IMG/VR virus record: IMGVR_UViG_3300044624_002142
Coordinates: 62,001 to 126,000 of that record
DNA length: 64,000 nucleotides
From: a virus
Reading direction: 5' to 3' (one strand)
The first letter of the stretch is position 1. Every line of letters starts with the position of its first letter. Position numbers and translations under genes: made by a program. Shown piece by piece: positions 1-64,000 of the stretch. The notes under the pieces were generated by a model. That model saw nothing but the letters and a program-made list of their open reading frames with translations. It did no database searches and was not told the DNA's origin.

Positions 1-1
1 C

Positions 2-352
2 AAGATGTTGAATTATAAGAAACTTTTGGATGCTGAAAACTCTATATCTAATAAACAAGATTTTGTTAACGCTTGTGTACAAACTCTTGTTAAAAAGGTT
101 CCATACGGAACATATAATGTTACAAATACTGGTTTTGTGACTACTAAACAAGTTATTGAAAAGATGCAAAAAACAATTGCTAAAGACAAGATCTTTGAGT
201 TTTTTGACAATGAAGATGACTTTTATAAAACGGCTGTAAAAACACCACGTTCAAACTGTGTGATGAGTAATCAAAAGTTGTTGAATGTGGGAATTAAAAT
301 GAGAACCGTGGATGAAGCATTGGATAATTGTTTAGAAAATTGGAAAGAATAA
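2..352 (+). CDS. dTDP-4-dehydrorhamnose reductase-like protein (RmlD type), C-terminal part
   Basis: The reading frame is open to the left edge, so this is the 3' end of a gene; the Met at position 5 is probably internal. The visible 115 or so residues resemble the C-terminal substrate-binding part of RmlD-type short-chain reductases, ending in the family's typical 'SNCVMSNQKLLNVGI' stretch followed by an amphipathic helix. RmlD reduces dTDP-4-dehydro sugars to the final 6-deoxysugar. The cofactor-binding domain is outside the window. It is the first gene of a plus-strand run with a sugar C-methyltransferase and RmlB, which supports a role in dTDP-deoxysugar synthesis. Another NAD-dependent epimerase/reductase of the same fold is possible. 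Confidence 0.6.
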   Translation, partial: KMLNYKKLLDAENSISNKQDFVNACVQTLVKKVPYGTYNVTNTGFVTTKQVIEKMQKTIAKDKIFEFFDNEDDFYKTAVKTPRSNCVMSNQKLLNVGIKMRTVDEALDNCLENWKE

Positions 353-353
353 T

Positions 354-1613
354 ATGAAATACACTGAAAAAGTTAAAAGTTGTAGAGTATCAAATGACCC
401 ATTGGTTTCATTGTTTACTTTAGGCGATTTGTTTATATCAAACTTTCTCAAGGACCAACCATCGGATGACTATAGGTCGGAAATGAAATTGATGTATTCT
501 CCTACATCAAAGTTGGTTCAGTTGGAACAAGGCGCAGATCCTAACAAAATGTATGGCCAATATTGGTACCGTTCCGGTACGAATCAGACGATGCGTAATC
601 AACTTAAGAACGTGGTTGATAGTTGTATGATGGTTCATACTCCAACTGATAATCCACTATGGTTAGATATTGCGTGTAATGATGGAACATTGTTGAGTTA
701 TGTACCATCACCATATTCACGTTTGGGTATTGATCCCGCCGACGATTCTTATACCAAAGAAAGTGTTAAATTTGCTGATCAAGTAGTTCAGGAGTATTTT
801 TCAAAGAATACGTTTGATCGAAGTATTTTTAAAGGACGAAAGTGTGATGTGATTACATGTATCGCAATGTTTTATGATCTTCCGGATCCAGTTGCTTTTC
901 TAAATGATGTATATGATGTGTTACACGATGAAGGTTTGTTTGTAGTACAAATGAGTTATACGCCGTTGATGGTTCAACAAATGGCATTTGACAATATTTG
1001 TCATGAACATTTGATGTATTACTCGTTACATTCATTTAAACATGTTATAGAAAAAGCCAAGTTTAAGATTGTAGATTGTGAGTTGAATGATGTTAATGGT
1101 GGATCTTTCCGAGTATACTTACAGAAAGATATTGCTAAGGTTACATCATTTGCAACTGCTCCATACCGTGATGTTGCACGTTATCGTATTAACTCTACTT
1201 TGGAGTATGAAAACAAGATTGGAGCAAATACAGTTGAGTTTTATATGAATTTCTATAAGAAACTTCAGGAGTTGAAGGAAAAAACATATAACTTTATCAA
1301 ACAAGAAAAAGAAAAGGGTAAGAGCATTTGGGTCTATGGCGCATCAACCAAGGGAAATACTCTTCTTCAATATTTTGGATTGGATAAGACTTTGATTGAT
1401 GGTGCAGCAGAACGTAGTCCATATAAGTTTGGACTAAAGACTGTGGGAACTGATATTACAATTTATTCCGAACAAGATATGAGAAAGGCTAACCCAGATT
1501 ATCTTTTGATATTGCCATGGCATTTCATTGATGAATTCAAGAGACGTGAGGCTCCATATCTAATGAGTGGAGGTCATTTTATTGTACCTTGTCCTGTATT
1601 TGAAATTGTATGA
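354..1613 (+). CDS. Sugar C-methyltransferase (NovU/TylC3-like three-domain type)
   Basis: This 419-residue protein has the layout of SAM-dependent C-methyltransferases acting on dTDP-keto-deoxysugars. The N-terminal region corresponds to the zinc-binding domain, although only Cys10 of the usual Cys cluster is obvious. The SAM motif 'LDIACNDGTLL' lies at about 104-114. The family signature 'HEHLMYYSLHS' follows near 218-230, then 'GGSFRVYL', and the C-terminal domain carries 'VYGASTKGNTLLQYF'. It starts 1 nt after the RmlD-like gene and overlaps rmlB by ATGA. The gene order reductase, C-methyltransferase, dehydratase suggests a branched-chain deoxysugar. The depleted zinc motif is odd and may mean loss of metal binding. 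Confidence 0.82.
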   Translation: MKYTEKVKSCRVSNDPLVSLFTLGDLFISNFLKDQPSDDYRSEMKLMYSPTSKLVQLEQGADPNKMYGQYWYRSGTNQTMRNQLKNVVDSCMMVHTPTDNPLWLDIACNDGTLLSYVPSPYSRLGIDPADDSYTKESVKFADQVVQEYFSKNTFDRSIFKGRKCDVITCIAMFYDLPDPVAFLNDVYDVLHDEGLFVVQMSYTPLMVQQMAFDNICHEHLMYYSLHSFKHVIEKAKFKIVDCELNDVNGGSFRVYLQKDIAKVTSFATAPYRDVARYRINSTLEYENKIGANTVEFYMNFYKKLQELKEKTYNFIKQEKEKGKSIWVYGASTKGNTLLQYFGLDKTLIDGAAERSPYKFGLKTVGTDITIYSEQDMRKANPDYLLILPWHFIDEFKRREAPYLMSGGHFIVPCPVFEIV

Positions 1614-2572
1614 CTAAAAAAAACATATTAGTCACAGGTGGATGTGGTTTTATTGGATCACATTTTGTTGAAAAGTTAATAAACAACCCAGACATTGGGT
1701 GTATTGTTAATTTTGATAAAATGACATATGCTGCTAATCGTGAATTGGAATTTCATAAAGACGAACGATACAAACATTACATTGTTGATATCAACGACAG
1801 TGTTGCTGTTTATAATGCGTTAAAGGAACATCAAATTACACATGTAGTACACTTTGCTGCTGAAAGTCACGTTGATAATTCAATTTACTCTCCTGATGCT
1901 TTCGTTGAAACAAACGTTGTTGGGACATTTAATTTGATGAAAGCTGCATTTGATTATGATAAACTTGAAAAGTTTATTCATATTTCAACTGATGAAGTAT
2001 ATGGATCTTTGAATACAAAAGAATCTGCGTTTACTGTGGATAGTCCATATAGACCCAACAGTCCATATTCTGCTACAAAGGCTGGAAGTGATTTGTTGGT
2101 TCGTAGTTATTATCATACATACAAGTTTCCAACCATCATTACAAATTGTAGCAATAATTTTGGACCAAGACAACACTTTGAAAAGTTGATTCCAACGTGT
2201 ATTAGAAAGTTGAAAAACAATGAATCAATTCCAGTTTATGGAAATGGGTCCAATATACGTGATTGGATTTACGTTAAAGATCATGTAAATTGTATTTGGA
2301 ATGTTCTTGAAAACGGAGATGTTGGAAATCAATACTTGATTGGCGGAAATAATGAAATGACCAATCTTGAATTGATTGAAAACATTAAGATTGCATATGA
2401 AGAAGTTACTAATACAAAAGTAGATTATGATTACATTCAATATGTAACAGATCGTAAAGGTCACGATTTACGTTATGCCATTGATATGTTTGACTATGAA
2501 CAAAAGTTTGGTAAATTACAATATTATAACTTTACAGAATCATTGAAACAGACTATTATCAGTTATCTATGA
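1610..2572 (+). CDS. rmlB: dTDP-glucose 4,6-dehydratase
   Basis: An extended short-chain dehydrogenase of 320 residues, the normal length for RmlB. The NAD-binding motif GGCGFIG is at 10-16. The catalytic Thr-Asp-Glu triad is in 'STDEVYG' (T127, D128, E129) and the Tyr-xxx-Lys pair is Y153/K157 in 'SPYSATK'. The 'NNFGPRQ' and 'IRDWIYV' segments are typical of the nucleotide-sugar pocket. It converts dTDP-glucose to dTDP-4-keto-6-deoxyglucose, the precursor for the neighbouring C-methyltransferase and reductase. It overlaps the genes on both sides by ATGA, so translation is probably coupled. Confidence 0.93.
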
Positions 2573-3894
2573 GTGAATTTTTTGAAACGACGTGGGACGA
2601 AAAGGAATATAAACACAAAATTTTGGTTTGGCCTAATATCACATACTCTGATGATCTTGAAAAGGATTCATATGTAATTGTATTATCCAATATTATTCGT
2701 AGTTTAAATTCGATACGGAATGATATATTCTGGACTATTGTTACACCCGGCCCCGTTAAATTGCTACAACATGAAAATACTGAACAGATCTTTTATAAAT
2801 TGCCTACGTATCCGAATTCAATGCGAATTCATTTTGATGTGGCTAAAGTGGCAGATATTCTTGATTTATATAACCAAGACTATGATGTAATTTATTCACA
2901 TCTTCCCGAACATACTCTTCAACTTTCAAATTTTGTGTACAACAATGCTGGTATTAAGCCAAAGATTGTTGGATATTGTCATTGGTATGAAGTGGCTGAA
3001 AATACTGGATATCCTAAGAATGTATTTGATTTGAATGTTTTGGGAACTCTTGAAATGGAACAATGTGGAGTAAACTCACAATGGCTTAAAAATCTGGTTC
3101 TTGAAAGAGCTGAAGAACGATTTAATATTTCGGTTGTAAAGAAGCTGAATCAGATAATTCAACCTCATTATCTTGGCACCGATAGTGACTTTGACGGATT
3201 GAGTCTAATTAACAAATCTATTTTCTTCAATCATCGTCCAAATGAATATACTGGATGGAATGACTTTTTGAAAGTTATGGACAAGTTGTATGAAAAACGT
3301 CAGGATTTTACTGTATATGTAACATTGGCAGATGAATGTCGTCCATATATCAAGAGAGTCGAATTGGAACGTAACAAATACTATGACTTCATCAAACAAA
3401 TGCATGTGGGTGTGGGATACTTTCAAACATATTCCGCGTGGTCATTGTCAGTTACAGATGGTTTGAGTCGTGGCCTACCTTATTTGTTGCCAAAGAAATT
3501 GTGTTACCCAGAAATGGTTGGTCATGATTATCCATTATTTTATGAAAACGAAGCTGAGTTTTTGAATAAGTTAGAAGCAGCTTTGGATGACAAGTCATTC
3601 AAGAACAATTATTTGCCACTTTTGAAGAAGATTGTAAATGATCTTCAGTGGAAGAATACCGTGAGTTCTTGGTTTAATAACTGGGACATTCTCAATGAGT
3701 ATGAAGGAATTAAACGTAGCAAATCGTATACTGATATTGTAAATTACATTAAGTCAAAACGTAGTGTATCAAAGAGAGAAATCTTGAATCATCTCAACTG
3801 GGGACGACAAATATCATTTACGCCATATCGTAATGCACTAAGAGAAGATCCCAGAATTATATTGACCAAAGACAGGTATATTTACAAGGGATAA
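2569..3894 (+). CDS. Glycosyltransferase, GT-B-like (uncharacterised)
   Basis: The 441-residue protein follows rmlB with an ATGA overlap. Its N-terminal half resembles the acceptor Rossmann domain of GT-B enzymes ('[12 protein letters not shown]' near 105-116, 'IVGYCHWYE' near 133-141). The second half has '[27 protein letters not shown]', cut here to describe only: a donor-domain-like stretch followed by an Asp/Glu-rich helix. No clean EX7E motif is seen, so the family is not certain. It probably transfers the sugar made by the upstream genes. Its 3' end overlaps the convergent minus-strand gene by 13 nt, with no hairpin terminator between them. Confidence 0.62.
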
Positions 3895-4181
3895 AACTCT
3901 TTGATAATTGACTGATTGTTTTGAATGAATTTTAAGTGTTGATCATTCAATGATGTTTTGAATAGGTTAATATTATTCAACACGTCTGTATTTACCAATG
4001 TTCTATAACGGCTTTCACATTCTAGTTTAAGCCGTTGTTTTTCACTGTTGCGGCAACTACAAGTATTTTTAAACCGTTCAACCAAAAAAATAAATTCTGA
4101 TAAACTGGAAATTGTTTGCGTTATATTTGGATGAGTTTTAAGTAGAGTATAAAACTCAGTAAAATTTTGAATGGTCACCAT
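3882..4181 (-). CDS. Hypothetical protein (99 aa)
   Basis: I do not recognise this protein. It is mostly helical, with a central 'CSCRNSEKQ' cluster holding two Cys and ending in a Leu/Asn-rich helix. It is the last gene of the long minus-strand glycosyltransferase operon, 1 nt after the membrane-protein gene upstream, and its 3' end overlaps the convergent plus-strand gene. No signal peptide or membrane segment is visible. Confidence 0.6.
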
Positions 4182-4182
4182 A

Positions 4183-4527
4183 TTATCTAAAAAATTGTTT
4201 TACTATTTGTAGATATATAACAAGAGTTGCCACATAAATTACTGGAAAAATATAAATAGTATATAAAAATAGTGAGACTGTTAGTGTAAACCAAAAACCA
4301 ATACACCATGGACAGTTAATTAGTTTTGTAAAAAAGTTTGGATATGACGATTTTAACCACGGTAAATACTCCAATGTAAAATCTTTGTTGTGTGCTGTTT
4401 CAAATTCATTTATCTTTAGAATTTTAGATAGTTTGAATAACTTTCCGTATTCAATAAATGCTTCAGTATGAAACCATACAATTAAAAATGCCACGCCCAT
4501 GAAAATTGAGTTTAATAAGTCTATCAT
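4183..4527 (-). CDS. Small membrane protein with conserved CPWCIGFW motif (DUF1360-like)
   Basis: A 114-residue protein with an N-terminal hydrophobic segment (about 3-20) and two more in the C-terminal third (about 78-110). The 'INCPWCIGFW' motif just before the third segment is the hallmark of small phage and bacterial membrane proteins grouped as DUF1360. The function of that family is unknown. It overlaps the upstream glycosyltransferase by ATGA, so it is co-expressed with glycan genes and might anchor or support them in the inner membrane; that is inference. Confidence 0.62.
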   Translation of the reverse strand: MIDLLNSIFMGVAFLIVWFHTEAFIEYGKLFKLSKILKINEFETAHNKDFTLEYLPWLKSSYPNFFTKLINCPWCIGFWFTLTVSLFLYTIYIFPVIYVATLVIYLQIVKQFFR

Positions 4528-5429
4528 ATTGATTTGAATGAGTATTGGTTTTTGTTAACAAAGTCTCTCAGGCAGTCGCCTAACGCTGCCTCTGCATTGC
4601 TCTTAAAGTTGTTTCTGTCTTCAAAATATGTAATGTAGTTTTTATATGGATTGTGTCTCAATAAATAGTTCTCAGCTACAATAATATTCTCCATCAAGTA
4701 TTGTTGAAAATCTACTCTATTGAGTTTCATTATTTGAGCCGCAAACATAACATAGGTATCATCAACACCATACGGTCCCAGAACGTCTGGAATATCCGTA
4801 AACGTCAACAGATTGGAACTTATAAGGTTAAACCACCCACCACCAAATTTGGTAGGATCACAGTTAATTAAGTTGACATTACCACTATATGACTTACGGT
4901 TAACTTCAAAATATGGATTGATAATGCGTTCACTTCCATATTTGTTGTTAATAAATTGGTGATTTACTAAATGATCCCACGTTTGATCCCAAATCTTGGT
5001 GATCTGAGGTGAAATAATATAATATTTGTTCTTTACCTGAGTAGCACAGTGTATCGAATATGACAAAGTTGCTGGAGGGAATACCAAGTCTGAATCCAAG
5101 TATATAAATGCGTCTACATCTTTACCGTATTTACGTATGCTATTACGACGTTTGTCGTTGATACCTCTACAGGTACCATGATCATCTATATCAAAGATAT
5201 AGTTTCTTGCCCAACTGGTGTGAGTAACATACTTTGACAACGATGTGAACTTCTCAATAAAGAAATCTTTTGGAATTTTTGTTTTATTCCAATCAACGGT
5301 GTTCAAATTCAATGTAACATCCAAGATGACTTCATGTGAATCAATCAGTTCTTGACTCAATACGGTTAACTGACGTTCAAATTCATCCAATTCGTGGGGA
5401 AGAAGGTGTGTAACAATTTGTACTTTCAT
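4524..5429 (-). CDS. Glycosyltransferase, GT-A type
   Basis: The 301-residue protein starts with a beta strand and helix typical of a nucleotide-binding GT-A fold. It has a DxD motif in 'FIYLDSDLVFPP' near residue 113, expected to bind the metal and nucleotide sugar. Downstream, 'GGGWFNLISSNLLTF' and 'GPYGVDDTYVMFAAQ' resemble the acceptor and catalytic-acid regions of GT2-like enzymes. It lies in a minus-strand run of GTs with an ATGA overlap to the downstream membrane protein. Donor and acceptor are unknown. Confidence 0.72.
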   Translation of the reverse strand: MKVQIVTHLLPHELDEFERQLTVLSQELIDSHEVILDVTLNLNTVDWNKTKIPKDFFIEKFTSLSKYVTHTSWARNYIFDIDDHGTCRGINDKRRNSIRKYGKDVDAFIYLDSDLVFPPATLSYSIHCATQVKNKYYIISPQITKIWDQTWDHLVNHQFINNKYGSERIINPYFEVNRKSYSGNVNLINCDPTKFGGGWFNLISSNLLTFTDIPDVLGPYGVDDTYVMFAAQIMKLNRVDFQQYLMENIIVAENYLLRHNPYKNYITYFEDRNNFKSNAEAALGDCLRDFVNKNQYSFKSI

Positions 5430-5451
5430 AGTTTTACAGGTGTGTGATTAC

Positions 5452-6399
5452 TTACTGTGAGATAATTTGATTAACCACGTTCATATATTGTTTTACGACG
5501 TTTTCCCATGCAAATTTTGTGATTCCATATTCACGAATTGCGTCACGGTGTAACAAAGATTGTTGTCTATTTGTTTCAATTACACCTCGGATATAATTCA
5601 AATCATAAATTTTATTTTCTGGTACTACACTAATATATGGTTTTGACAAATCCAAATTGGCAATAGAACATTCTGAAATAACCACACCTAAACCTGCAAT
5701 CAACGCTTCTTTAGTTACAAGTGGATCTGCTTCACCGTCACTTAACAATATTAAGTTGGCATAATTGGTGAGATTGTCATACAATGTAGACTTATCCCAT
5801 TCTCCAATATAGTTTGGACGAGAGAAATTAAATCGGTTATCATCTTTATTACCAATAAAGTCAATGTTATTGATGTTTTGATACATCCACTGACGTTTTC
5901 TATCTGTAATTTTAGCGAGATAAACACTCTTTTCGGGTTTAGATGGCGTTGATGTATATCGGAACATGTCTTGTCTTGCACCGTTACACACTACGTACAA
6001 TCTATTTTCATTGGCACCATATTGTTTATACACGTTTTTGATACCTTCTGACAAACAGATGACGTTGAAGTCTCCACGAAGGAATGCGTCAAAGATTCGA
6101 GCATATCCGCCGTAACGATGTGGTTGTTCTAGGTAGCCATAATGGGTGGTTGCTGCTTTGTGTTTACATTTGATATACGGCAACACATCAAACAAGTCGT
6201 CGTATTGAAGATGTACAAAGTCAGGATTATATTGATTAACTTGATCAATAATCTCTTGACGATTTTGTGTGTTGACAATTTGTACATCGTGACCAAGTTT
6301 TTTTAATTCGATGTTATAATCCCATATCAGAGATTCTACAGCACCCCATCCTTTAGGAGGAATGGGCATAATTCCGGGTCCAATAATTGAAATTTTCAT
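5452..6399 (-). CDS. Glycosyltransferase group 1 (GT4-like, GT-B fold)
   Basis: A 315-residue protein with a typical GT4 start: 'PGIMPIPPKGWGAVESLI', the glycine-rich loop plus the helix that binds donor phosphate. A donor-domain segment near 220-240 contains 'DGEADPLVTKEALIAGLGVV', which matches the family's EX7E region in position though the first Glu is partly altered. It probably builds a surface or virion glycan with its neighbours. The start overlaps the upstream FkbM methyltransferase by ATGA. Confidence 0.78.
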   Translation of the reverse strand: MKISIIGPGIMPIPPKGWGAVESLIWDYNIELKKLGHDVQIVNTQNRQEIIDQVNQYNPDFVHLQYDDLFDVLPYIKCKHKAATTHYGYLEQPHRYGGYARIFDAFLRGDFNVICLSEGIKNVYKQYGANENRLYVVCNGARQDMFRYTSTPSKPEKSVYLAKITDRKRQWMYQNINNIDFIGNKDDNRFNFSRPNYIGEWDKSTLYDNLTNYANLILLSDGEADPLVTKEALIAGLGVVISECSIANLDLSKPYISVVPENKIYDLNYIRGVIETNRQQSLLHRDAIREYGITKFAWENVVKQYMNVVNQIISQ

Positions 6400-7016
6400 A
6401 TATAAATGTCACAGTCGTTAATTCTTATATCAAACTTATAACCTCTCTCGGTCATATATTCACGATATGAGTTTTCATTAAAGATATTTTCTAACATAAC
6501 TACTTTTGGTTTGAGTAAACAAAGTCCTTTCATGACTTCTATCTCCCAACCTTCAGTATCAACTGAAAGAATATCGAGTTGTTCGATATTCGCTTCTTTA
6601 ATTATTGTATCTAAACGACGTTGTTTAACTTTAATTTGGGTTTTATTTAATTTATTTACCCATCCATTCGATATTGACTGGTATGATTCTTTGATTTTTA
6701 ATGATGAAAATGCGTGATCGGTAACACTACCACCAGTGATGTGAACAATCGTAAAATCTACATTATCTTCATCAGTTTCAGACGCTGCGTATTCATATAT
6801 TTCATTTCCAATATCACGATGCATTTTAGCAAATGTCGGATTTGGTTCTACAATAACAGTTCTCCATTTGTTTAATGTAAAGTGACGAGATACAGATATA
6901 AACTCAGGAGTTGCACCACCGACTTCAATCATAGTACCCTTGTAACTATAATCAGGAAAGTATTTTACTCTTAAAAATTGATCTTCTTTATGTTCTGCAA
7001 AAAATGATTCGTTCAT
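6396..7016 (-). CDS. FkbM-family methyltransferase
   Basis: SAM-dependent O-methyltransferase of 206 residues. 'GTMIEVGGATPEF' (about 28-40) is the SAM motif and 'VIVEPNPTF' holds the acidic residue that binds the ribose. The diagnostic FkbM block is 'LDTIIKEANIEQLDILSVD' followed by 'TEGWEIEVMKGL'. FkbM enzymes methylate hydroxyl groups on sugars and polyketides, so this one likely caps or decorates the glycan made by the flanking GTs. It is translationally coupled to the GT4-like gene downstream. Confidence 0.85.
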   Translation of the reverse strand: MNESFFAEHKEDQFLRVKYFPDYSYKGTMIEVGGATPEFISVSRHFTLNKWRTVIVEPNPTFAKMHRDIGNEIYEYAASETDEDNVDFTIVHITGGSVTDHAFSSLKIKESYQSISNGWVNKLNKTQIKVKQRRLDTIIKEANIEQLDILSVDTEGWEIEVMKGLCLLKPKVVMLENIFNENSYREYMTERGYKFDIRINDCDIYI

Positions 7017-7051
7017 ATAACTATTTTTTATTATCTGTTGTAAATTATATT

Positions 7052-7828
7052 TTAATGTATTTTAAATTGGTTTTTGTCAGTTCTATGAGTGAACAATAAT
7101 TTCCAAAATCTTAACAGTTCGTCATGATAATGACGACCCATTTCATTCATAATTTGTTTTTCAGTAGCACAATTTCCATATTTTTCTGGCCATTGACTTT
7201 TTGCAAGTTCATGATCCCATGACATTGATTTTGGATGAAATCTTTCTAATAGATATTGATAAACCGATATAGGACGTTGATATATTAATTTTTTTGAAAC
7301 GCTGAATGTTGGACCATGATCGTTGGTATATATTTTTCCCGGAAAACTACCTTTACCAAATATATGATTGTACCAATCGATATTTGAATCAGAATTAGAT
7401 TTGTACCATCCTTTACGAACGCCTTTGACATTATTAATGTTTACATCGATACATAACTTTTCTGGGACCGTACCATCGTGCCAATTATAACATCTTGAAT
7501 CTCTCCCTATTTCTATATAATCATATTCGACGCAATTTTTTATTATATACGAAAAATCAAATCTAGGCGGTGGATTATACCAGTGAATTTTTGTAAAAAC
7601 AGTTACATCATTCAATGTATAGTAGTTGTTGATAATGTGTAACAAAAATGCATAATCACAACGTCCAATATTTGGAATATTAATATAACCATCCTTGACA
7701 AATGATTCGTCTATGTTTAAATCGTCGTTCTTTTTATAAATTATTAAATTACAGTTTTCAACATAATTTTTCCAAGTGAGGTTGTGAATGTCATTATAAA
7801 AAGAAGTTACTACATCTATTTTTTTCAT
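7052..7828 (-). CDS. DUF3431-like putative glycosyltransferase
   Basis: The 258-residue protein matches the pattern of DUF3431 proteins: an N-terminal 'VVTSFYND' strand, 'NIGRCDYAFLLHIINNY' and 'VTVFTKIHWYNP'. The family is found in GT operons and is thought to have a GT-A-like fold, though its chemistry is not established. It sits inside the minus-strand GT operon, overlapping the YibB-like gene upstream by ATGA. I see no signal peptide or membrane segment. Confidence 0.66.
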   Translation of the reverse strand: MKKIDVVTSFYNDIHNLTWKNYVENCNLIIYKKNDDLNIDESFVKDGYINIPNIGRCDYAFLLHIINNYYTLNDVTVFTKIHWYNPPPRFDFSYIIKNCVEYDYIEIGRDSRCYNWHDGTVPEKLCIDVNINNVKGVRKGWYKSNSDSNIDWYNHIFGKGSFPGKIYTNDHGPTFSVSKKLIYQRPISVYQYLLERFHPKSMSWDHELAKSQWPEKYGNCATEKQIMNEMGRHYHDELLRFWKLLFTHRTDKNQFKIH

Positions 7829-8574
7829 ATTAAAGATTTCAATATTGGTAAATGTTTACTGTTCAATCTTACATAAATGTTAAATAAATAGGGATTACGT
7901 TTAAATATATATGCTAATGCAATTTGTTCATTGTTAATCATATTTTGATCCAACATTTCTTCTTGTAAAAATTTAAGTGTTAAATCTGATACTTGAATGA
8001 CATATTCACGTGGCCCACCGAAGAAAGTGCCAACTAAAATACAATCTGATATCCATTTGTAGGTTTCGTCAATTGGAATACGGTTAGTATTCATATTCCC
8101 TTGAATTAAGAACTTTGAGGGTAGTTTATTTGAATTCGGAAACGTTAATGGTAATCCGTCAAAGAATCTGCTGCAACCAGCGTCCATCCAAAAAAAATAG
8201 TCTGAATTAAATGGATTTTCTTCGATGGTACGTTTTAACCATTCAAACTTAGAATATTGAATGACACTGTACATTGGTAATACACATTCAACTCTATTAG
8301 GATCTTTGATTTTTTGTAGATACTCTGAATTTTTTAATATACTTTGAATCATTGTACATTTATTGTACAATGGAATTTGTTTTGTTGTAGTAACAATAAC
8401 TTTAATGTTAGGTTTTTGAGGAATGTAAGGAACTACACCTTGTTCTGTATATATGACATAATTACACGACAATGATAAAGTTTCTGGAAGCCATTTTAGA
8501 TAATCTTGAAATGACCTACCATCACCATTTTTTTCACGATTAATGTCATACAACGCTGTTACGATTGTTGTCAT
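7825..8574 (-). CDS. HtrL/YibB-like glycosyltransferase
   Basis: The start is set at the ATG at 8574 (MTTIVTALYD), which gives the strand that opens this family. A longer frame upstream has no support and lies wholly inside the previous gene. The protein then has 'DYLKWLPETLSLSCNYVIYT', 'YFFWMDAGCSRFF' with the acidic metal site, and 'VGTFFGGPREYV'. These match bacterial HtrL/YibB and WlaTC-type proteins, which act in lipopolysaccharide or capsule assembly. It overlaps the upstream GT by 29 nt and the downstream gene by ATGA. Confidence 0.78.
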   Translation of the reverse strand: MTTIVTALYDINREKNGDGRSFQDYLKWLPETLSLSCNYVIYTEQGVVPYIPQKPNIKVIVTTTKQIPLYNKCTMIQSILKNSEYLQKIKDPNRVECVLPMYSVIQYSKFEWLKRTIEENPFNSDYFFWMDAGCSRFFDGLPLTFPNSNKLPSKFLIQGNMNTNRIPIDETYKWISDCILVGTFFGGPREYVIQVSDLTLKFLQEEMLDQNMINNEQIALAYIFKRNPYLFNIYVRLNSKHLPILKSLI

Positions 8575-9292
8575 AGAAATATTTAAATTGATGTACGAGT
8601 GGATGTGATGTTTTTTGCCAATATGGATTTCGATTACATTCAACGATCTCACTATTAAATACTTCTTGTTCTCCTTGCAATGCAAATAAAATTGGGAGAA
8701 TCACATCATGCGCAAAAATAGCGTAAAAAGTTTTTGCAATACGTGGTAAAAAAGTTGGATCTTGTTCCATCACATACTTATGTGATTTCAAAAATGTTTC
8801 ACAATGAATTATTGCGGGAGTTGCTCCCCAACAATCAATATCGATTGCACCCGATGTTTCTTGAAGTATTTTTCTTAGTGTCCATGGTAATCCGACGTTT
8901 ATTCTTGATCCTAACAATTTGGCACCGTCTGGAAAAGACAATTCGCCACGAACAAGAGTATCGGGATCCATCAATAATAAATAATCAGATTGACAATATT
9001 CTATGGCTTGTTTTACACGATTTAAAAAAGCGTTAGTTGCTACTAATATTTTTTCCTGAAAATGATATTCTAAAAAATTTTCGTGAGTTATTTTAGGAAT
9101 GAAATACATTGTATCTTCTACATGATTGATACTAATATGGTTTAATTTAAGTAAATTACTATAATCCGAAGTTTTACTTTCGGTAGTAAGATAAATCTTT
9201 GTTGTCGGATATATTTCTCTAAAAGATTTTAAAGAATATTCTACCGCACGTACTTCATTATAACATGTAACTAAAACTCCAAACATGGTCAT
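8546..9292 (-). CDS. Glycosyltransferase, GT-A type
   Basis: A 248-residue protein starting 'FGVLVTCYNEVRAVEYSLKS', the first nucleotide-binding element of GT2-like enzymes. The metal site is in 'DYLLLMDPDTLVRG' (DPD) near residue 110. A second start codon lies two codons downstream. It belongs to the minus-strand GT operon. The 3' end runs 29 nt into the YibB-like gene. Donor and acceptor cannot be read from the sequence. Confidence 0.72.
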   Translation of the reverse strand: MTMFGVLVTCYNEVRAVEYSLKSFREIYPTTKIYLTTESKTSDYSNLLKLNHISINHVEDTMYFIPKITHENFLEYHFQEKILVATNAFLNRVKQAIEYCQSDYLLLMDPDTLVRGELSFPDGAKLLGSRINVGLPWTLRKILQETSGAIDIDCWGATPAIIHCETFLKSHKYVMEQDPTFLPRIAKTFYAIFAHDVILPILFALQGEQEVFNSEIVECNRNPYWQKTSHPLVHQFKYFYDNNRNSVV

Positions 9293-9331
9293 ATCACGAT
9301 ATTATGAATAACGTTTTTAAATGAAGTAGTT

Positions 9332-9922
9332 TCATAGATTGGAAATAATATCCTCAGGAAATAAATTATCAAAATAATAATGATTTTTTTCAAGAGATGG
9401 ATGTATCCACCAATCTTCAAATCCAACATTTTCTTCTTTTCTACCATTTTTACCTCTTGGAACTTTTACGTTGGATCCAACCAAATGATATCCCTTAGAC
9501 AATAGAAATTCTCGTTGTCTCTTTTTATATTTATCCCCATATATATAAAAATCGTGTTCTATAGTAATTACATTAAAAGTATAATCGTTGTGGGGAAGAA
9601 TCAAAAGAGCGTCCAAACTTAATTCATCAATATCTAAAGACAAATAATCAATTGTTTTTGGAAAATTTTCTTGTTCAAAAACATTTTTGTAGTTTATCTT
9701 CAATGCGTCTTGATTGATAAATTTACATGTTCTTGAAACATAACTTTGTGTGTATGATGGGTTAATTTCTACACAAATACCTCTCCATCCAAGAGACTCA
9801 AAGAAGTATGTATTGTTGGAGTTAATTGCACCACAACTTCCAATATCTAAGAAATAACCATTACGTTTTCCGTTTAGAATTTTGTGTACAAATTGATCTT
9901 GAAACGCGTCTGATTTAAACAT
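9332..9922 (-). CDS. FkbM-like methyltransferase
   Basis: 196 residues with the SAM motif 'GYFLDIGSCGAINSNNTYFF' (about 22-41) and 'GICVEINPSY', in which Glu binds the SAM ribose. 'IDYLSLDIDELSLDALLILP' is the FkbM-type motif that follows the fifth strand. It differs from the FkbM gene at 6396-7016, so the operon carries two distinct O-methyltransferases. It sits 3 nt after the upstream GT, in the same transcription unit. Confidence 0.8.
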   Translation of the reverse strand: MFKSDAFQDQFVHKILNGKRNGYFLDIGSCGAINSNNTYFFESLGWRGICVEINPSYTQSYVSRTCKFINQDALKINYKNVFEQENFPKTIDYLSLDIDELSLDALLILPHNDYTFNVITIEHDFYIYGDKYKKRQREFLLSKGYHLVGSNVKVPRGKNGRKEENVGFEDWWIHPSLEKNHYYFDNLFPEDIISNL

Positions 9923-9925
9923 AAA

Positions 9926-10888
9926 TTATAAAATTGAAAATAAACTATTGATTCTGTTTATATATGTATGATTTTCTTTTACGTACAACATTGATTTTTT
10001 GATAAAATCATAATTTTTACGATTTTGCATACCTATACTAAAAAGTTCGGTAGGATCGGAATTGTATAAACAATTTCCTTCCATTTCATTGTATATTTCT
10101 TGAGAATTAGTTAATCCAATATGTCCATAACTGACGTTTTTGAATATTCTGCACGTAATTATGCCGGTCTTAACGTGTTCCGGTCCACGAATATCAATAC
10201 CCAACAATGATTTTTGAACAAGTTCTTTTACTTTGTCGTCTGATATTGGATTTTTCCATGGATCGTTGTGATAGAACGTAATGTTATTGTGTTTACATTG
10301 TTGTATAAATGGAAACCAATTACTCATATTTTCACATACGCCTGAATTTGAAAGACTTCCGCAGAAATAAATTGCGTTTTCTCTAGGAAGATAAACATCA
10401 TCAAGATTAAATTCTTGTGGTAATAGATTTGTTGCCCAACTCAAATAAAATTTGTCAAAATCATCAATGGTATAATCAACATAATCGTTTTTGATACGTA
10501 CTTTATCGTTGGTTTTTGGAATAAAATAACATGATGGTCCAACTTTTTGAGTTGTATTTTTGTCAACTGAATATTCATGAATGTGATCTTTGTGATTTTT
10601 TGCTACACATCTAACATCAATATATCGTTTAACACCTGCATCTAAATACTTCTTTGGAGACGGACAATACATCACAAAGTATGTACTTGTATTATTTAGA
10701 GGAATGTTCTGATCAGCAAATCCTTCAGTGATAAAAATACAATTGGAATAGTCAAAATCTTTGGGATAATCTTTGTCATGAAACCAATGTACTTCGTGAC
10801 CCATATGAGACGCTGCTTTGTAGTATGAAGAATGAACATACGAATGAGTATGTGAATAAAGAGGATGACCCCAAATAACTATTTTCAT
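9926..10888 (-). CDS. Glycosyltransferase, GT-B-like (uncharacterised)
   Basis: 320 residues beginning 'MKIVIWGHPLYSHTHSYVHS', a Rossmann strand and loop as in GT-B enzymes. 'AIYFCGSLSNSGVCENMSNW' (about 168-187) looks like the start of the second Rossmann domain, and 'GIDIRGPEHVKTGIITCRIF' the donor-binding region, as in CgeB-like GTs. The start overlaps the GT6 gene by ATGA and has a Shine-Dalgarno-like GGAG about 11 nt upstream. Family assignment is tentative. Confidence 0.62.
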   Translation of the reverse strand: MKIVIWGHPLYSHTHSYVHSSYYKAASHMGHEVHWFHDKDYPKDFDYSNCIFITEGFADQNIPLNNTSTYFVMYCPSPKKYLDAGVKRYIDVRCVAKNHKDHIHEYSVDKNTTQKVGPSCYFIPKTNDKVRIKNDYVDYTIDDFDKFYLSWATNLLPQEFNLDDVYLPRENAIYFCGSLSNSGVCENMSNWFPFIQQCKHNNITFYHNDPWKNPISDDKVKELVQKSLLGIDIRGPEHVKTGIITCRIFKNVSYGHIGLTNSQEIYNEMEGNCLYNSDPTELFSIGMQNRKNYDFIKKSMLYVKENHTYINRINSLFSIL

Positions 10889-11595
10889 GTGAGTGACGCT
10901 CCTTTAAATCGTGGATATTCCACCATATTTTTATCTTTATGAACCATTAGTTTGTTAACAGGCAAATCCCAATGTTCTGGATATGACATACTAGGACTTA
11001 AAATAGCCGTATCGGTTCGATGATCAACTATAAATTTGTTTAGGTGAGATTCATCATGCCATACTGCAATGATATTGTTTTGAAGATCCGTACTGATGTT
11101 ATTCTTCATTAAATTGACCATATATTCGATGTGACTTCCTTTTGCACCCCATACACATCCTTGAACGTATACACAATTATGTTTTTCTGGAATATATGCG
11201 GTTGAATTAACATTAGTCTCGACTGGCCAGAACTTTTGATTTAAAATCACAGACGGATGACAAACCGCAAAATACTTCTTTTGTCCAACATCAAAATTAC
11301 TCAATGTATCTACAAATTCCATATCACTATCAATATAGAAAATATAATCATATTGAGACAACTCTTTTAAACATTCGGATATAAATTCAAATCGTTTGAG
11401 AGTAATATATGGCCATGGTTCATGATTGATCTTGTACCACTTTATAGAATCATCAAACCAGTCTAATTTTTCATCGGTAAAGAAGTAAAAGTCTTTTTGA
11501 ACATGTGGAATAAAATATTTTTGGATAGAAGTCCACAATGGATGTAGAAACGTTTTATATTTATTTGTGGCCAACGTAATAACGGCAATCTTCAT
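10885..11595 (-). CDS. GT6-family glycosyltransferase (ABO/alpha-1,3-galactosyltransferase family)
   Basis: 236 residues, close to bacterial GT6 size and without the membrane stem of the vertebrate enzymes. It carries family signatures: 'FYIDSDMEFVD' with DxD at D89/D91, 'YVQGCVWGA' at 143-151 and 'WHDESHLNKF' at 179-188, where Glu is the catalytic residue in GT6 enzymes. GT6 enzymes are retaining alpha-1,3-Gal or GalNAc transferases. Many bacterial members have NxN instead of DxD, so the intact DxD is notable. It lies two genes from a GT11 fucosyltransferase, which would fit a blood-group-like glycan. Confidence 0.83.
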   Translation of the reverse strand: MKIAVITLATNKYKTFLHPLWTSIQKYFIPHVQKDFYFFTDEKLDWFDDSIKWYKINHEPWPYITLKRFEFISECLKELSQYDYIFYIDSDMEFVDTLSNFDVGQKKYFAVCHPSVILNQKFWPVETNVNSTAYIPEKHNCVYVQGCVWGAKGSHIEYMVNLMKNNISTDLQNNIIAVWHDESHLNKFIVDHRTDTAILSPSMSYPEHWDLPVNKLMVHKDKNMVEYPRFKGASLT

Positions 11596-11598
11596 AAC

Positions 11599-12429
11599 TT
11601 AATAATTGGTCAGATACTTGACATCTGTATAATAGGTATTTAACTGATCTTGATTCATATCACTCAGTTTTTTATATAAATCGTTGTTAGATTTAAAGTA
11701 TGGGTTTTTGTCGCTGGAATCAGATCCACGACAATGTTCAACATGATATACAAATCCTTTATCAAGATGGGTAACCATAGTATCAAATTTTTTGAATCGT
11801 TCATATCGTTCACGATCTTCTGGACCATATGAGATAAAATGTTCATTCTCCCAACCATACTTTTTATATGTGGAAGTATTAAAGAACTGACAGTGACCGT
11901 ATTCCGAAATACAATCCGAATAATCATGAGAGGTAAGTTCCACAAGTGACCCTTGGTTTAATAACTTTTCTCTACCAGATGTGTTAACTTTCTTTTGAAA
12001 CTTGCCTATTGCAAATGGATAAACTAAATCATGATTTTGTCGGATGATCTTTTTGTACGCTTGTAGATATGATTCTATTGGAAGAATTACATCTGCATCA
12101 TAATTAACTGTTATTGTTGTGTTTGATAACGATAACATTCGGTTTAAGTATCTTGTTCTATGAAACGAGTCATCTGGTACGTTTTGATGAATGTATGTTA
12201 CGTCATCTTTGATTACCGATGGTATAACCGCTTCTTTTGAACATTCATATACGATGATGTTTGTTTCAAAATTACGACGTAAATATTCATATACAATAGT
12301 GAAGTTTTTCTTTCGGTCTTCACTTTCAATACAAACGGGTATGATAAATGTACAATCTTGTAATGGAATTAAACCATCTGTGATTGTTTTCGCTTTTTGT
12401 ATTGTTTGAATTTCTTTCGGAATTTTCAT
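11599..12429 (-). CDS. Glycosyltransferase GT2/GT27-like
   Basis: The start is set at the ATG at 12429, which overlaps the stop of the fucosyltransferase gene by ATGA; the longer frame upstream is antisense-like extension inside that gene. The protein has 'CTFIIPVCIESEDRKKNF', a DxD-like 'VNYDADVILP', and the acceptor or catalytic block 'FISYGPEDRERYERFKK' with the ED pair typical of galactosyltransferase-like GT2/GT27 proteins. A single transfer step in the same glycan pathway is likely. Confidence 0.78.
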   Translation of the reverse strand: MKIPKEIQTIQKAKTITDGLIPLQDCTFIIPVCIESEDRKKNFTIVYEYLRRNFETNIIVYECSKEAVIPSVIKDDVTYIHQNVPDDSFHRTRYLNRMLSLSNTTITVNYDADVILPIESYLQAYKKIIRQNHDLVYPFAIGKFQKKVNTSGREKLLNQGSLVELTSHDYSDCISEYGHCQFFNTSTYKKYGWENEHFISYGPEDRERYERFKKFDTMVTHLDKGFVYHVEHCRGSDSSDKNPYFKSNNDLYKKLSDMNQDQLNTYYTDVKYLTNY

Positions 12430-13241
12430 ATTACAATCCAACCGGGAACATATAAATCTTTTGTGTTTAACGGAACATTTGGACCAAACCATCGTGATGG
12501 AGCAATAACTTTTTTATTTGTATTTACATTTAACCACGCACCCCACCAACTAAATGTACTGTTAGCAATAATGTTATGATTACATAGTGTCATAAGACAC
12601 ATATCAACAAACTGATTGTGAGATTCTGATATAAAAAAGTTATCACTTCCTACAAATGTAGACTTTGCCCATTCAATATCATCAGATACAACAATGAAAT
12701 TGTACGACTTATCCGTGAAATGACTTAATGCATTTGTATAATAGTTTAAATCACATGTGCCGTGATGTTTATATTTTAAATAATCACCTCGACGAACATG
12801 GATTGCAACCGTTTCATATTCTTGTTTATCTTTGAGATATGAATTTGCAGTATTAATGATTTCTGGTCTAAACGTGAATTCTGAACGTACCGATGATTCA
12901 ATGTGTTTAAAATACTTTTCCGTTTGAAAGTATCCATTTAAATGTACATTATCTCCCGTGTTAAAAAATTGGGGAATAAAATGATAGTTAGAATATTCTT
13001 CATTGATAATATTGTACTTTTCATCACAATGTAAGGCCGACAATTGAAATGGCTTTGTTAAAACCAATGTATTTTTATTGATTTCTTCGTCGTCTGTAAA
13101 ATCATTCCATGAAATTTTATTACCATTATAGTAATTAATTCCATATAAACAGTTTTGTTTAGTTGCAATACCCATTAATGATGCGTATTGAAACATTTGA
13201 TTACCAAACCGCCCATTCGTTCCAATAGTTATTGTGATCAT
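12426..13241 (-). CDS. GT11 alpha-1,2-fucosyltransferase
   Basis: 271 residues with all GT11 hallmarks. 'GRFGNQMFQYA' is at 10-20, the GDP-fucose-binding 'HVRRGDY' at 148-154 and 'NSTFSWWGAWLN' near 222-233. These enzymes transfer fucose from GDP-fucose onto galactose, making H-antigen-like ends. The window also encodes a GDP-mannose 4,6-dehydratase (55566-56795), the first step to GDP-fucose; a GDP-fucose synthase is not seen here. It overlaps the genes on both sides by ATGA. Confidence 0.9.
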   Translation of the reverse strand: MITITIGTNGRFGNQMFQYASLMGIATKQNCLYGINYYNGNKISWNDFTDDEEINKNTLVLTKPFQLSALHCDEKYNIINEEYSNYHFIPQFFNTGDNVHLNGYFQTEKYFKHIESSVRSEFTFRPEIINTANSYLKDKQEYETVAIHVRRGDYLKYKHHGTCDLNYYTNALSHFTDKSYNFIVVSDDIEWAKSTFVGSDNFFISESHNQFVDMCLMTLCNHNIIANSTFSWWGAWLNVNTNKKVIAPSRWFGPNVPLNTKDLYVPGWIVI

Positions 13242-13891
13242 GTTGCTCTGTAATTGTCTTCTGTTGAGAATTCACTGATATATCGTTTATTATCTTCTCT
13301 CTGTTTTTTAATTGTTTTATTATGAAACAATGACAACTCTTCCATAGCCGGAATACGAGTAAATTCTTTAAATCCTACAATTGTTTCATGTAATTTACGA
13401 TCCCACTTAATATTAGGTAAGTTTTTGTAAATACGTGATTGATAGTCTGGCCAATTAATACGACCTTTGTCATCAACTCGCCATCCGTAATTTCTAACAT
13501 CTTCTTGAGTAACTCCATAAAATGCATTAACTCTAGGAACCCAAAACATTTCACATGATGGATTTGATTTTAATAATGTGTATAAGTTTACCAACAATAT
13601 TTCATTAGGAAGTTCATCTGCATCTATTTGAAATACATATTCACCATCACATTGTCGTGTTCCATAAGTTTTGTGTGCACCATAATCTTTATTGAGATGG
13701 TGTGCAACCAATTTAACACCAACTACTGATTGATATTCATGTAATACTTCTAAAGTAATTGGATCGGTAGAATAATCATCTAATACTACAATTTGATTTC
13801 CGTCTGAGTACTTTAATAATAGAGATAAAAGGGTGCGCAATTGTGCACCCTCATTATGACATGTAACTAAATAAGATATAAATGGTATCAT
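13238..13891 (-). CDS. GT2-family glycosyltransferase
   Basis: 217 residues. 'ISYLVTCHNEGAQLRTLL' is the first nucleotide-binding element of GT2, followed by 'VVLDDYSTDP' and the DxD region 'GEYVFQIDADELP' near 88-100. The C-terminal half contains 'HNKTIKKQREDNKRY', similar to small GT2 proteins of LPS clusters. ATGA overlaps on both sides place it in one coupled unit with the fucosyltransferase and the GT4-like gene. Confidence 0.85.
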   Translation of the reverse strand: MIPFISYLVTCHNEGAQLRTLLSLLLKYSDGNQIVVLDDYSTDPITLEVLHEYQSVVGVKLVAHHLNKDYGAHKTYGTRQCDGEYVFQIDADELPNEILLVNLYTLLKSNPSCEMFWVPRVNAFYGVTQEDVRNYGWRVDDKGRINWPDYQSRIYKNLPNIKWDRKLHETIVGFKEFTRIPAMEELSLFHNKTIKKQREDNKRYISEFSTEDNYRAT

Positions 13892-15207
13892 ACCGATATC
13901 TTAGAAACTGGTGGAAGTGATGGAAGTTTTAATTGTGGAATCACAATTTTTTGTTCAATTGCAAATTGAGGAACGTATTTGTCAAGAATTCCATGTAGTA
14001 CTTTATCCATAGATTGTGTAGAAAAAGATTCAGCATTTCGTTTAGCAAGTTCCAATGCGTTTGTTTTCGTTTTGTGATTCAGACTAAAATAAATCTGTTT
14101 CATACGTTCTTCTGCCAAACTATATGATACTGTAAACCATGCTGATTCTTTGATTAACCATTGATTTACAGATGCCGGATTGATTGTATCAACTTTACCC
14201 GGCAATAAACATTCTTTATTGGAATTCAAGAAATCCAAATGTCCACTCCAATCAGATGCAAGAATTGGTTTACCACTGAGCGAGGCTAACAACAGAGGAT
14301 GCCCAAATCCTTCACCGTGTGTAAAATTTATATGACACTTCACTTTTTCATGATTGAAAAGTGCATTCATTTCAGTGTCAGTAAGTTCTCCATGAATCAA
14401 ATATATGTTAGGCTTATCACCCTTAATTTGTGATTCAATTGATTTGATTTTATTTAATATTTCATCTTTATCTATCTTGGAATAATTAACACCACTTGTT
14501 TTTAAGATCAAACATGGTTTTTGAATACGATCTTTAAATACGTTAATAAAGGTTTTAATCAAGTTGCCAATATCTTTGCGGTCATGATATGGATTCGAAT
14601 GTGTCCATTGACCAACAAACAAAAATGCAAATGACTCTGGAATTGTTGACATAATTTGTTCAACCGATTGAACTTTTTCATTCGTAATTTTATATAGATC
14701 AGTATTGGCTCCCCAGAAACACACTTCCATGGGTTTTATGTTACGTAGTTGTTCTTTACGTCCACTTCCGTCTTTATATTCCTTAGTATAGTCTGCATCA
14801 TCAAATACCTTCTTGGAATGACGAGATGTAACAATGTTCATGTCCATTTTGTTTAGACCTTCAATCCATTCTCCTGCAGCTGCCGTGGTTTCAATTCCAG
14901 CCGTCATTCCAATATTGTACTTGCCAATAGGTTTAAACTCATTTGGAATTGATATTTGAATAAACAGATCTGGTTGACGGTTAATAGGTTCTTTCAACAT
15001 CTTATCAAATAACGCAAGGTTGAGTGGATCGTTATAATCCAAATCATCTTGAAAACGTTTCACGGGATTTGCACCCCACTTGGTGTTTGCAATTCTTAAA
15101 TCGTACTTATCGTAACGTAGAATACTTTTAGCAACATCTTTTGCCCAGTCACCGTAGCCACTTCGACTAAAGACTGGTCCTTGTATAACACATAACGGTT
15201 TACTCAT
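13888..15207 (-). CDS. Glycosyltransferase group 1 (GT4-like)
   Basis: The start is placed at the ATG at 15207 (MSKPLCVIQGP), 1 nt after the dUTPase stop and preceded by GGAA; a TTG four codons upstream lies inside dut. The protein has the GT-B donor domain with 'HINFTHGEGFGHPLLLASLS', an EX7E-like donor site, and 'PILASDWSGHLDFL'. The N-terminal 'GPVFSRSGYGDWAKDVA' is the acceptor-domain loop. About 439 residues, normal for GT4. Confidence 0.82.
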   Translation of the reverse strand: MSKPLCVIQGPVFSRSGYGDWAKDVAKSILRYDKYDLRIANTKWGANPVKRFQDDLDYNDPLNLALFDKMLKEPINRQPDLFIQISIPNEFKPIGKYNIGMTAGIETTAAAGEWIEGLNKMDMNIVTSRHSKKVFDDADYTKEYKDGSGRKEQLRNIKPMEVCFWGANTDLYKITNEKVQSVEQIMSTIPESFAFLFVGQWTHSNPYHDRKDIGNLIKTFINVFKDRIQKPCLILKTSGVNYSKIDKDEILNKIKSIESQIKGDKPNIYLIHGELTDTEMNALFNHEKVKCHINFTHGEGFGHPLLLASLSGKPILASDWSGHLDFLNSNKECLLPGKVDTINPASVNQWLIKESAWFTVSYSLAEERMKQIYFSLNHKTKTNALELAKRNAESFSTQSMDKVLHGILDKYVPQFAIEQKIVIPQLKLPSLPPVSKISV

Positions 15208-15208
15208 A

Positions 15209-15784
15209 TTAATTTCCAAAAAGTTTGTTGTCTCTTTCTTTAATCACTTCACTATATTTTTTAATGTTAGTATCAAAATTTGCTTCTTTTATTTTAAGCA
15301 AATCTTCAATAGTTTTTCCTGATGTAGTTGGTGTTGTAGTTGACTTGTTTATGTCAGTACTTCCAAATCCACCAACACCACGTTGAGTCGAATTCAAATC
15401 ATCAACCTCGATAAAACCTCCTACTGCGGTGCCACATCCTTCTATAATAATTTGAGCAATAGCGGTTTCTTTATCATCCTTAATAATTGGTAATTTAACG
15501 GGTTTATCACCTAGATTGATAAGGGCAACTAGTATTTCTCCACGATAGTCACTATCAATAACTCCTGCGAGAACATCGATACCGTACTTTACAGCAAGTC
15601 CGCTACGAGGTGCAACTCGACCATAAAAACCTTCTGGAATAGCTAATGCAATATCGGTCTTAAAAGCCTTACGTTCACCCGGCTTTAGTTCGTATGATTC
15701 TGTAGTATACAAATCATAACCAGCAGCACCAACGCTTCCTTTGTTAGGAATAACCGCTTTATCAGATAGTTTTTTTATATTCAT
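15209..15784 (-). CDS. dut: dUTPase with C-terminal extension
   Basis: Trimeric-type dUTP pyrophosphatase. Motif I is 'GAAGYDLY' (19-26), motif II 'PRSGLA' (59-64), motif III 'GVIDSDYRGEI' (74-84, catalytic Asp and Tyr) and motif V 'RGVGGFGST' (135-143). It keeps dUTP low and supplies dUMP for the ThyA encoded at 61399-62583. After motif V, where most dUTPases end, there is an extra tail of about 48 residues rich in Thr and Lys, of unknown function. A good Shine-Dalgarno AAGGA precedes the start, which overlaps the upstream GT by ATGA. It is embedded in a GT operon. Confidence 0.95.
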   Translation of the reverse strand: MNIKKLSDKAVIPNKGSVGAAGYDLYTTESYELKPGERKAFKTDIALAIPEGFYGRVAPRSGLAVKYGIDVLAGVIDSDYRGEILVALINLGDKPVKLPIIKDDKETAIAQIIIEGCGTAVGGFIEVDDLNSTQRGVGGFGSTDINKSTTTPTTSGKTIEDLLKIKEANFDTNIKKYSEVIKERDNKLFGN

Positions 15785-16752
15785 TCTATTTCCTTTTTTA
15801 CTTTTTCAATATCTATTTTTCCAAAATTAACTCCCATACAATTATCAGGTTGTGAGTGTCCAACGTGTTCTTTAGTGGTATGAATACTAAATGGATTACA
15901 TGGAATAAAGTTTTGTAATGTATAGTCCATTGCTTTAATCAATTCATTACACATATGTTTTGAATTTAATCCACCTTCGTTCAAAGCCCATTTACGACCT
16001 TCTTCACCACGTCGTATACGTTCTTCATTTGGGATTAGATACCAATACATCATTGCTTCAGCGATATCACGACAATCTACCATGTCGTCAAAAATATATG
16101 GAGTTTGATTACTTCCATGAGTATCCAATACCTTTGGCCAAATTGGCTTTGCCCAAACACCATGCTTCTTATACTTTCCAATGTTATTGGTAGCAAATTC
16201 CTTAGTAAATTCTACTGGGTTTCCATCATCATCCATTTGACCGATTTGATCTTGAAGTCCACCTGTTACATTAACAATTACAGGTGTTCCCGCCATAATT
16301 GATTCTGCAATACTCAGACCAAATCCCTCATTACTTGAAACATTAATTGTAACATCTGCCATATTGTACATTAAGTTCATGTCATTTGAACTAATTTTTT
16401 GGTTTGAAAAATAAACATCATAATCGTAACAAAGTGATTCTTTAACCGCTGGAAGATCTGTACCATGTCCAGCTTGACCAATAACTTCTGTATGAAGAAC
16501 CAAACAAACTTTTTTAGACTCTTCTTTTGGAAGACTATCGCAGAATATACGATATGCCAAAATTACATTTGATACTTGTTTGCGTTTGACATTACGACTA
16601 TTAAAAAATATAATGTAGTTATATTCATTACCCTTAAAGAATTTCTTTACACCTTCTGAAAAGATTTTATCTGTTTTTTCAATGGGTTTGAATACCTGAC
16701 TATTAATTCCATGAGGTACATAATGTAAAAGTGTTTTTCCTTTAACTGACAT
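15781..16752 (-). CDS. Split GT-B glycosyltransferase, donor-binding half
   Basis: 323 residues that correspond mainly to the C-terminal (donor) domain of a GT4-type enzyme. 'IIFFNSRNVKRKQVSNVILA' is the inter-domain strand, and 'SSNEGFGLSIAESIMAGTPV' holds the EX7E donor site. The matching N-terminal domain is the separate upstream gene at 16754-17305. Translation starts at its own ATG one nt after that gene's stop, with a strong AAGGAG about 11 nt upstream. This looks like a real two-chain enzyme, not a recent frameshift. Confidence 0.82.
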   Translation of the reverse strand: MSVKGKTLLHYVPHGINSQVFKPIEKTDKIFSEGVKKFFKGNEYNYIIFFNSRNVKRKQVSNVILAYRIFCDSLPKEESKKVCLVLHTEVIGQAGHGTDLPAVKESLCYDYDVYFSNQKISSNDMNLMYNMADVTINVSSNEGFGLSIAESIMAGTPVIVNVTGGLQDQIGQMDDDGNPVEFTKEFATNNIGKYKKHGVWAKPIWPKVLDTHGSNQTPYIFDDMVDCRDIAEAMMYWYLIPNEERIRRGEEGRKWALNEGGLNSKHMCNELIKAMDYTLQNFIPCNPFSIHTTKEHVGHSQPDNCMGVNFGKIDIEKVKKEIE

Positions 16753-16753
16753 A

Positions 16754-17305
16754 TTAAGCGTTCTCCTTTATGATATTACCGTTATTATCTAGATCACCAT
16801 AAATTGTGGTACAATTGTTTGGTCCTAATACCCACTTGTTAATATTGTATGTTTGTTTGCTAATGCTAAATAATGTATCACAACTTTCATAAAATGGTTT
16901 ATTCCACATAGGATATGGTAGATCATCCCAGATGTTTAAATATGTAAGAGGAATCTTCTTTCTAATTTCACGTTCAATCGCATATAACCATGTCCAATAA
17001 CGTGGATCGGTAAAATGCATTATTGCATCGGGATTTTCACGTGCCATAACAGCGTATAGAAAATCTTCATTACCATAACCGGATACTGGATACAAAACAA
17101 GAGATGCATCTTTGACGTTTGTACTTTTTTGTATTTCCTCACTTGCGTTAATTGATTTACCTTGATCCGGGTGATTTACTGCCCCTGCGATTTGTACCCA
17201 ATCATAATGGTGAATAGTTCCCATGATCAATTCACGACTCATAGTAGATACACCACTATGCATACGCATATCATCACTCAATAATAAAATTTTCTTTTTT
17301 GCCAT
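16754..17305 (-). CDS. Split GT-B glycosyltransferase, acceptor-binding half
   Basis: 183 residues matching only the first Rossmann domain of a GT4-type enzyme. 'ILLLSDDMRMHSGVSTMSRE' (5-24) is the strand and glycine/serine loop. 'AIMHFTDPRYWTWLYAIE' and 'TYLNIWDDLPYPMW' are later strands, and the protein ends at the point where the donor domain would begin. The donor domain is the next gene, 15781-16752. The two would have to associate to form an active site between them. It is the first GT of the minus-strand block after the small RHH-like gene. Confidence 0.75.
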   Translation of the reverse strand: MAKKKILLLSDDMRMHSGVSTMSRELIMGTIHHYDWVQIAGAVNHPDQGKSINASEEIQKSTNVKDASLVLYPVSGYGNEDFLYAVMARENPDAIMHFTDPRYWTWLYAIEREIRKKIPLTYLNIWDDLPYPMWNKPFYESCDTLFSISKQTYNINKWVLGPNNCTTIYGDLDNNGNIIKENA

Positions 17306-17319
17306 AACTTTTAATAAAT

Positions 17320-17547
17320 TTAATCGGCTGTACGTTTTATACTTGGTAGTATCGTTTTTTGACTTTCTTGTGATAACGAAGAAATGTTATAGTTATATAC
17401 TGTGTTTCTAAAAGAATCATCTTGAAGATACAAATATAACGAACGATTTACCAACTCTTGAAAATTAAATTTTTGGTTTATATTTAATTCTTTAAATTTA
17501 ATGTAAGCGTCGTTATCAACTTTAACGCTAGTTAGTACTTTTGACAT
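17320..17547 (-). CDS. Small ribbon-helix-helix-like DNA-binding protein
   Basis: 75 residues from the ATG at 17547. 'MSKVLTSVKVDNDAY' would form the N-terminal beta strand, followed by two helices ('AYIKFKELNI', then 'NFQELVNRSLYLYL'), the order of ribbon-helix-helix (Arc/CopG) repressors. A 12-bp inverted repeat at 17549-17576 begins 2 nt upstream of its start codon, as an autoregulatory operator would. The start is chosen because the upstream part of the frame overlaps the nuclease gene. No Shine-Dalgarno is visible. The fold assignment is by pattern only. Confidence 0.6.
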   Translation of the reverse strand: MSKVLTSVKVDNDAYIKFKELNINQKFNFQELVNRSLYLYLQDDSFRNTVYNYNISSLSQESQKTILPSIKRTAD

Positions 17548-17548
17548 A

Positions 17549-17576
17549 GTTTTGTATATACGTATATATACAAAAC
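17549..17576 (-). promoter_or_regulatory. Perfect 12-bp inverted repeat, candidate operator
   Basis: The arms GTTTTGTATATA (17549-17560) and TATATACAAAAC (17565-17576) are exact reverse complements with a 4-nt centre CGTA. It occupies the gap between the nuclease gene and the RHH-like gene, touching the latter's start region. It could be the operator of that protein or an RNA hairpin that covers the translation start. Confidence 0.55.
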
Positions 17577-17590
17577 AAAAAACTTTATTT

Positions 17591-18508
17591 TTAATTGTCT
17601 TCGTTTTCGTCTTTAGTTTCTTTAGCATCACAATTGGTTTTGTAATGTGTACAATACTTACAATTTTTCTTTGCCTTACCCGGAACCTTTGGATAATAAC
17701 CATCTTCTTTATACGTTCCTTCAGAGGTAAAACATTCGTCGATAAACGATGTAAATGTCACTAATGATTTGGCAACATAATTTTTGGAGTTTGATGGTTC
17801 AAATATTTGAATTCGACTTTGTGGAAAATTTGAATTTTCATACAACTTGCGTTTCAAAATGAAGAACTCAACATCAATTGCATCAAGAGGAACATTAAAC
17901 TGTTTTGAGTAAAATGCCTTATATAACAACAATTGAGAATATTTGCTTTCATCTGCGGTTTGATATTTGTTCCAACCCATTGCACTTGTTTTAAAATCCC
18001 AAATTTTATATTTGCCGGTGGTTTTGTCACGTAGAATCAAATCAACATACGCAATAAACCGAATATTATTCTTGATAGGAACATCCAATGGAAGTTCAAC
18101 CCCAATGAATTCATATTTTCTACTGGGGAAATACTTGATTCGATTTGCGGAGCTACTAAACGTTTTCAAGATATCTTCACCGTCAAATAGAAATTCAGTA
18201 ATATCATCATCTGTAAATGGATCTTTGATAGTATGTTTTTCTTCGGCCAGAATTTGATTAAATTCGTCACGAAACTTTTTAATCAAATCAATTTTATCAG
18301 AGATTTCAGGCCCTTCTGTATAAAGTGATTTGATATACTCTTGAATTGTATTATGAATTGCGGTGCCAAAACAAGTACTTAAACTTGCTTCATATACCCG
18401 TAAACCCTTTAAATAATTCAGATACCAACTGTGTGGACACTTGAACCACCCAGAATATTGTGAAAAGCTTACGGTTTTTTTATTTTTTTCTTCTATAATC
18501 TCAGACAT
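17591..18508 (-). CDS. PD-(D/E)XK nuclease with Fe-S cysteines (Cas4/AddB-like)
   Basis: 305 residues with the full RecB-type nuclease signature. H52 is in 'GTAIHNTIQ', D156 in 'AYVDLIL', the 'DFKT' motif is D171-K173, and Q192 is in 'YSQLLLYK'. One Cys (C24) near the N-terminus and three near the C-terminus (C283, C286, C293 in 'NCKYCTHYKTNC') are placed as in the iron-sulfur domains of Cas4 and AddB. Such enzymes are 5'-3' exonucleases or resect DNA ends. It probably works in phage recombination or replication with the polymerase encoded just across the divergent gap. It is the first gene of the minus-strand block. Confidence 0.88.
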   Translation of the reverse strand: MSEIIEEKNKKTVSFSQYSGWFKCPHSWYLNYLKGLRVYEASLSTCFGTAIHNTIQEYIKSLYTEGPEISDKIDLIKKFRDEFNQILAEEKHTIKDPFTDDDITEFLFDGEDILKTFSSSANRIKYFPSRKYEFIGVELPLDVPIKNNIRFIAYVDLILRDKTTGKYKIWDFKTSAMGWNKYQTADESKYSQLLLYKAFYSKQFNVPLDAIDVEFFILKRKLYENSNFPQSRIQIFEPSNSKNYVAKSLVTFTSFIDECFTSEGTYKEDGYYPKVPGKAKKNCKYCTHYKTNCDAKETKDENEDN

Positions 18509-18514
18509 ACTTAT

Positions 18515-18543
18515 ATAGTATCAGACAATCTATTCAAAGTCTA
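18515..18543 (-). promoter_or_regulatory. Candidate sigma70-like promoter for the minus-strand block
   Basis: Read on the minus strand: TAGACT (18543-18538), a 17-nt spacer, then TACTAT (18520-18515) preceded by TG, an extended -10. The -10 ends only 7 nt before the nuclease start codon, so a transcript would be leaderless or nearly so. It lies in the 49-nt divergent gap. Confidence 0.4.
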
Positions 18544-18557
18544 TATCTTATAACTTT

Positions 18558-19313
18558 ATGAAAAATATAATATTCACGCTCTTGTTTGGCTTTAATGTTT
18601 ATGCTAATGGTGTTTTTTATGTTCAAAAAACAACAGGTGATGTTGTTTTAGAAAATGTGACAAATAATGTACTTTCAACGAATGCGCCGACCATTGGACA
18701 AACCTTTATGGTCAACGGTCAAAACTATGCATTTAAAACATCAACAAATTCGGATGTAACTGTGGCATTTTCAAATGATGTCTTTGTTAAAATTAAAGAA
18801 TCAACTCATATTACCGTTGATAACTTTGATCAAAGTTTCATTAATACAAATTCATTGCCCGAAAAGGCCAAGTATGAAACCTATTCCAAATCGGTATCGT
18901 TAATTGAAGGTGAACTTGATGTTTATTCCAATCAAGAAGGTAATTCTGAATCTATTGATAATATTAATACTAAACTTGCATCAATAATATTGTCAAAAGG
19001 TAAATTTGTAATACAGGCAGATGATCGAACCACGGTTATTATTATTCTTGATGGATCCGCTGTTATTTTAGACAATTATTCCAAACGAAAAGAAAATGTT
19101 AAAGCTGGTCAAACCGTGGTAATTGTTCCTGCTCCAAAGTTTCAAGGTCGTGGTGTTGAAACTATGAGACGTGGCAATATTTTTTCAATTAAAGAAACTG
19201 TAAATGGTGATGCTGAATCATATCTATTAGGTGTAAATTCGGTTGTTGATGCTTCTAAAAATGTTAGATTTTGTATAATAGATAAAACCATCCGTGGTAT
19301 TAAAATTAATTGA
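18558..19313 (+). CDS. FecR-domain-like exported protein
   Basis: 251 residues. A short signal peptide 'MKNIIFTLLFGFNVYANG' precedes a beta-rich domain like FecR: 'TSTNSDVTVAFSND' and 'VKIKESTHITVD' match the repeated strand pattern, followed by 'LIEGELDVYSNQ' and 'VKAGQTVVIVPAP'. In bacteria FecR domains sense or scaffold in the periplasm, usually with a sigma factor. There is no sigma-factor gene here, so the role is unknown; it may be a periplasmic protein made during infection. It is divergent from the nuclease gene. Confidence 0.65.
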   Translation: MKNIIFTLLFGFNVYANGVFYVQKTTGDVVLENVTNNVLSTNAPTIGQTFMVNGQNYAFKTSTNSDVTVAFSNDVFVKIKESTHITVDNFDQSFINTNSLPEKAKYETYSKSVSLIEGELDVYSNQEGNSESIDNINTKLASIILSKGKFVIQADDRTTVIIILDGSAVILDNYSKRKENVKAGQTVVIVPAPKFQGRGVETMRRGNIFSIKETVNGDAESYLLGVNSVVDASKNVRFCIIDKTIRGIKIN

Positions 19314-19344
19314 CATTTCGACCATCTTAGAATAAAGTTATAAA

Positions 19345-19578
19345 ATGACATTGGAAGAATTGTACTCACTTAATGATGATGAAACGTCAATGTTGTGGTA
19401 TATCGTAAATAAAATTGATAGACCCGCAATATATGGCATAGAATTAGAACCATCTTTGTTTCCATCAATTAATCGTCATTGGTTGACTGAAAAAATTTTA
19501 AAGGCAAAAGACTCTGTTCAACCAGAACATCTAACAATATATGAGAGTCTAACATCGAAGTTGGGTTATATTAAATAA
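19345..19578 (+). CDS. Hypothetical protein (77 aa)
   Basis: Not recognised. A helical, acidic N-terminus ('MTLEELYSLNDDETSMLWYI') is followed by 'HWLTEKILKAKDSV'. The gene sits 3 nt before the DNA polymerase gene and 31 nt after the FecR-like gene, in the same direction. It could be a small winged-helix-like protein, but nothing decides this. Confidence 0.6.
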   Translation: MTLEELYSLNDDETSMLWYIVNKIDRPAIYGIELEPSLFPSINRHWLTEKILKAKDSVQPEHLTIYESLTSKLGYIK

Positions 19579-19581
19579 GTT

Positions 19582-22125
19582 ATGTATCAAAACATTTATA
19601 TAGATAAGAAAACAGAAACAGTGCACCTTTGGGATGACCAGAAGGGACATGTTACATTTCCAGTTCCTAAGTATGCGTATCGTAAGAAGTCAGGTGGACG
19701 TTATCGTTCTGTTTACGGGGATGAACTAGAAAAGGTTACAAACTTTAACCGTAATGATCCTTCAATCTTTGAAGGTGATGTTCCTCCCGAAACACGGGTG
19801 TTGATTGACGCGTACGAAAACAGTGATGAACCGTCCAAAGGACATCGTATTGTCTTTTTTGACATTGAGGTTAGTTCCGAAGGTGGATTTCCCGTTATTG
19901 AGGAGGGTGATAAGGAACTCACCGCTATTGCTTTGTACGATAGTGCTACATCCAAGTACACGGCGTTTATTTTGGATAAAGATGGCAAACTTCAAGACAG
20001 TGAAACAACAGATACAAGTATTCAAAGTTTTGACAATGAGGAATCATTAATTAGTCATTTTATGAATAAGTGGGAGGAAATCCAACCCACGATTATTACT
20101 GGATGGAATATTGATGGGTTCGACGTTCCATATCTGTATAATCGTATCAAGAGAGTGATGGGTGCCAATTTTGCTAAAAGATTGAGTCCGATTCGGGAAT
20201 GTTATTATAATAACTTTGCAAAACGAATGGTTTTAGCTGGTATTTCATGTATGGACTATATTACATTGTATCAGAAGTTTAGTGGAAAAAATGAACCAAG
20301 TTATACTCTTGGTGCTATCGGTAAGAAGGTGGTCAATATCGACAAGATCACTTATACCGGAAGCCTTAATGATTTGTATCGTGATGACATTCAAAAGTAT
20401 ATTGAATACAACCTTAATGACGTTAAGATTGTGGTTGCTCTTGATAAGAAGTTACAATTCATTGATCTTGCTCGTCGTATCTGTCACACCGGGCATGTTG
20501 GTTATGAACAATTTGGAACTTCATCACGATACCTTGAAGGTGCCATATTGATGTATTTGCGTCGTCAAGGACGTGTTGCTCCGAATAAACCATTAGATGG
20601 ACGTGAAGAATATGAACAACAATTGGAAGACGGAGAAGAAGGATTTGAAGGTGCGTTTGTTAAACCTCCTGTGCCTGGTAGGTATGATTGGGTGTTTGAT
20701 TTGGATCTTACATCAATGTATCCGAATATCATTATTAGTCTTAACATTAGTCCTGAAACTAAAATAGCTAAAGTTGAAAACTGGAATGCAGAAGACTTTG
20801 TTCGTGGCAAGTTGACAGATGTAGTATTAAGCGGACAAAAGTATTCATCACAAGAATTCAGTGACATGTTGATTCAAAATAATCTTAGTGTCGCTAGTAA
20901 TGGAGCTGTCTATAAACTTCCAAAAGGAGACGGACAAGAAGGTACGATTCCTAGTATTTTGATCAAGTGGTTTAATGAACGTAAAGAAATGCGTAAGTTG
21001 GCCAAGAAGCACGCTGATGCAAAGGAATGGGAATTGTATGAGTTTTATGATCAACGTCAGAAAGTTCAAAAGATTTTGCTAAACTCCATTTATGGTTGTT
21101 TGGGTCTGCCAGTATTTCGATTTTATGATAAGGATAATGCTGAAGCAGTAACATTGAGTGGTGTCAGTATCATTAAGACTGCAAATATGGCCATCAACCA
21201 ATATTATAAGAATGTTCTTGGTGATGAAGCAAAAGGTAAGGATTATGTTATTTACGTTGATACCGATTCTTGTTTTACTAGTGCTTTGCCTATTATTAAG
21301 AAAACGATGCCTGACATTGATGTAAATGACGAAAAACAAATGACCGAAGCTATTCTGAAAGTTACTGCAGAAGCTCAAACATATGTTAACCAAATGTTTG
21401 ATATTATGGCTCTTCGATTATTTAACGTAAAACAACATCGTTTTGATGCAAAACAAGAAGTAATCGCCAAGTCGTCGTTTTGGTTGGCTAAGAAACGTTA
21501 TTGTCAGTTCATTATTAATAAGGGTGGGGTTGAATGTGATGAACTTGAGGTCAAGGGAATTGACGTGGTGAGAACATCCTTTCCTGCCAAGTTTAGAACT
21601 TTCATGAAACAATTCTTGATTGATTTGTTGAAAAACGTTGATCAAGAAACTATCAACAACAATATTCTTCAGTTTACAGAAGATATGAAGAACTTTGGAG
21701 TGATTGAACTTGCTAAAAATACAAGTGTGAAGTTCAAGAGCGAAAAGACTAAAGCTGATTATAATCCAAAGAGTCGTCAACCATTTCAGATTGTTTCTGG
21801 AACTCCTGCCCAAGTTAAGGCAGCGTTGTATTACAACGATTTGTTGGCACAGTTTAATTTGACCAAGATTATTCCTCCGATATTTCATGGTCAGAAAATT
21901 AAGTGGGTATATCTTAAACAGAATGAATATGGAATTGAATGTTTGGCGATGAAAGCAGATGGAACTGATCCTCAACAAATTATGGATATTATTACAAAAT
22001 ATATGGATCGTGATACTATGTATGAACAAGAGTTGAAGAGTAAACTTGTTGATTTCTATAAAGTTTTGAACTGGGAATATCCTAATTCAAACTGGAAAGC
22101 TGCATCTGCATTTTTTGAATTTTAA
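19582..22125 (+). CDS. 43: DNA polymerase, family B (T4 gp43-like)
   Basis: 847 residues, close to T4 gp43 (898). The 3'-5' exonuclease site is in 'VFFDIEVSSEGG' (D94, E96). Polymerase motif A is 'DLDLTSMYPNI' (373-383) and motif B is 'KILLNSIYGCLG' (K497, Y504, G505). Motif C is 'YVDTDS' (558-563), with D560 and D562 as the catalytic pair. This is the replicative polymerase and should work with the clamp (30087-30830) and clamp loader (30836-31804) encoded about 8 kb downstream. In T4 these genes are adjacent; here an operon of sugar genes (22171-30035) lies between them. No intein or intron is seen. Confidence 0.97.
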   Translation: MYQNIYIDKKTETVHLWDDQKGHVTFPVPKYAYRKKSGGRYRSVYGDELEKVTNFNRNDPSIFEGDVPPETRVLIDAYENSDEPSKGHRIVFFDIEVSSEGGFPVIEEGDKELTAIALYDSATSKYTAFILDKDGKLQDSETTDTSIQSFDNEESLISHFMNKWEEIQPTIITGWNIDGFDVPYLYNRIKRVMGANFAKRLSPIRECYYNNFAKRMVLAGISCMDYITLYQKFSGKNEPSYTLGAIGKKVVNIDKITYTGSLNDLYRDDIQKYIEYNLNDVKIVVALDKKLQFIDLARRICHTGHVGYEQFGTSSRYLEGAILMYLRRQGRVAPNKPLDGREEYEQQLEDGEEGFEGAFVKPPVPGRYDWVFDLDLTSMYPNIIISLNISPETKIAKVENWNAEDFVRGKLTDVVLSGQKYSSQEFSDMLIQNNLSVASNGAVYKLPKGDGQEGTIPSILIKWFNERKEMRKLAKKHADAKEWELYEFYDQRQKVQKILLNSIYGCLGLPVFRFYDKDNAEAVTLSGVSIIKTANMAINQYYKNVLGDEAKGKDYVIYVDTDSCFTSALPIIKKTMPDIDVNDEKQMTEAILKVTAEAQTYVNQMFDIMALRLFNVKQHRFDAKQEVIAKSSFWLAKKRYCQFIINKGGVECDELEVKGIDVVRTSFPAKFRTFMKQFLIDLLKNVDQETINNNILQFTEDMKNFGVIELAKNTSVKFKSEKTKADYNPKSRQPFQIVSGTPAQVKAALYYNDLLAQFNLTKIIPPIFHGQKIKWVYLKQNEYGIECLAMKADGTDPQQIMDIITKYMDRDTMYEQELKSKLVDFYKVLNWEYPNSNWKAASAFFEF

Positions 22126-22170
22126 TTTTTAATAATTTTTTATAAAAAAAATTTCATAGTTATATATCAA

Positions 22171-23070
22171 ATGAGTGATTTTACGTTTATAATTCAAGGA
22201 CCATACAACACTACACATTTATTGATGTTAGGTAACCTTAAAAAAGAAGGAAAAGTTGTTTTGTCATGTTACATGTCTGATTTAGATAAAATTTCTGACC
22301 CAAGTGTGTATGACATGATAATACTCAATGATATTATCGATACCAATATAGAGAAAATTTACAATTATGATAACGTATATCATCAAGTGAGATCCACGAA
22401 AAGAGCATTGTGTTCTATAAACACTGAATATGCTGTTAAGTTCAGATCTGACTCTTTTTATTCCGGAATACCATATGTAGTAGATTCTATAAGAAAAAAC
22501 TCAGAAAAGTTATCATGTGTGCCCATCAATATTAATCCAGTATGGCCATATCAGTTTTGTGACCATGTAATGGGTGGACGAACTAAAAATTTGAAGGATA
22601 CATTTGAAATAGCAGAGTCTATAATATTAACTCAAGACTTTATTTATGATGAAATTGATACTAGATTATGTCCTGTAGTATTACTTTTTGCATCTTGGCT
22701 TAAAAGTAAGAACATAAAAGGTGATGAACCTATATTTAGTTATTGGATTAAAGATTTTTATGGTACCGATCCTAGAATGGCATGGAGTCCAGACAACAAA
22801 ATAAGTGTTATGGTATATCAGAACTATTTTGATACTGTAGTAAATAACTTAAACATACTAGATATATATAATATGGAACCGTTTTTTGCTAAAAGCAACA
22901 CTGTTAAAAAAACATTCACTAAAGCAATAGATGCGATATCATGGCATGACAGTGTGTGTAAAACCGGACATAAAATGCGTGATATGAATTCATATATAAA
23001 AGCATTTTATGAATGTCATTCTGATAAAACTAAAAACTTTATTAAACCAGTAACACACTATATAAAATAA
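22171..23070 (+). CDS. WavE-like glycosyltransferase
   Basis: 299 residues starting 'MSDFTFIIQGPYNTTHLLML', the opening strand and loop of WavE-type LPS core proteins. 'YAVKFRSDSFYSGIP' near 89-103 has the conserved RxD region. The protein at 28769-29557 is a paralogue with the same layout. It is the first gene after the polymerase and lies 3 nt before the RuBisCO-like gene, so it opens the nucleotide-sugar operon. Confidence 0.72.
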   Translation: MSDFTFIIQGPYNTTHLLMLGNLKKEGKVVLSCYMSDLDKISDPSVYDMIILNDIIDTNIEKIYNYDNVYHQVRSTKRALCSINTEYAVKFRSDSFYSGIPYVVDSIRKNSEKLSCVPININPVWPYQFCDHVMGGRTKNLKDTFEIAESIILTQDFIYDEIDTRLCPVVLLFASWLKSKNIKGDEPIFSYWIKDFYGTDPRMAWSPDNKISVMVYQNYFDTVVNNLNILDIYNMEPFFAKSNTVKKTFTKAIDAISWHDSVCKTGHKMRDMNSYIKAFYECHSDKTKNFIKPVTHYIK

Positions 23071-23073
23071 ACT

Positions 23074-24282
23074 ATGAATAAAAAAGTTATAAACGACATA
23101 GTATTGGTATCAAGTACAAATAATAACAACGGTAACATTGTCACATACGATGTTAAATCAAAAACTAATCTTTGGGATGCTGCATATGCAATTGCAGTTG
23201 GACAGAGTGTTGGTAATCCTGAAAAAAGATCTGAGTTTGAGTCTCGGGAATTGTTTGAAACGTATTGTGCAAAGATAATTGATACCAATAATTTTTCTGA
23301 AAAAGAAGGGTTGATTAATATCTATTATCCTGACAATAATTTCAACTACAAGGAAGATGGAATTACTCATTTCTTGACCACAATTATGGGTGGACAACTT
23401 GATATCGATATTATTCAGAAATGTCGAATTACAAATATTGAATTTTCAAAAGAGTTTGATCAGATATTCAATGGACCAAACTTGGGTCTAAAAGAAATGA
23501 GAAAATACTGTGGTGTAGATGAAAACTATCCTTTATTTGGCGGAATTATAAAGCCAAAAATTGGTTTGAATGTTAAAGATTATGTTGAGGTTGTAAAGAT
23601 TTACGCCGATAACGGATGTAACTTCATAAAAGAAGATGAAATTCTTTCCAATCAGTCATTTTGTTCTATAGAAAAACGACTTGAGAAGATTGGTGATTAT
23701 CTCAGAACTAATAACATCAAAATGGTATATGCACCATCTATAACTTGTGATCATTTATATTTAGAGGATCGTATTCGTAAAGTACATAACTTAGGTATCA
23801 ACGGACTTCATATCAACATTCATAGCGGATATGGTGCGTATAAAATGGTTAAGGATTTAAGATTGAATTTGTATCTTCATTATCAAAAGAGCGGAGATAA
23901 GATGTGGACAAATCCTCAACACAATTATTCTATCGACGAATCTGTTTTGTTTGAGATCGCAAGTCGATGTGGATGTTCTACTCTTCATGTTGGTATGATT
24001 GGTGGATATTTGGATAGTGATGAAGATAGTTTGGTTCGAACAATTAATAAGTTAGTATCATTAAATTCTGTTTCAGCATTGAGTTGTGGAATGCATCCCG
24101 GATTGGTTCAATATATTATTAATAAGTTGGGCCATTGTAATTGGATGGCTAACGTTGGTGGCGCTATATCGTCACATCCGATGGGGAGTGCAGCTGGAGT
24201 TCGTGCAATGAAACAGTCGATTTCTGGAGAACATGGTAAGGAATATCGTAATGCAATTAAAACATGGGGACTTAAATCTTGA
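23074..24282 (+). CDS. RuBisCO-like protein (form IV type), non-carboxylating
   Basis: 402 residues covering both the N-terminal and TIM-barrel domains of the RuBisCO large-subunit family. Spinach-numbered equivalents: K175 is K160 in 'GGIIKPKIGL', and K201/D203/E204 are K186/D188/E189 in 'NFIKEDEI', so the carbamylated-lysine metal site is kept. H294 is H269, H327 is H305 in 'LHVGMIGGYL', and S379 is S337. The phosphate-loop glycines are in 'NVGGAISSHPMG'. R295 is replaced by Tyr and the loop-6 lysine K334 by Y312, so carboxylation is not expected. Family members without carboxylation enolise, isomerise or decarboxylate sugar-derived substrates. The next gene, a sugar nucleotidyltransferase, starts 2 nt after the stop, suggesting a role in making an unusual activated sugar. 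Confidence 0.88.
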   Translation: MNKKVINDIVLVSSTNNNNGNIVTYDVKSKTNLWDAAYAIAVGQSVGNPEKRSEFESRELFETYCAKIIDTNNFSEKEGLINIYYPDNNFNYKEDGITHFLTTIMGGQLDIDIIQKCRITNIEFSKEFDQIFNGPNLGLKEMRKYCGVDENYPLFGGIIKPKIGLNVKDYVEVVKIYADNGCNFIKEDEILSNQSFCSIEKRLEKIGDYLRTNNIKMVYAPSITCDHLYLEDRIRKVHNLGINGLHINIHSGYGAYKMVKDLRLNLYLHYQKSGDKMWTNPQHNYSIDESVLFEIASRCGCSTLHVGMIGGYLDSDEDSLVRTINKLVSLNSVSALSCGMHPGLVQYIINKLGHCNWMANVGGAISSHPMGSAAGVRAMKQSISGEHGKEYRNAIKTWGLKS

Positions 24283-24284
24283 GT

Positions 24285-25001
24285 ATGAATGTTGTTATAC
24301 CAGCTGCTGGATTGGGTACTAGGTTTAATACCACAATTCCAAAACCATTGTTGGATGTTAATGGATTGCCGATGTTAGCTAGAGTTATAAATAACTTTTA
24401 TAATAGTGATGTAAAGTTTTTTGTATGTATTCTTAAAGAACATCAACAGAAATTTAATATTATAGATAATGTAAAAGACTACTGTGATACATCGATGGTT
24501 AAATATTTTATTATTGATGAACTGACAGATGGGCCGGCAAGAACATCATATTTTTCAAAACCACATATTAATATTAATGAACCGTTGATTATAACAAACT
24601 GTGATCAGGTTATTTTTGACTTAGACTTAAATCGATTGATGTCTTTTGCCGAAAAGAATTCGGCAGATGGTGTACTTGGTACGTTTTATTCAAATAGTCC
24701 TAAAAACAGTTACGTTAGACTAAATGATGACGGATTAATTACACAAGTTAAAGAAAAAGAAGTAATAAGTAATTATGCTACCAATGGTCTTCATTTTTGG
24801 ACAAAAGGATCTTCTTTCTTTGATTCGTGTGATGAAATGTTTTCACGAAACGACAGATCAAACAATGAGTTTTATGTTGCACCAAGTTATAACTATATGA
24901 TAAAAAAAGGAATGAAAGTAGTTCAGTATTTTTTCAATGAACACTTTCCTATTGGAATACCACAAGATTTAGATAAATTTAGAAAGTTAAATTATATATG
25001 A
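24285..25001 (+). CDS. Sugar-phosphate nucleotidyltransferase
   Basis: The start is at the ATG at 24285; a TTG two codons upstream overlaps the RuBisCO-like gene's stop and is less likely. 'VVIPAAGLGTRF' (3-14) is the nucleotide-binding signature and 'IPKPLLDVNG' carries the conserved lysine. 'ITNCDQVIF' is the metal-binding Asp region. These enzymes couple NTP and a sugar-1-phosphate to an NDP-sugar. It resembles the C-terminal half of the fusion at 27399-28766, so the operon carries two related activities. Its substrate may be the product of the RuBisCO-like enzyme. Confidence 0.85.
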   Translation: MNVVIPAAGLGTRFNTTIPKPLLDVNGLPMLARVINNFYNSDVKFFVCILKEHQQKFNIIDNVKDYCDTSMVKYFIIDELTDGPARTSYFSKPHININEPLIITNCDQVIFDLDLNRLMSFAEKNSADGVLGTFYSNSPKNSYVRLNDDGLITQVKEKEVISNYATNGLHFWTKGSSFFDSCDEMFSRNDRSNNEFYVAPSYNYMIKKGMKVVQYFFNEHFPIGIPQDLDKFRKLNYI

Positions 25002-25633
25002 ACAAACAATTACAAAATGATTTTGTACGATACACTTCCAATGGACAATTGATTCTATCCGAATACCACTGCGGTCCCGGATCTACGTTATGGTATACAC
25101 GTCCTATTAGAAGTGTATTTGTAGAGTTTTTAAAAAAACACAATATTAACAGTATGTTAGATGCTCCATGTGGAGATCATCAATGGATGAGTTTAATAAA
25201 GTTCCCAAATGAATTTGATTATATTGGAGGAGATCTTCATGAAGATATGATTTCTAGAAATAACAATATATATGGAAACAAATTTATTCAACTTGATATT
25301 ACCGAAGATCAATTACCTTCAAAAGATTTGATTTTTGTGAGAGATTGTTTGTTTCATCTTACCGATGATATGAAAAGAAAGTTTTTTAGTAATTTATTGA
25401 AAACAGACTTTAAGTTTTTACTTACATCAAATCATCCAAGATGTAATATTAATGTTCCTAATATTATAAACGGTGAAACGTTTCAAGAAATTAATTGGAA
25501 TATTTCCCCTTGGAATTTCCCAACTCCAATTGATACTATCGTGGATTATAATGAATCTGATGATAGATTTAATCCATATCCATATCGAACAATGGAACTT
25601 TGGTCTAAAGAACAACTCGAAACAATTTTATAA
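24998..25633 (+). CDS. SAM-dependent methyltransferase (class I)
   Basis: 211 residues. After an N-terminal 'YHCGPGSTLWYTRPIR' comes the SAM motif 'SMLDAPCGDHQWM' (about 51-63), 'YIGGDLHEDMI' and 'LIFVRDCLFHL' (motif IV region). A similar N-terminal 'SGPGS' plus SAM motif is found in the protein at 41663-42253, so the two are probably paralogues. It overlaps the nucleotidyltransferase by ATGA. It is likely to methylate the sugar or glycan made by the operon. Confidence 0.78.
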   Translation: MNKQLQNDFVRYTSNGQLILSEYHCGPGSTLWYTRPIRSVFVEFLKKHNINSMLDAPCGDHQWMSLIKFPNEFDYIGGDLHEDMISRNNNIYGNKFIQLDITEDQLPSKDLIFVRDCLFHLTDDMKRKFFSNLLKTDFKFLLTSNHPRCNINVPNIINGETFQEINWNISPWNFPTPIDTIVDYNESDDRFNPYPYRTMELWSKEQLETIL

Positions 25634-25638
25634 ATGAT

Positions 25639-25965
25639 ATGCGAGTATTTGATTCTAAACCATTTATGGATAAAGGTGGTTGGTTTATTGGAGATTTTGA
25701 ACCAACAGTGTTTAAAACCACATCATTTGAGGTATCATATAAACTTCATCATAAAGGAGAAGATTGGCCAAAACACTATCATAAGATAAGTGAAGAAATA
25801 AACTTTCTAATTCGTGGAAAAATGACTATTAATAATACAGTTATTGATGCAGGAACCATATTTATCATTGACAGATATGAATCTGTAAAACCTATATTCT
25901 TAGAAGATTGTGAACTAATTGTTGTAAAGGTTCCATCTTCAAAGAATGACAAATACGAAAATTAA
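25639..25965 (+). CDS. Cupin-domain protein
   Basis: 108 residues with a single beta-barrel pattern: 'WPKHYHKISEEINFLIRGKM' holds the metal ligands His-His-Glu of cupin motif 1, and 'AGTIFIIDRYES' is near motif 2. Small cupins in sugar operons are often isomerases, epimerases or metal-dependent lyases acting on phosphorylated or NDP-linked sugars, but the sequence alone does not say which. It lies between two methyltransferases in the RuBisCO-like operon. Confidence 0.75.
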   Translation: MRVFDSKPFMDKGGWFIGDFEPTVFKTTSFEVSYKLHHKGEDWPKHYHKISEEINFLIRGKMTINNTVIDAGTIFIIDRYESVKPIFLEDCELIVVKVPSSKNDKYEN

Positions 25966-25967
25966 TT

Positions 25968-26600
25968 ATGTTTACGATAGATCAAAATTTATATACTCAG
26001 ACCCCATCCAATATCAATGGACTTTCTTATCTTCCATCTTTCAAAAATGAAGCTGATAACGATGTTGATTGGCCAGGACATATTGCACCATTTAATGAAA
26101 TTATAGAGGAAATCACTGATGCTAATAAAGAAGCATTGGATGATATATTGAGTAAGGTTAATGTAAAAAATGTTATTGAAATTGGTATTGCTCGTAATAA
26201 TAAAAGATCGTTTACTACACAATTACTTTACGCCAAAAAAGGTATTTATTGTGGTATTGATCTTGATGACAAGACTTTTTTGAATGATGATTTGAATCGT
26301 GTATACACAATCAAAGCTAATTCACATGATCAGGTAAATATACGTTCTTATTTAAATACCATCGGACTTCATAAGTGTTCAGTGTTGTTTATCGATGGAT
26401 GGCATTCAGTGAATACTGTTATTAATGACTGGACATATACTGACTTACTTGATGATAAAGGTGTAGTTATTTTTCATGATACTAACTATCATCCGGGACC
26501 AAATCTTGTTGTACCAGCAGTTGATCGATCTATGTATAGAGTTGTAAAGTATTGTGATGGAGGATCTGATTGGGGTATTGCTGCCGCATACAAACTGTGA
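25968..26600 (+). CDS. Class I SAM methyltransferase (Methyltransf_24-like)
   Basis: 210 residues. The SAM-binding strand is in 'NVIEIGIARNNKRSFTTQLL', the ribose acid in 'YCGIDLDD', and 'SVLFIDGWHSVNTVINDW' carries the DGxH motif of the Methyltransf_24 group, with 'GVVIFHDTNYHPGP' after it. Proteins of this group sit in polysaccharide and cephalosporin-hydroxylase-like clusters and methylate sugars. It begins 2 nt after the cupin gene, so it is part of the same operon. Confidence 0.8.
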   Translation: MFTIDQNLYTQTPSNINGLSYLPSFKNEADNDVDWPGHIAPFNEIIEEITDANKEALDDILSKVNVKNVIEIGIARNNKRSFTTQLLYAKKGIYCGIDLDDKTFLNDDLNRVYTIKANSHDQVNIRSYLNTIGLHKCSVLFIDGWHSVNTVINDWTYTDLLDDKGVVIFHDTNYHPGPNLVVPAVDRSMYRVVKYCDGGSDWGIAAAYKL

Positions 26601-26626
26601 AGGATCTAATATTACAAAATTAGTTT

Positions 26627-27388
26627 ATGAATATAGCAATTATCATTTCTGGAAGAATAGATTTGTTTGAACAATCAGTTTTTGAAAATTATAATAATAT
26701 AATTAATCCATTAATTAACAATGGACACACAGTAAATATTTTCATGTCTATATGGAATCATCATGATCAAGATATGTTGTTAAGAGCATATCAACCATAT
26801 GTAAAAGTTTTTGATACTGAAACTTTTACTGATTATACAGCTGGATTGATAAAGGATATGGTTCCGTATGAAATTCTTGTAAAGTTATTTGGTCATTCTG
26901 AAGAAAATAAAGTTTCTAATACACTATACTGGATGTATAAATTAAAGCGTGCATATAAATTTGTAAAGGAATATGAACGTGTTAATAATATTGAACATGA
27001 TTTGTACATTCGATTAAGACCCGATGTAACATGTTGTGATCCTATTGATATACATCAACTTACTACGTTGAATGATTCATCAATTATAGTTCATGTAGAT
27101 CACATTTTGGTAAAAGATGATAAATTTTATGGATGTGGAGAAGGTTGGATCGATGATAATTTATGTATTGCAAAACAACGACCATTTGAAACATTTTGTA
27201 ATACATATGACGATATAATAAATTTATGTTTAATGACCGGATCTTGTATATCACATATATTGTTACAAAAACAATTTGAATTAAATAATATAAAAACAAT
27301 AAGACCTAATTCTCCATTAATTATTTATCGAAAAGGTGATATTAATAATCCTGTTTTAAAATTTTATCATTTTGAACATTGTTATTAA
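26627..27388 (+). CDS. Putative glycosyltransferase (uncharacterised)
   Basis: 253 residues. 'MNIAIIISGRIDLFEQS' opens like several capsule-locus GT-A proteins, and 'HDLYIRLRPDVTCCDPIDI' near 126-144 resembles the RxD region of WavE-like enzymes. 'GCGEGWIDDNLCIA' may be the acceptor-side motif. It is related in style, not clearly in sequence, to the WavE-like genes on either side. The operon continues into the HAD-nucleotidyltransferase gene. Confidence 0.6.
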   Translation: MNIAIIISGRIDLFEQSVFENYNNIINPLINNGHTVNIFMSIWNHHDQDMLLRAYQPYVKVFDTETFTDYTAGLIKDMVPYEILVKLFGHSEENKVSNTLYWMYKLKRAYKFVKEYERVNNIEHDLYIRLRPDVTCCDPIDIHQLTTLNDSSIIVHVDHILVKDDKFYGCGEGWIDDNLCIAKQRPFETFCNTYDDIINLCLMTGSCISHILLQKQFELNNIKTIRPNSPLIIYRKGDINNPVLKFYHFEHCY

Positions 27389-27398
27389 ATGTACTTTT

Positions 27399-28766
27399 AT
27401 GATAAAATTAATTGTTTTTGATTTAGACGGTGTTTTGGTTGAAACTAAAAAACTTCACTATGATGCTTTAAATAAAGCGTTACGTGATGTCGATCCAAAG
27501 TATGAGATTTCATACGATGAACATCTTGCTAAGTATGATGGACTTAGTACTCATAAAAAATTAGATTTACTTGGTCGTGAAAAAGGATTATCTGGAATGG
27601 AGTTTGAAAGTGTATGGTTTCGTAAACAAGTATACACCTCACAAATGTTACGTGAATTGACTCCGGATACAAGACTTATAGAAGTTCTCCGAAAGTTAAA
27701 ACAAAAATATACTATTGCTGTTGCTAGCAATAGTATTCGTGATAGTGTTAAAATAACTCTACTAAAGTTGGGGTTATTGGAATACGTTGATTTTTATTTG
27801 TCTAATGAAGATGTAAAACATCCAAAACCACATCCTGAGATCTATTTGAGATCAATGATTCAATCAGGTGCAACACCAAAAGAAACCATTATAATTGAAG
27901 ATAGTGTTATTGGACGTAATGCTGCAAACAATAGTGGTGCTTATTTACTGGGAGTAAATAATCCAACAGATGTAACGTATGAAAATATTACGGAACATAT
28001 AGATTGTATCAATAAAAATACTAAAAGACCAAAATGGCAAGGAGGAAAAATGAATGTTTTAATACCAATGGCAGGCGCAGGTAGTCGATTTGAAAAGGCT
28101 GGATATACATTTCCTAAACCTTTGATTGATGTACGTGGAAAGCCCATGATTCAATGGGTAGTTGACAATTTGAACGTAGACGCCAAGTATATTTTTATTG
28201 TTCAGAAAAGTCATTTTGAAAAGTACAACCTTAAAGATACACTTGATAATTTCTGTCCAAATAATAAAATTGTTCAGATTGAAGGAATTACCGAAGGTGC
28301 TGCTTGTACGACACTATTAGCAAAACAATATATTAATAAGGATGAACCTTTGATTATTGCCAACAGTGATCAATTTGTTGAGTGGAATAACGAAGAGTTT
28401 ATTTATACATCTACCACTGGAGATTTAGATGGTAATATTCTTACGTTTAAATCTACACACCCCAAGTGGAGTTATGCAAAAATCAATGAATTAGGATATG
28501 TGACTGAAGTTGCTGAAAAACGTCCTATAAGTGATATTGCGACTGTAGGCATATACTATTGGAGAAAGGGCAGTGACTATGTTAAGTATGCTGAACAAAT
28601 GATTCAAAAGAACATTCGTGTCAACAATGAATTTTATGTGTGTCCGGTCTTCAATGAAGCCATTTCTGACGGTAAAAAGGTTCGTACATTTAATATTGAA
28701 AAGATGTGGGGTCTTGGAACCCCTGAAGATTTAGAAAATTTTTTAAAAAATTACGAAAAACATTAA
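27399..28766 (+). CDS. HAD phosphatase fused to sugar nucleotidyltransferase
   Basis: 455 residues from the ATG at 27399. The first 200 or so residues are a HAD hydrolase of the phosphoglucomutase-like subfamily ('VFDLDGVLVET' with D8/D10, 'VASNS', 'KPHPEIYL', 'IEDSVIG'). From residue 218 follows a nucleotidyltransferase ('MAGAGSRF', 'FPKPLIDVRG', 'IANSDQFV'). The fusion suggests removal or transfer of a phosphate followed by NTP activation, as in the heptose pathway, where the two steps are separate proteins. A near-perfect Shine-Dalgarno, AAGGAGG, precedes an in-frame ATG at 28050, so the second domain may also be made alone. Confidence 0.88.
   Translation: MIKLIVFDLDGVLVETKKLHYDALNKALRDVDPKYEISYDEHLAKYDGLSTHKKLDLLGREKGLSGMEFESVWFRKQVYTSQMLRELTPDTRLIEVLRKLKQKYTIAVASNSIRDSVKITLLKLGLLEYVDFYLSNEDVKHPKPHPEIYLRSMIQSGATPKETIIIEDSVIGRNAANNSGAYLLGVNNPTDVTYENITEHIDCINKNTKRPKWQGGKMNVLIPMAGAGSRFEKAGYTFPKPLIDVRGKPMIQWVVDNLNVDAKYIFIVQKSHFEKYNLKDTLDNFCPNNKIVQIEGITEGAACTTLLAKQYINKDEPLIIANSDQFVEWNNEEFIYTSTTGDLDGNILTFKSTHPKWSYAKINELGYVTEVAEKRPISDIATVGIYYWRKGSDYVKYAEQMIQKNIRVNNEFYVCPVFNEAISDGKKVRTFNIEKMWGLGTPEDLENFLKNYEKH
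28039..28052 (+). promoter_or_regulatory. Internal Shine-Dalgarno and start codon inside the HAD-nucleotidyltransferase gene
   Basis: AAGGAGG at 28039-28045 is followed by AAAAA and the in-frame ATG at 28050-28052, exactly at the start of the nucleotidyltransferase domain (residue 218). Most genes around here have weak or no Shine-Dalgarno sites, which makes this site stand out. It could give a stand-alone enzyme of about 238 residues, or be a leftover from fusion of two genes. Confidence 0.6.
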
Positions 28767-28768
28767 AT

Positions 28769-29557
28769 ATGCTCGGTGATTTTACATTTATAATTCATGG
28801 AAATTATGATGAAACGCACATTCCTATGTGTGCCGAATTAAAACGATTTGGTAAAGTCATATTATCGACCAATAAAAAATATATGGACCATGTTTCACAA
28901 CATGCAAATCATTATGATAAAATAATATGTGAATCGGATATAGATGTTACCAATATATACAATCATCAGAATATCTATCTTCATATCAACTCAGTATTAA
29001 ATGGATTGCGTCAGTGTGATACTCAATATGTTGTAAAAGTTAGAACAAATCATTGTTATTCAAATATTCAATATCTTGTAAATAAAGTAAGATCAAATAT
29101 AAATGATAAATATTTGTGTAGTAATATTGCTGTAAATCCAGAATTTCCATATCATCCATGTGATAATATTATTGCTGGAACTAAAGAATTGGTTTTTTCT
29201 ATATACAAAACAGCTTATAGTAGTATATTAGCTGAAGATTTTATATATCAAGACAATGATATACGAATGTGTGCTGAAGTTTTATTGTTCATTTCATATC
29301 TTAAATATAAAAACATTAAAATAAATAAAATCAATGGAAACTCATATTTTTATGTTGATGGTATAAGAAATGGTATGGTAATTCATGGTTACATTAGTGA
29401 TCAATACAGATCTATAATGAAAGAAAATTTAGAATTAATTGACGTTGAGAATTTAGCACCATATGTTATAAATTTTAATAGTCATACATTTGATGTTATT
29501 TTTAGAAATATTAAAAATGTGGATGAACTATTAAGTAAAACAAATTTGAACTTTTAA
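28769..29557 (+). CDS. WavE-like glycosyltransferase, paralogue
   Basis: 262 residues with the same architecture as the protein at 22171-23070: 'GDFTFIIHGNYDETHIPM' at the start, 'YVVKVRTNHCYSNI' (RxD region changed to RTN), 'FPYHPCDNIIAG' and 'AEDFIYQDNDIRMCAEVLLF'. The two copies flank the nucleotide-sugar genes. The altered Asp may reduce or change activity. It follows the fusion gene by 2 nt. Confidence 0.7.
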   Translation: MLGDFTFIIHGNYDETHIPMCAELKRFGKVILSTNKKYMDHVSQHANHYDKIICESDIDVTNIYNHQNIYLHINSVLNGLRQCDTQYVVKVRTNHCYSNIQYLVNKVRSNINDKYLCSNIAVNPEFPYHPCDNIIAGTKELVFSIYKTAYSSILAEDFIYQDNDIRMCAEVLLFISYLKYKNIKINKINGNSYFYVDGIRNGMVIHGYISDQYRSIMKENLELIDVENLAPYVINFNSHTFDVIFRNIKNVDELLSKTNLNF

Positions 29558-29573
29558 GTAAAACGAATTGTGT

Positions 29574-30035
29574 ATGAAATACATCTCTCATAGAGGCAAT
29601 CTAAGTGGTCCAAATTCAGACAAAGAAAATCATCCCGATTATATTAAAAAAGCATTAAAATTGGATTATGATGTTGAAATTGACGTGTGGTATACTGATG
29701 AAAAGTGGTATTTGGGACACGATAGTCCAACGTATCAAGTAAAATATGATTTTCTAACAGATCGAAGATTTTGGTTACATGCCAAAAATGGTGATGCATT
29801 TAATTTGTTGGTACAAGACTATACAGTAAATGTATTTTGGCATACCACTGAAGATTGGGTTTTAACCAGCAAGAGATTTATATGGACGTATCCTGGCAAG
29901 CAATTATATCCTGAAAGTGTGTGTGTTTTGCCAGAACACTCATGGGTGGGAGATCTTACAAAATGCCACGCAGTATGTACTGACTTTGTAAAAGAATTTC
30001 CAGAACAGTTTGAGGAAGAATACTGGATAAATTAA
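29574..30035 (+). CDS. Glycerophosphodiester phosphodiesterase-like protein, short
   Basis: 153 residues from the ATG at 29574. 'YISHRGN' with the first catalytic His, 'YDVEIDVWYTD' with the acidic metal ligands and 'WYLGHDSPTY' with the second His are the N-terminal active-site blocks of GDPD/PI-PLC-like phosphodiesterases. The protein is much shorter than a full TIM barrel (about 250 residues), so it is either a minimal version or has another role such as cleaving a phospholinked sugar. It ends the operon that precedes the clamp gene. Confidence 0.7.
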   Translation: MKYISHRGNLSGPNSDKENHPDYIKKALKLDYDVEIDVWYTDEKWYLGHDSPTYQVKYDFLTDRRFWLHAKNGDAFNLLVQDYTVNVFWHTTEDWVLTSKRFIWTYPGKQLYPESVCVLPEHSWVGDLTKCHAVCTDFVKEFPEQFEEEYWIN

Positions 30036-30086
30036 GTGGACAAATCAAGGTAGGTAGAATATAGTGTGAGGAACAATTAAAAAGTT

Positions 30087-30830
30087 ATGACAAAGACAAA
30101 TCTACAAAAATTCATTAACAAATACTCTCTTAATGGAGAGGTACCATCAGTCAAGTGGAACGTTTCCGCTAAAAACAAGCAACTCAGTTTGAGTGCTATT
30201 ACTAACGATAAGAGTTTGATTTATGACGTTACTTGGAAGAACGTTGAAGAATTGAACGCCGAATATGAGATCGGTGTTTATGACACTGACAAGTTGCAGA
30301 AGATGTTGAAGGCTCTAGGTGAAGAAATTACCATGACCGTCAATGAAACTGATGGACGGGTTACATCTCTTTCATTCTCCGATGGAACATCTGAAATTCA
30401 GTTTATGACCGCTGAATTGACAGTAATTCCCAAGTCTTCTCGTCTCAAGTCTACACCTCCATATCATTTTGAAATTGATCTTACAGAGGAATTTATCGCT
30501 AAGTATCGTAGTGCGAAGGATGCTCTTTCTGAAGAGAGTAAGTTTACATTGTTGATGAACAAGAAGAGTAAGAAGGTTCAGTTGGTTCTTGGCTATGCTT
30601 CAATCAATAGTAACCGTGTTACTTTGGATGTTCCTATCAAGGATGGAACAGCTAAGTTGGAAAAGCCTTTGAATTTCAACGCTGATTTCTTCAAGTCGGT
30701 GTTGGATGCAAACAACGAGTGTGAAAATGCTGTGTTGAAGGTGTCTGAAGCCGGATTGGCGTCAGTTGAATTTAATACTGATACATTTTCTGCTACGTAT
30801 CACTTTGGTCCGGTCCAACCTAACGAATAA
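30087..30830 (+). CDS. 45: Sliding clamp (T4 gp45-like)
   Basis: 247 residues, slightly longer than T4 gp45 (228). The pattern is that of a two-domain clamp subunit: an N-terminal beta-alpha-beta unit ending 'YDTDKLQKMLKALG', a second domain beginning 'FEIDLTEEFIAKYRSAKDAL', and 'LNFNADFFKSVLDANNECEN' before the C-terminal strands. It would ring the DNA as a trimer and tether the polymerase. The clamp loader follows 5 nt downstream, as in T4. In late T4 infection the clamp also activates transcription; whether that holds here is unknown. Confidence 0.9.
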   Translation: MTKTNLQKFINKYSLNGEVPSVKWNVSAKNKQLSLSAITNDKSLIYDVTWKNVEELNAEYEIGVYDTDKLQKMLKALGEEITMTVNETDGRVTSLSFSDGTSEIQFMTAELTVIPKSSRLKSTPPYHFEIDLTEEFIAKYRSAKDALSEESKFTLLMNKKSKKVQLVLGYASINSNRVTLDVPIKDGTAKLEKPLNFNADFFKSVLDANNECENAVLKVSEAGLASVEFNTDTFSATYHFGPVQPNE

Positions 30831-30835
30831 TTCAT

Positions 30836-31804
30836 ATGGATGCCTTTTTTGAAGAGGTGAGTCATACCGACGATAAGAAGGTTCATAGTTTGTGGGTTGA
30901 AAAGTATCGACCCACAATTATTGAAGATTATATCGGAAATGAAAACATCATAACCACAATTAAGAGTTATATTGACCAGCAGAACATTCCACATTTGATG
31001 TTGTATGGCGGTGCTGGTACTGGAAAGACAACGTTGGCTAAACTGTTGACTAAACAGATCAACTGTGATGTATTGTATATCAACGCATCTGATGAAAATA
31101 AGGTTGAGAATGTTCGAACCAAGATTAAGAGTTTTGCATCATGTGTGGGTATCAAACCGCTGAAGATTATTATTCTGGACGAGTGTGATTATATGTCACC
31201 AGAGGCACAAGCGGCTCTTCGTAACCTTATGGAGACGTTTAGTATGTCTACGAGGTTTATTCTGACATGTAACTATCATGAGAAGATGATTCTTCCCATT
31301 GTATCACGTTGTATGACCTTTGAGATTGCTCCGATGACTAAGGTTTCGGTTGCGGTACATTTGACTAAGATTCTTAAGTCAGAAAACGTTGAATATCAGA
31401 ATGATGATTTGGCGTATATCGTAAACACATATTATCCGGATATTCGTAAGATTATTAATGTGGCACAACAATCTACTTTTGAAGGTAAGTTGAAGGTTAA
31501 TAAGGATTCTTCGTTGAAAACTGACACACATCAAAAGTTGGTGGACATGATTAAGAATGGTATTGGTAAGCCAAATGCCTTTAATGATATTCGACAATTT
31601 GTTGTGGATCAGCGTATCAAAGTGTATGATGATTATTTCTCAGTGTTGTATCAGAAGGTTGATGATTATGCTAATGGTAAGCAGGCAATAGCTACGATTA
31701 TTATCTCTGAGTATATGTATCAATGTAGTTTGTTGATTCCTCCATTGAAAGAAATTGCTTTGATGGCATGTATTAGTAAACTTTTAACAGATTTGAGAAA
31801 ATGA
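30836..31804 (+). CDS. 44: Clamp loader ATPase (T4 gp44/RFC small subunit-like)
   Basis: AAA+ protein of 322 residues. 'LWVEKYRP' is the RFC/gp44 signature at 19-26. Walker A is 'GGAGTGKTT' (58-66), Walker B 'IIILDECD' (111-118), sensor 1 'ILTCNY' and the arginine finger 'SRC' (157-159). It loads the clamp onto primed DNA. The small subunit gp62, which follows gene 44 in T4, is not recognised; the next gene is a 62-residue protein of another kind. The loader may use a diverged partner or a homo-oligomer. Confidence 0.94.
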   Translation: MDAFFEEVSHTDDKKVHSLWVEKYRPTIIEDYIGNENIITTIKSYIDQQNIPHLMLYGGAGTGKTTLAKLLTKQINCDVLYINASDENKVENVRTKIKSFASCVGIKPLKIIILDECDYMSPEAQAALRNLMETFSMSTRFILTCNYHEKMILPIVSRCMTFEIAPMTKVSVAVHLTKILKSENVEYQNDDLAYIVNTYYPDIRKIINVAQQSTFEGKLKVNKDSSLKTDTHQKLVDMIKNGIGKPNAFNDIRQFVVDQRIKVYDDYFSVLYQKVDDYANGKQAIATIIISEYMYQCSLLIPPLKEIALMACISKLLTDLRK

Positions 31805-31989
31805 AACTAACAGAAAAAATCTCAAATAAATTTAGAAAACGTTTATGGTATAACCGTTTGGAAACGGGCTTCAATAAACGTGAGTTTATTATTTATTGCA
31901 ATTATTATCCTTACACCGAGGATGGTGTCGTGTATGATTTTGCTAAAAAAAATAAAATTAAAATAATTATACGTCCAATTGGAACGTAA
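31801..31989 (+). CDS. Hypothetical basic protein (62 aa)
   Basis: Not recognised. Basic (many Lys and Arg), with 'RKRLWYNRLETGFNKREF' and a beta-like C-terminus 'IKIIIRPIGT'. It overlaps the clamp-loader gene by ATGA, so it is translationally linked and occupies the place of T4 gene 62, but is far too short to be that protein as known. Confidence 0.55.
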   Translation: MKLTEKISNKFRKRLWYNRLETGFNKREFIIYCNYYPYTEDGVVYDFAKKNKIKIIIRPIGT

Positions 31990-32013
31990 TATATATATAT
32001 ATTCACATAAATT

Positions 32014-32385
32014 ATGGTAAAAATAAGTGTTGATGAAGGTTATGCGTTTGATATTTTGAGTATTTTTCAAGTTAAGATACATAATTGTACAGATCCAATT
32101 AAAATTGAAACAAGCAAACGGGGATTTTCCGTTCTTTATGAAGAACTGAAAGCTCAGTTGGGCCAAGAAAAGTTATCAGAAATCATAAACTCAAGTGAGT
32201 ATGATGAGTTGTATACAGAAAATCAAACAACGTTTGTATTGGTAGATGCAATTCGCGCAAGTGATGAAAACTCTATTGGCAAAGATATTGATTTGAACAA
32301 TCTACGTCGTTTTGAATGTAAACGTAAATTGCATAATAAATTCTTTGATTCTCAAATGTTAGAAACTAAAACAAAATATGAATAA
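32014..32385 (+). CDS. Hypothetical protein (123 aa)
   Basis: Not recognised. It has 'VDEGYAFDILSIFQVKIH' at the start, a helix 'GFSVLYEELKAQLGQEKLSE' (described in parts), and the acidic 'DAIRASDENSIGKDID'. It looks soluble, with no signal peptide. It lies in a cluster of small genes after the clamp loader that often varies between related phages. It overlaps the next gene by 8 nt. Confidence 0.6.
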   Translation: MVKISVDEGYAFDILSIFQVKIHNCTDPIKIETSKRGFSVLYEELKAQLGQEKLSEIINSSEYDELYTENQTTFVLVDAIRASDENSIGKDIDLNNLRRFECKRKLHNKFFDSQMLETKTKYE

Positions 32386-32581
32386 ACGTCAAATTTTAAA
32401 AGATGTCTGGGATACTTGGGCTACAAAAGAGTGGTTTAAATATGCTAACTACGAAAATGAACAATCCAACAAAATTGTGATTCAAGCCAGTTATTATCCT
32501 ACATTGGAAATGGCTCAATTCAGAATGTTTATGGGTAAGTATACTGATGTTCAATACGAAGTGACATATCCAAAGGGATGA
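32378..32581 (+). CDS. Hypothetical protein (67 aa)
   Basis: Not recognised. N-terminal helix 'RQILKDVWDTWATKEWFKYA' followed by beta-like 'NKIVIQASYYPTLEMAQFRM' and 'VQYEVTYPKG'. The middle 'SYYPT' segment recalls the 'NYYPY' part of the 62-residue protein at 31801-31989, so the two could share a fold. It has an 8-nt overlap with the upstream gene and a 7-nt gap to the next. Confidence 0.55.
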   Translation: MNKRQILKDVWDTWATKEWFKYANYENEQSNKIVIQASYYPTLEMAQFRMFMGKYTDVQYEVTYPKG

Positions 32582-32588
32582 ATAAATT

Positions 32589-32828
32589 ATGGAAATAGAA
32601 CTAACCATGAAAGATAAGGTAGTCAACAAAATCATTATTCAACATGATGATTTGAAGTTTGATGGCAAAACTATTACTATCCCAAGTTATTATGACAGTA
32701 TTATTTATGATTATCTAAAGTATGTGGATACTAAAAATATGAATGATGCAGATAAACAAGATTATCTAGCATTCTGTAAATTTTTTGAAGATGTTATGGA
32801 TTATAAGTCAGATAAAGTTATTAACTAG
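32589..32828 (+). CDS. Hypothetical protein (79 aa)
   Basis: Not recognised. An acidic small protein with a beta hairpin-like start ('MEIELTMKDKVVNKIIIQHD') and a helical end ('DKQDYLAFCKFFEDVMDY'). It belongs to the run of small genes after the clamp loader. No motif suggests a function. Confidence 0.55.
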   Translation: MEIELTMKDKVVNKIIIQHDDLKFDGKTITIPSYYDSIIYDYLKYVDTKNMNDADKQDYLAFCKFFEDVMDYKSDKVIN

Positions 32829-32831
32829 TTT

Positions 32832-33416
32832 ATGGGAATGTATGATGACATAGTATGTAAATACCCTCTTCCTTTACCAGAAGATACTAAAGGATTTCAC
32901 CCATGTGGATTTCAAACCAAAGATTTAGATAATGCTTTAGATTGTTATGAAATCCGTGAAGATGGCACACTATGGTTGCGTGAATGTGAACGTGAATATA
33001 CTGAAGGCAATCCGGATGGTAAAACATGGTCAGAAAAGTTTGGTATTGTAAAAGAAATCAAAGTTTGGTGGACTCATGTAAAAACAACCAGAACCATACG
33101 TATCTATGATTATAACAATTATAATGATGGACCATATGACTATTGGGTTGAATTTGAAATTGAATTTGTTGACGGCGTTATTAACAAGATTAACCTTGTA
33201 AAGTTTGAAGCCACTGATAACGCTAAAAGAAAAGAAAATGATAGACGATTCATTGAAGAACTTAAAAAGAACAAAGAGTTTGAATCTACTAATTTTTATA
33301 AATTACTAATCAAACCATATAACAAAGTAGTTAGATTTTGGACAAGACAAGTGAGTAAATTTGCCACTCTTTTGTTAAGTGTTTGTTATAAGATTGAAAG
33401 AAAACTGGTTATATGA
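32832..33416 (+). CDS. Conserved phage-type hypothetical protein (194 aa)
   Basis: It begins 'MGMYDDIVCKYPLPLPEDT', then 'FQTKDLDNALDCYEIREDGT', a pattern I recognise from small uncharacterised phage proteins ('MGMFDDI...YPLP...FQTKDL'). The rest is beta-rich and acidic, ending in a basic helical tail ('FYKLLIKPYNKVVRFWTRQV'). Function unknown. It overlaps the downstream GT gene by ATGA. Confidence 0.65.
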   Translation: MGMYDDIVCKYPLPLPEDTKGFHPCGFQTKDLDNALDCYEIREDGTLWLRECEREYTEGNPDGKTWSEKFGIVKEIKVWWTHVKTTRTIRIYDYNNYNDGPYDYWVEFEIEFVDGVINKINLVKFEATDNAKRKENDRRFIEELKKNKEFESTNFYKLLIKPYNKVVRFWTRQVSKFATLLLSVCYKIERKLVI

Positions 33417-35881
33417 ATTTGAAAATGTTTGATATTTTGCCGGAATATATTCAGTGTATGAACCAGACCGATGGTGTTTGTTATATATACCAGTCGGGTG
33501 TTAGTGGCTATGCTAATGCAGCTAAAGGTTATATCTATGATTTATTAAAAAAAGTAAACGTAGTTACTAAACCGTGCGAATTTGATCAAACTCATGTAAT
33601 TGAGTCTGGAGAGTTTGAACAAACAATTAAAACACTTACAAATAACAATGTTGTATATAAAAATATAATTGTTCATTCTACACCGGACATGTGGGATTAT
33701 TTGATTGATAAGACCGAAGTTAAAATTCATAATCGAAATATCATTGGTAGAACTGTTTGGGAGTTTGATCCTCTTATTCCAAATTGGGTAAATGCAATAA
33801 ACAAAAGCATTGTAAAAATTGTTAGTGTTCCTACAGAATGGAACAAACAGGTTTTTGAACGTAGCGGAGTTACAAAACCTATTATTGTTGAACCACATAT
33901 AAATGTTACGTTTCCATATACTAAGGTTGATTTAAAGAAACTAATTGAAGATAAAGGAGAAGTCCTTTACAATGGAGATTTTTCTCAATTTGATTTACAA
34001 TCATCATATAAGTTTTATACCATCGGTCAATATATTACACGTAAAGGAATATCAGAAACAATAAAAGCGTATTGTGAATCGTTCAATCAGACTGATACCG
34101 TAATACTGTTTGTTAAAACGTTTGGGTTTGATTATTCAGAGTTACAGAAAGAGGACTGTAGACGGAAAATTAAAAATATAATTGGAGAATCGAATGTTCC
34201 TCCGATTGTTTTTTTGAAAGAAATGTTCACTTATGATGAAATACAATCTCTTCATGAACAATGTGATTGTTATGTGCAGTTAACACGATCTGAAGGTGTA
34301 GGTTTAGGAATTTTTGAAGCGTACAATAGAGGAAAAAAAGTTATTGTTACAAACCATGGTGGTCATGTTGAGTTTCTTCCGAATAATTATGAAGGGTTGG
34401 TTGATTGTGAATTGGTACCCGTAAAAGATAGTATATTTTACAATCTCGATCTCGACAAAACATATCTTTGGGCAAAACCTTCGATTAAACATGCTGTAGA
34501 AAAGATTAAAATTATGGCTGACATTAGTAGTACAGTTAGTCATATGACCAATAATACACCATTTCCACTAATTTTAAATAGTGGATGGTATGATTTAGAA
34601 TTATATCAAAATGTCCACTTCAGATGGATGCATCTGAAATCATCTATTGACGTTATTGATAATAATGATTATGATTCGGTAACACTAGTTTTTGGTAACC
34701 ATGTAAATCGAAAAACAATAAAATCATATGTAGTATCATCTCATGACGAATCAAAAACTCTTGTATCAGAAAAAGTATGTGAAATTGGAGAACAATGTTA
34801 TATACGTATACCGTTGGTCAATACAAAACAAATATTGATTGAGAGTGATTCTTATTACTGTCCGTATGAAAGTGGAAACAGTGAAGATCGTCGAAAATTA
34901 TCAATCATGATGTTTAAATTTGAATTTGAAAAAAATAATAATCATTTTATACAATCTATAGAGAGTGTTACTCATATAAAAGACAATTCACATTTTCAAA
35001 TTACATTTGATAGTCATGTAACAACAAATACTAACGCACATTTTGAATATGACAGTGTTATACTACCAAATGTTAGTAGTAGAGTAACAAATGGAATTTT
35101 GTTGTATTTACCAAATCTTATTGGAAAACACGCCAAAACTTTAGATAATCTAAGTCAATATAAACACTCTATTAACGATTCAAAAATCGTGGTGTATACA
35201 GATGGCAGTATAGATGGATTCGATAAATATCCTTTTGAATTTATACAGATTGATCCTTTACCAATAATGTATGACGGGATGATGCCTGTACATTACAAGT
35301 ATGCTACATGGGCATTTTTTGAAGGAATAAAGATCGCTAAGAGCAAAATGTGGGATTATTTTTTTTGTTACGAATGGGATTGTATGATAGGGAAAGACTA
35401 TTGGTATGACACCTTGTGGCAAGAACATTTGAGTTGGCCATATGAACCTATCATGACTGGTACACCTGTATTCAAATGTCCATTAAAAGGTGTTGGTAAT
35501 TTGTTACAGGGATCAATGGATTATAGATACAAGTATTCCAAAGATTGTGGATTATACATGAATATAGAACATGTAAATCCTACTGCATTATATACAAATG
35601 GTGCATTAACTTTTTACAATACAAATAATACCGCAAAATATTTTCAACCAGAACTTGAATTTTATGGAGATGTATCATCATATATGAATACAATAACCAG
35701 TTGGGACTTGGAAATTGGAATACGATTATTCAAAGAATACGGAGAAAAATCGTTTGAAAAGGTTGGTTGGTTGCCATCGTCATACTCTGGATGTGGTGAT
35801 TATTATTACAACCAAACACAAAGAGAATTAATGATCGATACTGGACAAAAAGTAGTAATACACCAATATAAATATTTATGA
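33413..35881 (+). CDS. Large modular glycosyltransferase (GT4-like plus accessory and GT-A-like domains)
   Basis: 822 residues. Residues 1 to about 380 are a GT4-type GT-B module: 'GVSGYANAAKGYIYDLL' at the N-terminus and 'RSEGVGLGIFEAYNRGKKVI' in the donor site with EX7E. Residues about 390-510 form a beta-rich domain ('SGWYDLELYQNVHFRW' to 'SEDRRKLSIMMFKFEF') that recurs at the start of the protein at 38846-40192. The last 250 residues contain 'DYFFCYEWDCMIGKDYWY' and 'TSWDLEIGIRLFKEYG', a possible second GT. It opens the second GT block and overlaps genes on both sides by ATGA. Confidence 0.82.
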   Translation: MNLKMFDILPEYIQCMNQTDGVCYIYQSGVSGYANAAKGYIYDLLKKVNVVTKPCEFDQTHVIESGEFEQTIKTLTNNNVVYKNIIVHSTPDMWDYLIDKTEVKIHNRNIIGRTVWEFDPLIPNWVNAINKSIVKIVSVPTEWNKQVFERSGVTKPIIVEPHINVTFPYTKVDLKKLIEDKGEVLYNGDFSQFDLQSSYKFYTIGQYITRKGISETIKAYCESFNQTDTVILFVKTFGFDYSELQKEDCRRKIKNIIGESNVPPIVFLKEMFTYDEIQSLHEQCDCYVQLTRSEGVGLGIFEAYNRGKKVIVTNHGGHVEFLPNNYEGLVDCELVPVKDSIFYNLDLDKTYLWAKPSIKHAVEKIKIMADISSTVSHMTNNTPFPLILNSGWYDLELYQNVHFRWMHLKSSIDVIDNNDYDSVTLVFGNHVNRKTIKSYVVSSHDESKTLVSEKVCEIGEQCYIRIPLVNTKQILIESDSYYCPYESGNSEDRRKLSIMMFKFEFEKNNNHFIQSIESVTHIKDNSHFQITFDSHVTTNTNAHFEYDSVILPNVSSRVTNGILLYLPNLIGKHAKTLDNLSQYKHSINDSKIVVYTDGSIDGFDKYPFEFIQIDPLPIMYDGMMPVHYKYATWAFFEGIKIAKSKMWDYFFCYEWDCMIGKDYWYDTLWQEHLSWPYEPIMTGTPVFKCPLKGVGNLLQGSMDYRYKYSKDCGLYMNIEHVNPTALYTNGALTFYNTNNTAKYFQPELEFYGDVSSYMNTITSWDLEIGIRLFKEYGEKSFEKVGWLPSSYSGCGDYYYNQTQRELMIDTGQKVVIHQYKYL

Positions 35882-36564
35882 ACGTATACGCATTTTATGA
35901 ACCAATTGAGGAAAATTGGGTTAATAAGACCGATCAAAAAATTTTGATTGATTTGTGGAAGAAAAGTTGGTCTAGATATGGATGGAATCCTGTTATTATT
36001 ACATTAGATGATGCAAAAGAACATCCATTGTATTACGAGTTCTATAAAAAAATAGAAAGTTTTCCAACAGTGTGTCCTAAAATTTATGACATGTATTGTT
36101 TTCTAAGATGGTTGAGTTTCGCAAAATATGGTGGATGGATGAGTGCAGTGTCGGTAATGAACTACGGATTTGTACCTGCTAATTTTGAAGATCAAGTTGT
36201 AACATCACATGGTTACCCATTTTTGGTTCCTACTGCTGCAATACATATACCCAAACATAAGATCGAGACTATTATAGATATAATTATGAACTATACTGTT
36301 AATGAAAATGATGTTATCCCAGTAGCAGGTATTGATAAACCACATATATCTGATATGATTATTCTGAATAGAAAGCTGGGTCTTTTAAATTTTATTGATG
36401 TAAAACTTGATGTTTCATCGTCTTATAAACCAGAAGAAAACTGGCAAAAATCTTCAATTGTTCATTATCCCGTACCAACGCCATATATGTATGGTGATAG
36501 AGACAAACACAAAACAAGAACACAAGTCATTTTAGAAGACATCCGATGGAAAAACATACCATGA
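35878..36564 (+). CDS. GT32-like protein with degenerate metal site
   Basis: 228 residues with the capsular GT layout: 'YCFLRWLSFAKYGGWMSAVS' near 74-93 is the place where GT32-type enzymes have 'R..L...GG.Y.D.D'. Here the DxD is replaced by SAVS, so metal-dependent transfer may be lost or handled differently. It could be an inactive or regulatory homologue. It overlaps the upstream large GT by ATGA and the aminotransferase by ATGA. Confidence 0.6.
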   Translation: MNVYAFYEPIEENWVNKTDQKILIDLWKKSWSRYGWNPVIITLDDAKEHPLYYEFYKKIESFPTVCPKIYDMYCFLRWLSFAKYGGWMSAVSVMNYGFVPANFEDQVVTSHGYPFLVPTAAIHIPKHKIETIIDIIMNYTVNENDVIPVAGIDKPHISDMIILNRKLGLLNFIDVKLDVSSSYKPEENWQKSSIVHYPVPTPYMYGDRDKHKTRTQVILEDIRWKNIP

Positions 36565-37646
36565 ATACAAAAATACCACTTTTTTACCCATATATTCCCA
36601 AAGAAAAAATCCTCAAAGAAATAGAAGATACATTGAATGGTCGGTGGTTGGGACAGGGGCCAAAAGTAAATCAGTTTGAACAAAAATTTAATACTGTGTT
36701 TGGTTATAAACACTCACTGATGTTGAATTCGGGAACGTCTGCTCTGGAGTTGGCATACCACCTTATAGGAATCAAAGAAGGAGACGAAGTAATTGTTCCT
36801 ATTTTGGATTGTACTGCTGGACAAATGGGATTGAAACGTAAAGGTGTAAATATTGTATTCGCTGATATTGATAGTAATCTAAACATCGATCCAGAGGATG
36901 TAATTAAAAAAATAACAACTAAGACTAAGGCAATTGTTGGTGTACATTTGGGTGGTATTCCTTTTAGTTCAAAAATAAACGACATTTGTAAACAATACAA
37001 TATTCCTTTAATCGTTGATGCAGCGCAACATTTTGCTCATTGCGAAGGTGATTATATTTGTTATTCATTTCAAGCCATAAAACATTTTACAACATGTGAT
37101 GGTGGTATGCTCGTATTGAATGATGAAAGTACCTACAACCGAGCCAAACTTTTACGATGGTTTGGTATTGATAGAGAGTTGAAGGAAAAGAAAAATTACC
37201 AAGCATGGGAACGACGTGAAATGACATTTGACGTGTATGAAGCTGGATTCAAGTTTCAACCTACCGATATCGATGCGTGTTTTGGTTTGGCAGCAATTGA
37301 TGATTTGGAAGTTATTATTTCTCATAGAAAGAAACTAGCAGAACTGTATTTGAAAAGTCTTCCATCACAGTGTAAACCAATTTGTGGAGGAACATATTGG
37401 TTGATGGGTATTTTGACAGAAAATCGAGATGAACTTGCACAATACTTAACATCAAATGATATTGACAATAATCTTGTTCATTTGCGAAATGACATTTATC
37501 ACATCTTTGGTGGTACACGGTTAGATTTACCAATGATGAACAGTATTGAACCAAACTATTTGTATTTGCCCCTCAACACAAAAGTTACTGAACATGATGT
37601 GTTGTTTGTCTGTGATACAATCAGAATATTTTTCAAAAAAGTATGA
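36561..37646 (+). CDS. DegT/DnrJ/EryC1-family sugar aminotransferase
   Basis: PLP enzyme of 361 residues; the start is placed at 36561, giving an ATGA overlap with the upstream gene. Key residues: 'NSGTSALEL' (56-64) binds the PLP phosphate, D153 in 'LIVDAAQHF' pairs with the PLP nitrogen, and K174 in 'SFQAIKHFTTCDGG' is the Schiff-base lysine. Such enzymes aminate 3- or 4-keto NDP-sugars, for example the product of RmlB (1610-2572) or Gmd (55566-56795). This implies an amino-deoxysugar in the glycan; the GNAT protein at 38365 might acylate it. Confidence 0.92.
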   Translation: MNTKIPLFYPYIPKEKILKEIEDTLNGRWLGQGPKVNQFEQKFNTVFGYKHSLMLNSGTSALELAYHLIGIKEGDEVIVPILDCTAGQMGLKRKGVNIVFADIDSNLNIDPEDVIKKITTKTKAIVGVHLGGIPFSSKINDICKQYNIPLIVDAAQHFAHCEGDYICYSFQAIKHFTTCDGGMLVLNDESTYNRAKLLRWFGIDRELKEKKNYQAWERREMTFDVYEAGFKFQPTDIDACFGLAAIDDLEVIISHRKKLAELYLKSLPSQCKPICGGTYWLMGILTENRDELAQYLTSNDIDNNLVHLRNDIYHIFGGTRLDLPMMNSIEPNYLYLPLNTKVTEHDVLFVCDTIRIFFKKV

Positions 37647-38368
37647 AAATTAATTACGTTGTTGCATTTTACATTACTGATAACTTAAAAAAAGTTGAGA
37701 GAAATAATGTATATCATGGATGTGACAAGTTTTATGCTGTGAAATGTCACATTGATGCACTTAATTGCTTTTACAATCCAGATTTGGTAAAAGCAACATT
37801 CGTAGTCAATAAAAGTGATTGTGTAAAAGTTGGTGAGATTGAGAATTTGTTATCCCAACGTGGTCCTACAAGAGTACCGATAGAAATAAAATACCGAGAT
37901 AATTGGGGGCTTTCGTATGGAGCTTGGGAGTATCATATCAGAGAAACAATAAACGAAGATTACGATTACTATTTTTTGACCGAAGATGATTACTGTCTGT
38001 CAAACGATAGATTTTATGACGTATTTCATAAAAAGTTCACTGATAAAACAGCTATGGTGTGTGGACTTTATAATCAACATCCTGCTGTATCATACGGTTT
38101 GTTACCACAAAAAGTTTGTAAAAACGTATTGAATCGTTGTGGGGAAATATTCCAGACATATAACAAAAGGTTGGCTGATCCAAGTTATCCATACGATGGG
38201 TGGCAAGGATATTATCATATGCATTTTATTAATTCTGGGTACGAAATTAAAGATATTACTGATTTGGCCCCGATCATTTATAGACGAGGTCGATATCTTA
38301 TTACGTTTTCACAATCTAAATTTGATATGACTACACCCGGACATTCAAACCTAACACCTTTATTATGA
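37643..38368 (+). CDS. Putative glycosyltransferase with EDD motif
   Basis: 241 residues. 'INYVVAFYITDNLKKVERNN' is followed by 'YDYYFLTEDDYCLSNDRF' near 110-127, an acidic metal-site-like cluster as in small GT-A proteins. 'SKFDMTTPGHSNLTPLL' ends the protein. No exact family can be named. It overlaps both neighbours by ATGA within the aminotransferase-GNAT operon. Confidence 0.6.
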   Translation: MKINYVVAFYITDNLKKVERNNVYHGCDKFYAVKCHIDALNCFYNPDLVKATFVVNKSDCVKVGEIENLLSQRGPTRVPIEIKYRDNWGLSYGAWEYHIRETINEDYDYYFLTEDDYCLSNDRFYDVFHKKFTDKTAMVCGLYNQHPAVSYGLLPQKVCKNVLNRCGEIFQTYNKRLADPSYPYDGWQGYYHMHFINSGYEIKDITDLAPIIYRRGRYLITFSQSKFDMTTPGHSNLTPLL

Positions 38369-38844
38369 TTCAAATTGTTGAATTTACAAGAGATAATATT
38401 CCGTTTTTGAATTCAATTAGAAATCAGTGTGCGGAGGAATATTTGCATGATTCTCGCAAATTTTCTGTTGATGATACATATAAATGGTTTGATAAAACTA
38501 AACCTGAATATTATTTGATAACATACAATACAACTCCTATAGGATATTTTAGAACATCTAATTATTCTGAAATAAACAAGAATATTTATATAGGAGCCGA
38601 TTTACATCCTGATTGGAGAGGTAAGGGATTGGCATATTTATCTTATAAAGTTTTTATTCCAATGATGTTTGACAAATACTCATTAAATAAAATATCTCTT
38701 GAAGTATTATCAACAAACCAAGTTGCTAAAAATCTTTACAAAAAACTTGGATTTATTTATGAGGGAACAAAACGTGAGGATATATACAAACAAGACAAAT
38801 ATATTGATTCTGAAATTTGGTCGATACTAAAACGAGAATACTGA
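38365..38844 (+). CDS. GNAT-family acetyltransferase (RimJ/RimL-like)
   Basis: 159 residues with the acetyl-CoA site 'GADLHPDWRGKGLAYLSYKV' (around 73-92, Q/RxxGxG/A form) and the later 'SLEVLSTNQVAKNLYKKLGF' typical of RimJ/RimL proteins. In sugar clusters such enzymes acetylate 4-amino groups of amino-deoxysugars. The aminotransferase two genes upstream makes this the likely role. It overlaps the upstream gene by ATGA. Confidence 0.87.
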   Translation: MIQIVEFTRDNIPFLNSIRNQCAEEYLHDSRKFSVDDTYKWFDKTKPEYYLITYNTTPIGYFRTSNYSEINKNIYIGADLHPDWRGKGLAYLSYKVFIPMMFDKYSLNKISLEVLSTNQVAKNLYKKLGFIYEGTKREDIYKQDKYIDSEIWSILKREY

Positions 38845-38845
38845 T

Positions 38846-40192
38846 ATGAATGATATTTTTAACGGAGATCAGTTTATTGTGGATATGTTTCATACATTGG
38901 AAACGGATACAGTGTCGGAAAAACCATTTAGATGGTCTGACTGTCATTTTAAAATAATTCCAAAACAGTCAGTTCAAAACATATGCATCAGATTTGTATG
39001 CGTTGGTGGAGACAAAAAGTTAATCATATTTTATGAGAATAAAACAAAAAATCTAAAATACGAATTGTCGATAAAATCCAGCACAGAATACATTTTGTTT
39101 GTTCCGGTATCAAATAAGGATTCTATGTCGTTTTTTGTAACGCCTAATATTCCAACAACAAATGGTGATACCCGAACGCTAGGTTTGTATGTAAAACAAA
39201 TATATGTAAGTTCTATACAAAATGATAAACTTTTGTTAATGGATACTCTTAATACAGATTTCAATTCATTTGAATCGACAGAACATGGTCATCCAGAAGA
39301 AAAAATTATGGTTGATGAACGATCATGTAAAACACAAAAAGAAAATGTTGAAATTATACCGTTCAATTACAACAAGAAAAATCAATTTTATAATTCTTCA
39401 TTATTTTTATACAATAATTCGAAATACATAATGGCTAGACACTCTACGTGGGTCAACAAAAATGTAATGATGAGTTCATTGAGATTGTTTAAGTACGACG
39501 GATTGCGTGAATTGAGTTTGAATATAACGGACGATCATGATTATCAACAATATGACGACCCAAGAGTTCTTGTATATGACGATAAACTCTATATAAGTTG
39601 TGCTACATATACACACGAAAAACATCACATAGTACATCAAAAGATGTTAGTATTAGACAACAAGTTCAATCACGTTGGTAATATTCATCCTGTATATGGT
39701 TACAATGGAAGATCTATAGAGGAAAATACGGGAAAAGAAAAGAATTGGACATTTTTTGTTCATTATAACAAACTGATGTGCGTATATAACATTCATCCAC
39801 ATACTGTGGTTGAATTTGATTGGGAAGGAAATGTGGTTAGTGAATACGTTACTCACTACAAACACAATTGGAAATATGGAAAATTAAGAGGGGGAACTAA
39901 TCCTATTTTCAAAGATGGATATTATCATTCGTTTTTTCATAGTAGCATTCCTTGGAAACACGAACATAGACGCCGATATTTCATGGGACACTATAAGTTT
40001 GAATCACATCCTCCATTTAGAATAGTCGAAATATCCGAAGAGCCTATTCTTTGGGGTAATGAACAAGATGAAAGAATTTTACCAGACATTAGTCCGTTAG
40101 TTGTTTTTCCATGCGGAGCAATTTTGGAAAATAATAAATTTGAGGTTAGCTTTGGATTAAACGATGAAAAAACCGGCGTTATAACATTATGA
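38846..40192 (+). CDS. GH130-like five-bladed propeller protein
   Basis: 448 residues. The first 110 are a beta domain related to the middle of the large GT at 33413-35881. The rest resembles glycoside phosphorylases and hydrolases of GH130: 'YDDPRVLVYDDKLYIS', 'EKNWTFFVHYNKLMCVYNI' and 'KLRGGTNPIFKDGYYHSFFH', then 'GHYKFESHPPFRI' and 'LVVFPCGAILENNKFEVSFG'. It may cleave, phosphorolyse or transfer a mannose-like sugar, or bind it only. Such genes are unusual beside phage GTs. It overlaps the GT25 gene by ATGA. Confidence 0.75.
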   Translation: MNDIFNGDQFIVDMFHTLETDTVSEKPFRWSDCHFKIIPKQSVQNICIRFVCVGGDKKLIIFYENKTKNLKYELSIKSSTEYILFVPVSNKDSMSFFVTPNIPTTNGDTRTLGLYVKQIYVSSIQNDKLLLMDTLNTDFNSFESTEHGHPEEKIMVDERSCKTQKENVEIIPFNYNKKNQFYNSSLFLYNNSKYIMARHSTWVNKNVMMSSLRLFKYDGLRELSLNITDDHDYQQYDDPRVLVYDDKLYISCATYTHEKHHIVHQKMLVLDNKFNHVGNIHPVYGYNGRSIEENTGKEKNWTFFVHYNKLMCVYNIHPHTVVEFDWEGNVVSEYVTHYKHNWKYGKLRGGTNPIFKDGYYHSFFHSSIPWKHEHRRRYFMGHYKFESHPPFRIVEISEEPILWGNEQDERILPDISPLVVFPCGAILENNKFEVSFGLNDEKTGVITL

Positions 40193-40857
40193 ATAATTTG
40201 CCAAAAATATTTTGTATTACGTTAAAAGAAACTCCCGTCCGTAGACAATATGCTGAAAACCATTTCAAAGAACACGGATTGGATGTTACATTTTTTGAAG
40301 GCATAAATGCAAAAAACTTTGGACTTAATACAGTAATTCCTTATATGGATGATCAGCCTAAATGGAAACCGGGTGATGGTCCCCCATATTACATTACGCA
40401 AGGACATGTAGGTTGTATTCTATCACATTACATGTTATGGAAAACTATTAGTTATTTGCCAGATGATGAGTATCTTATTATAGAAGATGATGTTGTACTA
40501 TGTGAAGGATTTAAAGATAAGTTACTAGACTACAAATCACGATTGCCAGATGATTGGCAGTATGTTTTTGTGGGACATTGTTGTCTTCCGGATGAACCTT
40601 GGCGGTATAAACAAGCTGAGAACATTTACACAACATCACATCCACCGTTATGTACACATGCTTACATGATAAAAAAACAATCGGTTAACACACTTATTGA
40701 AACTAACAGTGTTGCTTGGACGCATATTGATATTCAAATACAAAAAAGAACTTTGTGGGATCACAAGTTAAAGTATTATGTTTGTATTCCTCCTTTGGCT
40801 GAACAAATATCTATAAATTGGCCTACAGATCAAAACTTCAAATCACTAACATCGTGA
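40189..40857 (+). CDS. GT25-family glycosyltransferase (LOS/LPS type)
   Basis: 222 residues. 'IFCITLKETPVRRQYAENHF' (7-26) and 'FFEGINAKNFG' are the N-terminal GT25 signatures. 'GHVGCILSHYMLWKTI' (72-87) is the most typical GT25 block, and 'EYLIIEDDVVLC' supplies the metal site (E99-D101). GT25 enzymes add galactose or similar sugars to lipooligosaccharide. It overlaps the downstream gene by a GTGA junction. Confidence 0.88.
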   Translation: MNNLPKIFCITLKETPVRRQYAENHFKEHGLDVTFFEGINAKNFGLNTVIPYMDDQPKWKPGDGPPYYITQGHVGCILSHYMLWKTISYLPDDEYLIIEDDVVLCEGFKDKLLDYKSRLPDDWQYVFVGHCCLPDEPWRYKQAENIYTTSHPPLCTHAYMIKKQSVNTLIETNSVAWTHIDIQIQKRTLWDHKLKYYVCIPPLAEQISINWPTDQNFKSLTS

Positions 40858-41666
40858 AAAATCCAATTTATCATTTCATATTTGGTCTGGATCCAGTTTT
40901 TGCTAACAAACCATTTGAGTTTTTTCATTATTTGTGTCTAAAGAGTTGTTATATAAGTCAAGATAAACCTCAAATATGGATGCACATAATCCATGAACCT
41001 CAAAATAACATCTGGTGGGAAAAGTCCAAGGAATTTTTTAAGATTATTCGGTATGAAAAATTACCGGATTTATGTTATACTTGTAATGGGTTGGACGTTT
41101 ATAGACCTGAACATAGATCAGATATATTTCGACTTCTTCTTTTACAAGAACATGGTGGGGTATACGCTGATATAGACACATTTTTTTATAAACCTTTTTT
41201 TCCACATTTTGATAACCAAACTATGGTGATGGGTTTAGAAAGTATATATCATGTAGGATGGGATCATTTGGAGGTAACAGGCATATGTAATGCTCTGATT
41301 ATTGCAGAGAAATCTACGAAGTTTATCGATATATGGTTAAACGAATATAAAATTGGATATGATAATTATGATTGGAACGCTTTTTCGGTCAGAAAGCCAT
41401 ATAGTCTATCTCAACAATACAAAGATTTAATTCACGTTGAACCAGTACATACTTTTCACAAATACAATTGGTGTGAACTTATTTATGACGAAGTAACTTA
41501 TGAAAACGGGTTTTACTTAAATTATTTGGCAGACAACGGAATATTTAGCAAACATATATGTGAGTCGAAAATATTTAATCGAATGTCATCATTAACGAAT
41601 GAAAAATTAAAAACCAGTACCAGTTTGTTTGCTAGAATGTGTAGAAATATTGATGGATTATTATGA
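40854..41666 (+). CDS. GT32-like glycosyltransferase with DxD motif
   Basis: A GTG start at 40854 is chosen because it overlaps the GT25 stop as GTGA; an upstream TTG is wholly inside GT25. 'EHRSDIFRLLLLQEHGGVYA' followed by 'DIDTFFYKP' (DxD at D106/D108) is the classical GT32 (Och1-like) motif. 'WHDHLEV'-like acidic residues follow near 150. About 270 residues. It is one of three different GTs at the end of this operon. Confidence 0.84.
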   Translation: MKNPIYHFIFGLDPVFANKPFEFFHYLCLKSCYISQDKPQIWMHIIHEPQNNIWWEKSKEFFKIIRYEKLPDLCYTCNGLDVYRPEHRSDIFRLLLLQEHGGVYADIDTFFYKPFFPHFDNQTMVMGLESIYHVGWDHLEVTGICNALIIAEKSTKFIDIWLNEYKIGYDNYDWNAFSVRKPYSLSQQYKDLIHVEPVHTFHKYNWCELIYDEVTYENGFYLNYLADNGIFSKHICESKIFNRMSSLTNEKLKTSTSLFARMCRNIDGLL

Positions 41667-42253
41667 AAATACAGTTTGAAAACATATATCGTCGTGGAGA
41701 CTGGATAGATTCATCGGGTGGAACTGAAAGTGGTCCGGGATCTTGTTTAGAGTGTTCAAAAGAATACTTGACTTTTTTAAAACAGTTTGTACATTATAAT
41801 AATATCACTTCTATTTTGGATATTGGATGTGGTGATTTCAATTTGATGCGACATTTCGATTTTTGTCAGGTTAATTATCTGGGAATTGATCTTGTAGATT
41901 TCGTAATTGAAAAAAACCAAATCAATTATCAAACAGAATTTTTAAAGTTTGATTGTATTGATATATTGAACGATACAATTGATATAAAAAAGTATGACTT
42001 AGTACTGATAAAAGATGTTTTTCAGCATCTAAATAATGATACGATTTCAAAAATGTTAGTAAGACTAAATGAATCAAAACGAATATTGATAACGAACGAT
42101 TATACAACAAAAAATTGTGACTGTTCAATCGGAGGATATAGACCATTGAATCTGTCAATTGTCCCATTCAATATTAAAGGAACATGCGTATTTCAATGGG
42201 ATTCATGTGGATTTTTCAAACAAACTTTTTTGGTTACGAATTATTGTCTGTGA
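41663..42253 (+). CDS. SAM-dependent methyltransferase (class I)
   Basis: 196 residues. 'TESGPGSCLECSKEYLTFL' precedes the SAM motif 'SILDIGCGDFNLM' (about 50-62), then 'YLGIDLVDFVI' and 'YDLVLIKDVFQHL'. It appears to be a paralogue of the protein at 24998-25633. Its 3' end overlaps the convergent minus-strand gene by 13 nt. It likely methylates the glycan made by this block. Confidence 0.8.
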   Translation: MKIQFENIYRRGDWIDSSGGTESGPGSCLECSKEYLTFLKQFVHYNNITSILDIGCGDFNLMRHFDFCQVNYLGIDLVDFVIEKNQINYQTEFLKFDCIDILNDTIDIKKYDLVLIKDVFQHLNNDTISKMLVRLNESKRILITNDYTTKNCDCSIGGYRPLNLSIVPFNIKGTCVFQWDSCGFFKQTFLVTNYCL

Positions 42254-42930
42254 CTACCGAAGGTTTGGATATTTTTGTTTTCTTCAAATATCGATTCTTT
42301 TGAAAAATGACACGCTAATTCAAATGGACAGTATTTAACACCTTGATTTTCATAGAGTTCTCGAGCATAAATAGATATAAAAAAATCTTCATGTGGAACA
42401 TAAAACGTGTTATCTATACGTTTAGTTTCACTTAAAAATGGAGTGTTTATGTACTTACTTGATTCAAGAAGTCTTTTACTTCTTAGACTGAATCCACCAT
42501 TACCTACACGAAGATCATCGTTATCTGTAGAAACTTCGTTCCATTTATAATCGAAATATCTACAATTGGACCATGGCCAAAATGTGTTTTTGAATGAAAC
42601 CCACGGAGCACCTATATAGTCATATGATAAAAACTTAGGGTTCCAAAGATTTGAGTTATTCACTTTACCATCGTGTTGAACAATTAAACAAAATTCGGTA
42701 TCAATATGTTTATATAGATCATATATCATGAATTGACTATAATCTTGTAAAGATGTTAATTTTCTACACCGTTCGACTTCTATTTTGGAATCAACAATAA
42801 TATCTTCACTCGTTATCAGTTTTAACTTTGCAAATTCAATATCTTTGGATGAGTATAACATTGATTTTACGGACTCTTTTATGCGAATCGATGTGACACA
42901 AACTAAAGTTATATCTTTTAATTGTATCAT
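42241..42930 (-). CDS. DUF5672-like glycosyltransferase
   Basis: 229 residues. 'TEFCLIVQHDGKVNNSNLWN' (73-92), 'YDYIGAPW', 'VGNGGFSLRSKRLL' and 'VPHEDFFISIYAR' are the blocks of DUF5672 proteins, which are GT-A-like enzymes of LPS and capsule loci. It is the last gene of a three-gene minus-strand operon and overlaps the upstream GT2 gene by ATGA. Confidence 0.82.
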   Translation of the reverse strand: MIQLKDITLVCVTSIRIKESVKSMLYSSKDIEFAKLKLITSEDIIVDSKIEVERCRKLTSLQDYSQFMIYDLYKHIDTEFCLIVQHDGKVNNSNLWNPKFLSYDYIGAPWVSFKNTFWPWSNCRYFDYKWNEVSTDNDDLRVGNGGFSLRSKRLLESSKYINTPFLSETKRIDNTFYVPHEDFFISIYARELYENQGVKYCPFELACHFSKESIFEENKNIQTFGSHRQ

Positions 42931-43667
42931 ACAAACATTGAATCTACGATTTCGTATTGGTATCCATGGACAAAATCAGTTCCATTGAATTCATGACTAA
43001 ATTCATGTTCTACCAATTTTGTCCAATCACGATCACGTTTATGTCCCCATGTAGATACTTTTTTTAACATTTCTTCTTTTGTACGAACCCACGAAAAATG
43101 ATGAACCATAATTTCATTTTTATATGTCATCGCTCTGAATTTTGTGTTTATTGAATTGTTAAACAATGAAGTTCTATCTTGATACATAACATTTTCAATT
43201 TGAAGAGTCTGTCTAAACATTAAAATAGTAGAATCTTCATGACTTTTTGCACGATATGTTGGCTCTCTGAAATACCAATAACTTAACAACTTAAAATCGG
43301 AACCATAAGAAAAGTCTTTGTCGTTTATAAATTGTAAAAATAGGTTAGAGTCGATAATTTCGTCCGCATCCATAAACAAAATGTAATCCGAATCAATATT
43401 CGACTTTTCTATTGCACATTTTCTTGAGTATGAACACCAGTGGAAGTTGTAGAGTTTGTTTGGAACATATTCAATGTTTAAAAACTCTACTCCGGGATTT
43501 TCTTCGAATGTCTTTTTTAACACTTCTATATTCTCTTCGGATCCATCATAGAAATTATATGCAAAAGTAACAATGATGCGGTTAGAAAATGGACGAACTG
43601 AATCGATTGACTTTTTGATAAATCGATATTCGGTAGTACCATAGTTAATTATTGTGGTTATTGTCAT
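42927..43667 (-). CDS. GT2-like glycosyltransferase
   Basis: 246 residues. 'DYILFMDADEIIDSNLFLQF' near 93-112 has the DxD-like DAD and following helix of GT2 proteins, and 'VHHFSWVRTKEEMLKKVSTW' is typical of small GT2 proteins in core-LPS clusters. It has ATGA overlaps on both sides in the minus-strand trio. Confidence 0.78.
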   Translation of the reverse strand: MTITTIINYGTTEYRFIKKSIDSVRPFSNRIIVTFAYNFYDGSEENIEVLKKTFEENPGVEFLNIEYVPNKLYNFHWCSYSRKCAIEKSNIDSDYILFMDADEIIDSNLFLQFINDKDFSYGSDFKLLSYWYFREPTYRAKSHEDSTILMFRQTLQIENVMYQDRTSLFNNSINTKFRAMTYKNEIMVHHFSWVRTKEEMLKKVSTWGHKRDRDWTKLVEHEFSHEFNGTDFVHGYQYEIVDSMFV

Positions 43668-44329
43668 ATATCAGTATGAAAAAATGGAGAATACATAATG
43701 GTTGAATGAACATGAGTACTTTGACCCGGAATACACACTGCTATTTTTCTAAACTTTGACCTAAGTTCAATAAATGTCTGATAGTCCCACCAACCCGTTT
43801 TGTTAATATGTTTTTTCCACACATCCGAATCTTCAACCAAAATACGTTTTTTACAAGCAAATGTAGCTGTTGTTGAATTTGTATATTTCCAATGACTATG
43901 GTCTGTTCTAAACAATATCGTTGACTCTCCCAAACCTTGTATTTCTGGATTTTTATGTGGATGTTGACCATATTTATCGGGATGATCATATAGAGTAACA
44001 TACTCCGAATGATTTAACCCTTCATCTATTAGTATTGCTGCACCAAAGTTATGTAGATAATCATCTTCAACCAAATAGAGTGTATCGTTTTCATCGAAAT
44101 GATTGATACAAAACTCTAATTTATCTAACATCCATCTTTGTCTACCTCTAACCTTATTTTCAAAGTATGTTGGATTAGTGCTTTTTATATACAAAGAAAA
44201 TTCTTCACTAAGGTTATCCCCTAAGACATATAACTCATGATTCAAAAATACTTTGTTTAAATTGTCATAACAATCTTTTTTGGAATATGACGTATTGGTA
44301 ACTTCACAAATTGATAAAATGACTTTCAT
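43664..44329 (-). CDS. Putative glycosyltransferase with EDD motif
   Basis: 221 residues. 'NDTLYLVEDDYLHNFGAA' near 80-97 provides the acidic EDD cluster, as in the protein at 37643-38368; 'DHSHWKYTNSTTATFACKKR' follows. The exact family is not recognised. It is the first gene of the minus-strand trio, whose promoter may be the TATAAATA element at 44391-44398. Confidence 0.6.
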   Translation of the reverse strand: MKVILSICEVTNTSYSKKDCYDNLNKVFLNHELYVLGDNLSEEFSLYIKSTNPTYFENKVRGRQRWMLDKLEFCINHFDENDTLYLVEDDYLHNFGAAILIDEGLNHSEYVTLYDHPDKYGQHPHKNPEIQGLGESTILFRTDHSHWKYTNSTTATFACKKRILVEDSDVWKKHINKTGWWDYQTFIELRSKFRKIAVCIPGQSTHVHSTIMYSPFFHTDI

Positions 44330-44390
44330 ATTTCATAATATATATTAAAAAAGAATCGTATATAAAAGTTAAGGATCTATTTTTCCTATA

Positions 44391-44398
44391 TATTTATA
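44391..44398 (-). promoter_or_regulatory. TATAAATA element, candidate T4-type late promoter
   Basis: Read on the minus strand this is TATAAATA, the T4 late promoter consensus, placed about 62 nt upstream of the GT trio start at 44329. On the plus strand the same bases read TATTTATA, 4 nt before the ArdC-like gene's start codon, so either direction is possible. Confidence 0.35.
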
Positions 44399-44402
44399 CT
44401 TT

Positions 44403-46226
44403 ATGACCTATAAAGACTTCTTCAAAGAATATAACATGAGTCAGATTTCGGTAGGTGGACAACCATCAATTTCTGGACAATCTGGTACATATGCATCACC
44501 AGATGTTACTCAAAACCCCGGTTCTTTTCCAGCTGACAGTTCAAACGTTAATGTTGTACCTCCTGTAGATCAAGACATTAAGTCCAAAATTGACCCAGAA
44601 CAGTATAAAAAAGACGTTGAAGACGTTAAAACTAAGGTCACTCCTGATGATATCATTCAGGGAATGCAATATGAACTCAAGAAACAGATTTATAAGAACA
44701 AGATGGTTGCTAAAGAAACAGTTGTTCAAAATTTGAAAGAAAACCCACGTTATTATCGTGATCTTGGTATGATGGGAATGACTCCTGATATGATGAATGA
44801 GTCAACTGAACCATTATTGCTTGAAGAAGAAGATCTCAATGAAAAGTTGGATCTTCGTGCTGATCGTACAAACAACAAAATTATAGTAATATCCACGTTG
44901 GAAAATGCAAGAGAAGCTGGAAATGAAACATATCGTAATAAAGATGCGTTAAAAGGAAATGGTTTTAGATGGGATCCAACTATTACTGCGTGGACGATTG
45001 ACGCTGACAAGTTTGGTGTAGCCACATCAGTTATTAGATATATCAATTCGGGATACAAGTGGGATGTAAAAAAGAATACATGGATCGCACCAGCTGGGGA
45101 TTCTAAGTTAGAAGATTTAATTCAAAAGATAGAAGATCTTCCTGATTTTGTGATGGGTGATGCTAATATTAGCAGAAGTCAAGAACTTGCCATTAAGATT
45201 GAAAACTTCATTAAACAACTTGCAGATGCGGTTCAAGGAGCATCTACAAGTGGTCAGATTGCAGAATATTTAGCATTTAGTAAGAGATTTAGAAAGTACA
45301 GTTTCAATAACACATTGTTAATTTTCATTCAAAAACCTAATGCAACTCACGTTGCTGGATTCAATGCGTGGAAAAAGATGGGCGTAACAGTAAACAAAGG
45401 TGCTAAGGCTATTTATATTTACGCTCCTATTACCAAGAAGGAAGATGATATTAAATCTGGGGATGAAGGACTTGATACCGAAATTACAAAGAAGAATTTA
45501 ATGTTTTTCAGAGCCGTTCCAGTTTTTGACATTAGTGATACGGACGCTGATGAAAAAGGTGTAAGACCACAAAAGCCAGAATGGCATGATCCAAATACTC
45601 CAAGCGAAGTTGCGGATAGAATATTTGAATATGCATTGGAGTTTTGTAAAGACAAGGGTATCAAGATTACTCATGAAGATGCAAAAGGCGGAGAAATGGG
45701 ATGGGCAATGGGAGATCACATCAATTTGACAAGTAATATAGCAGGTGTTAATAAACTTGCTACGTTAATACATGAAATTGCTCACTCACTATTACATTTT
45801 AAAGATAGTTCTGTATTTTTCGGAGATGAATATACATTGAACTTGACACGGGCTCAAGCCGAACTTCAAGCCGAATCAATTTCATATACAGTATTGAAGA
45901 ACTATGATCTTCCAGTGACCCACCAAGCAACATATCTTGCTTTATGGAAAGCTGATAAAGATGCCGTCATTAAGAACATGACTATCATCAAGAAGGTAGC
46001 CAATTTTATTATCGATGGTATTGACGCTGTTGCTAATGATAAACAGAAAGAACAACCAATGAACGAAAATCAAAAGGAGAAGATTGGGGATATTATCCGT
46101 GATATGGCCAATCAATCCAAAACACGTGAACGTGTTGAACAAAAATATGGAAACTTTGAAGCTATTAAGAAGTTGATGGAAGAAAAGTGGGAAGAAAAGA
46201 AAAAGAGACGTAATTATGGACTCTAA
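44403..46226 (+). CDS. ArdC-like antirestriction protein with capsid-targeting-like N-terminus
   Basis: 607 residues. The N-terminus 'MTYKDFFKEY' resembles the capsid-targeting peptides of T4 internal proteins. Residues about 80-125 are a helical DUF5661-like segment shared with the protein at 46410-47036. Residues about 260-350 match the ArdC N-terminal ssDNA-binding domain ('YSFNNTLLIFIQKPNATHVA' then 'GFNAWKKMGVTVNKGAKAI'). A zinc-metalloprotease domain follows with 'HEIAH' at 457-461 and 'AELQAES' downstream as third-ligand region. ArdC protects incoming DNA from restriction. Packaging in the head and ejection with the genome would fit this design; that is inference. Confidence 0.82.
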   Translation: MTYKDFFKEYNMSQISVGGQPSISGQSGTYASPDVTQNPGSFPADSSNVNVVPPVDQDIKSKIDPEQYKKDVEDVKTKVTPDDIIQGMQYELKKQIYKNKMVAKETVVQNLKENPRYYRDLGMMGMTPDMMNESTEPLLLEEEDLNEKLDLRADRTNNKIIVISTLENAREAGNETYRNKDALKGNGFRWDPTITAWTIDADKFGVATSVIRYINSGYKWDVKKNTWIAPAGDSKLEDLIQKIEDLPDFVMGDANISRSQELAIKIENFIKQLADAVQGASTSGQIAEYLAFSKRFRKYSFNNTLLIFIQKPNATHVAGFNAWKKMGVTVNKGAKAIYIYAPITKKEDDIKSGDEGLDTEITKKNLMFFRAVPVFDISDTDADEKGVRPQKPEWHDPNTPSEVADRIFEYALEFCKDKGIKITHEDAKGGEMGWAMGDHINLTSNIAGVNKLATLIHEIAHSLLHFKDSSVFFGDEYTLNLTRAQAELQAESISYTVLKNYDLPVTHQATYLALWKADKDAVIKNMTIIKKVANFIIDGIDAVANDKQKEQPMNENQKEKIGDIIRDMANQSKTRERVEQKYGNFEAIKKLMEEKWEEKKKRRNYGL

Positions 46227-46413
46227 ACCACCGGGGGATTGGTATATTATCGGTTCCCAAAAGAAAATTCAAGATCCATTGATTGGTCATCCTGCAATGA
46301 AAGGTCGTAGATGGCAAATTGATTATGCATATCCATCCAATGGTTACAGTAAAATGCAGCAAGCAGAAAGAGAAGCGTCACAACACAAACATAAAGGTAA
46401 TAACCGACCATGA
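46216..46413 (+). CDS. Hypothetical protein (65 aa)
   Basis: Not recognised. A basic, Gly/Pro/Tyr-rich small protein ('PPGDWYIIGSQKKIQDPLIG', 'GRRWQIDYAYPSNGYSKMQQ') without a membrane segment. It overlaps ArdC by 11 nt and the next gene by ATGA, so it is expressed with virion-type genes. Confidence 0.6.
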   Translation: MDSKPPGDWYIIGSQKKIQDPLIGHPAMKGRRWQIDYAYPSNGYSKMQQAEREASQHKHKGNNRP

Positions 46414-47036
46414 AGTATAAAGATTTTTTTATTAACGAAGATGAACAACTTAAAGGTGGAGTTGGTGATGCAACCGCACCTTCAACTGTAAATCCAGCAC
46501 AACTTGCAATGGGTGTTCAAATTGAAATGGAACATACCAATGATGAAAAGATTGCAACCGAAATTGCATTGGATCATTTAACTGAAGATCCTGAATATTA
46601 TACCAAGTTGGTTGCTTCTGGACTTGCAAAGGAATTTAAACCCCAAGCTAACTCTGGTTTTGGCGATCCTAAACAAAGTTTTAATGATAAAGCCAGATTA
46701 GGAACAGATGTAACATGTACTCCCGGAAATAATATTGTGGGAAAAATTGGTACAACTCCACAAGGTCAAGTTAAAGACAGTGAACCGGTTGGTCCAAGTA
46801 AAAATGTAAGTGTTGAACTAGATATTGACGAACCACAACTCAATGAGTATATTCAGATATTTAGAGAACATCTGTTATCTGAGAAAAACGTACCTACCAA
46901 CAAAAAACTTTGGGCAAGAGCTAAAGCTGCTGCTAAACGTAAGTATAAAGTATATCCAAGTGCGTATGCAAATGGATGGGCTGTTAAATGGTATAAAAAA
47001 CACGGTGGTAGTTGGTATAAATCAAAAAAGAAATGA
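46410..47036 (+). CDS. DUF5661-like protein with basic C-terminal module
   Basis: 208 residues. 'MKYKDFFINEDEQ' matches the N-terminus of the ArdC-like protein and includes INE, an (I/L)xE site as cut by T4-type prohead protease. Residues 29-72 ('MGVQIEMEHTNDEKIATEIA', 'LTEDPEYYTKL') are the DUF5661 pattern. The C-terminus 'PTNKKLWARAKAAAKRKYKV', 'YPSAYANGWAVKWYKKHGG' is a basic module common in large-phage structural proteins. Probably a head-internal or DNA-associated protein. Confidence 0.78.
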   Translation: MKYKDFFINEDEQLKGGVGDATAPSTVNPAQLAMGVQIEMEHTNDEKIATEIALDHLTEDPEYYTKLVASGLAKEFKPQANSGFGDPKQSFNDKARLGTDVTCTPGNNIVGKIGTTPQGQVKDSEPVGPSKNVSVELDIDEPQLNEYIQIFREHLLSEKNVPTNKKLWARAKAAAKRKYKVYPSAYANGWAVKWYKKHGGSWYKSKKK

Positions 47037-48115
47037 TCAAATTATCTGAAATAGCAAGAGAAATTCTTTCTGGTGGAAATACAAAAAATTTATTTGGATC
47101 ATTATCAAATAGAGTAACCACCGAAGAAATGCATGGTGTATTTGGTGAGTTAAAAAAGAAACTCGCCAAGAAGTTTTCCAGCTTCAATAATACAACCAAG
47201 TTGTCAAGTCGTCAAGATCATGGCGATATTGATATTGTTGTTGTACCACCAGCCGGACAATCAACAAAAGATATTATAATTAATGCGGTAGGAACCAATA
47301 TTGTTCGAAATACTGAACCTAATCCTATTGTAACATCAAATGGCAATGTATATCAACCAAAACAAATGTACGTTACCACCAATGGTAATATTTTTTCGAT
47401 TCTTTATCGTCCAGACAAGTTGGATAAACAAGTTCATATTGATTTTATTGTTGCAAAAGACGAAGAAGATGCTCGTAACAAACAAGATTATCTAGCATAC
47501 AACGATTTTTCAGGTATTGTTGGAGTTATATCTAGAAAACTTGGATTCAAGTATGGTAGTGACGGTTTCTTTAAGATCTTTGTTGATAAAAAAGGTCAAA
47601 ACAGATTTATTTTTATCACTAAAAATCTTCGTGATGCTCAAAAGATTCTTGGATTTCGTAAAGTTGATACCAATTTTTCTAATATTAAGAGTGAAGATGA
47701 TATTATTGAATATATCAAGACATCTCCATTATTTGATATACGTCAATTGAGTGGTGAATTAAATAATGGAGATCGTAAAAAGATGCGTAGTGAACGTCAA
47801 TCTGCACAATACATTCGTGACCAATTATTGCAAAGTGGTCAACGTCGTACAGTGGATGATGATGATTACTTTTTCAAGTCATTGTTTCCTTCTTTATATG
47901 ATCAAGTGGAAAAAGAAAAACAAAAGTTAGACACTGATATAATTAATACTGAAAAGTATACTGGTGAATGGATCATAAACACCTTCAATTTGAAGCCAGG
48001 CAAGGTTATAGGACAAGTTAAAGACGTTTTGAACAAAGAGTACGGTGACAACTTGAACAATACACCAGAAGACCAAGTAATTAATACCGTAAAACAATAT
48101 TTATCAACGATATGA
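47033..48115 (+). CDS. Nucleotidyltransferase-fold protein
   Basis: 360 residues. 'SRQDHGDIDIVVVPP' (D65, D67) is the metal-binding pair of the nucleotidyltransferase superfamily, preceded by 'KKLAKKFSSF'; 'KQVHIDFIVA' may supply the third acid. The C-terminal half is helical and basic. Its substrate is not clear; in large phages such proteins lie in structural regions. The start 'MIKLSEIAREIL' is like small-phage virion proteins. It overlaps both neighbours by ATGA. Confidence 0.68.
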   Translation: MIKLSEIAREILSGGNTKNLFGSLSNRVTTEEMHGVFGELKKKLAKKFSSFNNTTKLSSRQDHGDIDIVVVPPAGQSTKDIIINAVGTNIVRNTEPNPIVTSNGNVYQPKQMYVTTNGNIFSILYRPDKLDKQVHIDFIVAKDEEDARNKQDYLAYNDFSGIVGVISRKLGFKYGSDGFFKIFVDKKGQNRFIFITKNLRDAQKILGFRKVDTNFSNIKSEDDIIEYIKTSPLFDIRQLSGELNNGDRKKMRSERQSAQYIRDQLLQSGQRRTVDDDDYFFKSLFPSLYDQVEKEKQKLDTDIINTEKYTGEWIINTFNLKPGKVIGQVKDVLNKEYGDNLNNTPEDQVINTVKQYLSTI

Positions 48116-49812
48116 ACGAACTTACAAAAGATCAATGGGAAAAAAGCATGTCAACTGGATTTGGTGATGGTGATCATCCAATCAATCATAACAATCCACA
48201 TCACGATAAATTGGTGGTTAAGTTGGAAAATGCTGAAATGGCTATGAGTGATATGACAAAAACTATTAAGTACAGTGAAGATTTGCAAAAGATGTTCAAT
48301 GTAAATGATGATTTGGAAGATTGGGTTAAGGCCAAGTTGAATCATGCTGCAGATTATATTGCCACGGTGAGAGACTATTTGAAGTTTTATCATGATGAAA
48401 AGTCATTGGGTACCTCTGATCAAGAAATTAACGAAAAGTGGACTCGTAAATATAAAACAAGTATTGATTGTTCTAACCCAAAAGGATTTAGTCAAAAAGC
48501 ACATTGTGCAGGTCGTAGAGCACGTCGTGCTGGAAAACAGACACGTAGTAGTTCTGTAAGTGAAATCGAAGTGTATAATGAAGTTCTCAAGGATTTGATT
48601 GAAGATATTCTTGAAGAAGATAGTGCAATGGCCATGGGTGCAGTCAAACAAATCAATAATGATGCACAAGAACTTCAATCAATGTTGAAACCTCAGATGG
48701 AACTTCCTGATTGGTGTAAGTCTAAACTGAATTTGGCGGGTGAATATCTTGATGACGTTTATCATCACTTGGATCACTTTGGACCCGAAGGGCGTGAACT
48801 TGACGAAGTTTCAGATCCAAACGAACCTGATTTTTATAAACGTAGAAGTAAGCCAACATTACGTCTTGTTATTCCCGAAATAGCATATTGGGTTTCACCC
48901 ACTGGTGAACTTATTAAGGTTGGAGATCACACACAGTGGGTCAGAGATAATCGTGCTAATATAATAGGATTCAACGCACGTGAACCATTGACCTCTGCGT
49001 TTAGAAATGGATATGTCCGTTTAGTGTATATACCCCAAGATAACTTTGTCAACCTTCATAACTCTGGAGAAGACGATGGAACGAACGGATTTTATATAAA
49101 TGGAAATCAAAGATCTGGTACTCCTCCGTTAACTTCACAGACAAAAGACGCAATACGTCAGTTTGTTAAAGAAAAGAATGTTCTTGTAATTGTTGATGAT
49201 CGTGGTACACTACGAATTGACGAAATCATGAACGAATTATTTAGTAAAACACTATCTACAGCTGCACTTGCTGCTGCCACTATGTTTGGCACACCACAAA
49301 CGCAAGCCAATGCACCAGTAACACCTACGGCTTCAGTAACAACTACTGTACAAAAACAATCACCTTATACAGTAGAAGATATTATTGCAGCAACATTAGT
49401 TGATGAAGCTGGTGGTGAAAAGAATGCTGAACATGGAATGCATGCTGTTTTGAATGTTATTATGAATCGTGTCAAGGGTGATATCCGAAAAGGTGCAATG
49501 GAATGTTTGCGTCCAAAACAGTTTAGTGGTTGGAATAAGGTTAATAAGAAGAGTGCAGACGACATCAAAAAGTTTATTGATTCAAAACGTGGTCATAAAC
49601 AATTTAAAAATGCTTTGATGTTGGTTGGTCAAGCAAAAAACAAATCTCTTACAGACATTACTAAAGGATCCAATCACTTTTTAAATGTACAGTTGACCAA
49701 ACAACAACGTAAAGGTGGAAATTTGCCATCTTGGTATGATTCAAATAAAGTTGTTGCCGATGTTGGAAAACACAGATTCTTGAAGTTAGAAGAGATTTAT
49801 GAACTTTCCTGA
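48112..49812 (+). CDS. Multidomain protein with SleB-like cell-wall hydrolase domain
   Basis: 566 residues. Two similar helical segments ('LEDWVKAKLNHAADYIATV' near 67-85 and 'LPDWCKSKLNLAGEYLDDV' near 199-217) flank a Cys/basic module ('SIDCSNPKGFSQKAHCAGRR'). A middle domain (about 245-375) is unrecognised, and a hydrophobic 'TAALAAATMFG' follows. The C-terminal 140 residues match SleB/Hydrolase_2 peptidoglycan hydrolases ('LVDEAGGEKNAEHGMHAVLN', likely catalytic E432; 'KQFSGW'). It may digest the wall during DNA entry or lysis. It sits among virion-type genes, so entry is more likely. Confidence 0.83.
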   Translation: MNELTKDQWEKSMSTGFGDGDHPINHNNPHHDKLVVKLENAEMAMSDMTKTIKYSEDLQKMFNVNDDLEDWVKAKLNHAADYIATVRDYLKFYHDEKSLGTSDQEINEKWTRKYKTSIDCSNPKGFSQKAHCAGRRARRAGKQTRSSSVSEIEVYNEVLKDLIEDILEEDSAMAMGAVKQINNDAQELQSMLKPQMELPDWCKSKLNLAGEYLDDVYHHLDHFGPEGRELDEVSDPNEPDFYKRRSKPTLRLVIPEIAYWVSPTGELIKVGDHTQWVRDNRANIIGFNAREPLTSAFRNGYVRLVYIPQDNFVNLHNSGEDDGTNGFYINGNQRSGTPPLTSQTKDAIRQFVKEKNVLVIVDDRGTLRIDEIMNELFSKTLSTAALAAATMFGTPQTQANAPVTPTASVTTTVQKQSPYTVEDIIAATLVDEAGGEKNAEHGMHAVLNVIMNRVKGDIRKGAMECLRPKQFSGWNKVNKKSADDIKKFIDSKRGHKQFKNALMLVGQAKNKSLTDITKGSNHFLNVQLTKQQRKGGNLPSWYDSNKVVADVGKHRFLKLEEIYELS

Positions 49813-50080
49813 TTTTCCAACATCTATGAACGATCCAATCTTTCAAAGTTTGGTTCGTAGAAAGAAACAAGGAGAAGATACAACACTTCCTTCTATACAG
49901 GAGTTTCCACAGTCAGATATTGACGAGTTGGAATCTTTTTGTAGATCACATGGTATATTAGGATTTAACTGTGGAAGAATGAATCCTAAGGCTGCATTAC
50001 AAATGTTGAAATCAAAATTAGGTGTAGTAACTCATAAAGAAGTTACAAATTCACAAATAAAACAAATATTGAAAGGTTAG
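49799..50080 (+). CDS. Hypothetical protein (93 aa)
   Basis: Not recognised. N-terminal Phe/Pro-rich start, then 'SDIDELESFCRSHGILGFNC' and a basic helix ending in 'TNSQIKQILKG'. The first ATG overlaps the SleB gene by 14 nt; a second ATG nine codons later (49826) is an alternative start. It probably belongs to the same late unit. Confidence 0.6.
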   Translation: MNFPDFPTSMNDPIFQSLVRRKKQGEDTTLPSIQEFPQSDIDELESFCRSHGILGFNCGRMNPKAALQMLKSKLGVVTHKEVTNSQIKQILKG

Positions 50081-50097
50081 TCAATATTTATTAAATT

Positions 50098-50664
50098 ATG
50101 AACTTTGAGAACCAACTTTTAGAAAAAATCCTTAAATTGGATGAAGATCTTGCAGCTTGGTTTGGTAAAGGTCCGACAGGCAGTTCAACTGGTGGTGGAT
50201 GGGATAGATACGACAGTACCGGTAAAAAGGTAGGTAAGTGTGGTGATAGCAAAAAAGGTAGTCCATATGCAGCTTGTTTAGGTAAAAAGTATGCTCAGAG
50301 ACTACGTTCTAAGGGTGGTAAGAAAGCTATTGCTAATTGGGTAAAACGTAAGAGAACCGCACAACGTAAATCTGGTCATGGTAAAAAGGGTGTCGGTACA
50401 ACTGGACGTAAACCAGTCAGAGTGAGTTACAAAGAAGAATTGTGTGAAGTATTTACAATTCAAAATAAAGCCAACTTAAAAAATGATTTGGTTCAATTTT
50501 TGAGAAATGAATTTGAAGACGGTGATATTAAAGCTGTTCATCACGGCTTGAGTACAACTGAATATAAACCAAGTGATTGGTATGAATATATGGCCGACAA
50601 TCTTATCAATCGTTTAATTCAGTATTTTCAGACAACCACAGGTCAAACAGAAAGAGACATGTAA
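50098..50664 (+). CDS. DUF5872-like basic protein
   Basis: 188 residues. The region 'AWFGKGPTGSSTGGGWDRYD' (18-37), then 'CGDSKKGSPYAACLGKKYA' and 'GKKAIANWVKRKRTAQRKSG' is typical of DUF5872-type modules in large phages, very basic and Gly-rich, likely DNA-binding. The C-terminal 70 residues are a separate acidic helical part. A TATTTAT element 6 nt before the start codon is shared with three nearby genes. Confidence 0.75.
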   Translation: MNFENQLLEKILKLDEDLAAWFGKGPTGSSTGGGWDRYDSTGKKVGKCGDSKKGSPYAACLGKKYAQRLRSKGGKKAIANWVKRKRTAQRKSGHGKKGVGTTGRKPVRVSYKEELCEVFTIQNKANLKNDLVQFLRNEFEDGDIKAVHHGLSTTEYKPSDWYEYMADNLINRLIQYFQTTTGQTERDM

Positions 50665-50674
50665 AGGATATATT

Positions 50675-51625
50675 ATGAATAAAGTTTACGCTATTTTAAG
50701 TTTATTATTATTAACAAGTTGTGCGACGGTTAGACCTCAAACACAAGAAACTAAAAATCAAGATACAATTGCTAAAGAAGAAAAGAAGGTAGATAAAACT
50801 TTAGATCAAATTGGTAAGAATGAACAAGGTAAAAAGTCTCAAACGTCTACATTGGCACAAGGAATTCAACATTCGTTAAATCAGGTTACAAACCCACCGA
50901 TTCAAGTTGAAACTGCTAAATCTTTGAATGAACGTGTTGTTTCTATTGTTGGATCTCCAAATATTGATGAAATGAAACGAATCAAGGCAACTGTCGATCT
51001 TTTGAATTCAGCTGTTGAAGAAGAACGAAAGAAGGGTCAAGAATTGTTAAATAAACGTGATGAAATTATTATCAAACTTCAACAAGAAAATGCCGAACTC
51101 AATCAAAAGTATGATGACCAAATGTGGGAATTGACTGATAAAGCCAAAGAACAAGCAAAAATTGCTGATGCCAATAAAGCTACATTGGATGCGATGAGTG
51201 GTATGTTTGGTTTGAATGCGGTATGGTGGGGATTGAAGAAGTTCTTTTTCAATTTTTTAACTTTCATTATTGTATTTGGTATAATTTTTCTTGTGTTACG
51301 TATATTGAGTACACTCAATCCCGTTGCAGCGGCTGCTTTTGGTATATTTAATTTAATTGGCACAACACTATTAAGTATGATCAAGACATTGACGCCAAAC
51401 GCATTTGAAATGTTAAACTTTACAACTAACGATAAAGTAAATGAATATAAGTCACCACTTACAAAAATTGTGGATGTAATTCAAGAGTTGCGAGAAAAAC
51501 AAAAAGACGCACCAGATATGTCTGTTACACTTGATCAAATATTAAAGAAGTTTGATAAAGAAATGGATACGGATGAAAAACATTTGATTGATAAAATATT
51601 GTCTGAACTCAGATGGCGTAGATAA
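50675..51625 (+). CDS. Lipoprotein with coiled coil and C-terminal membrane segments (candidate unimolecular spanin)
   Basis: 316 residues. A lipoprotein signal ends in 'LLLTSC' with lipid-attachment Cys16. A long charged, coiled-coil region covers about 96-165. Hydrophobic segments at about 188-212 and 216-238 follow, then a charged tail. A lipobox plus a distal transmembrane segment is the design of unimolecular spanins, which fuse the inner and outer membranes at lysis. The two hydrophobic segments and 75-residue tail are longer than in the classical T1 protein. Position 0.9 kb after the SleB-type hydrolase gene supports a lysis role. A Shine-Dalgarno-like AAAGGA precedes the start. Confidence 0.72.
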   Translation: MNKVYAILSLLLLTSCATVRPQTQETKNQDTIAKEEKKVDKTLDQIGKNEQGKKSQTSTLAQGIQHSLNQVTNPPIQVETAKSLNERVVSIVGSPNIDEMKRIKATVDLLNSAVEEERKKGQELLNKRDEIIIKLQQENAELNQKYDDQMWELTDKAKEQAKIADANKATLDAMSGMFGLNAVWWGLKKFFFNFLTFIIVFGIIFLVLRILSTLNPVAAAAFGIFNLIGTTLLSMIKTLTPNAFEMLNFTTNDKVNEYKSPLTKIVDVIQELREKQKDAPDMSVTLDQILKKFDKEMDTDEKHLIDKILSELRWRR

Positions 51626-51631
51626 ATTAAA

Positions 51632-51660
51632 TTGAGTATTGTCATATCATAAGATATACT
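51632..51660 (+). promoter_or_regulatory. Candidate sigma70-type early promoter
   Basis: TTGAGT (51632-51637), a 17-nt spacer and TATACT (51655-51660), close to the sigma70 consensus. It lies in the 96-nt gap before the 101-residue gene at 51722 and the helicase gene, giving a leader of about 55 nt. The gap also holds CTAAATA at about 51696, a possible late-type element. Confidence 0.55.
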
Positions 51661-51721
51661 GTGTTTATCGTTAATGAATTATAATTTAGTGTGTGCTAAA
51701 TAAGCCACTAGTTATAGACGT

Positions 51722-52027
51722 ATGAACATGAAGTATTATATTATCGACAAACAAGTCAGCAAAAATCCTGCTATTTTTAACACACTACAAGATCTAGTTT
51801 CAACACTAGAACGTGTAGTGGAATATAAGTTTAAAATGACTCGTAAACAGTATATGCAGAATTTGATTGATTTGGGTCACGGTATTGATGATCCACTTGG
51901 TAGAATATTTACTGAGTCGATGTCTGAATATGTCGAAGTTGGTGTAATAAAAAACAATTCATGCGTCCGATGTAATGTACATGAAGTAGCACAATACTCT
52001 AAGTACCGTGACGAAATGGGACATTGA
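51722..52027 (+). CDS. Hypothetical protein (101 aa)
   Basis: Not recognised. Helical, with 'LQDLVSTLERVVEYKFKMTR' (24-43) and 'RKQYMQNLIDLGHGIDD' near the centre, and a C-terminal 'SCVRCNVHEV' with two Cys. An ATG two codons in is an alternative start. It precedes the helicase gene by 2 nt and shares the promoter at 51632-51660. Confidence 0.62.
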   Translation: MNMKYYIIDKQVSKNPAIFNTLQDLVSTLERVVEYKFKMTRKQYMQNLIDLGHGIDDPLGRIFTESMSEYVEVGVIKNNSCVRCNVHEVAQYSKYRDEMGH

Positions 52028-52029
52028 AT

Positions 52030-53649
52030 ATGATAAATATTGATATTGAGTGGGGAGAACCATATCAACTGACAGATGAAACAAGATTGTGGAGACGTGA
52101 CGGATTGATTCCTGTCACATATCGTACTGAATTCTTTTTATACTGGAAAGGTAATAGTTTTAAACTCAAAGACAAAGGTTATGGCGTTCTTAAAAAGGAC
52201 AATGATTGGTATTTGACACAAACAAAGACCACTAAAGATCAATTTACTAAAACAAAAACAAAAACAAAAGAAATTATATCAGAAGATATAGTTCTTAAAC
52301 CGCATACAATGAAACACTCTGATGGGTTACGCCCATGGCAGGTGGAAAGTGTTGCAAAACTCTGTTCAGTGATTGATAAATGGGGATGTGGAATTGATGG
52401 AAGCGATGTAGGCGTTGGTAAAAGTTATATTGCGTGTGGCGTTGCTCGAGAGTTAGACATGGACATTCTTATAGTGTGTCCTAAAGCTGTTATGGAGAGC
52501 TGGAGACGGGTTATAGTGAATCATTTCAAGATGAAAACCAAATTGATTGGTATCATCAACTATGAACTTCTTCGTATGGGACGATCAGACTCTATGATTG
52601 CATCATATGTTAAGAACCGAAAAACTCATGTCAACGAATTTAAGTGGAAAATTCCAAAGTCTACATTGATTATTTGGGACGAAAGTCAAAAGTTAAAGGG
52701 TGCAACTACAAAAAATAGTGAGGTGTGTTTAAAGGCTCTTAAAGATGGTTATAAAATGTTATTTTGCAGTGCAACAAATGCAACAAATCCTTTGGAATTA
52801 CGTACAGTTGGAATGGCCCTCAAGTTATTTGAAAATAATAGACAGTATTATACTTGGTTATATGCACATGGTGTTACCAAAGGTCGATTTGGATTACAAT
52901 TTAATGGAAACAAAGAAGTATTAAAGAAACTACATAAAGACATATTTGTTAATAGAGGTACCCGTTTGTCAAGAGATACTATTCCAAACTTTCCAGAAAG
53001 TCAGATCATAGCAGAGTGTTATGATATGGAAGAAGAAGCACAACATAAGATCAATGGTATTTATGACGAAATGGAATCTGAACTTGCCAAACTTAAAAAT
53101 AAAGTTAAAAAGGAAAAAAATGATAGTGCAAGTGAACTGACTGCAATTTTAAGAGCGAGACAAAAGGTTGAACTGGTTAAAGTTCCATTATTTGTTGAAA
53201 TGGTTGAAGAAGCGTTGGAAAACAATATGAGTGTTGTATTGTTTGCTAATTTTACGGAAACTATTACTGCTTTATCAAAACGTTTGAATACAACGTGTAT
53301 TGTAAATGGTGTAGTTTCTGATATTGATCGGCAACAAAATATTGATGATTTTCAAGCGGATAAACAACGAGTTATATTGGTTAATATTGCTGCTGGTGGT
53401 GCTGGATTGTCATTACATGATTTGAACGGAAACCATCCACGTATTGCGTTAATTAGTCCATCGTATAGTGCGGTACAAATGAGACAAGCCACAGGACGTG
53501 TATGGCGTGATAGTGCAAAGACTAAAAGTATTCAAAAGATTGTATTTGTTGCAAAAACAGTTGAAGAACGAGTTTGTAATAGTGTAAACGAAAAACTAAA
53601 AAACATGGATTTGTTAAATGACGGTGATTTAAAATATGAAAAAAAATAG
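52030..53649 (+). CDS. SNF2-type DNA helicase/ATPase
   Basis: Superfamily 2 ATPase of 539 residues from the ATG at 52030. 'LRPWQ' (Q-motif-like, 100-104), Walker A 'DVGVGKS' (126-132), 'WDESQ' as the DExx box near 217, motif III 'SATNATNP' and, in the second lobe, 'NIAAGGAGLSLHD' and motif VI 'QATGRVWR'. It translocates on DNA without being a true unwinding SNF2 remodeller; in phages this class aids recombination or replication restart, similar in role to T4 UvsW. The N-terminal 95 residues are a separate small domain. It overlaps the downstream gene by 14 nt. Confidence 0.88.
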   Translation: MINIDIEWGEPYQLTDETRLWRRDGLIPVTYRTEFFLYWKGNSFKLKDKGYGVLKKDNDWYLTQTKTTKDQFTKTKTKTKEIISEDIVLKPHTMKHSDGLRPWQVESVAKLCSVIDKWGCGIDGSDVGVGKSYIACGVARELDMDILIVCPKAVMESWRRVIVNHFKMKTKLIGIINYELLRMGRSDSMIASYVKNRKTHVNEFKWKIPKSTLIIWDESQKLKGATTKNSEVCLKALKDGYKMLFCSATNATNPLELRTVGMALKLFENNRQYYTWLYAHGVTKGRFGLQFNGNKEVLKKLHKDIFVNRGTRLSRDTIPNFPESQIIAECYDMEEEAQHKINGIYDEMESELAKLKNKVKKEKNDSASELTAILRARQKVELVKVPLFVEMVEEALENNMSVVLFANFTETITALSKRLNTTCIVNGVVSDIDRQQNIDDFQADKQRVILVNIAAGGAGLSLHDLNGNHPRIALISPSYSAVQMRQATGRVWRDSAKTKSIQKIVFVAKTVEERVCNSVNEKLKNMDLLNDGDLKYEKK

Positions 53650-53947
53650 TATTATTGTAAAACTTGGAACTGAAACATTTAATTTGGATATTGAGGATAT
53701 GTTTGAAGATCCATTTATGGAAGCATGTACTCGTATTATTGAATTTAAACGTCAACAATCAACTCATATGTCAGTACCACCATGTATGATATCTTGTTTA
53801 GATCGTAAACGATCAAAGATGCATGTATATAATACTTACGTAGTACTAGTTAATGCTGCAATGCATATTCAAGCTGAAAATTTGAGAAATAGGTTTATGA
53901 AAGATAGTGGAATAGATTTGAAAAAGGAACCAATTAAATCAAAGTAA
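53636..53947 (+). CDS. Hypothetical protein (103 aa)
   Basis: Not recognised. It has a short 'SIIVKLGTETFNLDIEDMFE' start, 'MISCLDRKRSKMHVYNTYVV' in the middle and a helical end with 'NLRNRFMKDSGIDLKKE'. Soluble, slightly basic. Its start overlaps the helicase stop by 14 nt and it ends 1 nt before the HNH-like gene, so it is co-expressed with both. Confidence 0.6.
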   Translation: MKKNSIIVKLGTETFNLDIEDMFEDPFMEACTRIIEFKRQQSTHMSVPPCMISCLDRKRSKMHVYNTYVVLVNAAMHIQAENLRNRFMKDSGIDLKKEPIKSK

Positions 53948-53948
53948 T

Positions 53949-54665
53949 ATGAATGATATTCCGGAAAATATTCCTTTAAACATTCTATCCGAACTTGAAA
54001 AGTTAAAACAAGAAGTTCGTGAAATGAAAAAACTTCAAGGTTTGGGTGAATCTGTTGCAAATGAAATTCAACGTGAAATTGCAGAAAAACTTGACGTTCC
54101 ACATTTGAGAGATAAACAAGACAGTTTAAAAGTAAAACTAAAAAGAGGACATGGTGCAAGACCGTTATTACAATCAGAAATTGCAGCTGTACAGGCTGTA
54201 TCAAAAAGTGGTAGAGAAGCTGCACGTAAATTAGGAGTTAATTATCTAACGTATCGTAAATATGCTAAAATGTACGATATGCACAAGTTGTTAAATCCAT
54301 ACAATAAAGGAATTAAAAAAGATGTGAATCCTGAGATGGGTAAGTATCCATTGAGTTCAATACTTGAAGGTAAGTATCCGGACTATCCTGTATACAGACT
54401 CAAAGATAAGTTAATTCGTTCAAGAAAAAAAGATGCATGTTGTGAAATGTGTGGCTATAAAGAACGTAGAGTGGTTGACGGAAAAATACCTCTTCTTCTA
54501 AATTTTGAAGACGGTGATTCAAAAAATCACAAGTTGGAAAATGTTAAATTGTTGTGTTATAACTGTACATTCGTTGCAGGAAAAGGATTTATTAAACGTG
54601 GATTAAAACATTTTGATCCAGATATTATGCAAGGGTCAAAACATTTGTTTATTACAAGATACTGA
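53949..54665 (+). CDS. HTH plus HNH-like zinc protein
   Basis: 238 residues. 'ELEKLKQEVREMKKLQGLGE' is a coiled coil at the N-terminus. 'SKSGREAARKLGVNYLTYRK' (about 80-99) is a helix-turn-helix of the 'repeated element' type. A C-terminal zinc-binding module has 'CEMCGYKE' and, 40 residues on, 'CYNC', with 'NHKLENVKLLC' as in HNH nucleases, but the catalytic His pair is not clear. It may be a degenerate HNH or a DNA-binding regulator. Confidence 0.68.
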   Translation: MNDIPENIPLNILSELEKLKQEVREMKKLQGLGESVANEIQREIAEKLDVPHLRDKQDSLKVKLKRGHGARPLLQSEIAAVQAVSKSGREAARKLGVNYLTYRKYAKMYDMHKLLNPYNKGIKKDVNPEMGKYPLSSILEGKYPDYPVYRLKDKLIRSRKKDACCEMCGYKERRVVDGKIPLLLNFEDGDSKNHKLENVKLLCYNCTFVAGKGFIKRGLKHFDPDIMQGSKHLFITRY

Positions 54666-54680
54666 CATATTTATTATTAT

Positions 54681-55157
54681 ATGCAAACGTGCGATCACAT
54701 ACTAGCAAAATATGGTGTTATGTCCAATTTTTCAATTGCGAAGAAGGTAACTAAAGATCGCATTAAAAAAATGTCTGAAAAACTTAACACGGTAGACGAA
54801 TTTTCTTTGGACTTTCAAGAAGCATTAAAACAAGAAATACTAAAAGAAACGCAACTTGCAATATTTAATAATACAATTCCGGGTTTAATCACTAATTCTA
54901 AGAAAAAAAAGGAACCAAATCACAAAATGATGTTGATTACAGAAAAAGACAAAAGAAAAATAATTTTAATGTCTTCACTTATAGTTAATACGATTTTAGA
55001 AAAAGATTTGTCTAAAGATGAAACGTGTTTATTGATTATTCAACTGGTCAATACTTTAGGATTGCGTGATGTTGATTTCAAGAAGTTTAATGATAATTCC
55101 AATACCCCACCCGATGATGAGGATGAAAATTATGAAGATAACGATGAGGACTATTAG
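54681..55157 (+). CDS. Hypothetical protein with acidic tail (158 aa)
   Basis: Not recognised. 'CDHILAKYGVMSNFSIAKKV' at the N-terminus, a long helical middle with 'DKRKIILMSSLIVNTILEKD', and a tail of Asp/Glu/Asn repeats ('NTPPDDEDENYEDNDEDY'). A TATTTAT element lies 6 nt before the start codon. Its 3' end overlaps the convergent minus-strand gene by 4 nt. Confidence 0.62.
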   Translation: MQTCDHILAKYGVMSNFSIAKKVTKDRIKKMSEKLNTVDEFSLDFQEALKQEILKETQLAIFNNTIPGLITNSKKKKEPNHKMMLITEKDKRKIILMSSLIVNTILEKDLSKDETCLLIIQLVNTLGLRDVDFKKFNDNSNTPPDDEDENYEDNDEDY

Positions 55158-55516
55158 TAGAAATATACTTTGATTTTATTATTATTTTCTACTACGCTAA
55201 TACCTTCATACTTCCAGTTTTCAGATTTAGCTTTACGAATTAGACGTAAATACTCTTCTGAATTATTTAGTTCAAATACTTTACCATCTACACGATTAAA
55301 ATCTTTTTTCTGACTAACGTAATTGATGAATACTTTTTTTAGATTTTCATTTTCATCATAAAATTTACCAATTACATTTTTACACTTTTCATTGTGTTCT
55401 TGCGATGCGTTTTGTTTAAATGATGTGATATACGAATAAAGACCCGGAAATCTTTTAATCAGTTCATTACTGAAGTTATTGTCGCTAATAATTAAATAGA
55501 ATAAATCTTCTTTCAT
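55154..55516 (-). CDS. Hypothetical protein (120 aa)
   Basis: Not recognised. Charged and helical: 'MKEDLFYLIISDNNFSNELI', 'YDENENLKKVFINYVSQKKD', 'YLRLIRKAKSENWKYEGISV' and a beta-strand end 'NNKIKVYFY'. It is a lone minus-strand gene between two plus-strand genes and divergent from gmd across a 49-nt gap. An extended -10-like TGTGATAAT occurs in this gap for its direction. Confidence 0.62.
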   Translation of the reverse strand: MKEDLFYLIISDNNFSNELIKRFPGLYSYITSFKQNASQEHNEKCKNVIGKFYDENENLKKVFINYVSQKKDFNRVDGKVFELNNSEEYLRLIRKAKSENWKYEGISVVENNNKIKVYFY

Positions 55517-55565
55517 ATGCTTTCATATATATTATCACAACGTAGTTGAAAGGTTATTTTAAATT

Positions 55566-56795
55566 ATGACATCAAAAAATTTACAAGAAACATTACATGG
55601 AAAAAAGATTGACACAGCTAATATTTTAAGCATAGCTGATGCAAAAACCGTTCGTGATCAAAAACTTAAACAACACATTTATACAAAGATCGTAATTATT
55701 ACGGGCGTGACTGGTCAAGATGGAAGTCACATGATTGATTATCTATTGGAAAACACCGATGTAATTATTTTTGGTGGTGTACGTAGACTGAGTGTATATA
55801 ATCATCATAATCTGTCACACATTAACTCAGATCGATTTTTCTTAGTGAATTTTGACCTTACTGATACACATTCAATTGGTCAGTTTGTAGAAAAGATGAA
55901 ACCAGATTATTTCATCAACTTTGCTGCTCAAAGTTTTGTTGCAAGTAGTTGGGACTTTCCAAGACAAACTTGGCAAACGAATTGTACATCAGTATTAGAT
56001 ATACTTGAAGCAATTCGTTTGTATAGACCAAGTTGCAGATTTTATAATGCTGGTTCATCCGAGGAATTTGGAAACATTATACGTTCTCCTCAGGATGAAA
56101 ATCATCCTCTTAGACCACGTAGTCCATATGGTGCTAGCAAAGCCGCTGCCCGTCAAATTGTGAAGGTTTATCGTGATAGTTACAATCTATATGCAATTCA
56201 AAGTTGGTTGTTCAATCACGAAGGAACACGCCGTGGAGAAGAATTCGTAACACGTAAGATTTCAAAGAACGTTGCACGTATTTCCGAAGAGTTGAGTGAA
56301 GGACGTATTCCTAAAGCCGTTGAATTAGGTAACGTAAATGCCAAACGTGACTGGAGTGATAGTGAAGACTTTGTACATTGTGTTTGGATGATGCTTAATC
56401 AGGAAAAACATCGTGCTGGTTTGGACCCCAAACTCTACACAGGTTTATCTTATAGTAAAGAATCAATCGATGTTTTGAAAGAATATGTTCTTTCAAGTAA
56501 TGAAACACATACCATTAAAGAATTCGTTGAACTATCATTTAAATGTTTAAATATTGATGGGCGTTGGGAGGGAACTGATATTAATGAACAGTACATACAA
56601 AACGGTACCAACCACGTTTTAGTGAAAATCAATAGTAACTTTTATCGTCCAGCCGAAGTAGATCTTCTATGGGGTGATAGCAGTGAGTTTAGAAATGATT
56701 TCAACTGGACTCCTAAAACGTCTTTCAATGAACTGGTTCAAAAGATGGTTAAAAACGATCACTATTTGAGATGTAAAGAGTATCTAAACAAGTAA
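55566..56795 (+). CDS. gmd: GDP-mannose 4,6-dehydratase
   Basis: Extended SDR of 409 residues. An N-terminal extension of about 40 residues precedes the Rossmann start 'KIVIITGVTGQDGSHMIDYL' (41-60). The active site is 'AGSSEEFGN' (S164-S165-E166) with Y188/K192 in 'SPYGASKAA'. 'NHEGTRRGEEFVTRKI' and 'NVNAKRDWSDSEDFV' are the Gmd-specific GDP-mannose blocks. It forms GDP-4-keto-6-deoxymannose, the precursor of GDP-fucose, GDP-rhamnose or perosamine, which could feed the fucosyltransferase at 12426-13241. The N-terminal extension is unusual; the true start could be nearer residue 40. A bidirectional terminator follows. Confidence 0.92.
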   Translation: MTSKNLQETLHGKKIDTANILSIADAKTVRDQKLKQHIYTKIVIITGVTGQDGSHMIDYLLENTDVIIFGGVRRLSVYNHHNLSHINSDRFFLVNFDLTDTHSIGQFVEKMKPDYFINFAAQSFVASSWDFPRQTWQTNCTSVLDILEAIRLYRPSCRFYNAGSSEEFGNIIRSPQDENHPLRPRSPYGASKAAARQIVKVYRDSYNLYAIQSWLFNHEGTRRGEEFVTRKISKNVARISEELSEGRIPKAVELGNVNAKRDWSDSEDFVHCVWMMLNQEKHRAGLDPKLYTGLSYSKESIDVLKEYVLSSNETHTIKEFVELSFKCLNIDGRWEGTDINEQYIQNGTNHVLVKINSNFYRPAEVDLLWGDSSEFRNDFNWTPKTSFNELVQKMVKNDHYLRCKEYLNK

Positions 56796-56819
56796 GTTAT
56801 AAAAAATACTTTAACAAAA

Positions 56820-56853
56820 AACCAGATGACAAACAAATATCATCTGGTTTTTT
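56820..56853. terminator. Bidirectional intrinsic terminator
   Basis: A perfect 10-bp stem AACCAGATGA (56820-56829) and TCATCTGGTT (56840-56849) with a 10-nt loop, followed by T-run on the plus strand (56848-56853) and preceded by A-run (56815-56821) for the minus strand. It sits between gmd (plus) and the HNH gene (minus) and would stop transcripts from both sides. Confidence 0.88.
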
Positions 56854-56864
56854 AGTATCTCAAC

Positions 56865-57509
56865 TTAATTCAACAAAAAATGTTTCCAATCTTCATGTTT
56901 AGCTTCTTTTATCAAAGCATACACTGGAATTGGTTGTGGAACAATGGGATTTTTTAGTAGAGTCAATCCCGCTTCGTTATTGGTTTTATTTCCCTTTTTA
57001 CTGTTAATGTCTTTTGAACACAATACAAGATTAGTCCAACTATCAGCTCCACCTTTGCTACGTGGAATGACATGATCAACCGTAGCATTGTTTCGATCTA
57101 CTTTTTTTCCGGAATATTGACAGATACCATTATCACGGTTGTAAATTGCATCTTTACTTGGTCTACCTTTGAAATATCGTACCGGCATTTTTGAATAGTT
57201 CGTTGCAATAATGACGGTGGGAACACGATAAATTCGGTTTGTACCAGAAATAGTTAAATCCCAACTACGAATTGGCAAATTCATCCATTCTGTCCAACTT
57301 ATCGGATTCATGCTTTTAGCCTCATTCATAATCGGATCACCATTTTGATCAAGTTCGTAATCAATATCAAGTGCCAATGATGTAGGTTTTCCATTATTGT
57401 CACCACCACATAAATCAATGATAGCATCTTTTACAGTTTTAAATCCGATTGGTTGCCAATTGGAATTTAAATTTAGACAAATAGCTTTATTTACAACGCT
57501 TTCATTCAT
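56865..57509 (-). CDS. HNH endonuclease
   Basis: 214 residues. The HNH core is 'CQYSGKKVDRNNATVDHVIP' followed by 'RSKGGADSWTNLVLC' (about 130-165), with the catalytic His-His pair region 'VDHVIP' and the Asn in 'TNLVLC', plus zinc-ligand-like Cys. The N-terminus 'NKAICLNLNSNWQPIGFKTV' is typical of stand-alone phage HNH proteins. It may cut DNA at specific sites or be a homing-type enzyme. A -35/-10 pair lies directly upstream. Confidence 0.9.
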   Translation of the reverse strand: MNESVVNKAICLNLNSNWQPIGFKTVKDAIIDLCGGDNNGKPTSLALDIDYELDQNGDPIMNEAKSMNPISWTEWMNLPIRSWDLTISGTNRIYRVPTVIIATNYSKMPVRYFKGRPSKDAIYNRDNGICQYSGKKVDRNNATVDHVIPRSKGGADSWTNLVLCSKDINSKKGNKTNNEAGLTLLKNPIVPQPIPVYALIKEAKHEDWKHFLLN

Positions 57510-57515
57510 AACTTC

Positions 57516-57543
57516 ATCCTATCACACAGTTAAAATAAGTCAA
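57516..57543 (-). promoter_or_regulatory. Candidate promoter of the HNH gene
   Basis: Minus-strand TTGACT (57543-57538), a 16-nt spacer and TAGGAT (57521-57516) with an extended TGA before it. The -10 ends 7 nt before the start codon, so the mRNA would be leaderless or nearly so, as at 18515-18543. Confidence 0.45.
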
Positions 57544-57847
57544 TTCCTTTTTTATTTGTTTCGTACAACTCCAATTGTTCATCTAATCGGGGTTTTGCCA
57601 TATGAAGATCCACTTCAAACCACTCATTTTTGATTGATTTAGCAAATGGCTTCATTGTTTCCTTGATTTGTTTTTCAGCCTCAAGGTATTTTGGATGTTG
57701 AATTGAATATACCAACTTATAATCTCTGAATGGCGAAGATGTTTGATATTGTTGAAGTCTCTTTTTAAGATCCAACGTCACACCAACCTTTACATATCCT
57801 GGCCATGCTTTATTGGTTATGATATACAGATATCCAACATTAAACAT
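57530..57847 (-). CDS. GIY-YIG-like (T5orf172/MUG113-type) protein
   Basis: 105 residues. 'GYLYIITNKAWPGYVKVGVT' (5-24) holds the GIY-YIG-like two-part motif with 'LKKRLQQYQTSSPFRDYKLV' after it, and 'AEKQIKETMKPF' and 'NEWFEVD' as helix and strand. The family includes small nucleases and DNA-binding proteins. It ends 20 nt before the HNH gene and shares its direction. Confidence 0.85.
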   Translation of the reverse strand: MFNVGYLYIITNKAWPGYVKVGVTLDLKKRLQQYQTSSPFRDYKLVYSIQHPKYLEAEKQIKETMKPFAKSIKNEWFEVDLHMAKPRLDEQLELYETNKKGIDLF

Positions 57848-57859
57848 GCTGGATATATA

Positions 57860-58480
57860 TCATACAATTTCATCAACAAGTCCATATTTGATACATTCTT
57901 CTGAACTTAGATATGTATCGTGTTTTAATATTTCTACCAAATCGTTTTCAGAAATTTTTGTATGTTCTAAATATATATTTTTAATATATTTCATCAACAG
58001 TTCCATATTGTGCGTTTCATCTTTTATAGTTTCAAATGCACCCCATATTCCACCACTCAATTGATGAATCATCATGAAACTGTTTTTACGTATATACCGT
58101 TTATGGGCACATACACTCAATAAAGTTGCGGCACTTGCGCAAAATCCTTCTATATACGAGTGTACTGGCACCTTTGATGATTTTATACGATCTACCGCAC
58201 TGAATGCGCTAAGAACTTCACCACCTTCACTGTTTATAAAAATTTCAATTGGTGGAATAATTGCAAGGTTATAGTGTATACCCAACAATTGCATTGATTT
58301 GGATGTAATATCTAATTGTTTGTTAAATGCGTATATGCTTTGACGAGTAATATCGTCATAAAAAAAAATTTGATTGTTTCCTATATTTAGATTGTCTTTT
58401 GATTGTTTTTGTGAATCTGTATCAACATATTCATCATCCGACGTTAGATAAAGTGGGGTGTAAGCTTTTATTTTTGTCAT
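57860..58480 (-). CDS. ClpP-like serine protease
   Basis: 206 residues from the ATG at 58480. The catalytic triad is in place: Ser116 in 'GFCASAATLL', His139 in 'FMMIHQLSGG' and Asp188 in 'LKHDTYLSSEE'. 'IEIFINSEGGEVLSAFSAVD' holds the substrate-binding glycines. Phage ClpP may act as a prohead-type or regulatory protease, or join the host Clp ATPases. Earlier possible starts (GTG at 58528, ATG at 58516) overlap the upstream gene; the ATG at 58480 fits best. The ClpX/ClpA partner is not in the window. Confidence 0.9.
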   Translation of the reverse strand: MTKIKAYTPLYLTSDDEYVDTDSQKQSKDNLNIGNNQIFFYDDITRQSIYAFNKQLDITSKSMQLLGIHYNLAIIPPIEIFINSEGGEVLSAFSAVDRIKSSKVPVHSYIEGFCASAATLLSVCAHKRYIRKNSFMMIHQLSGGIWGAFETIKDETHNMELLMKYIKNIYLEHTKISENDLVEILKHDTYLSSEECIKYGLVDEIV

Positions 58481-58643
58481 AAATATTGTAGTCTGCCAAT
58501 AAATATACTTTGTCATTATAAAATCCACTCAATATTTCATCGATTTTTATAAATCGTATATCATCGTCACATATACAACACATTTTGATGATATTATCTG
58601 ACTTTGTTGTTGGTGTATGACAATATGCACAGTTAAATTTCAT
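58434..58643 (-). CDS. Small zinc-ribbon-like protein (69 aa)
   Basis: Two CxxC pairs, 'CAYC' near 5-8 and 'CCIC' near 22-25, suggest a small zinc ribbon. The rest is 'IRFIKIDEILSGFYNDKVYL', a beta-alpha pattern. It overlaps the start of the ClpP gene by 47 nt in another frame. This overlap lowers confidence, but the Cys spacing and ATG placement support it as real. Confidence 0.5.
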   Translation of the reverse strand: MKFNCAYCHTPTTKSDNIIKMCCICDDDIRFIKIDEILSGFYNDKVYLLADYNIYDKNKSLHPTLSNVG

Positions 58644-58678
58644 ATACTATCTAAAGTATACAAACGTATTATGTACAT

Positions 58679-58738
58679 ATTGTTTGTAAAACAATTGTCA
58701 CCGTTGTGACACCGATGTTTCAAAAGATAATTATCTTT
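58679..58738. promoter_or_regulatory. Three inverted repeats in an intergenic gap
   Basis: In the 93-nt gap between two minus-strand genes: ATTGTTT/AAACAAT at 58679-58695 (loop GTA), GTCAC/GTGAC at 58697-58710 (loop CGTT), and the perfect 16-bp palindrome AAAGATAATTATCTTT at 58723-58738, which overlaps the stop of the phosphoesterase gene. It is possibly an operator or processing region. No gene is seen here. Confidence 0.4.
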
Positions 58739-59480
58739 ATTTCCACCGGCTAATGTCAATCGAAGATTTGATCTCCAACTTACCATTGTTATATATCACA
58801 TAGTCTCTGTTATGTGTATCCAAACACAGATTTTCACTGATCAATTCATTTTCGGTATAGTTCTTCCATGTTGGAGTTTGTTGTGGAGTGTGTCCAAAGA
58901 TTTGTTTGACACCCGGAATACCTTCAAATTCATCAAAATCACACCATACAATTCCACCGTGTTTGTTTATACCACCACGACTATATCCGGCATGAAACAT
59001 TTCATGCATCTGTTCACGACGTTCAAACGCATTTCTCAATGCAAGTTTTGCATCTTGTTCCAACCATGTCTTCAAATCACGTCCGTCAACGCTGTTTTTA
59101 TTATGAAAGTGTCTATGAACACCCGCATGACTGCATAGAATGTCATCCAACCAATGATACATCTTGATCTTTTTCCAATGATCACGTGTCATCACTGTAT
59201 TTATAAGATACTCCTTGTCGGGTGTATAACCTGAACAACGGTAGTTACGATCACGTGTACCATACATGATATCGTGATTCCCCATGAGATGAATACGGTT
59301 GGGTTGTTCAATAGACCTTACTAACCATTCTGCCATCACAAGATTACGTTCAGCAGTGTCTCCGAAATCATCAAAGTAATCACCCAAGAAAATAATTTCA
59401 TCTGGGGACTCTTCATTGATAATATTATCAACTAACTTCCATCTTAGATGGATATCAGATATAATAAGTGTTCTTTTCAT
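58737..59480 (-). CDS. Calcineurin-like metallophosphoesterase
   Basis: 247 residues with the metal-ligand blocks 'LIISDIHLRW' (Asp, His), 'IIFLGDYFDDFG' (Asp), 'IHLMGNHDIMYG' (Asn, His-Asp) and 'ILCSHAGVHRHF' (His), then 'KQIFGHTPQQ'. It is similar to phage phosphoesterases related to lambda PP and DNA-end or nucleotide phosphatases; the exact substrate is unknown. It starts with an ATGA overlap after a 42-codon gene at 59477-59605. Confidence 0.9.
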   Translation of the reverse strand: MKRTLIISDIHLRWKLVDNIINEESPDEIIFLGDYFDDFGDTAERNLVMAEWLVRSIEQPNRIHLMGNHDIMYGTRDRNYRCSGYTPDKEYLINTVMTRDHWKKIKMYHWLDDILCSHAGVHRHFHNKNSVDGRDLKTWLEQDAKLALRNAFERREQMHEMFHAGYSRGGINKHGGIVWCDFDEFEGIPGVKQIFGHTPQQTPTWKNYTENELISENLCLDTHNRDYVIYNNGKLEIKSSIDISRWK

Positions 59481-59605
59481 TTTTTCTTTTTAGTTCTTCC
59501 CCAATTAATGTTATCGTAATTTTTGTCATACACGCTTTTTTTAACAGGACGTGGAGAATCACCTTTTCCGTTTTGACCAGATGTATTAGAATAATTCTTC
59601 TGCAT
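59477..59605 (-). CDS. Small conserved phage protein (GKGDxPRP type), 42 aa
   Basis: A short minus-strand frame from the ATG at 59605, missed by simple ORF cut-offs. The protein contains 'NGKGDSPRPVKKSVYDKNYD' and ends 'NINWGRTKKKK', which I recognise as a small phage family: 'GKGDxPRP' followed by 'YDxNYDxI'. It overlaps the upstream gene end by 20 nt and the phosphoesterase start by ATGA, consistent with translational coupling. Function unknown. Confidence 0.7.
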   Translation of the reverse strand: MQKNYSNTSGQNGKGDSPRPVKKSVYDKNYDNINWGRTKKKK

Positions 59606-60218
59606 AATCTTGAACTTTAACTATTGTTTCAGTATTTTTTGTTATTTTTGAGAAAAACTTTTCAATTTCACTATTGGAAATATTAAACCCATACTTTGCA
59701 TATTTCATACAACGTGCCATAGTATGATGCGCATTTACTACTTCATTTATCATGATAGATCGATTTTCTATAGATTCGATAGTACCTTCTGCTACAAACA
59801 GATATTTACCATCATATGCCAATTGACAAATATTCAAATCAAATTCATCTAATAGTTTACATGGTCCATCATAATACTTTCTGTGTATTAGTTGTATGAC
59901 AAAAGTACGTTCATTGTATTTGACAGTTACATTAGTTGCGTTTTTACGCAACTCCTCCTTTACGAATACAAACTTTTTACCTTCATAGTCGGATTTTAAC
60001 TTTAATTTATAATCAGATAATTGATTAGAATTTTTAAAAAACAGATCGATATCGGTGGTCATTGGTAAATCAAGTTTGGTTCTAAACAATGATCCACCAG
60101 CAATCCAAGGACCGTCTTCACCTAACGGAGGTAGAATTTCTATAAGATATTCCAGTTCAGATACCTTTGGGTGATTTTCAGTCAGTAATGATAACTTGTG
60201 TTTAAAATAGTTAGGCAC
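59586..60218 (-). CDS. Nucleotidyltransferase-fold protein
   Basis: 210 residues from a GTG at 60218 with AGGA about 7 nt upstream. 'GPWIAGGSLFRTKLDLPMTT' (37-56) and 'DIDLFF' supply the GG loop and DxD of the polymerase beta/nucleotidyltransferase superfamily. The rest resembles small phage proteins of unknown substrate; tRNA- or protein-modifying roles are possible. A strong promoter lies just upstream. Confidence 0.76.
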   Translation of the reverse strand: MPNYFKHKLSLLTENHPKVSELEYLIEILPPLGEDGPWIAGGSLFRTKLDLPMTTDIDLFFKNSNQLSDYKLKLKSDYEGKKFVFVKEELRKNATNVTVKYNERTFVIQLIHRKYYDGPCKLLDEFDLNICQLAYDGKYLFVAEGTIESIENRSIMINEVVNAHHTMARCMKYAKYGFNISNSEIEKFFSKITKNTETIVKVQDYAEELF

Positions 60219-60237
60219 AGTTTTTTCCTATGTCAAA

Positions 60238-60266
60238 ACTATAAGTGAAAGTAGCGTTCAAGTCAA
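60238..60266 (-). promoter_or_regulatory. Sigma70-type promoter upstream of the nucleotidyltransferase gene
   Basis: Minus-strand TTGACT (60266-60261), a 17-nt spacer and TATAGT (60243-60238). This is the best consensus match I found in the window. It would give a short leader of about 13 nt containing AGGA before the GTG start at 60218. Confidence 0.62.
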
Positions 60267-60451
60267 ACTATTTTTTGATTGAGATCGATTGCACACTTAT
60301 GACACAACTGTCCAGCACCATCAATATAATTGGTCCTGAAATCTACGTTCATAGATAGTGACACATCAGTTTCGACGTTACATAAAATACACTTTTCGTT
60401 TTGTTCGACTTTGAAGTCACCGTTTTTAAGTTTGGTAATAGTATTGTTCAT
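60263..60451 (-). CDS. Small zinc-finger-like protein (62 aa)
   Basis: A strong Shine-Dalgarno AAAGGAG precedes the ATG. Two pairs of Cys, 'KCILCNVET' (20-28) and 'GQLCHKCAIDL' (near 47-57), form a likely zinc ribbon around a beta hairpin ('SLSMNVDFRTNYIDG'). The gene is too short to suggest a role beyond nucleic-acid or protein binding. It directly follows the cupin gene. Confidence 0.65.
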   Translation of the reverse strand: MNNTITKLKNGDFKVEQNEKCILCNVETDVSLSMNVDFRTNYIDGAGQLCHKCAIDLNQKIV

Positions 60452-60452
60452 A

Positions 60453-60809
60453 TTAATCTCCTTTTAAAATACGTATAGAGTCTTCATCAAAATGTTGCGT
60501 ACTAAATTCAAACAGTTCAGTATCTTCGATAGCACGCATTTGATGTACTAGACCAACTGGAATATGAAAATGGTCACCTTTGTTTAGAACTACGGATGTT
60601 GACATGTTAATATCATGATCTTTACCATATCGGAGTTCGATTTTACCACTTTGTACATAAAAAGTTTCATCTTTTATTTTGTGATAATGCCAACTACACT
60701 TGTGGTCTTTTACAATGTAAAGTATCTTACCACAATACTTTTCGTTGTTTACAATCCATTTTTCAAATCCCCATCCTTTGGGTACAATTTTTAGTTTTTC
60801 AAATGCCAT
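60453..60809 (-). CDS. Cupin protein, mannose-6-phosphate isomerase-like
   Basis: 118 residues from the ATG at 60809; a TTG upstream lies in the previous gene. 'WGFEKWIVNNEKYCGKILYI' matches the N-terminal part of type II mannose-6-phosphate isomerase/ManC cupin domains. 'WHYHKIKDETFYVQSGKIEL' holds the metal ligands (HxH, E), and 'GDHFHIPVGLVHQMRAIED' is motif 2. It could provide mannose-6-phosphate or act on a related sugar, feeding the Gmd route, but isomerase activity is not shown by the sequence alone. Confidence 0.78.
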   Translation of the reverse strand: MAFEKLKIVPKGWGFEKWIVNNEKYCGKILYIVKDHKCSWHYHKIKDETFYVQSGKIELRYGKDHDINMSTSVVLNKGDHFHIPVGLVHQMRAIEDTELFEFSTQHFDEDSIRILKGD

Positions 60810-60814
60810 ATGAT

Positions 60815-61153
60815 TTATTTCCAAATAACTTGTAAAGCTACAATGATACCACTCAATGCAATCAATACAAGTGTTTTGAGGTTAATTTTCTCATTAAAAT
60901 ATATTTGAGTCAATAACGTAAACATCACAATTCCTATACTAAATGTGAGAATACGATTTGGCCACATCTTTCCTTCAAAATGTTCACTAATAAGTTTAAC
61001 CGAATAAATTGACAACAACGTATTCGGTATACTAATAAGTACCAACCAATTTTGATACTTTTTATACCATTCTGCAATAAACTGTCCATATAGTTGATGC
61101 CAACCAATGATATAAACAAAAGTTAATATTCCAATTCCAAGTAGTAGTTTCAT
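60815..61153 (-). CDS. Small four-segment membrane protein (EamA/SMR-like)
   Basis: 112 residues with four hydrophobic segments at about 2-22, 35-53, 66-84 and 91-110, the layout of half an EamA transporter or an SMR protein. 'GKMWPNRILTFSIGIVMFTL' and 'LTQIYFNEKINLKTLVLIAL' are the third and fourth. Such proteins move small amphipathic or sugar-lipid molecules; the substrate is unknown. It starts with an ATGA overlap after the small gene upstream. Confidence 0.7.
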   Translation of the reverse strand: MKLLLGIGILTFVYIIGWHQLYGQFIAEWYKKYQNWLVLISIPNTLLSIYSVKLISEHFEGKMWPNRILTFSIGIVMFTLLTQIYFNEKINLKTLVLIALSGIIVALQVIWK

Positions 61154-61395
61154 TTAATTATAAACATAGGAGTTGTGTCACCAACCCATGCGTCTGCCTG
61201 ATTGTATTCATGGTACTCTTCTGCTTCTGCATAAGTCATGCCATGCGTCATGATTTTTTCAATAACTTTTTCACGGTCATATACTACTACCAATTCACGC
61301 ATTTTACCGTATACAATACCATCGATACAATCATCGAATCCATCCATAACTAGAAGATTATGTTCTTCAATCATTTCTTTAATGTGATCATTCAT
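61150..61395 (-). CDS. Conserved phage-type hypothetical protein (81 aa)
   Basis: Not assigned. 'LLVMDGFDDCIDGIVYGKMR' is a pattern seen in small uncharacterised phage proteins, followed by 'VVVYDREKVIEKIMTHGMTY' and 'AEEYHEYNQADAWVGDTTP'. Acidic and soluble. It follows thyA by 3 nt in the same direction. Confidence 0.66.
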   Translation of the reverse strand: MNDHIKEMIEEHNLLVMDGFDDCIDGIVYGKMRELVVVYDREKVIEKIMTHGMTYAEAEEYHEYNQADAWVGDTTPMFIIK

Positions 61396-61398
61396 AAG

Positions 61399-62583
61399 TT
61401 ATACAGCTACAGGCATTTTAATGTGTGCTTGAGGATTATAGTCCACAATATCAATGTGGTCAAACTTAATATCAAACAAATTGGTAGGACATTCTGGCTT
61501 TAAAACCAACTTAGGCAATTTACCGGGAGTTCTAGTCAATTGTTCTGTAATTCCTTCTTGTTGGTTTTCATAGATATGTACATCAGCACCACTATAAACT
61601 AATTGACTTGGAATCATATTTAAACAATGAGCCATCAAGTGAGTAAATAGAGCATAAAAAGCGATGTTGTATGGTAAACCTAATGGTGCGTCCGTACTGC
61701 GCATATTAAAGTAACAATTCAAACGATATTTTGGAATATAATGATCTGTAAGAAGGGAATCGTAATCTGTAAATCCATTTTTATTCCACTCATTCTTTGC
61801 TTCTTCTACATTCCATCCATTTGAAAAAATATTAAATCTTTCTTCTAGGGTCAATTCTTCTGTACCAAACTGAATATAATTGTGACAGGCTGGCAATAGA
61901 GCATCTTCTCGGTTATTACTATGATATGGATGCCATGCGGTAATAATGATTCTACGACTATCTGGATTGTTCTTTAGTGTGTCTATTACATCAACTAACT
62001 GATCTACATGTCCAACTTCACAAGCGTATCCACCACTTGTTTCATAATGACAATCTAATTTAGCACCAATTGTAGTTGTAGTAGGAACTTTGTTGCAATG
62101 GGGATCACTATCATCATAAAAAGGAAACTTTCTCCACATTCCACCATAACCATATTGTCCAATGCTACCCCACGTTTTGGCAAATTCATCGTTATTGATG
62201 ATTTCTTGTTCAAATTCTTTTTGTGTCATTTCACGCACACAATTTTTTTCAAGATCCTCGATATGAACATCATAATCGGGGTCGGTGAGTGTTTTGCAAT
62301 GGTTAAGATACTTTTGATAGGGCCATTCTGTCCAGAATGTAACACCATTCTTTAGAAGATACTGAATGTTAGTATCTCCTTTAATCATCCACAGTAGTTC
62401 ATGCACTACACTCTTCCAGTGCATTTTCTTTGTAGTAAGTAGAGGAAATCCACTTTGTAGATTAACATACATTTGAGCACCCCAAACTTTACGGGTATTT
62501 ATACCGGTTCGATTCTTGGAGAGTGTGCCTACCTCACAAATGTCATTTAGTAAGTTGATATATTGTTCTTCGTAATTATTCAT
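61399..62583 (-). CDS. thyA: Thymidylate synthase with two insertions
   Basis: 394 residues, against about 264 for the usual ThyA. 'RTGINTRKVWGAQMYVNL' is the N-terminal dUMP phosphate loop region, C233-H234 in 'LLPACHNYIQF' is the nucleophile, and 'RSTDAPLGLPYNIAFYA' (295-311) binds dUMP. Insertions lie between about 152 and 191 ('HCNKVPTTTTIGAKLDCHYE' part) and 240-283 (after the catalytic block, before 'YRLNCYFNMRS'). Similar longer ThyA proteins occur in large phages. It makes dTMP from the dUMP of dUTPase; DHFR (62808-63284) recycles its cofactor. Confidence 0.95.
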   Translation of the reverse strand: MNNYEEQYINLLNDICEVGTLSKNRTGINTRKVWGAQMYVNLQSGFPLLTTKKMHWKSVVHELLWMIKGDTNIQYLLKNGVTFWTEWPYQKYLNHCKTLTDPDYDVHIEDLEKNCVREMTQKEFEQEIINNDEFAKTWGSIGQYGYGGMWRKFPFYDDSDPHCNKVPTTTTIGAKLDCHYETSGGYACEVGHVDQLVDVIDTLKNNPDSRRIIITAWHPYHSNNREDALLPACHNYIQFGTEELTLEERFNIFSNGWNVEEAKNEWNKNGFTDYDSLLTDHYIPKYRLNCYFNMRSTDAPLGLPYNIAFYALFTHLMAHCLNMIPSQLVYSGADVHIYENQQEGITEQLTRTPGKLPKLVLKPECPTNLFDIKFDHIDIVDYNPQAHIKMPVAV

Positions 62584-62806
62584 TTTTTTGATATTTGTTG
62601 TCGATAAAGTCTATACAAGAGCTTTCCCAGTCTCTAACGTCATTGATATCGGGTCCAAATTTTGCATCATATGTTATCGTAACCTGTTGAACTGTCAACA
62701 TTTTACCATCTTCACTGATAACCAATTCACCTTCGTATGGTGCAACTCGTTCAACCCATACGTCAAATTTTTTATCAACCTTACTTTTCCATATTATATA
62801 ATTCAT
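62576..62806 (-). CDS. Hypothetical protein (76 aa)
   Basis: The ATG at 62806 (MNYIIWKSKVDKKFD) is chosen because it lies 1 nt after the DHFR stop; a longer frame upstream lies inside DHFR. Acidic, beta-rich, 'VWVERVAPYEGELVISEDGK' and 'QVTITYDAKFGPDINDV' then a helix. I recognise this type as a small phage hypothetical protein but not its function. It overlaps thyA by 8 nt. Confidence 0.64.
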   Translation of the reverse strand: MNYIIWKSKVDKKFDVWVERVAPYEGELVISEDGKMLTVQQVTITYDAKFGPDINDVRDWESSCIDFIDNKYQKNE

Positions 62807-62807
62807 A

Positions 62808-63284
62808 TTATGATCTTGAATATTTGTCAACTTTGTGTCCCCCATCAAATTCAATAAACTTTGAAACCTTGTTTAAGTGTTTACCAAGTTCTGGCATATA
62901 AGTATCACCTTCATATTCACCATTAACCTGTGTAATATAAAATTCATCAATTGCGTCCATAAACACTTCATATGTCTTGGCACCACCAATTACAATTACA
63001 TCACGTTTTTCAGCAACCTTCAGTATATCAACATATGACAACGTACACATTGCGGTGTCGTTAAACGGATTGAACCAACGGTCTGTAAAGTTATCCGTCA
63101 ATACCAACAACTTTCTGCCAGGAAGAGGTGGAAGTGTTCGATACGTAGTAGATCCAACAACAAGATACTGATTGGCAGTAAATGTCTTGAACCACTGAAA
63201 GTCTTCCTTGATACTTGGCCAAGGAAGTCCACCACCCCGTCCAATCAGACGGTTTTTATCCATTGCTGCAATTGCTTTAAACAT
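62808..63284 (-). CDS. folA: Dihydrofolate reductase
   Basis: 158 residues, the normal length. 'MFKAIAAMDKNRLIGRGGGL' is the N-terminal strand and loop, 'PWPSIKEDFQWFK' supplies the catalytic acid (E27 or D28), 'VVGSTTYRTLPPLPGRKLLV' the NADPH loop and 'VIVIGGAKTYEVFM' (95-108) the second cofactor motif. It regenerates tetrahydrofolate after ThyA, so the two genes form a dTMP module with the dUTPase at 15209-15784. Confidence 0.95.
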   Translation of the reverse strand: MFKAIAAMDKNRLIGRGGGLPWPSIKEDFQWFKTFTANQYLVVGSTTYRTLPPLPGRKLLVLTDNFTDRWFNPFNDTAMCTLSYVDILKVAEKRDVIVIGGAKTYEVFMDAIDEFYITQVNGEYEGDTYMPELGKHLNKVSKFIEFDGGHKVDKYSRS

Positions 63285-63391
63285 GGTGTCAAAATATAAG
63301 TTAACGATTTGAGTTGTGTTTCTACCACAGTATGTGTGTCGGTGTCAATATGTAAATAATCGTCGGTGGGTGGTGAATAATAATCAACCAT
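63245..63391 (-). CDS. Possible small ORF (48 aa), perhaps part of a disrupted gene
   Basis: The 146-nt gap between the cREC-like gene and DHFR holds two short frames. One starts at an ATGA junction with the cREC stop (ATG at 63434) but ends after 11 codons ('MIIWITGQPST'), which looks like the first strand and loop of a P-loop kinase. In another frame an ATG at 63391 with GAAGG 6 nt upstream opens 48 codons ('MVDYYSPPTDDYLHIDTDTH' and onward), overlapping the DHFR start by 40 nt. The two could be one frameshifted gene or two unrelated short ORFs. Confidence 0.35.
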   Translation of the reverse strand: MVDYYSPPTDDYLHIDTDTHTVVETQLKSLTYILTPCLKQLQQWIKTV

Positions 63392-63430
63392 TCGACCTTC
63401 ACGTTGATGGTTGTCCGGTAATCCAAATGA

Positions 63431-63811
63431 TCATACAGATACAGTTCTGTTATACCTTTCAATAATGTTACGAATATTATTTGCACCCACCGGATTCATA
63501 CTATGAACCACATATGGTGGATGTTTAATACTCTTATTGTTGCACTGATTAAGTAGAAACTGACAACAGTCATAACCAGTTTTTTCTGTGTATTGACTAT
63601 AATCAATTTCATCACCATTCAATCCATGACCATAATGTTTGTCTGCCAAATCATGATCATACGCAACGAACTCAGGAATACCCAAACTCAATATAATGTT
63701 ACGAAATTCTGAATAGTTACGAATAATAGTCCACTCCACGTTAGGCAGTTTAACCCATCTAACATCATTTGGAATTCTAATATCGTCCAAAAATAAATAA
63801 TACTTGTTCAT
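63431..63811 (-). CDS. cREC-like (cyclic-phosphate processing receiver domain) protein
   Basis: 126 residues. 'YLFLDDIRIPND' (5-16, Asp pair), 'FVAYDHDLADKHYG' (about 49-62, DHD) and 'VVHSMNPVGANNIRNII' (near 101-117) are the blocks of the receiver-like domain linked to cyclic-phosphate processing in RNA-repair and conflict systems. The upstream neighbour is the end of a P-loop kinase resembling polynucleotide kinases, overlapping it by ATGA. The pair may repair or modify RNA or DNA ends; the chemistry is inferred from family context only. Confidence 0.75.
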   Translation of the reverse strand: MNKYYLFLDDIRIPNDVRWVKLPNVEWTIIRNYSEFRNIILSLGIPEFVAYDHDLADKHYGHGLNGDEIDYSQYTEKTGYDCCQFLLNQCNNKSIKHPPYVVHSMNPVGANNIRNIIERYNRTVSV

Positions 63812-63999
63812 ACAAAATGCACTTCATCAAAACCTTCTTCTTTTGAAGGTTCAACATAATTAGTCAACATACGATCAATAACATCCACAGGAACGTTTCT
63901 GCCTCCCGTTTCCCCACGCTTTTTATTGCGTTCTATCAATGTATCACGATTCACAACAAAAACGTAGGCAGTCAATATTGCACCATGTTGCTTTGCCAA
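63808..63999 (-). CDS. P-loop kinase, C-terminal part (polynucleotide kinase-like)
   Basis: The gene runs off the right edge; its N-terminus, with the Walker A loop, is outside. The visible 63 residues have 'RDTLIERNKKRGETGGRNVP' followed by 'VDVIDRMLTNYVEPSKEEGF', matching the lid and C-terminal helix of PNK-like and zeta-toxin-like kinases ('ERNKKR...VP..VI..M...P..EGFD'). In T4 the polynucleotide kinase repairs cleaved tRNA. The downstream cREC-like protein supports an RNA-end role. Confidence 0.7.
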   Translation of the reverse strand: MAKQHGAILTAYVFVVNRDTLIERNKKRGETGGRNVPVDVIDRMLTNYVEPSKEEGFDEVHFV

Positions 64000-64000
64000 A

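Follow-up and report, generated by a model that had tools for sequence, protein, structure and literature searches.

RuBisCO-like proteins (RLPs) serve as a test bed for the origin of RuBisCO, and to our knowledge the few characterised RLP groups act in salvage or catabolism. In RuBisCO itself, the carbamylated K201 together with D203/E204 and K175 serves enolisation and proton return, while E60, N123 and K334 serve the addition of CO2. Further RLP groups from metagenomes are named IV-GOS, IV-AMC and IV-EnvOnly. Sugar activation of the GDP-D,D-heptose type proceeds through an isomerase, a PfkB kinase, a HAD phosphatase and the nucleotidyltransferase HddC. In the MTA-isoprenoid shunt of R. rubrum, the isomerisation of a ketose 1-phosphate by an RLP is followed by a cupin step (PMC6302742). 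The Global Ocean Sampling (GOS) survey reported 65 RuBisCO homologues that fall into new groups; six sites are poorly conserved, N123, H327 and G404 being three of them (PMC1821046). For landfill viruses, rbcL genes are described to cluster with RbcL-like proteins and are listed under CO2 fixation, rbcL also being present in an IMG/VR sample (PMC12607003), and a viral rbcL is reported as active together with rbcS (PMC12615777). A link between an RLP and nucleotide-sugar synthesis was not found in the open-licence literature searched, PMC12168267 being of no relevance to it.

The window analysed here is a stretch of 64,000 nucleotides, positions 62,001 to 126,000 of the IMG/VR virus record IMGVR_UViG_3300044624_002142 (G000; 134,428 bases). 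On its plus strand, positions 23074-24282 encode an RLP of 402 amino acids, an ATG-initiated open reading frame (ORF) with verified coordinates and frame and the core of a gene cassette that is flanked by genes for a DNA polymerase, a sliding clamp and a clamp loader (read by eye). The protein matches the Pfam family RuBisCO_large (PF00016) with 98.3 bits and an E-value of 6.5e-28 (cut-off 30.1) and the RuBisCO N domain with 25.8 bits (cut-off 20.7), its best solved relatives by sequence being form III RuBisCOs (phmmer E 5e-31). An AlphaFold2 model, built from an alignment of 57 sequences including the window protein, reached a pLDDT of 94.3 and a pTM of 0.92, and its top Foldseek matches are type III RuBisCOs with a query TM of 0.87. 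Judged on this model, the P. horikoshii RuBisCO (VIA-align Z 43.2, 383 residues, 2.3 A) and the B. subtilis MtnW (Z 42.4, 367 residues, 2.5 A) tie as structural neighbours, with Z-scores of 38-43 to RuBisCOs and RLPs among the 50 matches listed. By its PF00016 match above cut-off and its fold, the RLP is a full-length member of the RuBisCO superfamily. In comparison with two relatives that are 79% identical in protein sequence, dN/dS amounts to approximately 0.08 at saturated dS, which shows purifying selection on an intact gene.

In a careful maximum-likelihood tree of 64 rows, 28 rows from phages, SAR11 and Azospirillum stand together on one side of a branch that has a long stem and a support of 100/100; a warning of the program concerned long YkrW branches. 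Elsewhere in this tree, one group each is made up by forms I, II, Photo, NonPhoto/OiaX and YkrW, and also by form III, there with weak support (86/51). Compared with forms I, II, III, Photo, NonPhoto/OiaX and YkrW/DeepYkr, the RLP stands in a clade of its own. The new clade that the original prediction had proposed to look for is recovered as separate among these groups, and it may be identical with IV-GOS. Nesting within a methionine-salvage or isoapionate RLP clade, named in the same prediction as the outcome that would speak against it, is not seen, the RLP lying outside MtnW/YkrW, DeepYkr and NonPhoto/OiaX at 100/100.

The references behind these groups were typed by scoring 19 reference proteins with NCBIfam, whereby two form I rows, two form II rows and one MtnW row pass a cut-off. 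OiaX is the best NCBIfam model of ten reference rows, all of them under the OiaX cut-off; L201 is annotated as OiaX, L202 as form I, three form III rows are PDB sequences, and the remaining rows were grouped by likeness, with consistent placement in the tree. YkrW is represented by five rows, four of them scored, with only L209 passing an MtnW cut-off, and within Photo the row L189 matches the Chlorobium tepidum RLP (E 2.7e-292), the other three being grouped by the tree. Several class assignments of the window RLP were examined and rejected. Its best NCBIfam model is rubisco_III, with 150 bits against a cut-off of 497 for a carboxylating form III RuBisCO. The scores for an MtnW/YkrW enolase are 124.6 and 98.1 bits against cut-offs of 409 and 513.6, with placement on a separate branch, and the score for OiaX/IV-NonPhoto is 98.2 bits against 700, the 16 reference rows standing on another branch (100/99). 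Form IV-Photo is likewise confined to another branch with its four rows (100/100). The R. rubrum-type MTRu-1P isomerase (DeepYkr) was rejected with L208 and L210/L211 outside the phage clade and with unlike cupins. L208 adjoins a cupin-like gene lying directly 3' of this bacterial RLP in L228 (positions 2616-4267; phylum of the Azospirillum genome G001), and its nearest PDB entry is 3qfw, which is of the DeepYkr type; the pair is perhaps that of the MTA-isoprenoid shunt.

Active-site residues were compared in an alignment of 92 clade members, the window and Azospirillum proteins included, with references of forms I, II, III, Photo, NonPhoto and YkrW. Seven RuBisCO positions are kept in 92/92 members, namely K175 (K160 in the window protein), K177 (K162), K201 (K186), D203 (D188), E204 (E189), S379 (S337) and G381 (G339), and H327 (H305) is His in 83/92 and Gln in nine. 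The metal ligands K201/D203/E204 are present as K186/D188/E189 throughout, and carbamylation of K186 is predicted from the sequence. A second set of positions has changed, identically in 92/92 members: E60 to G43, T65 to N48, W66 to P49, N123 to G107, H294 to Q271, R295 to K272, H298 to D275, K334 to Y312 and G380 to C338. Carboxylating RuBisCOs of forms I-III are recognised by E60/N123/H294/R295/K334, where the clade reads G/G/Q/K/Y without exception, although a Gly at N123 is found as well in L201 (the annotated OiaX), L212 and the four Photo rows and is not a mark unique to the phage clade. Since K175/K201/D203/E204 are kept and E60/N123/K334 replaced, the parts for proton abstraction are retained and those for carboxylation gone. 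The like replacement of all five of these positions in 92/92 members therefore makes carboxylation, and with it CO2 fixation by the phage-clade RLP, very unlikely, and Q271/K272 in place of H294/R295 could also suit another chemistry. Much of this had been anticipated by the original prediction, which had recognised the metal site, K160, the retained H305 and the Tyr at loop-6 K334; its Tyr in place of R295 proved to be Lys272 in 92/92 members, and the conserved His that it had seen in H269 lies two residues before the H294 column, where Gln271 stands. Its general reading of a form IV-like protein that does not carboxylate and lies among nucleotide-sugar genes is supported.

Three further core genes lie downstream of the RLP on the plus strand. 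A sugar nucleotidyltransferase (NTP_transferase; 24279-25001) with weak AglF, GlmU and HddC matches overlaps the RLP stop by 4 bases. It is followed by a small single-domain cupin (25639-25965) of PHROG 24762, which names no function, with a weak PDB match (E 0.011) and an HxHx4E metal motif that is invariant in 8/8 sequences, and by a short GDPD-like phosphodiesterase of 155 amino acids (29568-30035) without a Pfam match. The model of the latter (pLDDT 95.0) aligns with the P. furiosus GDPD over 146 residues (Z 10.7), and among the top rows its structural matches are mostly of the GDPD family, with two glucanases at ranks 4-5. H8, R9, N21, E37, D39 and H51 are invariant in 53 rows and E20 and D52 nearly so. 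By modelled fold and by its HR...EN...ExD...HD motif the protein is assigned to the GDPD family, with a predicted activity. It is short compared with the 217 residues or more of the solved GDPDs it aligns with, and relatives are found in 16 phage records, all of them Synechococcus phages.

Accessory genes on the same strand comprise a methyltransferase (24998-25633; PHROG 3382), a putative glycosyltransferase (26627-27388; PHROG 13607, which names no function) and a HAD phosphatase-nucleotidyltransferase fusion (27372-28766; Pfam above cut-off). The BLAST cluster of the putative glycosyltransferase has members matching DUF7796 below cut-off and occurs in 48/93 of the RLP loci defined below, and a relative of the HAD part of the fusion in 12/93, window included. 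A possible methyltransferase (25968-26600; Methyltransf_24 below cut-off) belongs to a cluster found within 6 genes of the RLP in 23/93 loci. A WavE-like protein (28769-29557) stays below the Pfam cut-off. The unassigned protein upstream (22171-23070, plus strand), perhaps the WavE-like glycosyltransferase of the original prediction, is without a Pfam match, weakly matches PHROG 12279 and shows no conservation with the RLP across the loci. Within the neighbour list of that prediction, the two nucleotidyltransferases (one HAD-fused, both above the Pfam cut-off) and one methyltransferase stood, the second methyltransferase and the WavE match fell below their Pfam cut-offs, and the cupin was recognised by its weak PDB match and its metal motif. 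As constant partners of the RLP, the operon it had drawn gives way to the set of nucleotidyltransferase, cupin and GDPD-like gene, the last of which it had not named. Elsewhere in the window, positions 1-16752 and 33413-44329 hold many putative glycosyltransferase and methyltransferase genes in a T4-like phage (by eye). Sugar-nucleotide genes accompany them: 1610-2572 is related through BLAST clusters to NAD-dependent epimerases, and 36546-37646 in the same way to DegT aminotransferases. By eye, 55566-56795 has the look of a GDP-mannose dehydratase, and the ORF at 57860-58528 resembles a ClpP-type protease.

The conservation of the cassette was evaluated over 93 RLP loci consisting of the window, 83 viral and nine genome contigs, near copies and contig ends included. 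Left out were L001, L016, 11 duplicate loci and L026, which BLAST did not join to the RLP cluster and whose four-gene order was read from ORFs by eye. Thinning resulted in 58 representatives under 85% identity and 27 at 68%. Within 7 genes of the RLP, 90 of the 93 loci have the nucleotidyltransferase, 79 have the GDPD-like gene, 68 have the cupin and 57 have all three. The corresponding numbers are 56, 49, 45 and 38 for the 58 thinned loci and 27, 22, 22 and 19 for the 27 representatives. The conservation of the RLP-nucleotidyltransferase pair in other genomes, on which the original prediction had made itself depend, is found in 90/93 loci and 56/58 thinned ones. Proximity is part of the pattern: in the 58 thinned loci the nucleotidyltransferase lies at most 3 genes from the RLP in 53, the GDPD gene in 45 and the cupin in 43 cases, compared with 3, 4 and 0 at a distance of 6-9 genes, and where a cassette gene directly adjoins the RLP, the two overlap or are separated by no more than 20 bases at 110 of 121 junctions. 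In Azospirillum the order, read by eye, is GDPD, RLP, cupin, nucleotidyltransferase. The cupin is not always needed, because it was not found near the RLP in 13/58 thinned loci, SAR11 among them. Curation of the cupin counts was necessary, the HMM having drifted into three long methyltransferase-like proteins (L040, L092, L093), which were excluded from the thinned counts; these loci also hold a true cupin. Two fusions were observed, both with Pfam matches below cut-off, one joining the cupin to a C-methyltransferase-like protein (L037) and one joining the GDPD-like protein to a DUF7796-like member of the 26627-27388 cluster (L048). Further neighbour clusters represent surface-glycan genes, i.e., NAD-dependent epimerases, FkbM and TylF methyltransferases, a UDP-GlcNAc 2-epimerase and a DegT aminotransferase.

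Relatives of the RLP are encoded by 237 viral contigs (tblastn), the best 80 of which were examined, and one viral record is 100% identical over the RLP. Ten genome contigs carry relatives, seven of them titled Pelagibacter, Pelagibacteraceae or Pelagibacterales and one each assigned to a Crocinitomicaceae MAG, an uncultured alphaproteobacterium and Azospirillum oleiclasticum. In L022 the RLP stands among housekeeping genes (PPDK, a Mrp-type ATPase, an IPP transferase and a TPP enzyme), and in L019 PNT and EF-P are nearby, which makes both RLPs chromosomal. The SAR11 stretch L022:7851-12760 has the appearance of an inserted island; bordered by housekeeping genes, it contains Thy1, GDPD, nucleotidyltransferase, RLP, another nucleotidyltransferase and a gene for a putative glycosyltransferase. 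A tblastn search of the RLP against 50,697 phage records returned no match, and in BFVD no query TM exceeded 0.38 among the 50 matches listed. Matches were obtained for 349 plasmid records, and 40 rows sampled across the ranking showed 22-28% identity, representing other RLPs or form I where annotated. The order of Azospirillum (G001) contains a close member in 1/82 genomes, with some match in 55/82 (next best E 1.5e-33), and PF00016 occurs in 104/349 genomes of its phylum, all clades pooled. In the family of the SAR11 genome G002, 3/397 genomes hold close members (PF00016 search; two were scored and the third is the genome of L019), and in the phylum of G004 1/296, where 96 genomes have some match (next best E 7.6e-33). 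The RLP clade is rare in bacteria.

Sister cassettes devoid of an RLP provide a point of comparison. In the Synechococcus phages Bellamy and SynMITS9220M01, the same cupin family stands directly 3' of a nucleotidyltransferase-RpiB fusion, and the nucleotidyltransferase part of the Bellamy fusion is homologous to that of the window (29%, E 7e-30). A viral scan anchored on the cupin covered the best 80 of 167 loci with relatives plus L115, in total 81 loci, each with stretches of up to 4.5 kb on either side (some ending at contig ends, L115 being longer). Within these stretches, 41 loci have an RLP, 24 an RpiB, 16 neither and none both; of the 16, eight have a PfkB kinase and a phosphatase and eight none of these. 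In 23/24 loci, RpiB and a same-family nucleotidyltransferase are encoded by a single ORF. The RpiB domains of L234 and L261 pass the RpiB/LacA/LacB cut-off, and for L250 the phosphatase shows a likeness to KdsC that stays below cut-off. A BLASTP search of the 93 RLP loci, with a single query per protein, recovered no relatives of that RpiB, of the PfkB kinase or of the KdsC-like phosphatase. On these sequence comparisons, the RLP would stand in the place of a sugar-phosphate isomerase, whether or not the steps of the kinase and the phosphatase are included. A repeated exchange of RLP and RpiB was rejected, as a quick tree of 57 nucleotidyltransferase rows shows essentially one split, with those of RLP and RpiB cassettes on two sides of one branch. 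This nearly single historical split weakens the replacement argument: with their nucleotidyltransferases divided, RLP and RpiB cassettes may make different products, and the exchange lends little weight to a shared function. Among cyanophage-kind contigs, L233-L261 (e.g., L234:3347-4501, L250:2486-5258) show a second conserved viral cassette, HAD(KdsC-like)-PfkB-nucleotidyltransferase(-RpiB)-cupin-GDPD, which looks like a compact heptose-style activation route. A third form (L276, L278-L283) combines a HAD-nucleotidyltransferase, a cupin, a nucleotidyltransferase with a C-terminal HAD-like domain and a GDPD (domains read from L278), with no RLP and no RpiB within the stretch covered.

Because the same sugar-activating genes adjoin it in many viruses and a few bacteria, the RLP probably helps to make an unusual surface sugar. 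Our proposal, to which we assign an even chance, is that the RLP clade serves, in phages and a few bacteria, a dedicated nucleotide-sugar pathway with the RLP as an enolising isomerase or epimerase of a phosphorylated keto-sugar. It takes as given the fold, the clade, the metal-site residues, the loss of the carboxylation residues and the conserved four-gene cassette; the reaction, substrate, nucleotide, product and glycan target are what we infer. The RLP, with Mg2+ and a carbamylated Lys186, would take a proton from the carbon beside the ketone of a phosphorylated keto-sugar, and its return elsewhere on the sugar phosphate would result in isomerisation or epimerisation. The overlapping nucleotidyltransferase would then activate the product as an NDP-sugar, and the cupin, as a putative metal-dependent isomerase or epimerase, may change the sugar phosphate or NDP-sugar further. 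The short GDPD-like enzyme may cut a phosphodiester in the same pathway or polymer, and the neighbouring glycosyltransferases and methyltransferases would attach the sugar to a glycan of a surface or of the virion. Support comes from the enolisation residues being kept in 92/92 members, the separate clade, the positional conservation, the fusions and, by analogy, the RLP/RpiB replacement and the R. rubrum precedent. Counting against it, an RLP that is only an isomerase leaves the sister cassette's kinase and phosphatase without a counterpart in RLP cassettes. A more far-reaching version, which we consider rather unlikely, holds that the new RLP form marks a nucleotide-sugar pathway not described before, common among phages and also found on SAR11 chromosomes, in which the RLP acts on a host ketose 1-phosphate or bisphosphate and replaces isomerase, kinase and phosphatase, leading in one step to the nucleotidyltransferase substrate. 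We know of no earlier RLP in anabolic sugar activation; if true, this would be the first.

Among the other explanations, the RLP could be an OiaX-like decarboxylase or transcarboxylase/hydrolase of a (branched) sugar-acid phosphate that provides the carbon backbone of the activated sugar. In its favour, carbohydrate metabolism is also the field of OiaX and its RLP relatives, the window protein has a weak match to the OiaX model (98 bits), the annotated OiaX shares the Gly at N123 and the cupin/C-methyltransferase-like fusion of L037 hints at branched sugars. Considering that those 98 bits face a cut-off of 700, that the RLP lies outside the NonPhoto/OiaX clade and that the 16 NonPhoto/OiaX reference rows keep K334, R295 and H294 and have 14 Glu and 2 Asp at E60, positions that read Tyr, Lys, Gln and Gly in the phage clade, this appears improbable. 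We regard as quite improbable that RLP and cupin form a salvage pair as in R. rubrum, in which the RLP isomerises 5-methylthioribulose 1-phosphate or 5-deoxyribulose 1-phosphate, the cupin acts next and the nucleotidyltransferase uses the salvaged carbon. The MTA-isoprenoid shunt does have an RLP and then a cupin (PMC6302742), and the gene pair recurs in the reference locus L228. Yet the window cupin has no significant BLASTP match to the R. rubrum-type cupin (E 0.17), the RLPs fall into different clades, and the nucleotidyltransferase and phosphodiesterase have no known place in the shunt. A non-catalytic scaffold or regulatory protein, i.e., a structural partner of the nucleotidyltransferase, would agree with several RuBisCO catalytic residues being replaced but is highly improbable, because 92/92 members keep the Lys-Asp-Glu metal site, K175 and K177, and the replacements, too, are the same throughout, the pattern of an active site under selection. 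A virus-encoded true RuBisCO fixing CO2, as an automatic 'rbcL' annotation would say, draws on the RuBisCO_large match well above cut-off, on rubisco_III as best NCBIfam model (150 bits) and on reports of viral rbcL, one with activity (PMC12615777), and is already nearly refuted by the rubisco_III cut-off of 497 bits, the replacement of E60, N123, H294, R295 and K334 in 92/92 members and the sugar-activation genes next to it.

Should the RLP clade, which has an invariant active site of its own, prove to be tied to sugar activation, the family would gain a role in biology that is new to it. Phage-clade genes could be mislisted as viral 'rbcL' carbon-fixation genes, their RuBisCO Pfam match being well above cut-off. 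The question is made testable by four small proteins that are also present in a named strain, Azospirillum oleiclasticum RWY-5-1-1.

Comparison with the known systems places the phage clade at some distance from each of them. The GOS homologues, compared here by description rather than by sequence, are in keeping with it in their poorly conserved sites N123, H327 and G404, but K177 also counts as poorly conserved among them, unlike in the phage clade, where it is kept. MtnW/YkrW (2,3-diketo-5-methylthiopentyl-1-P enolase) and the R. rubrum-type isomerase (DeepYkr) resemble it in the enolisation of a ketose 1-phosphate, the likely common theme, whereas the phage RLP forms a separate clade and the window cupin differs from the R. 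rubrum-type by BLAST. OiaX/IV-NonPhoto, of apiose and sugar-acid catabolism, are likewise RLPs of carbohydrate metabolism, yet in five plasmid loci they are set apart by a four-carbon acid sugar kinase adjoining the RLP. Form III RuBisCOs (Thermococcus kodakarensis, Pyrococcus horikoshii) share the fold, the best sequence match and the Lys/Asp/Glu metal site, in contrast to the replaced E60, N123, K334, H294 and R295 and the sugar-activation gene setting of the phage clade. The GDP-D,D-heptose-type route, finally, is paralleled by the RpiB, PfkB, KdsC-like HAD and RmlA/GlmU-like nucleotidyltransferase of the sister viral cassette, which also holds the window's cupin and GDPD families, whereas the RLP loci are devoid of relatives of the sister isomerase, kinase and phosphatase and carry the RLP instead.
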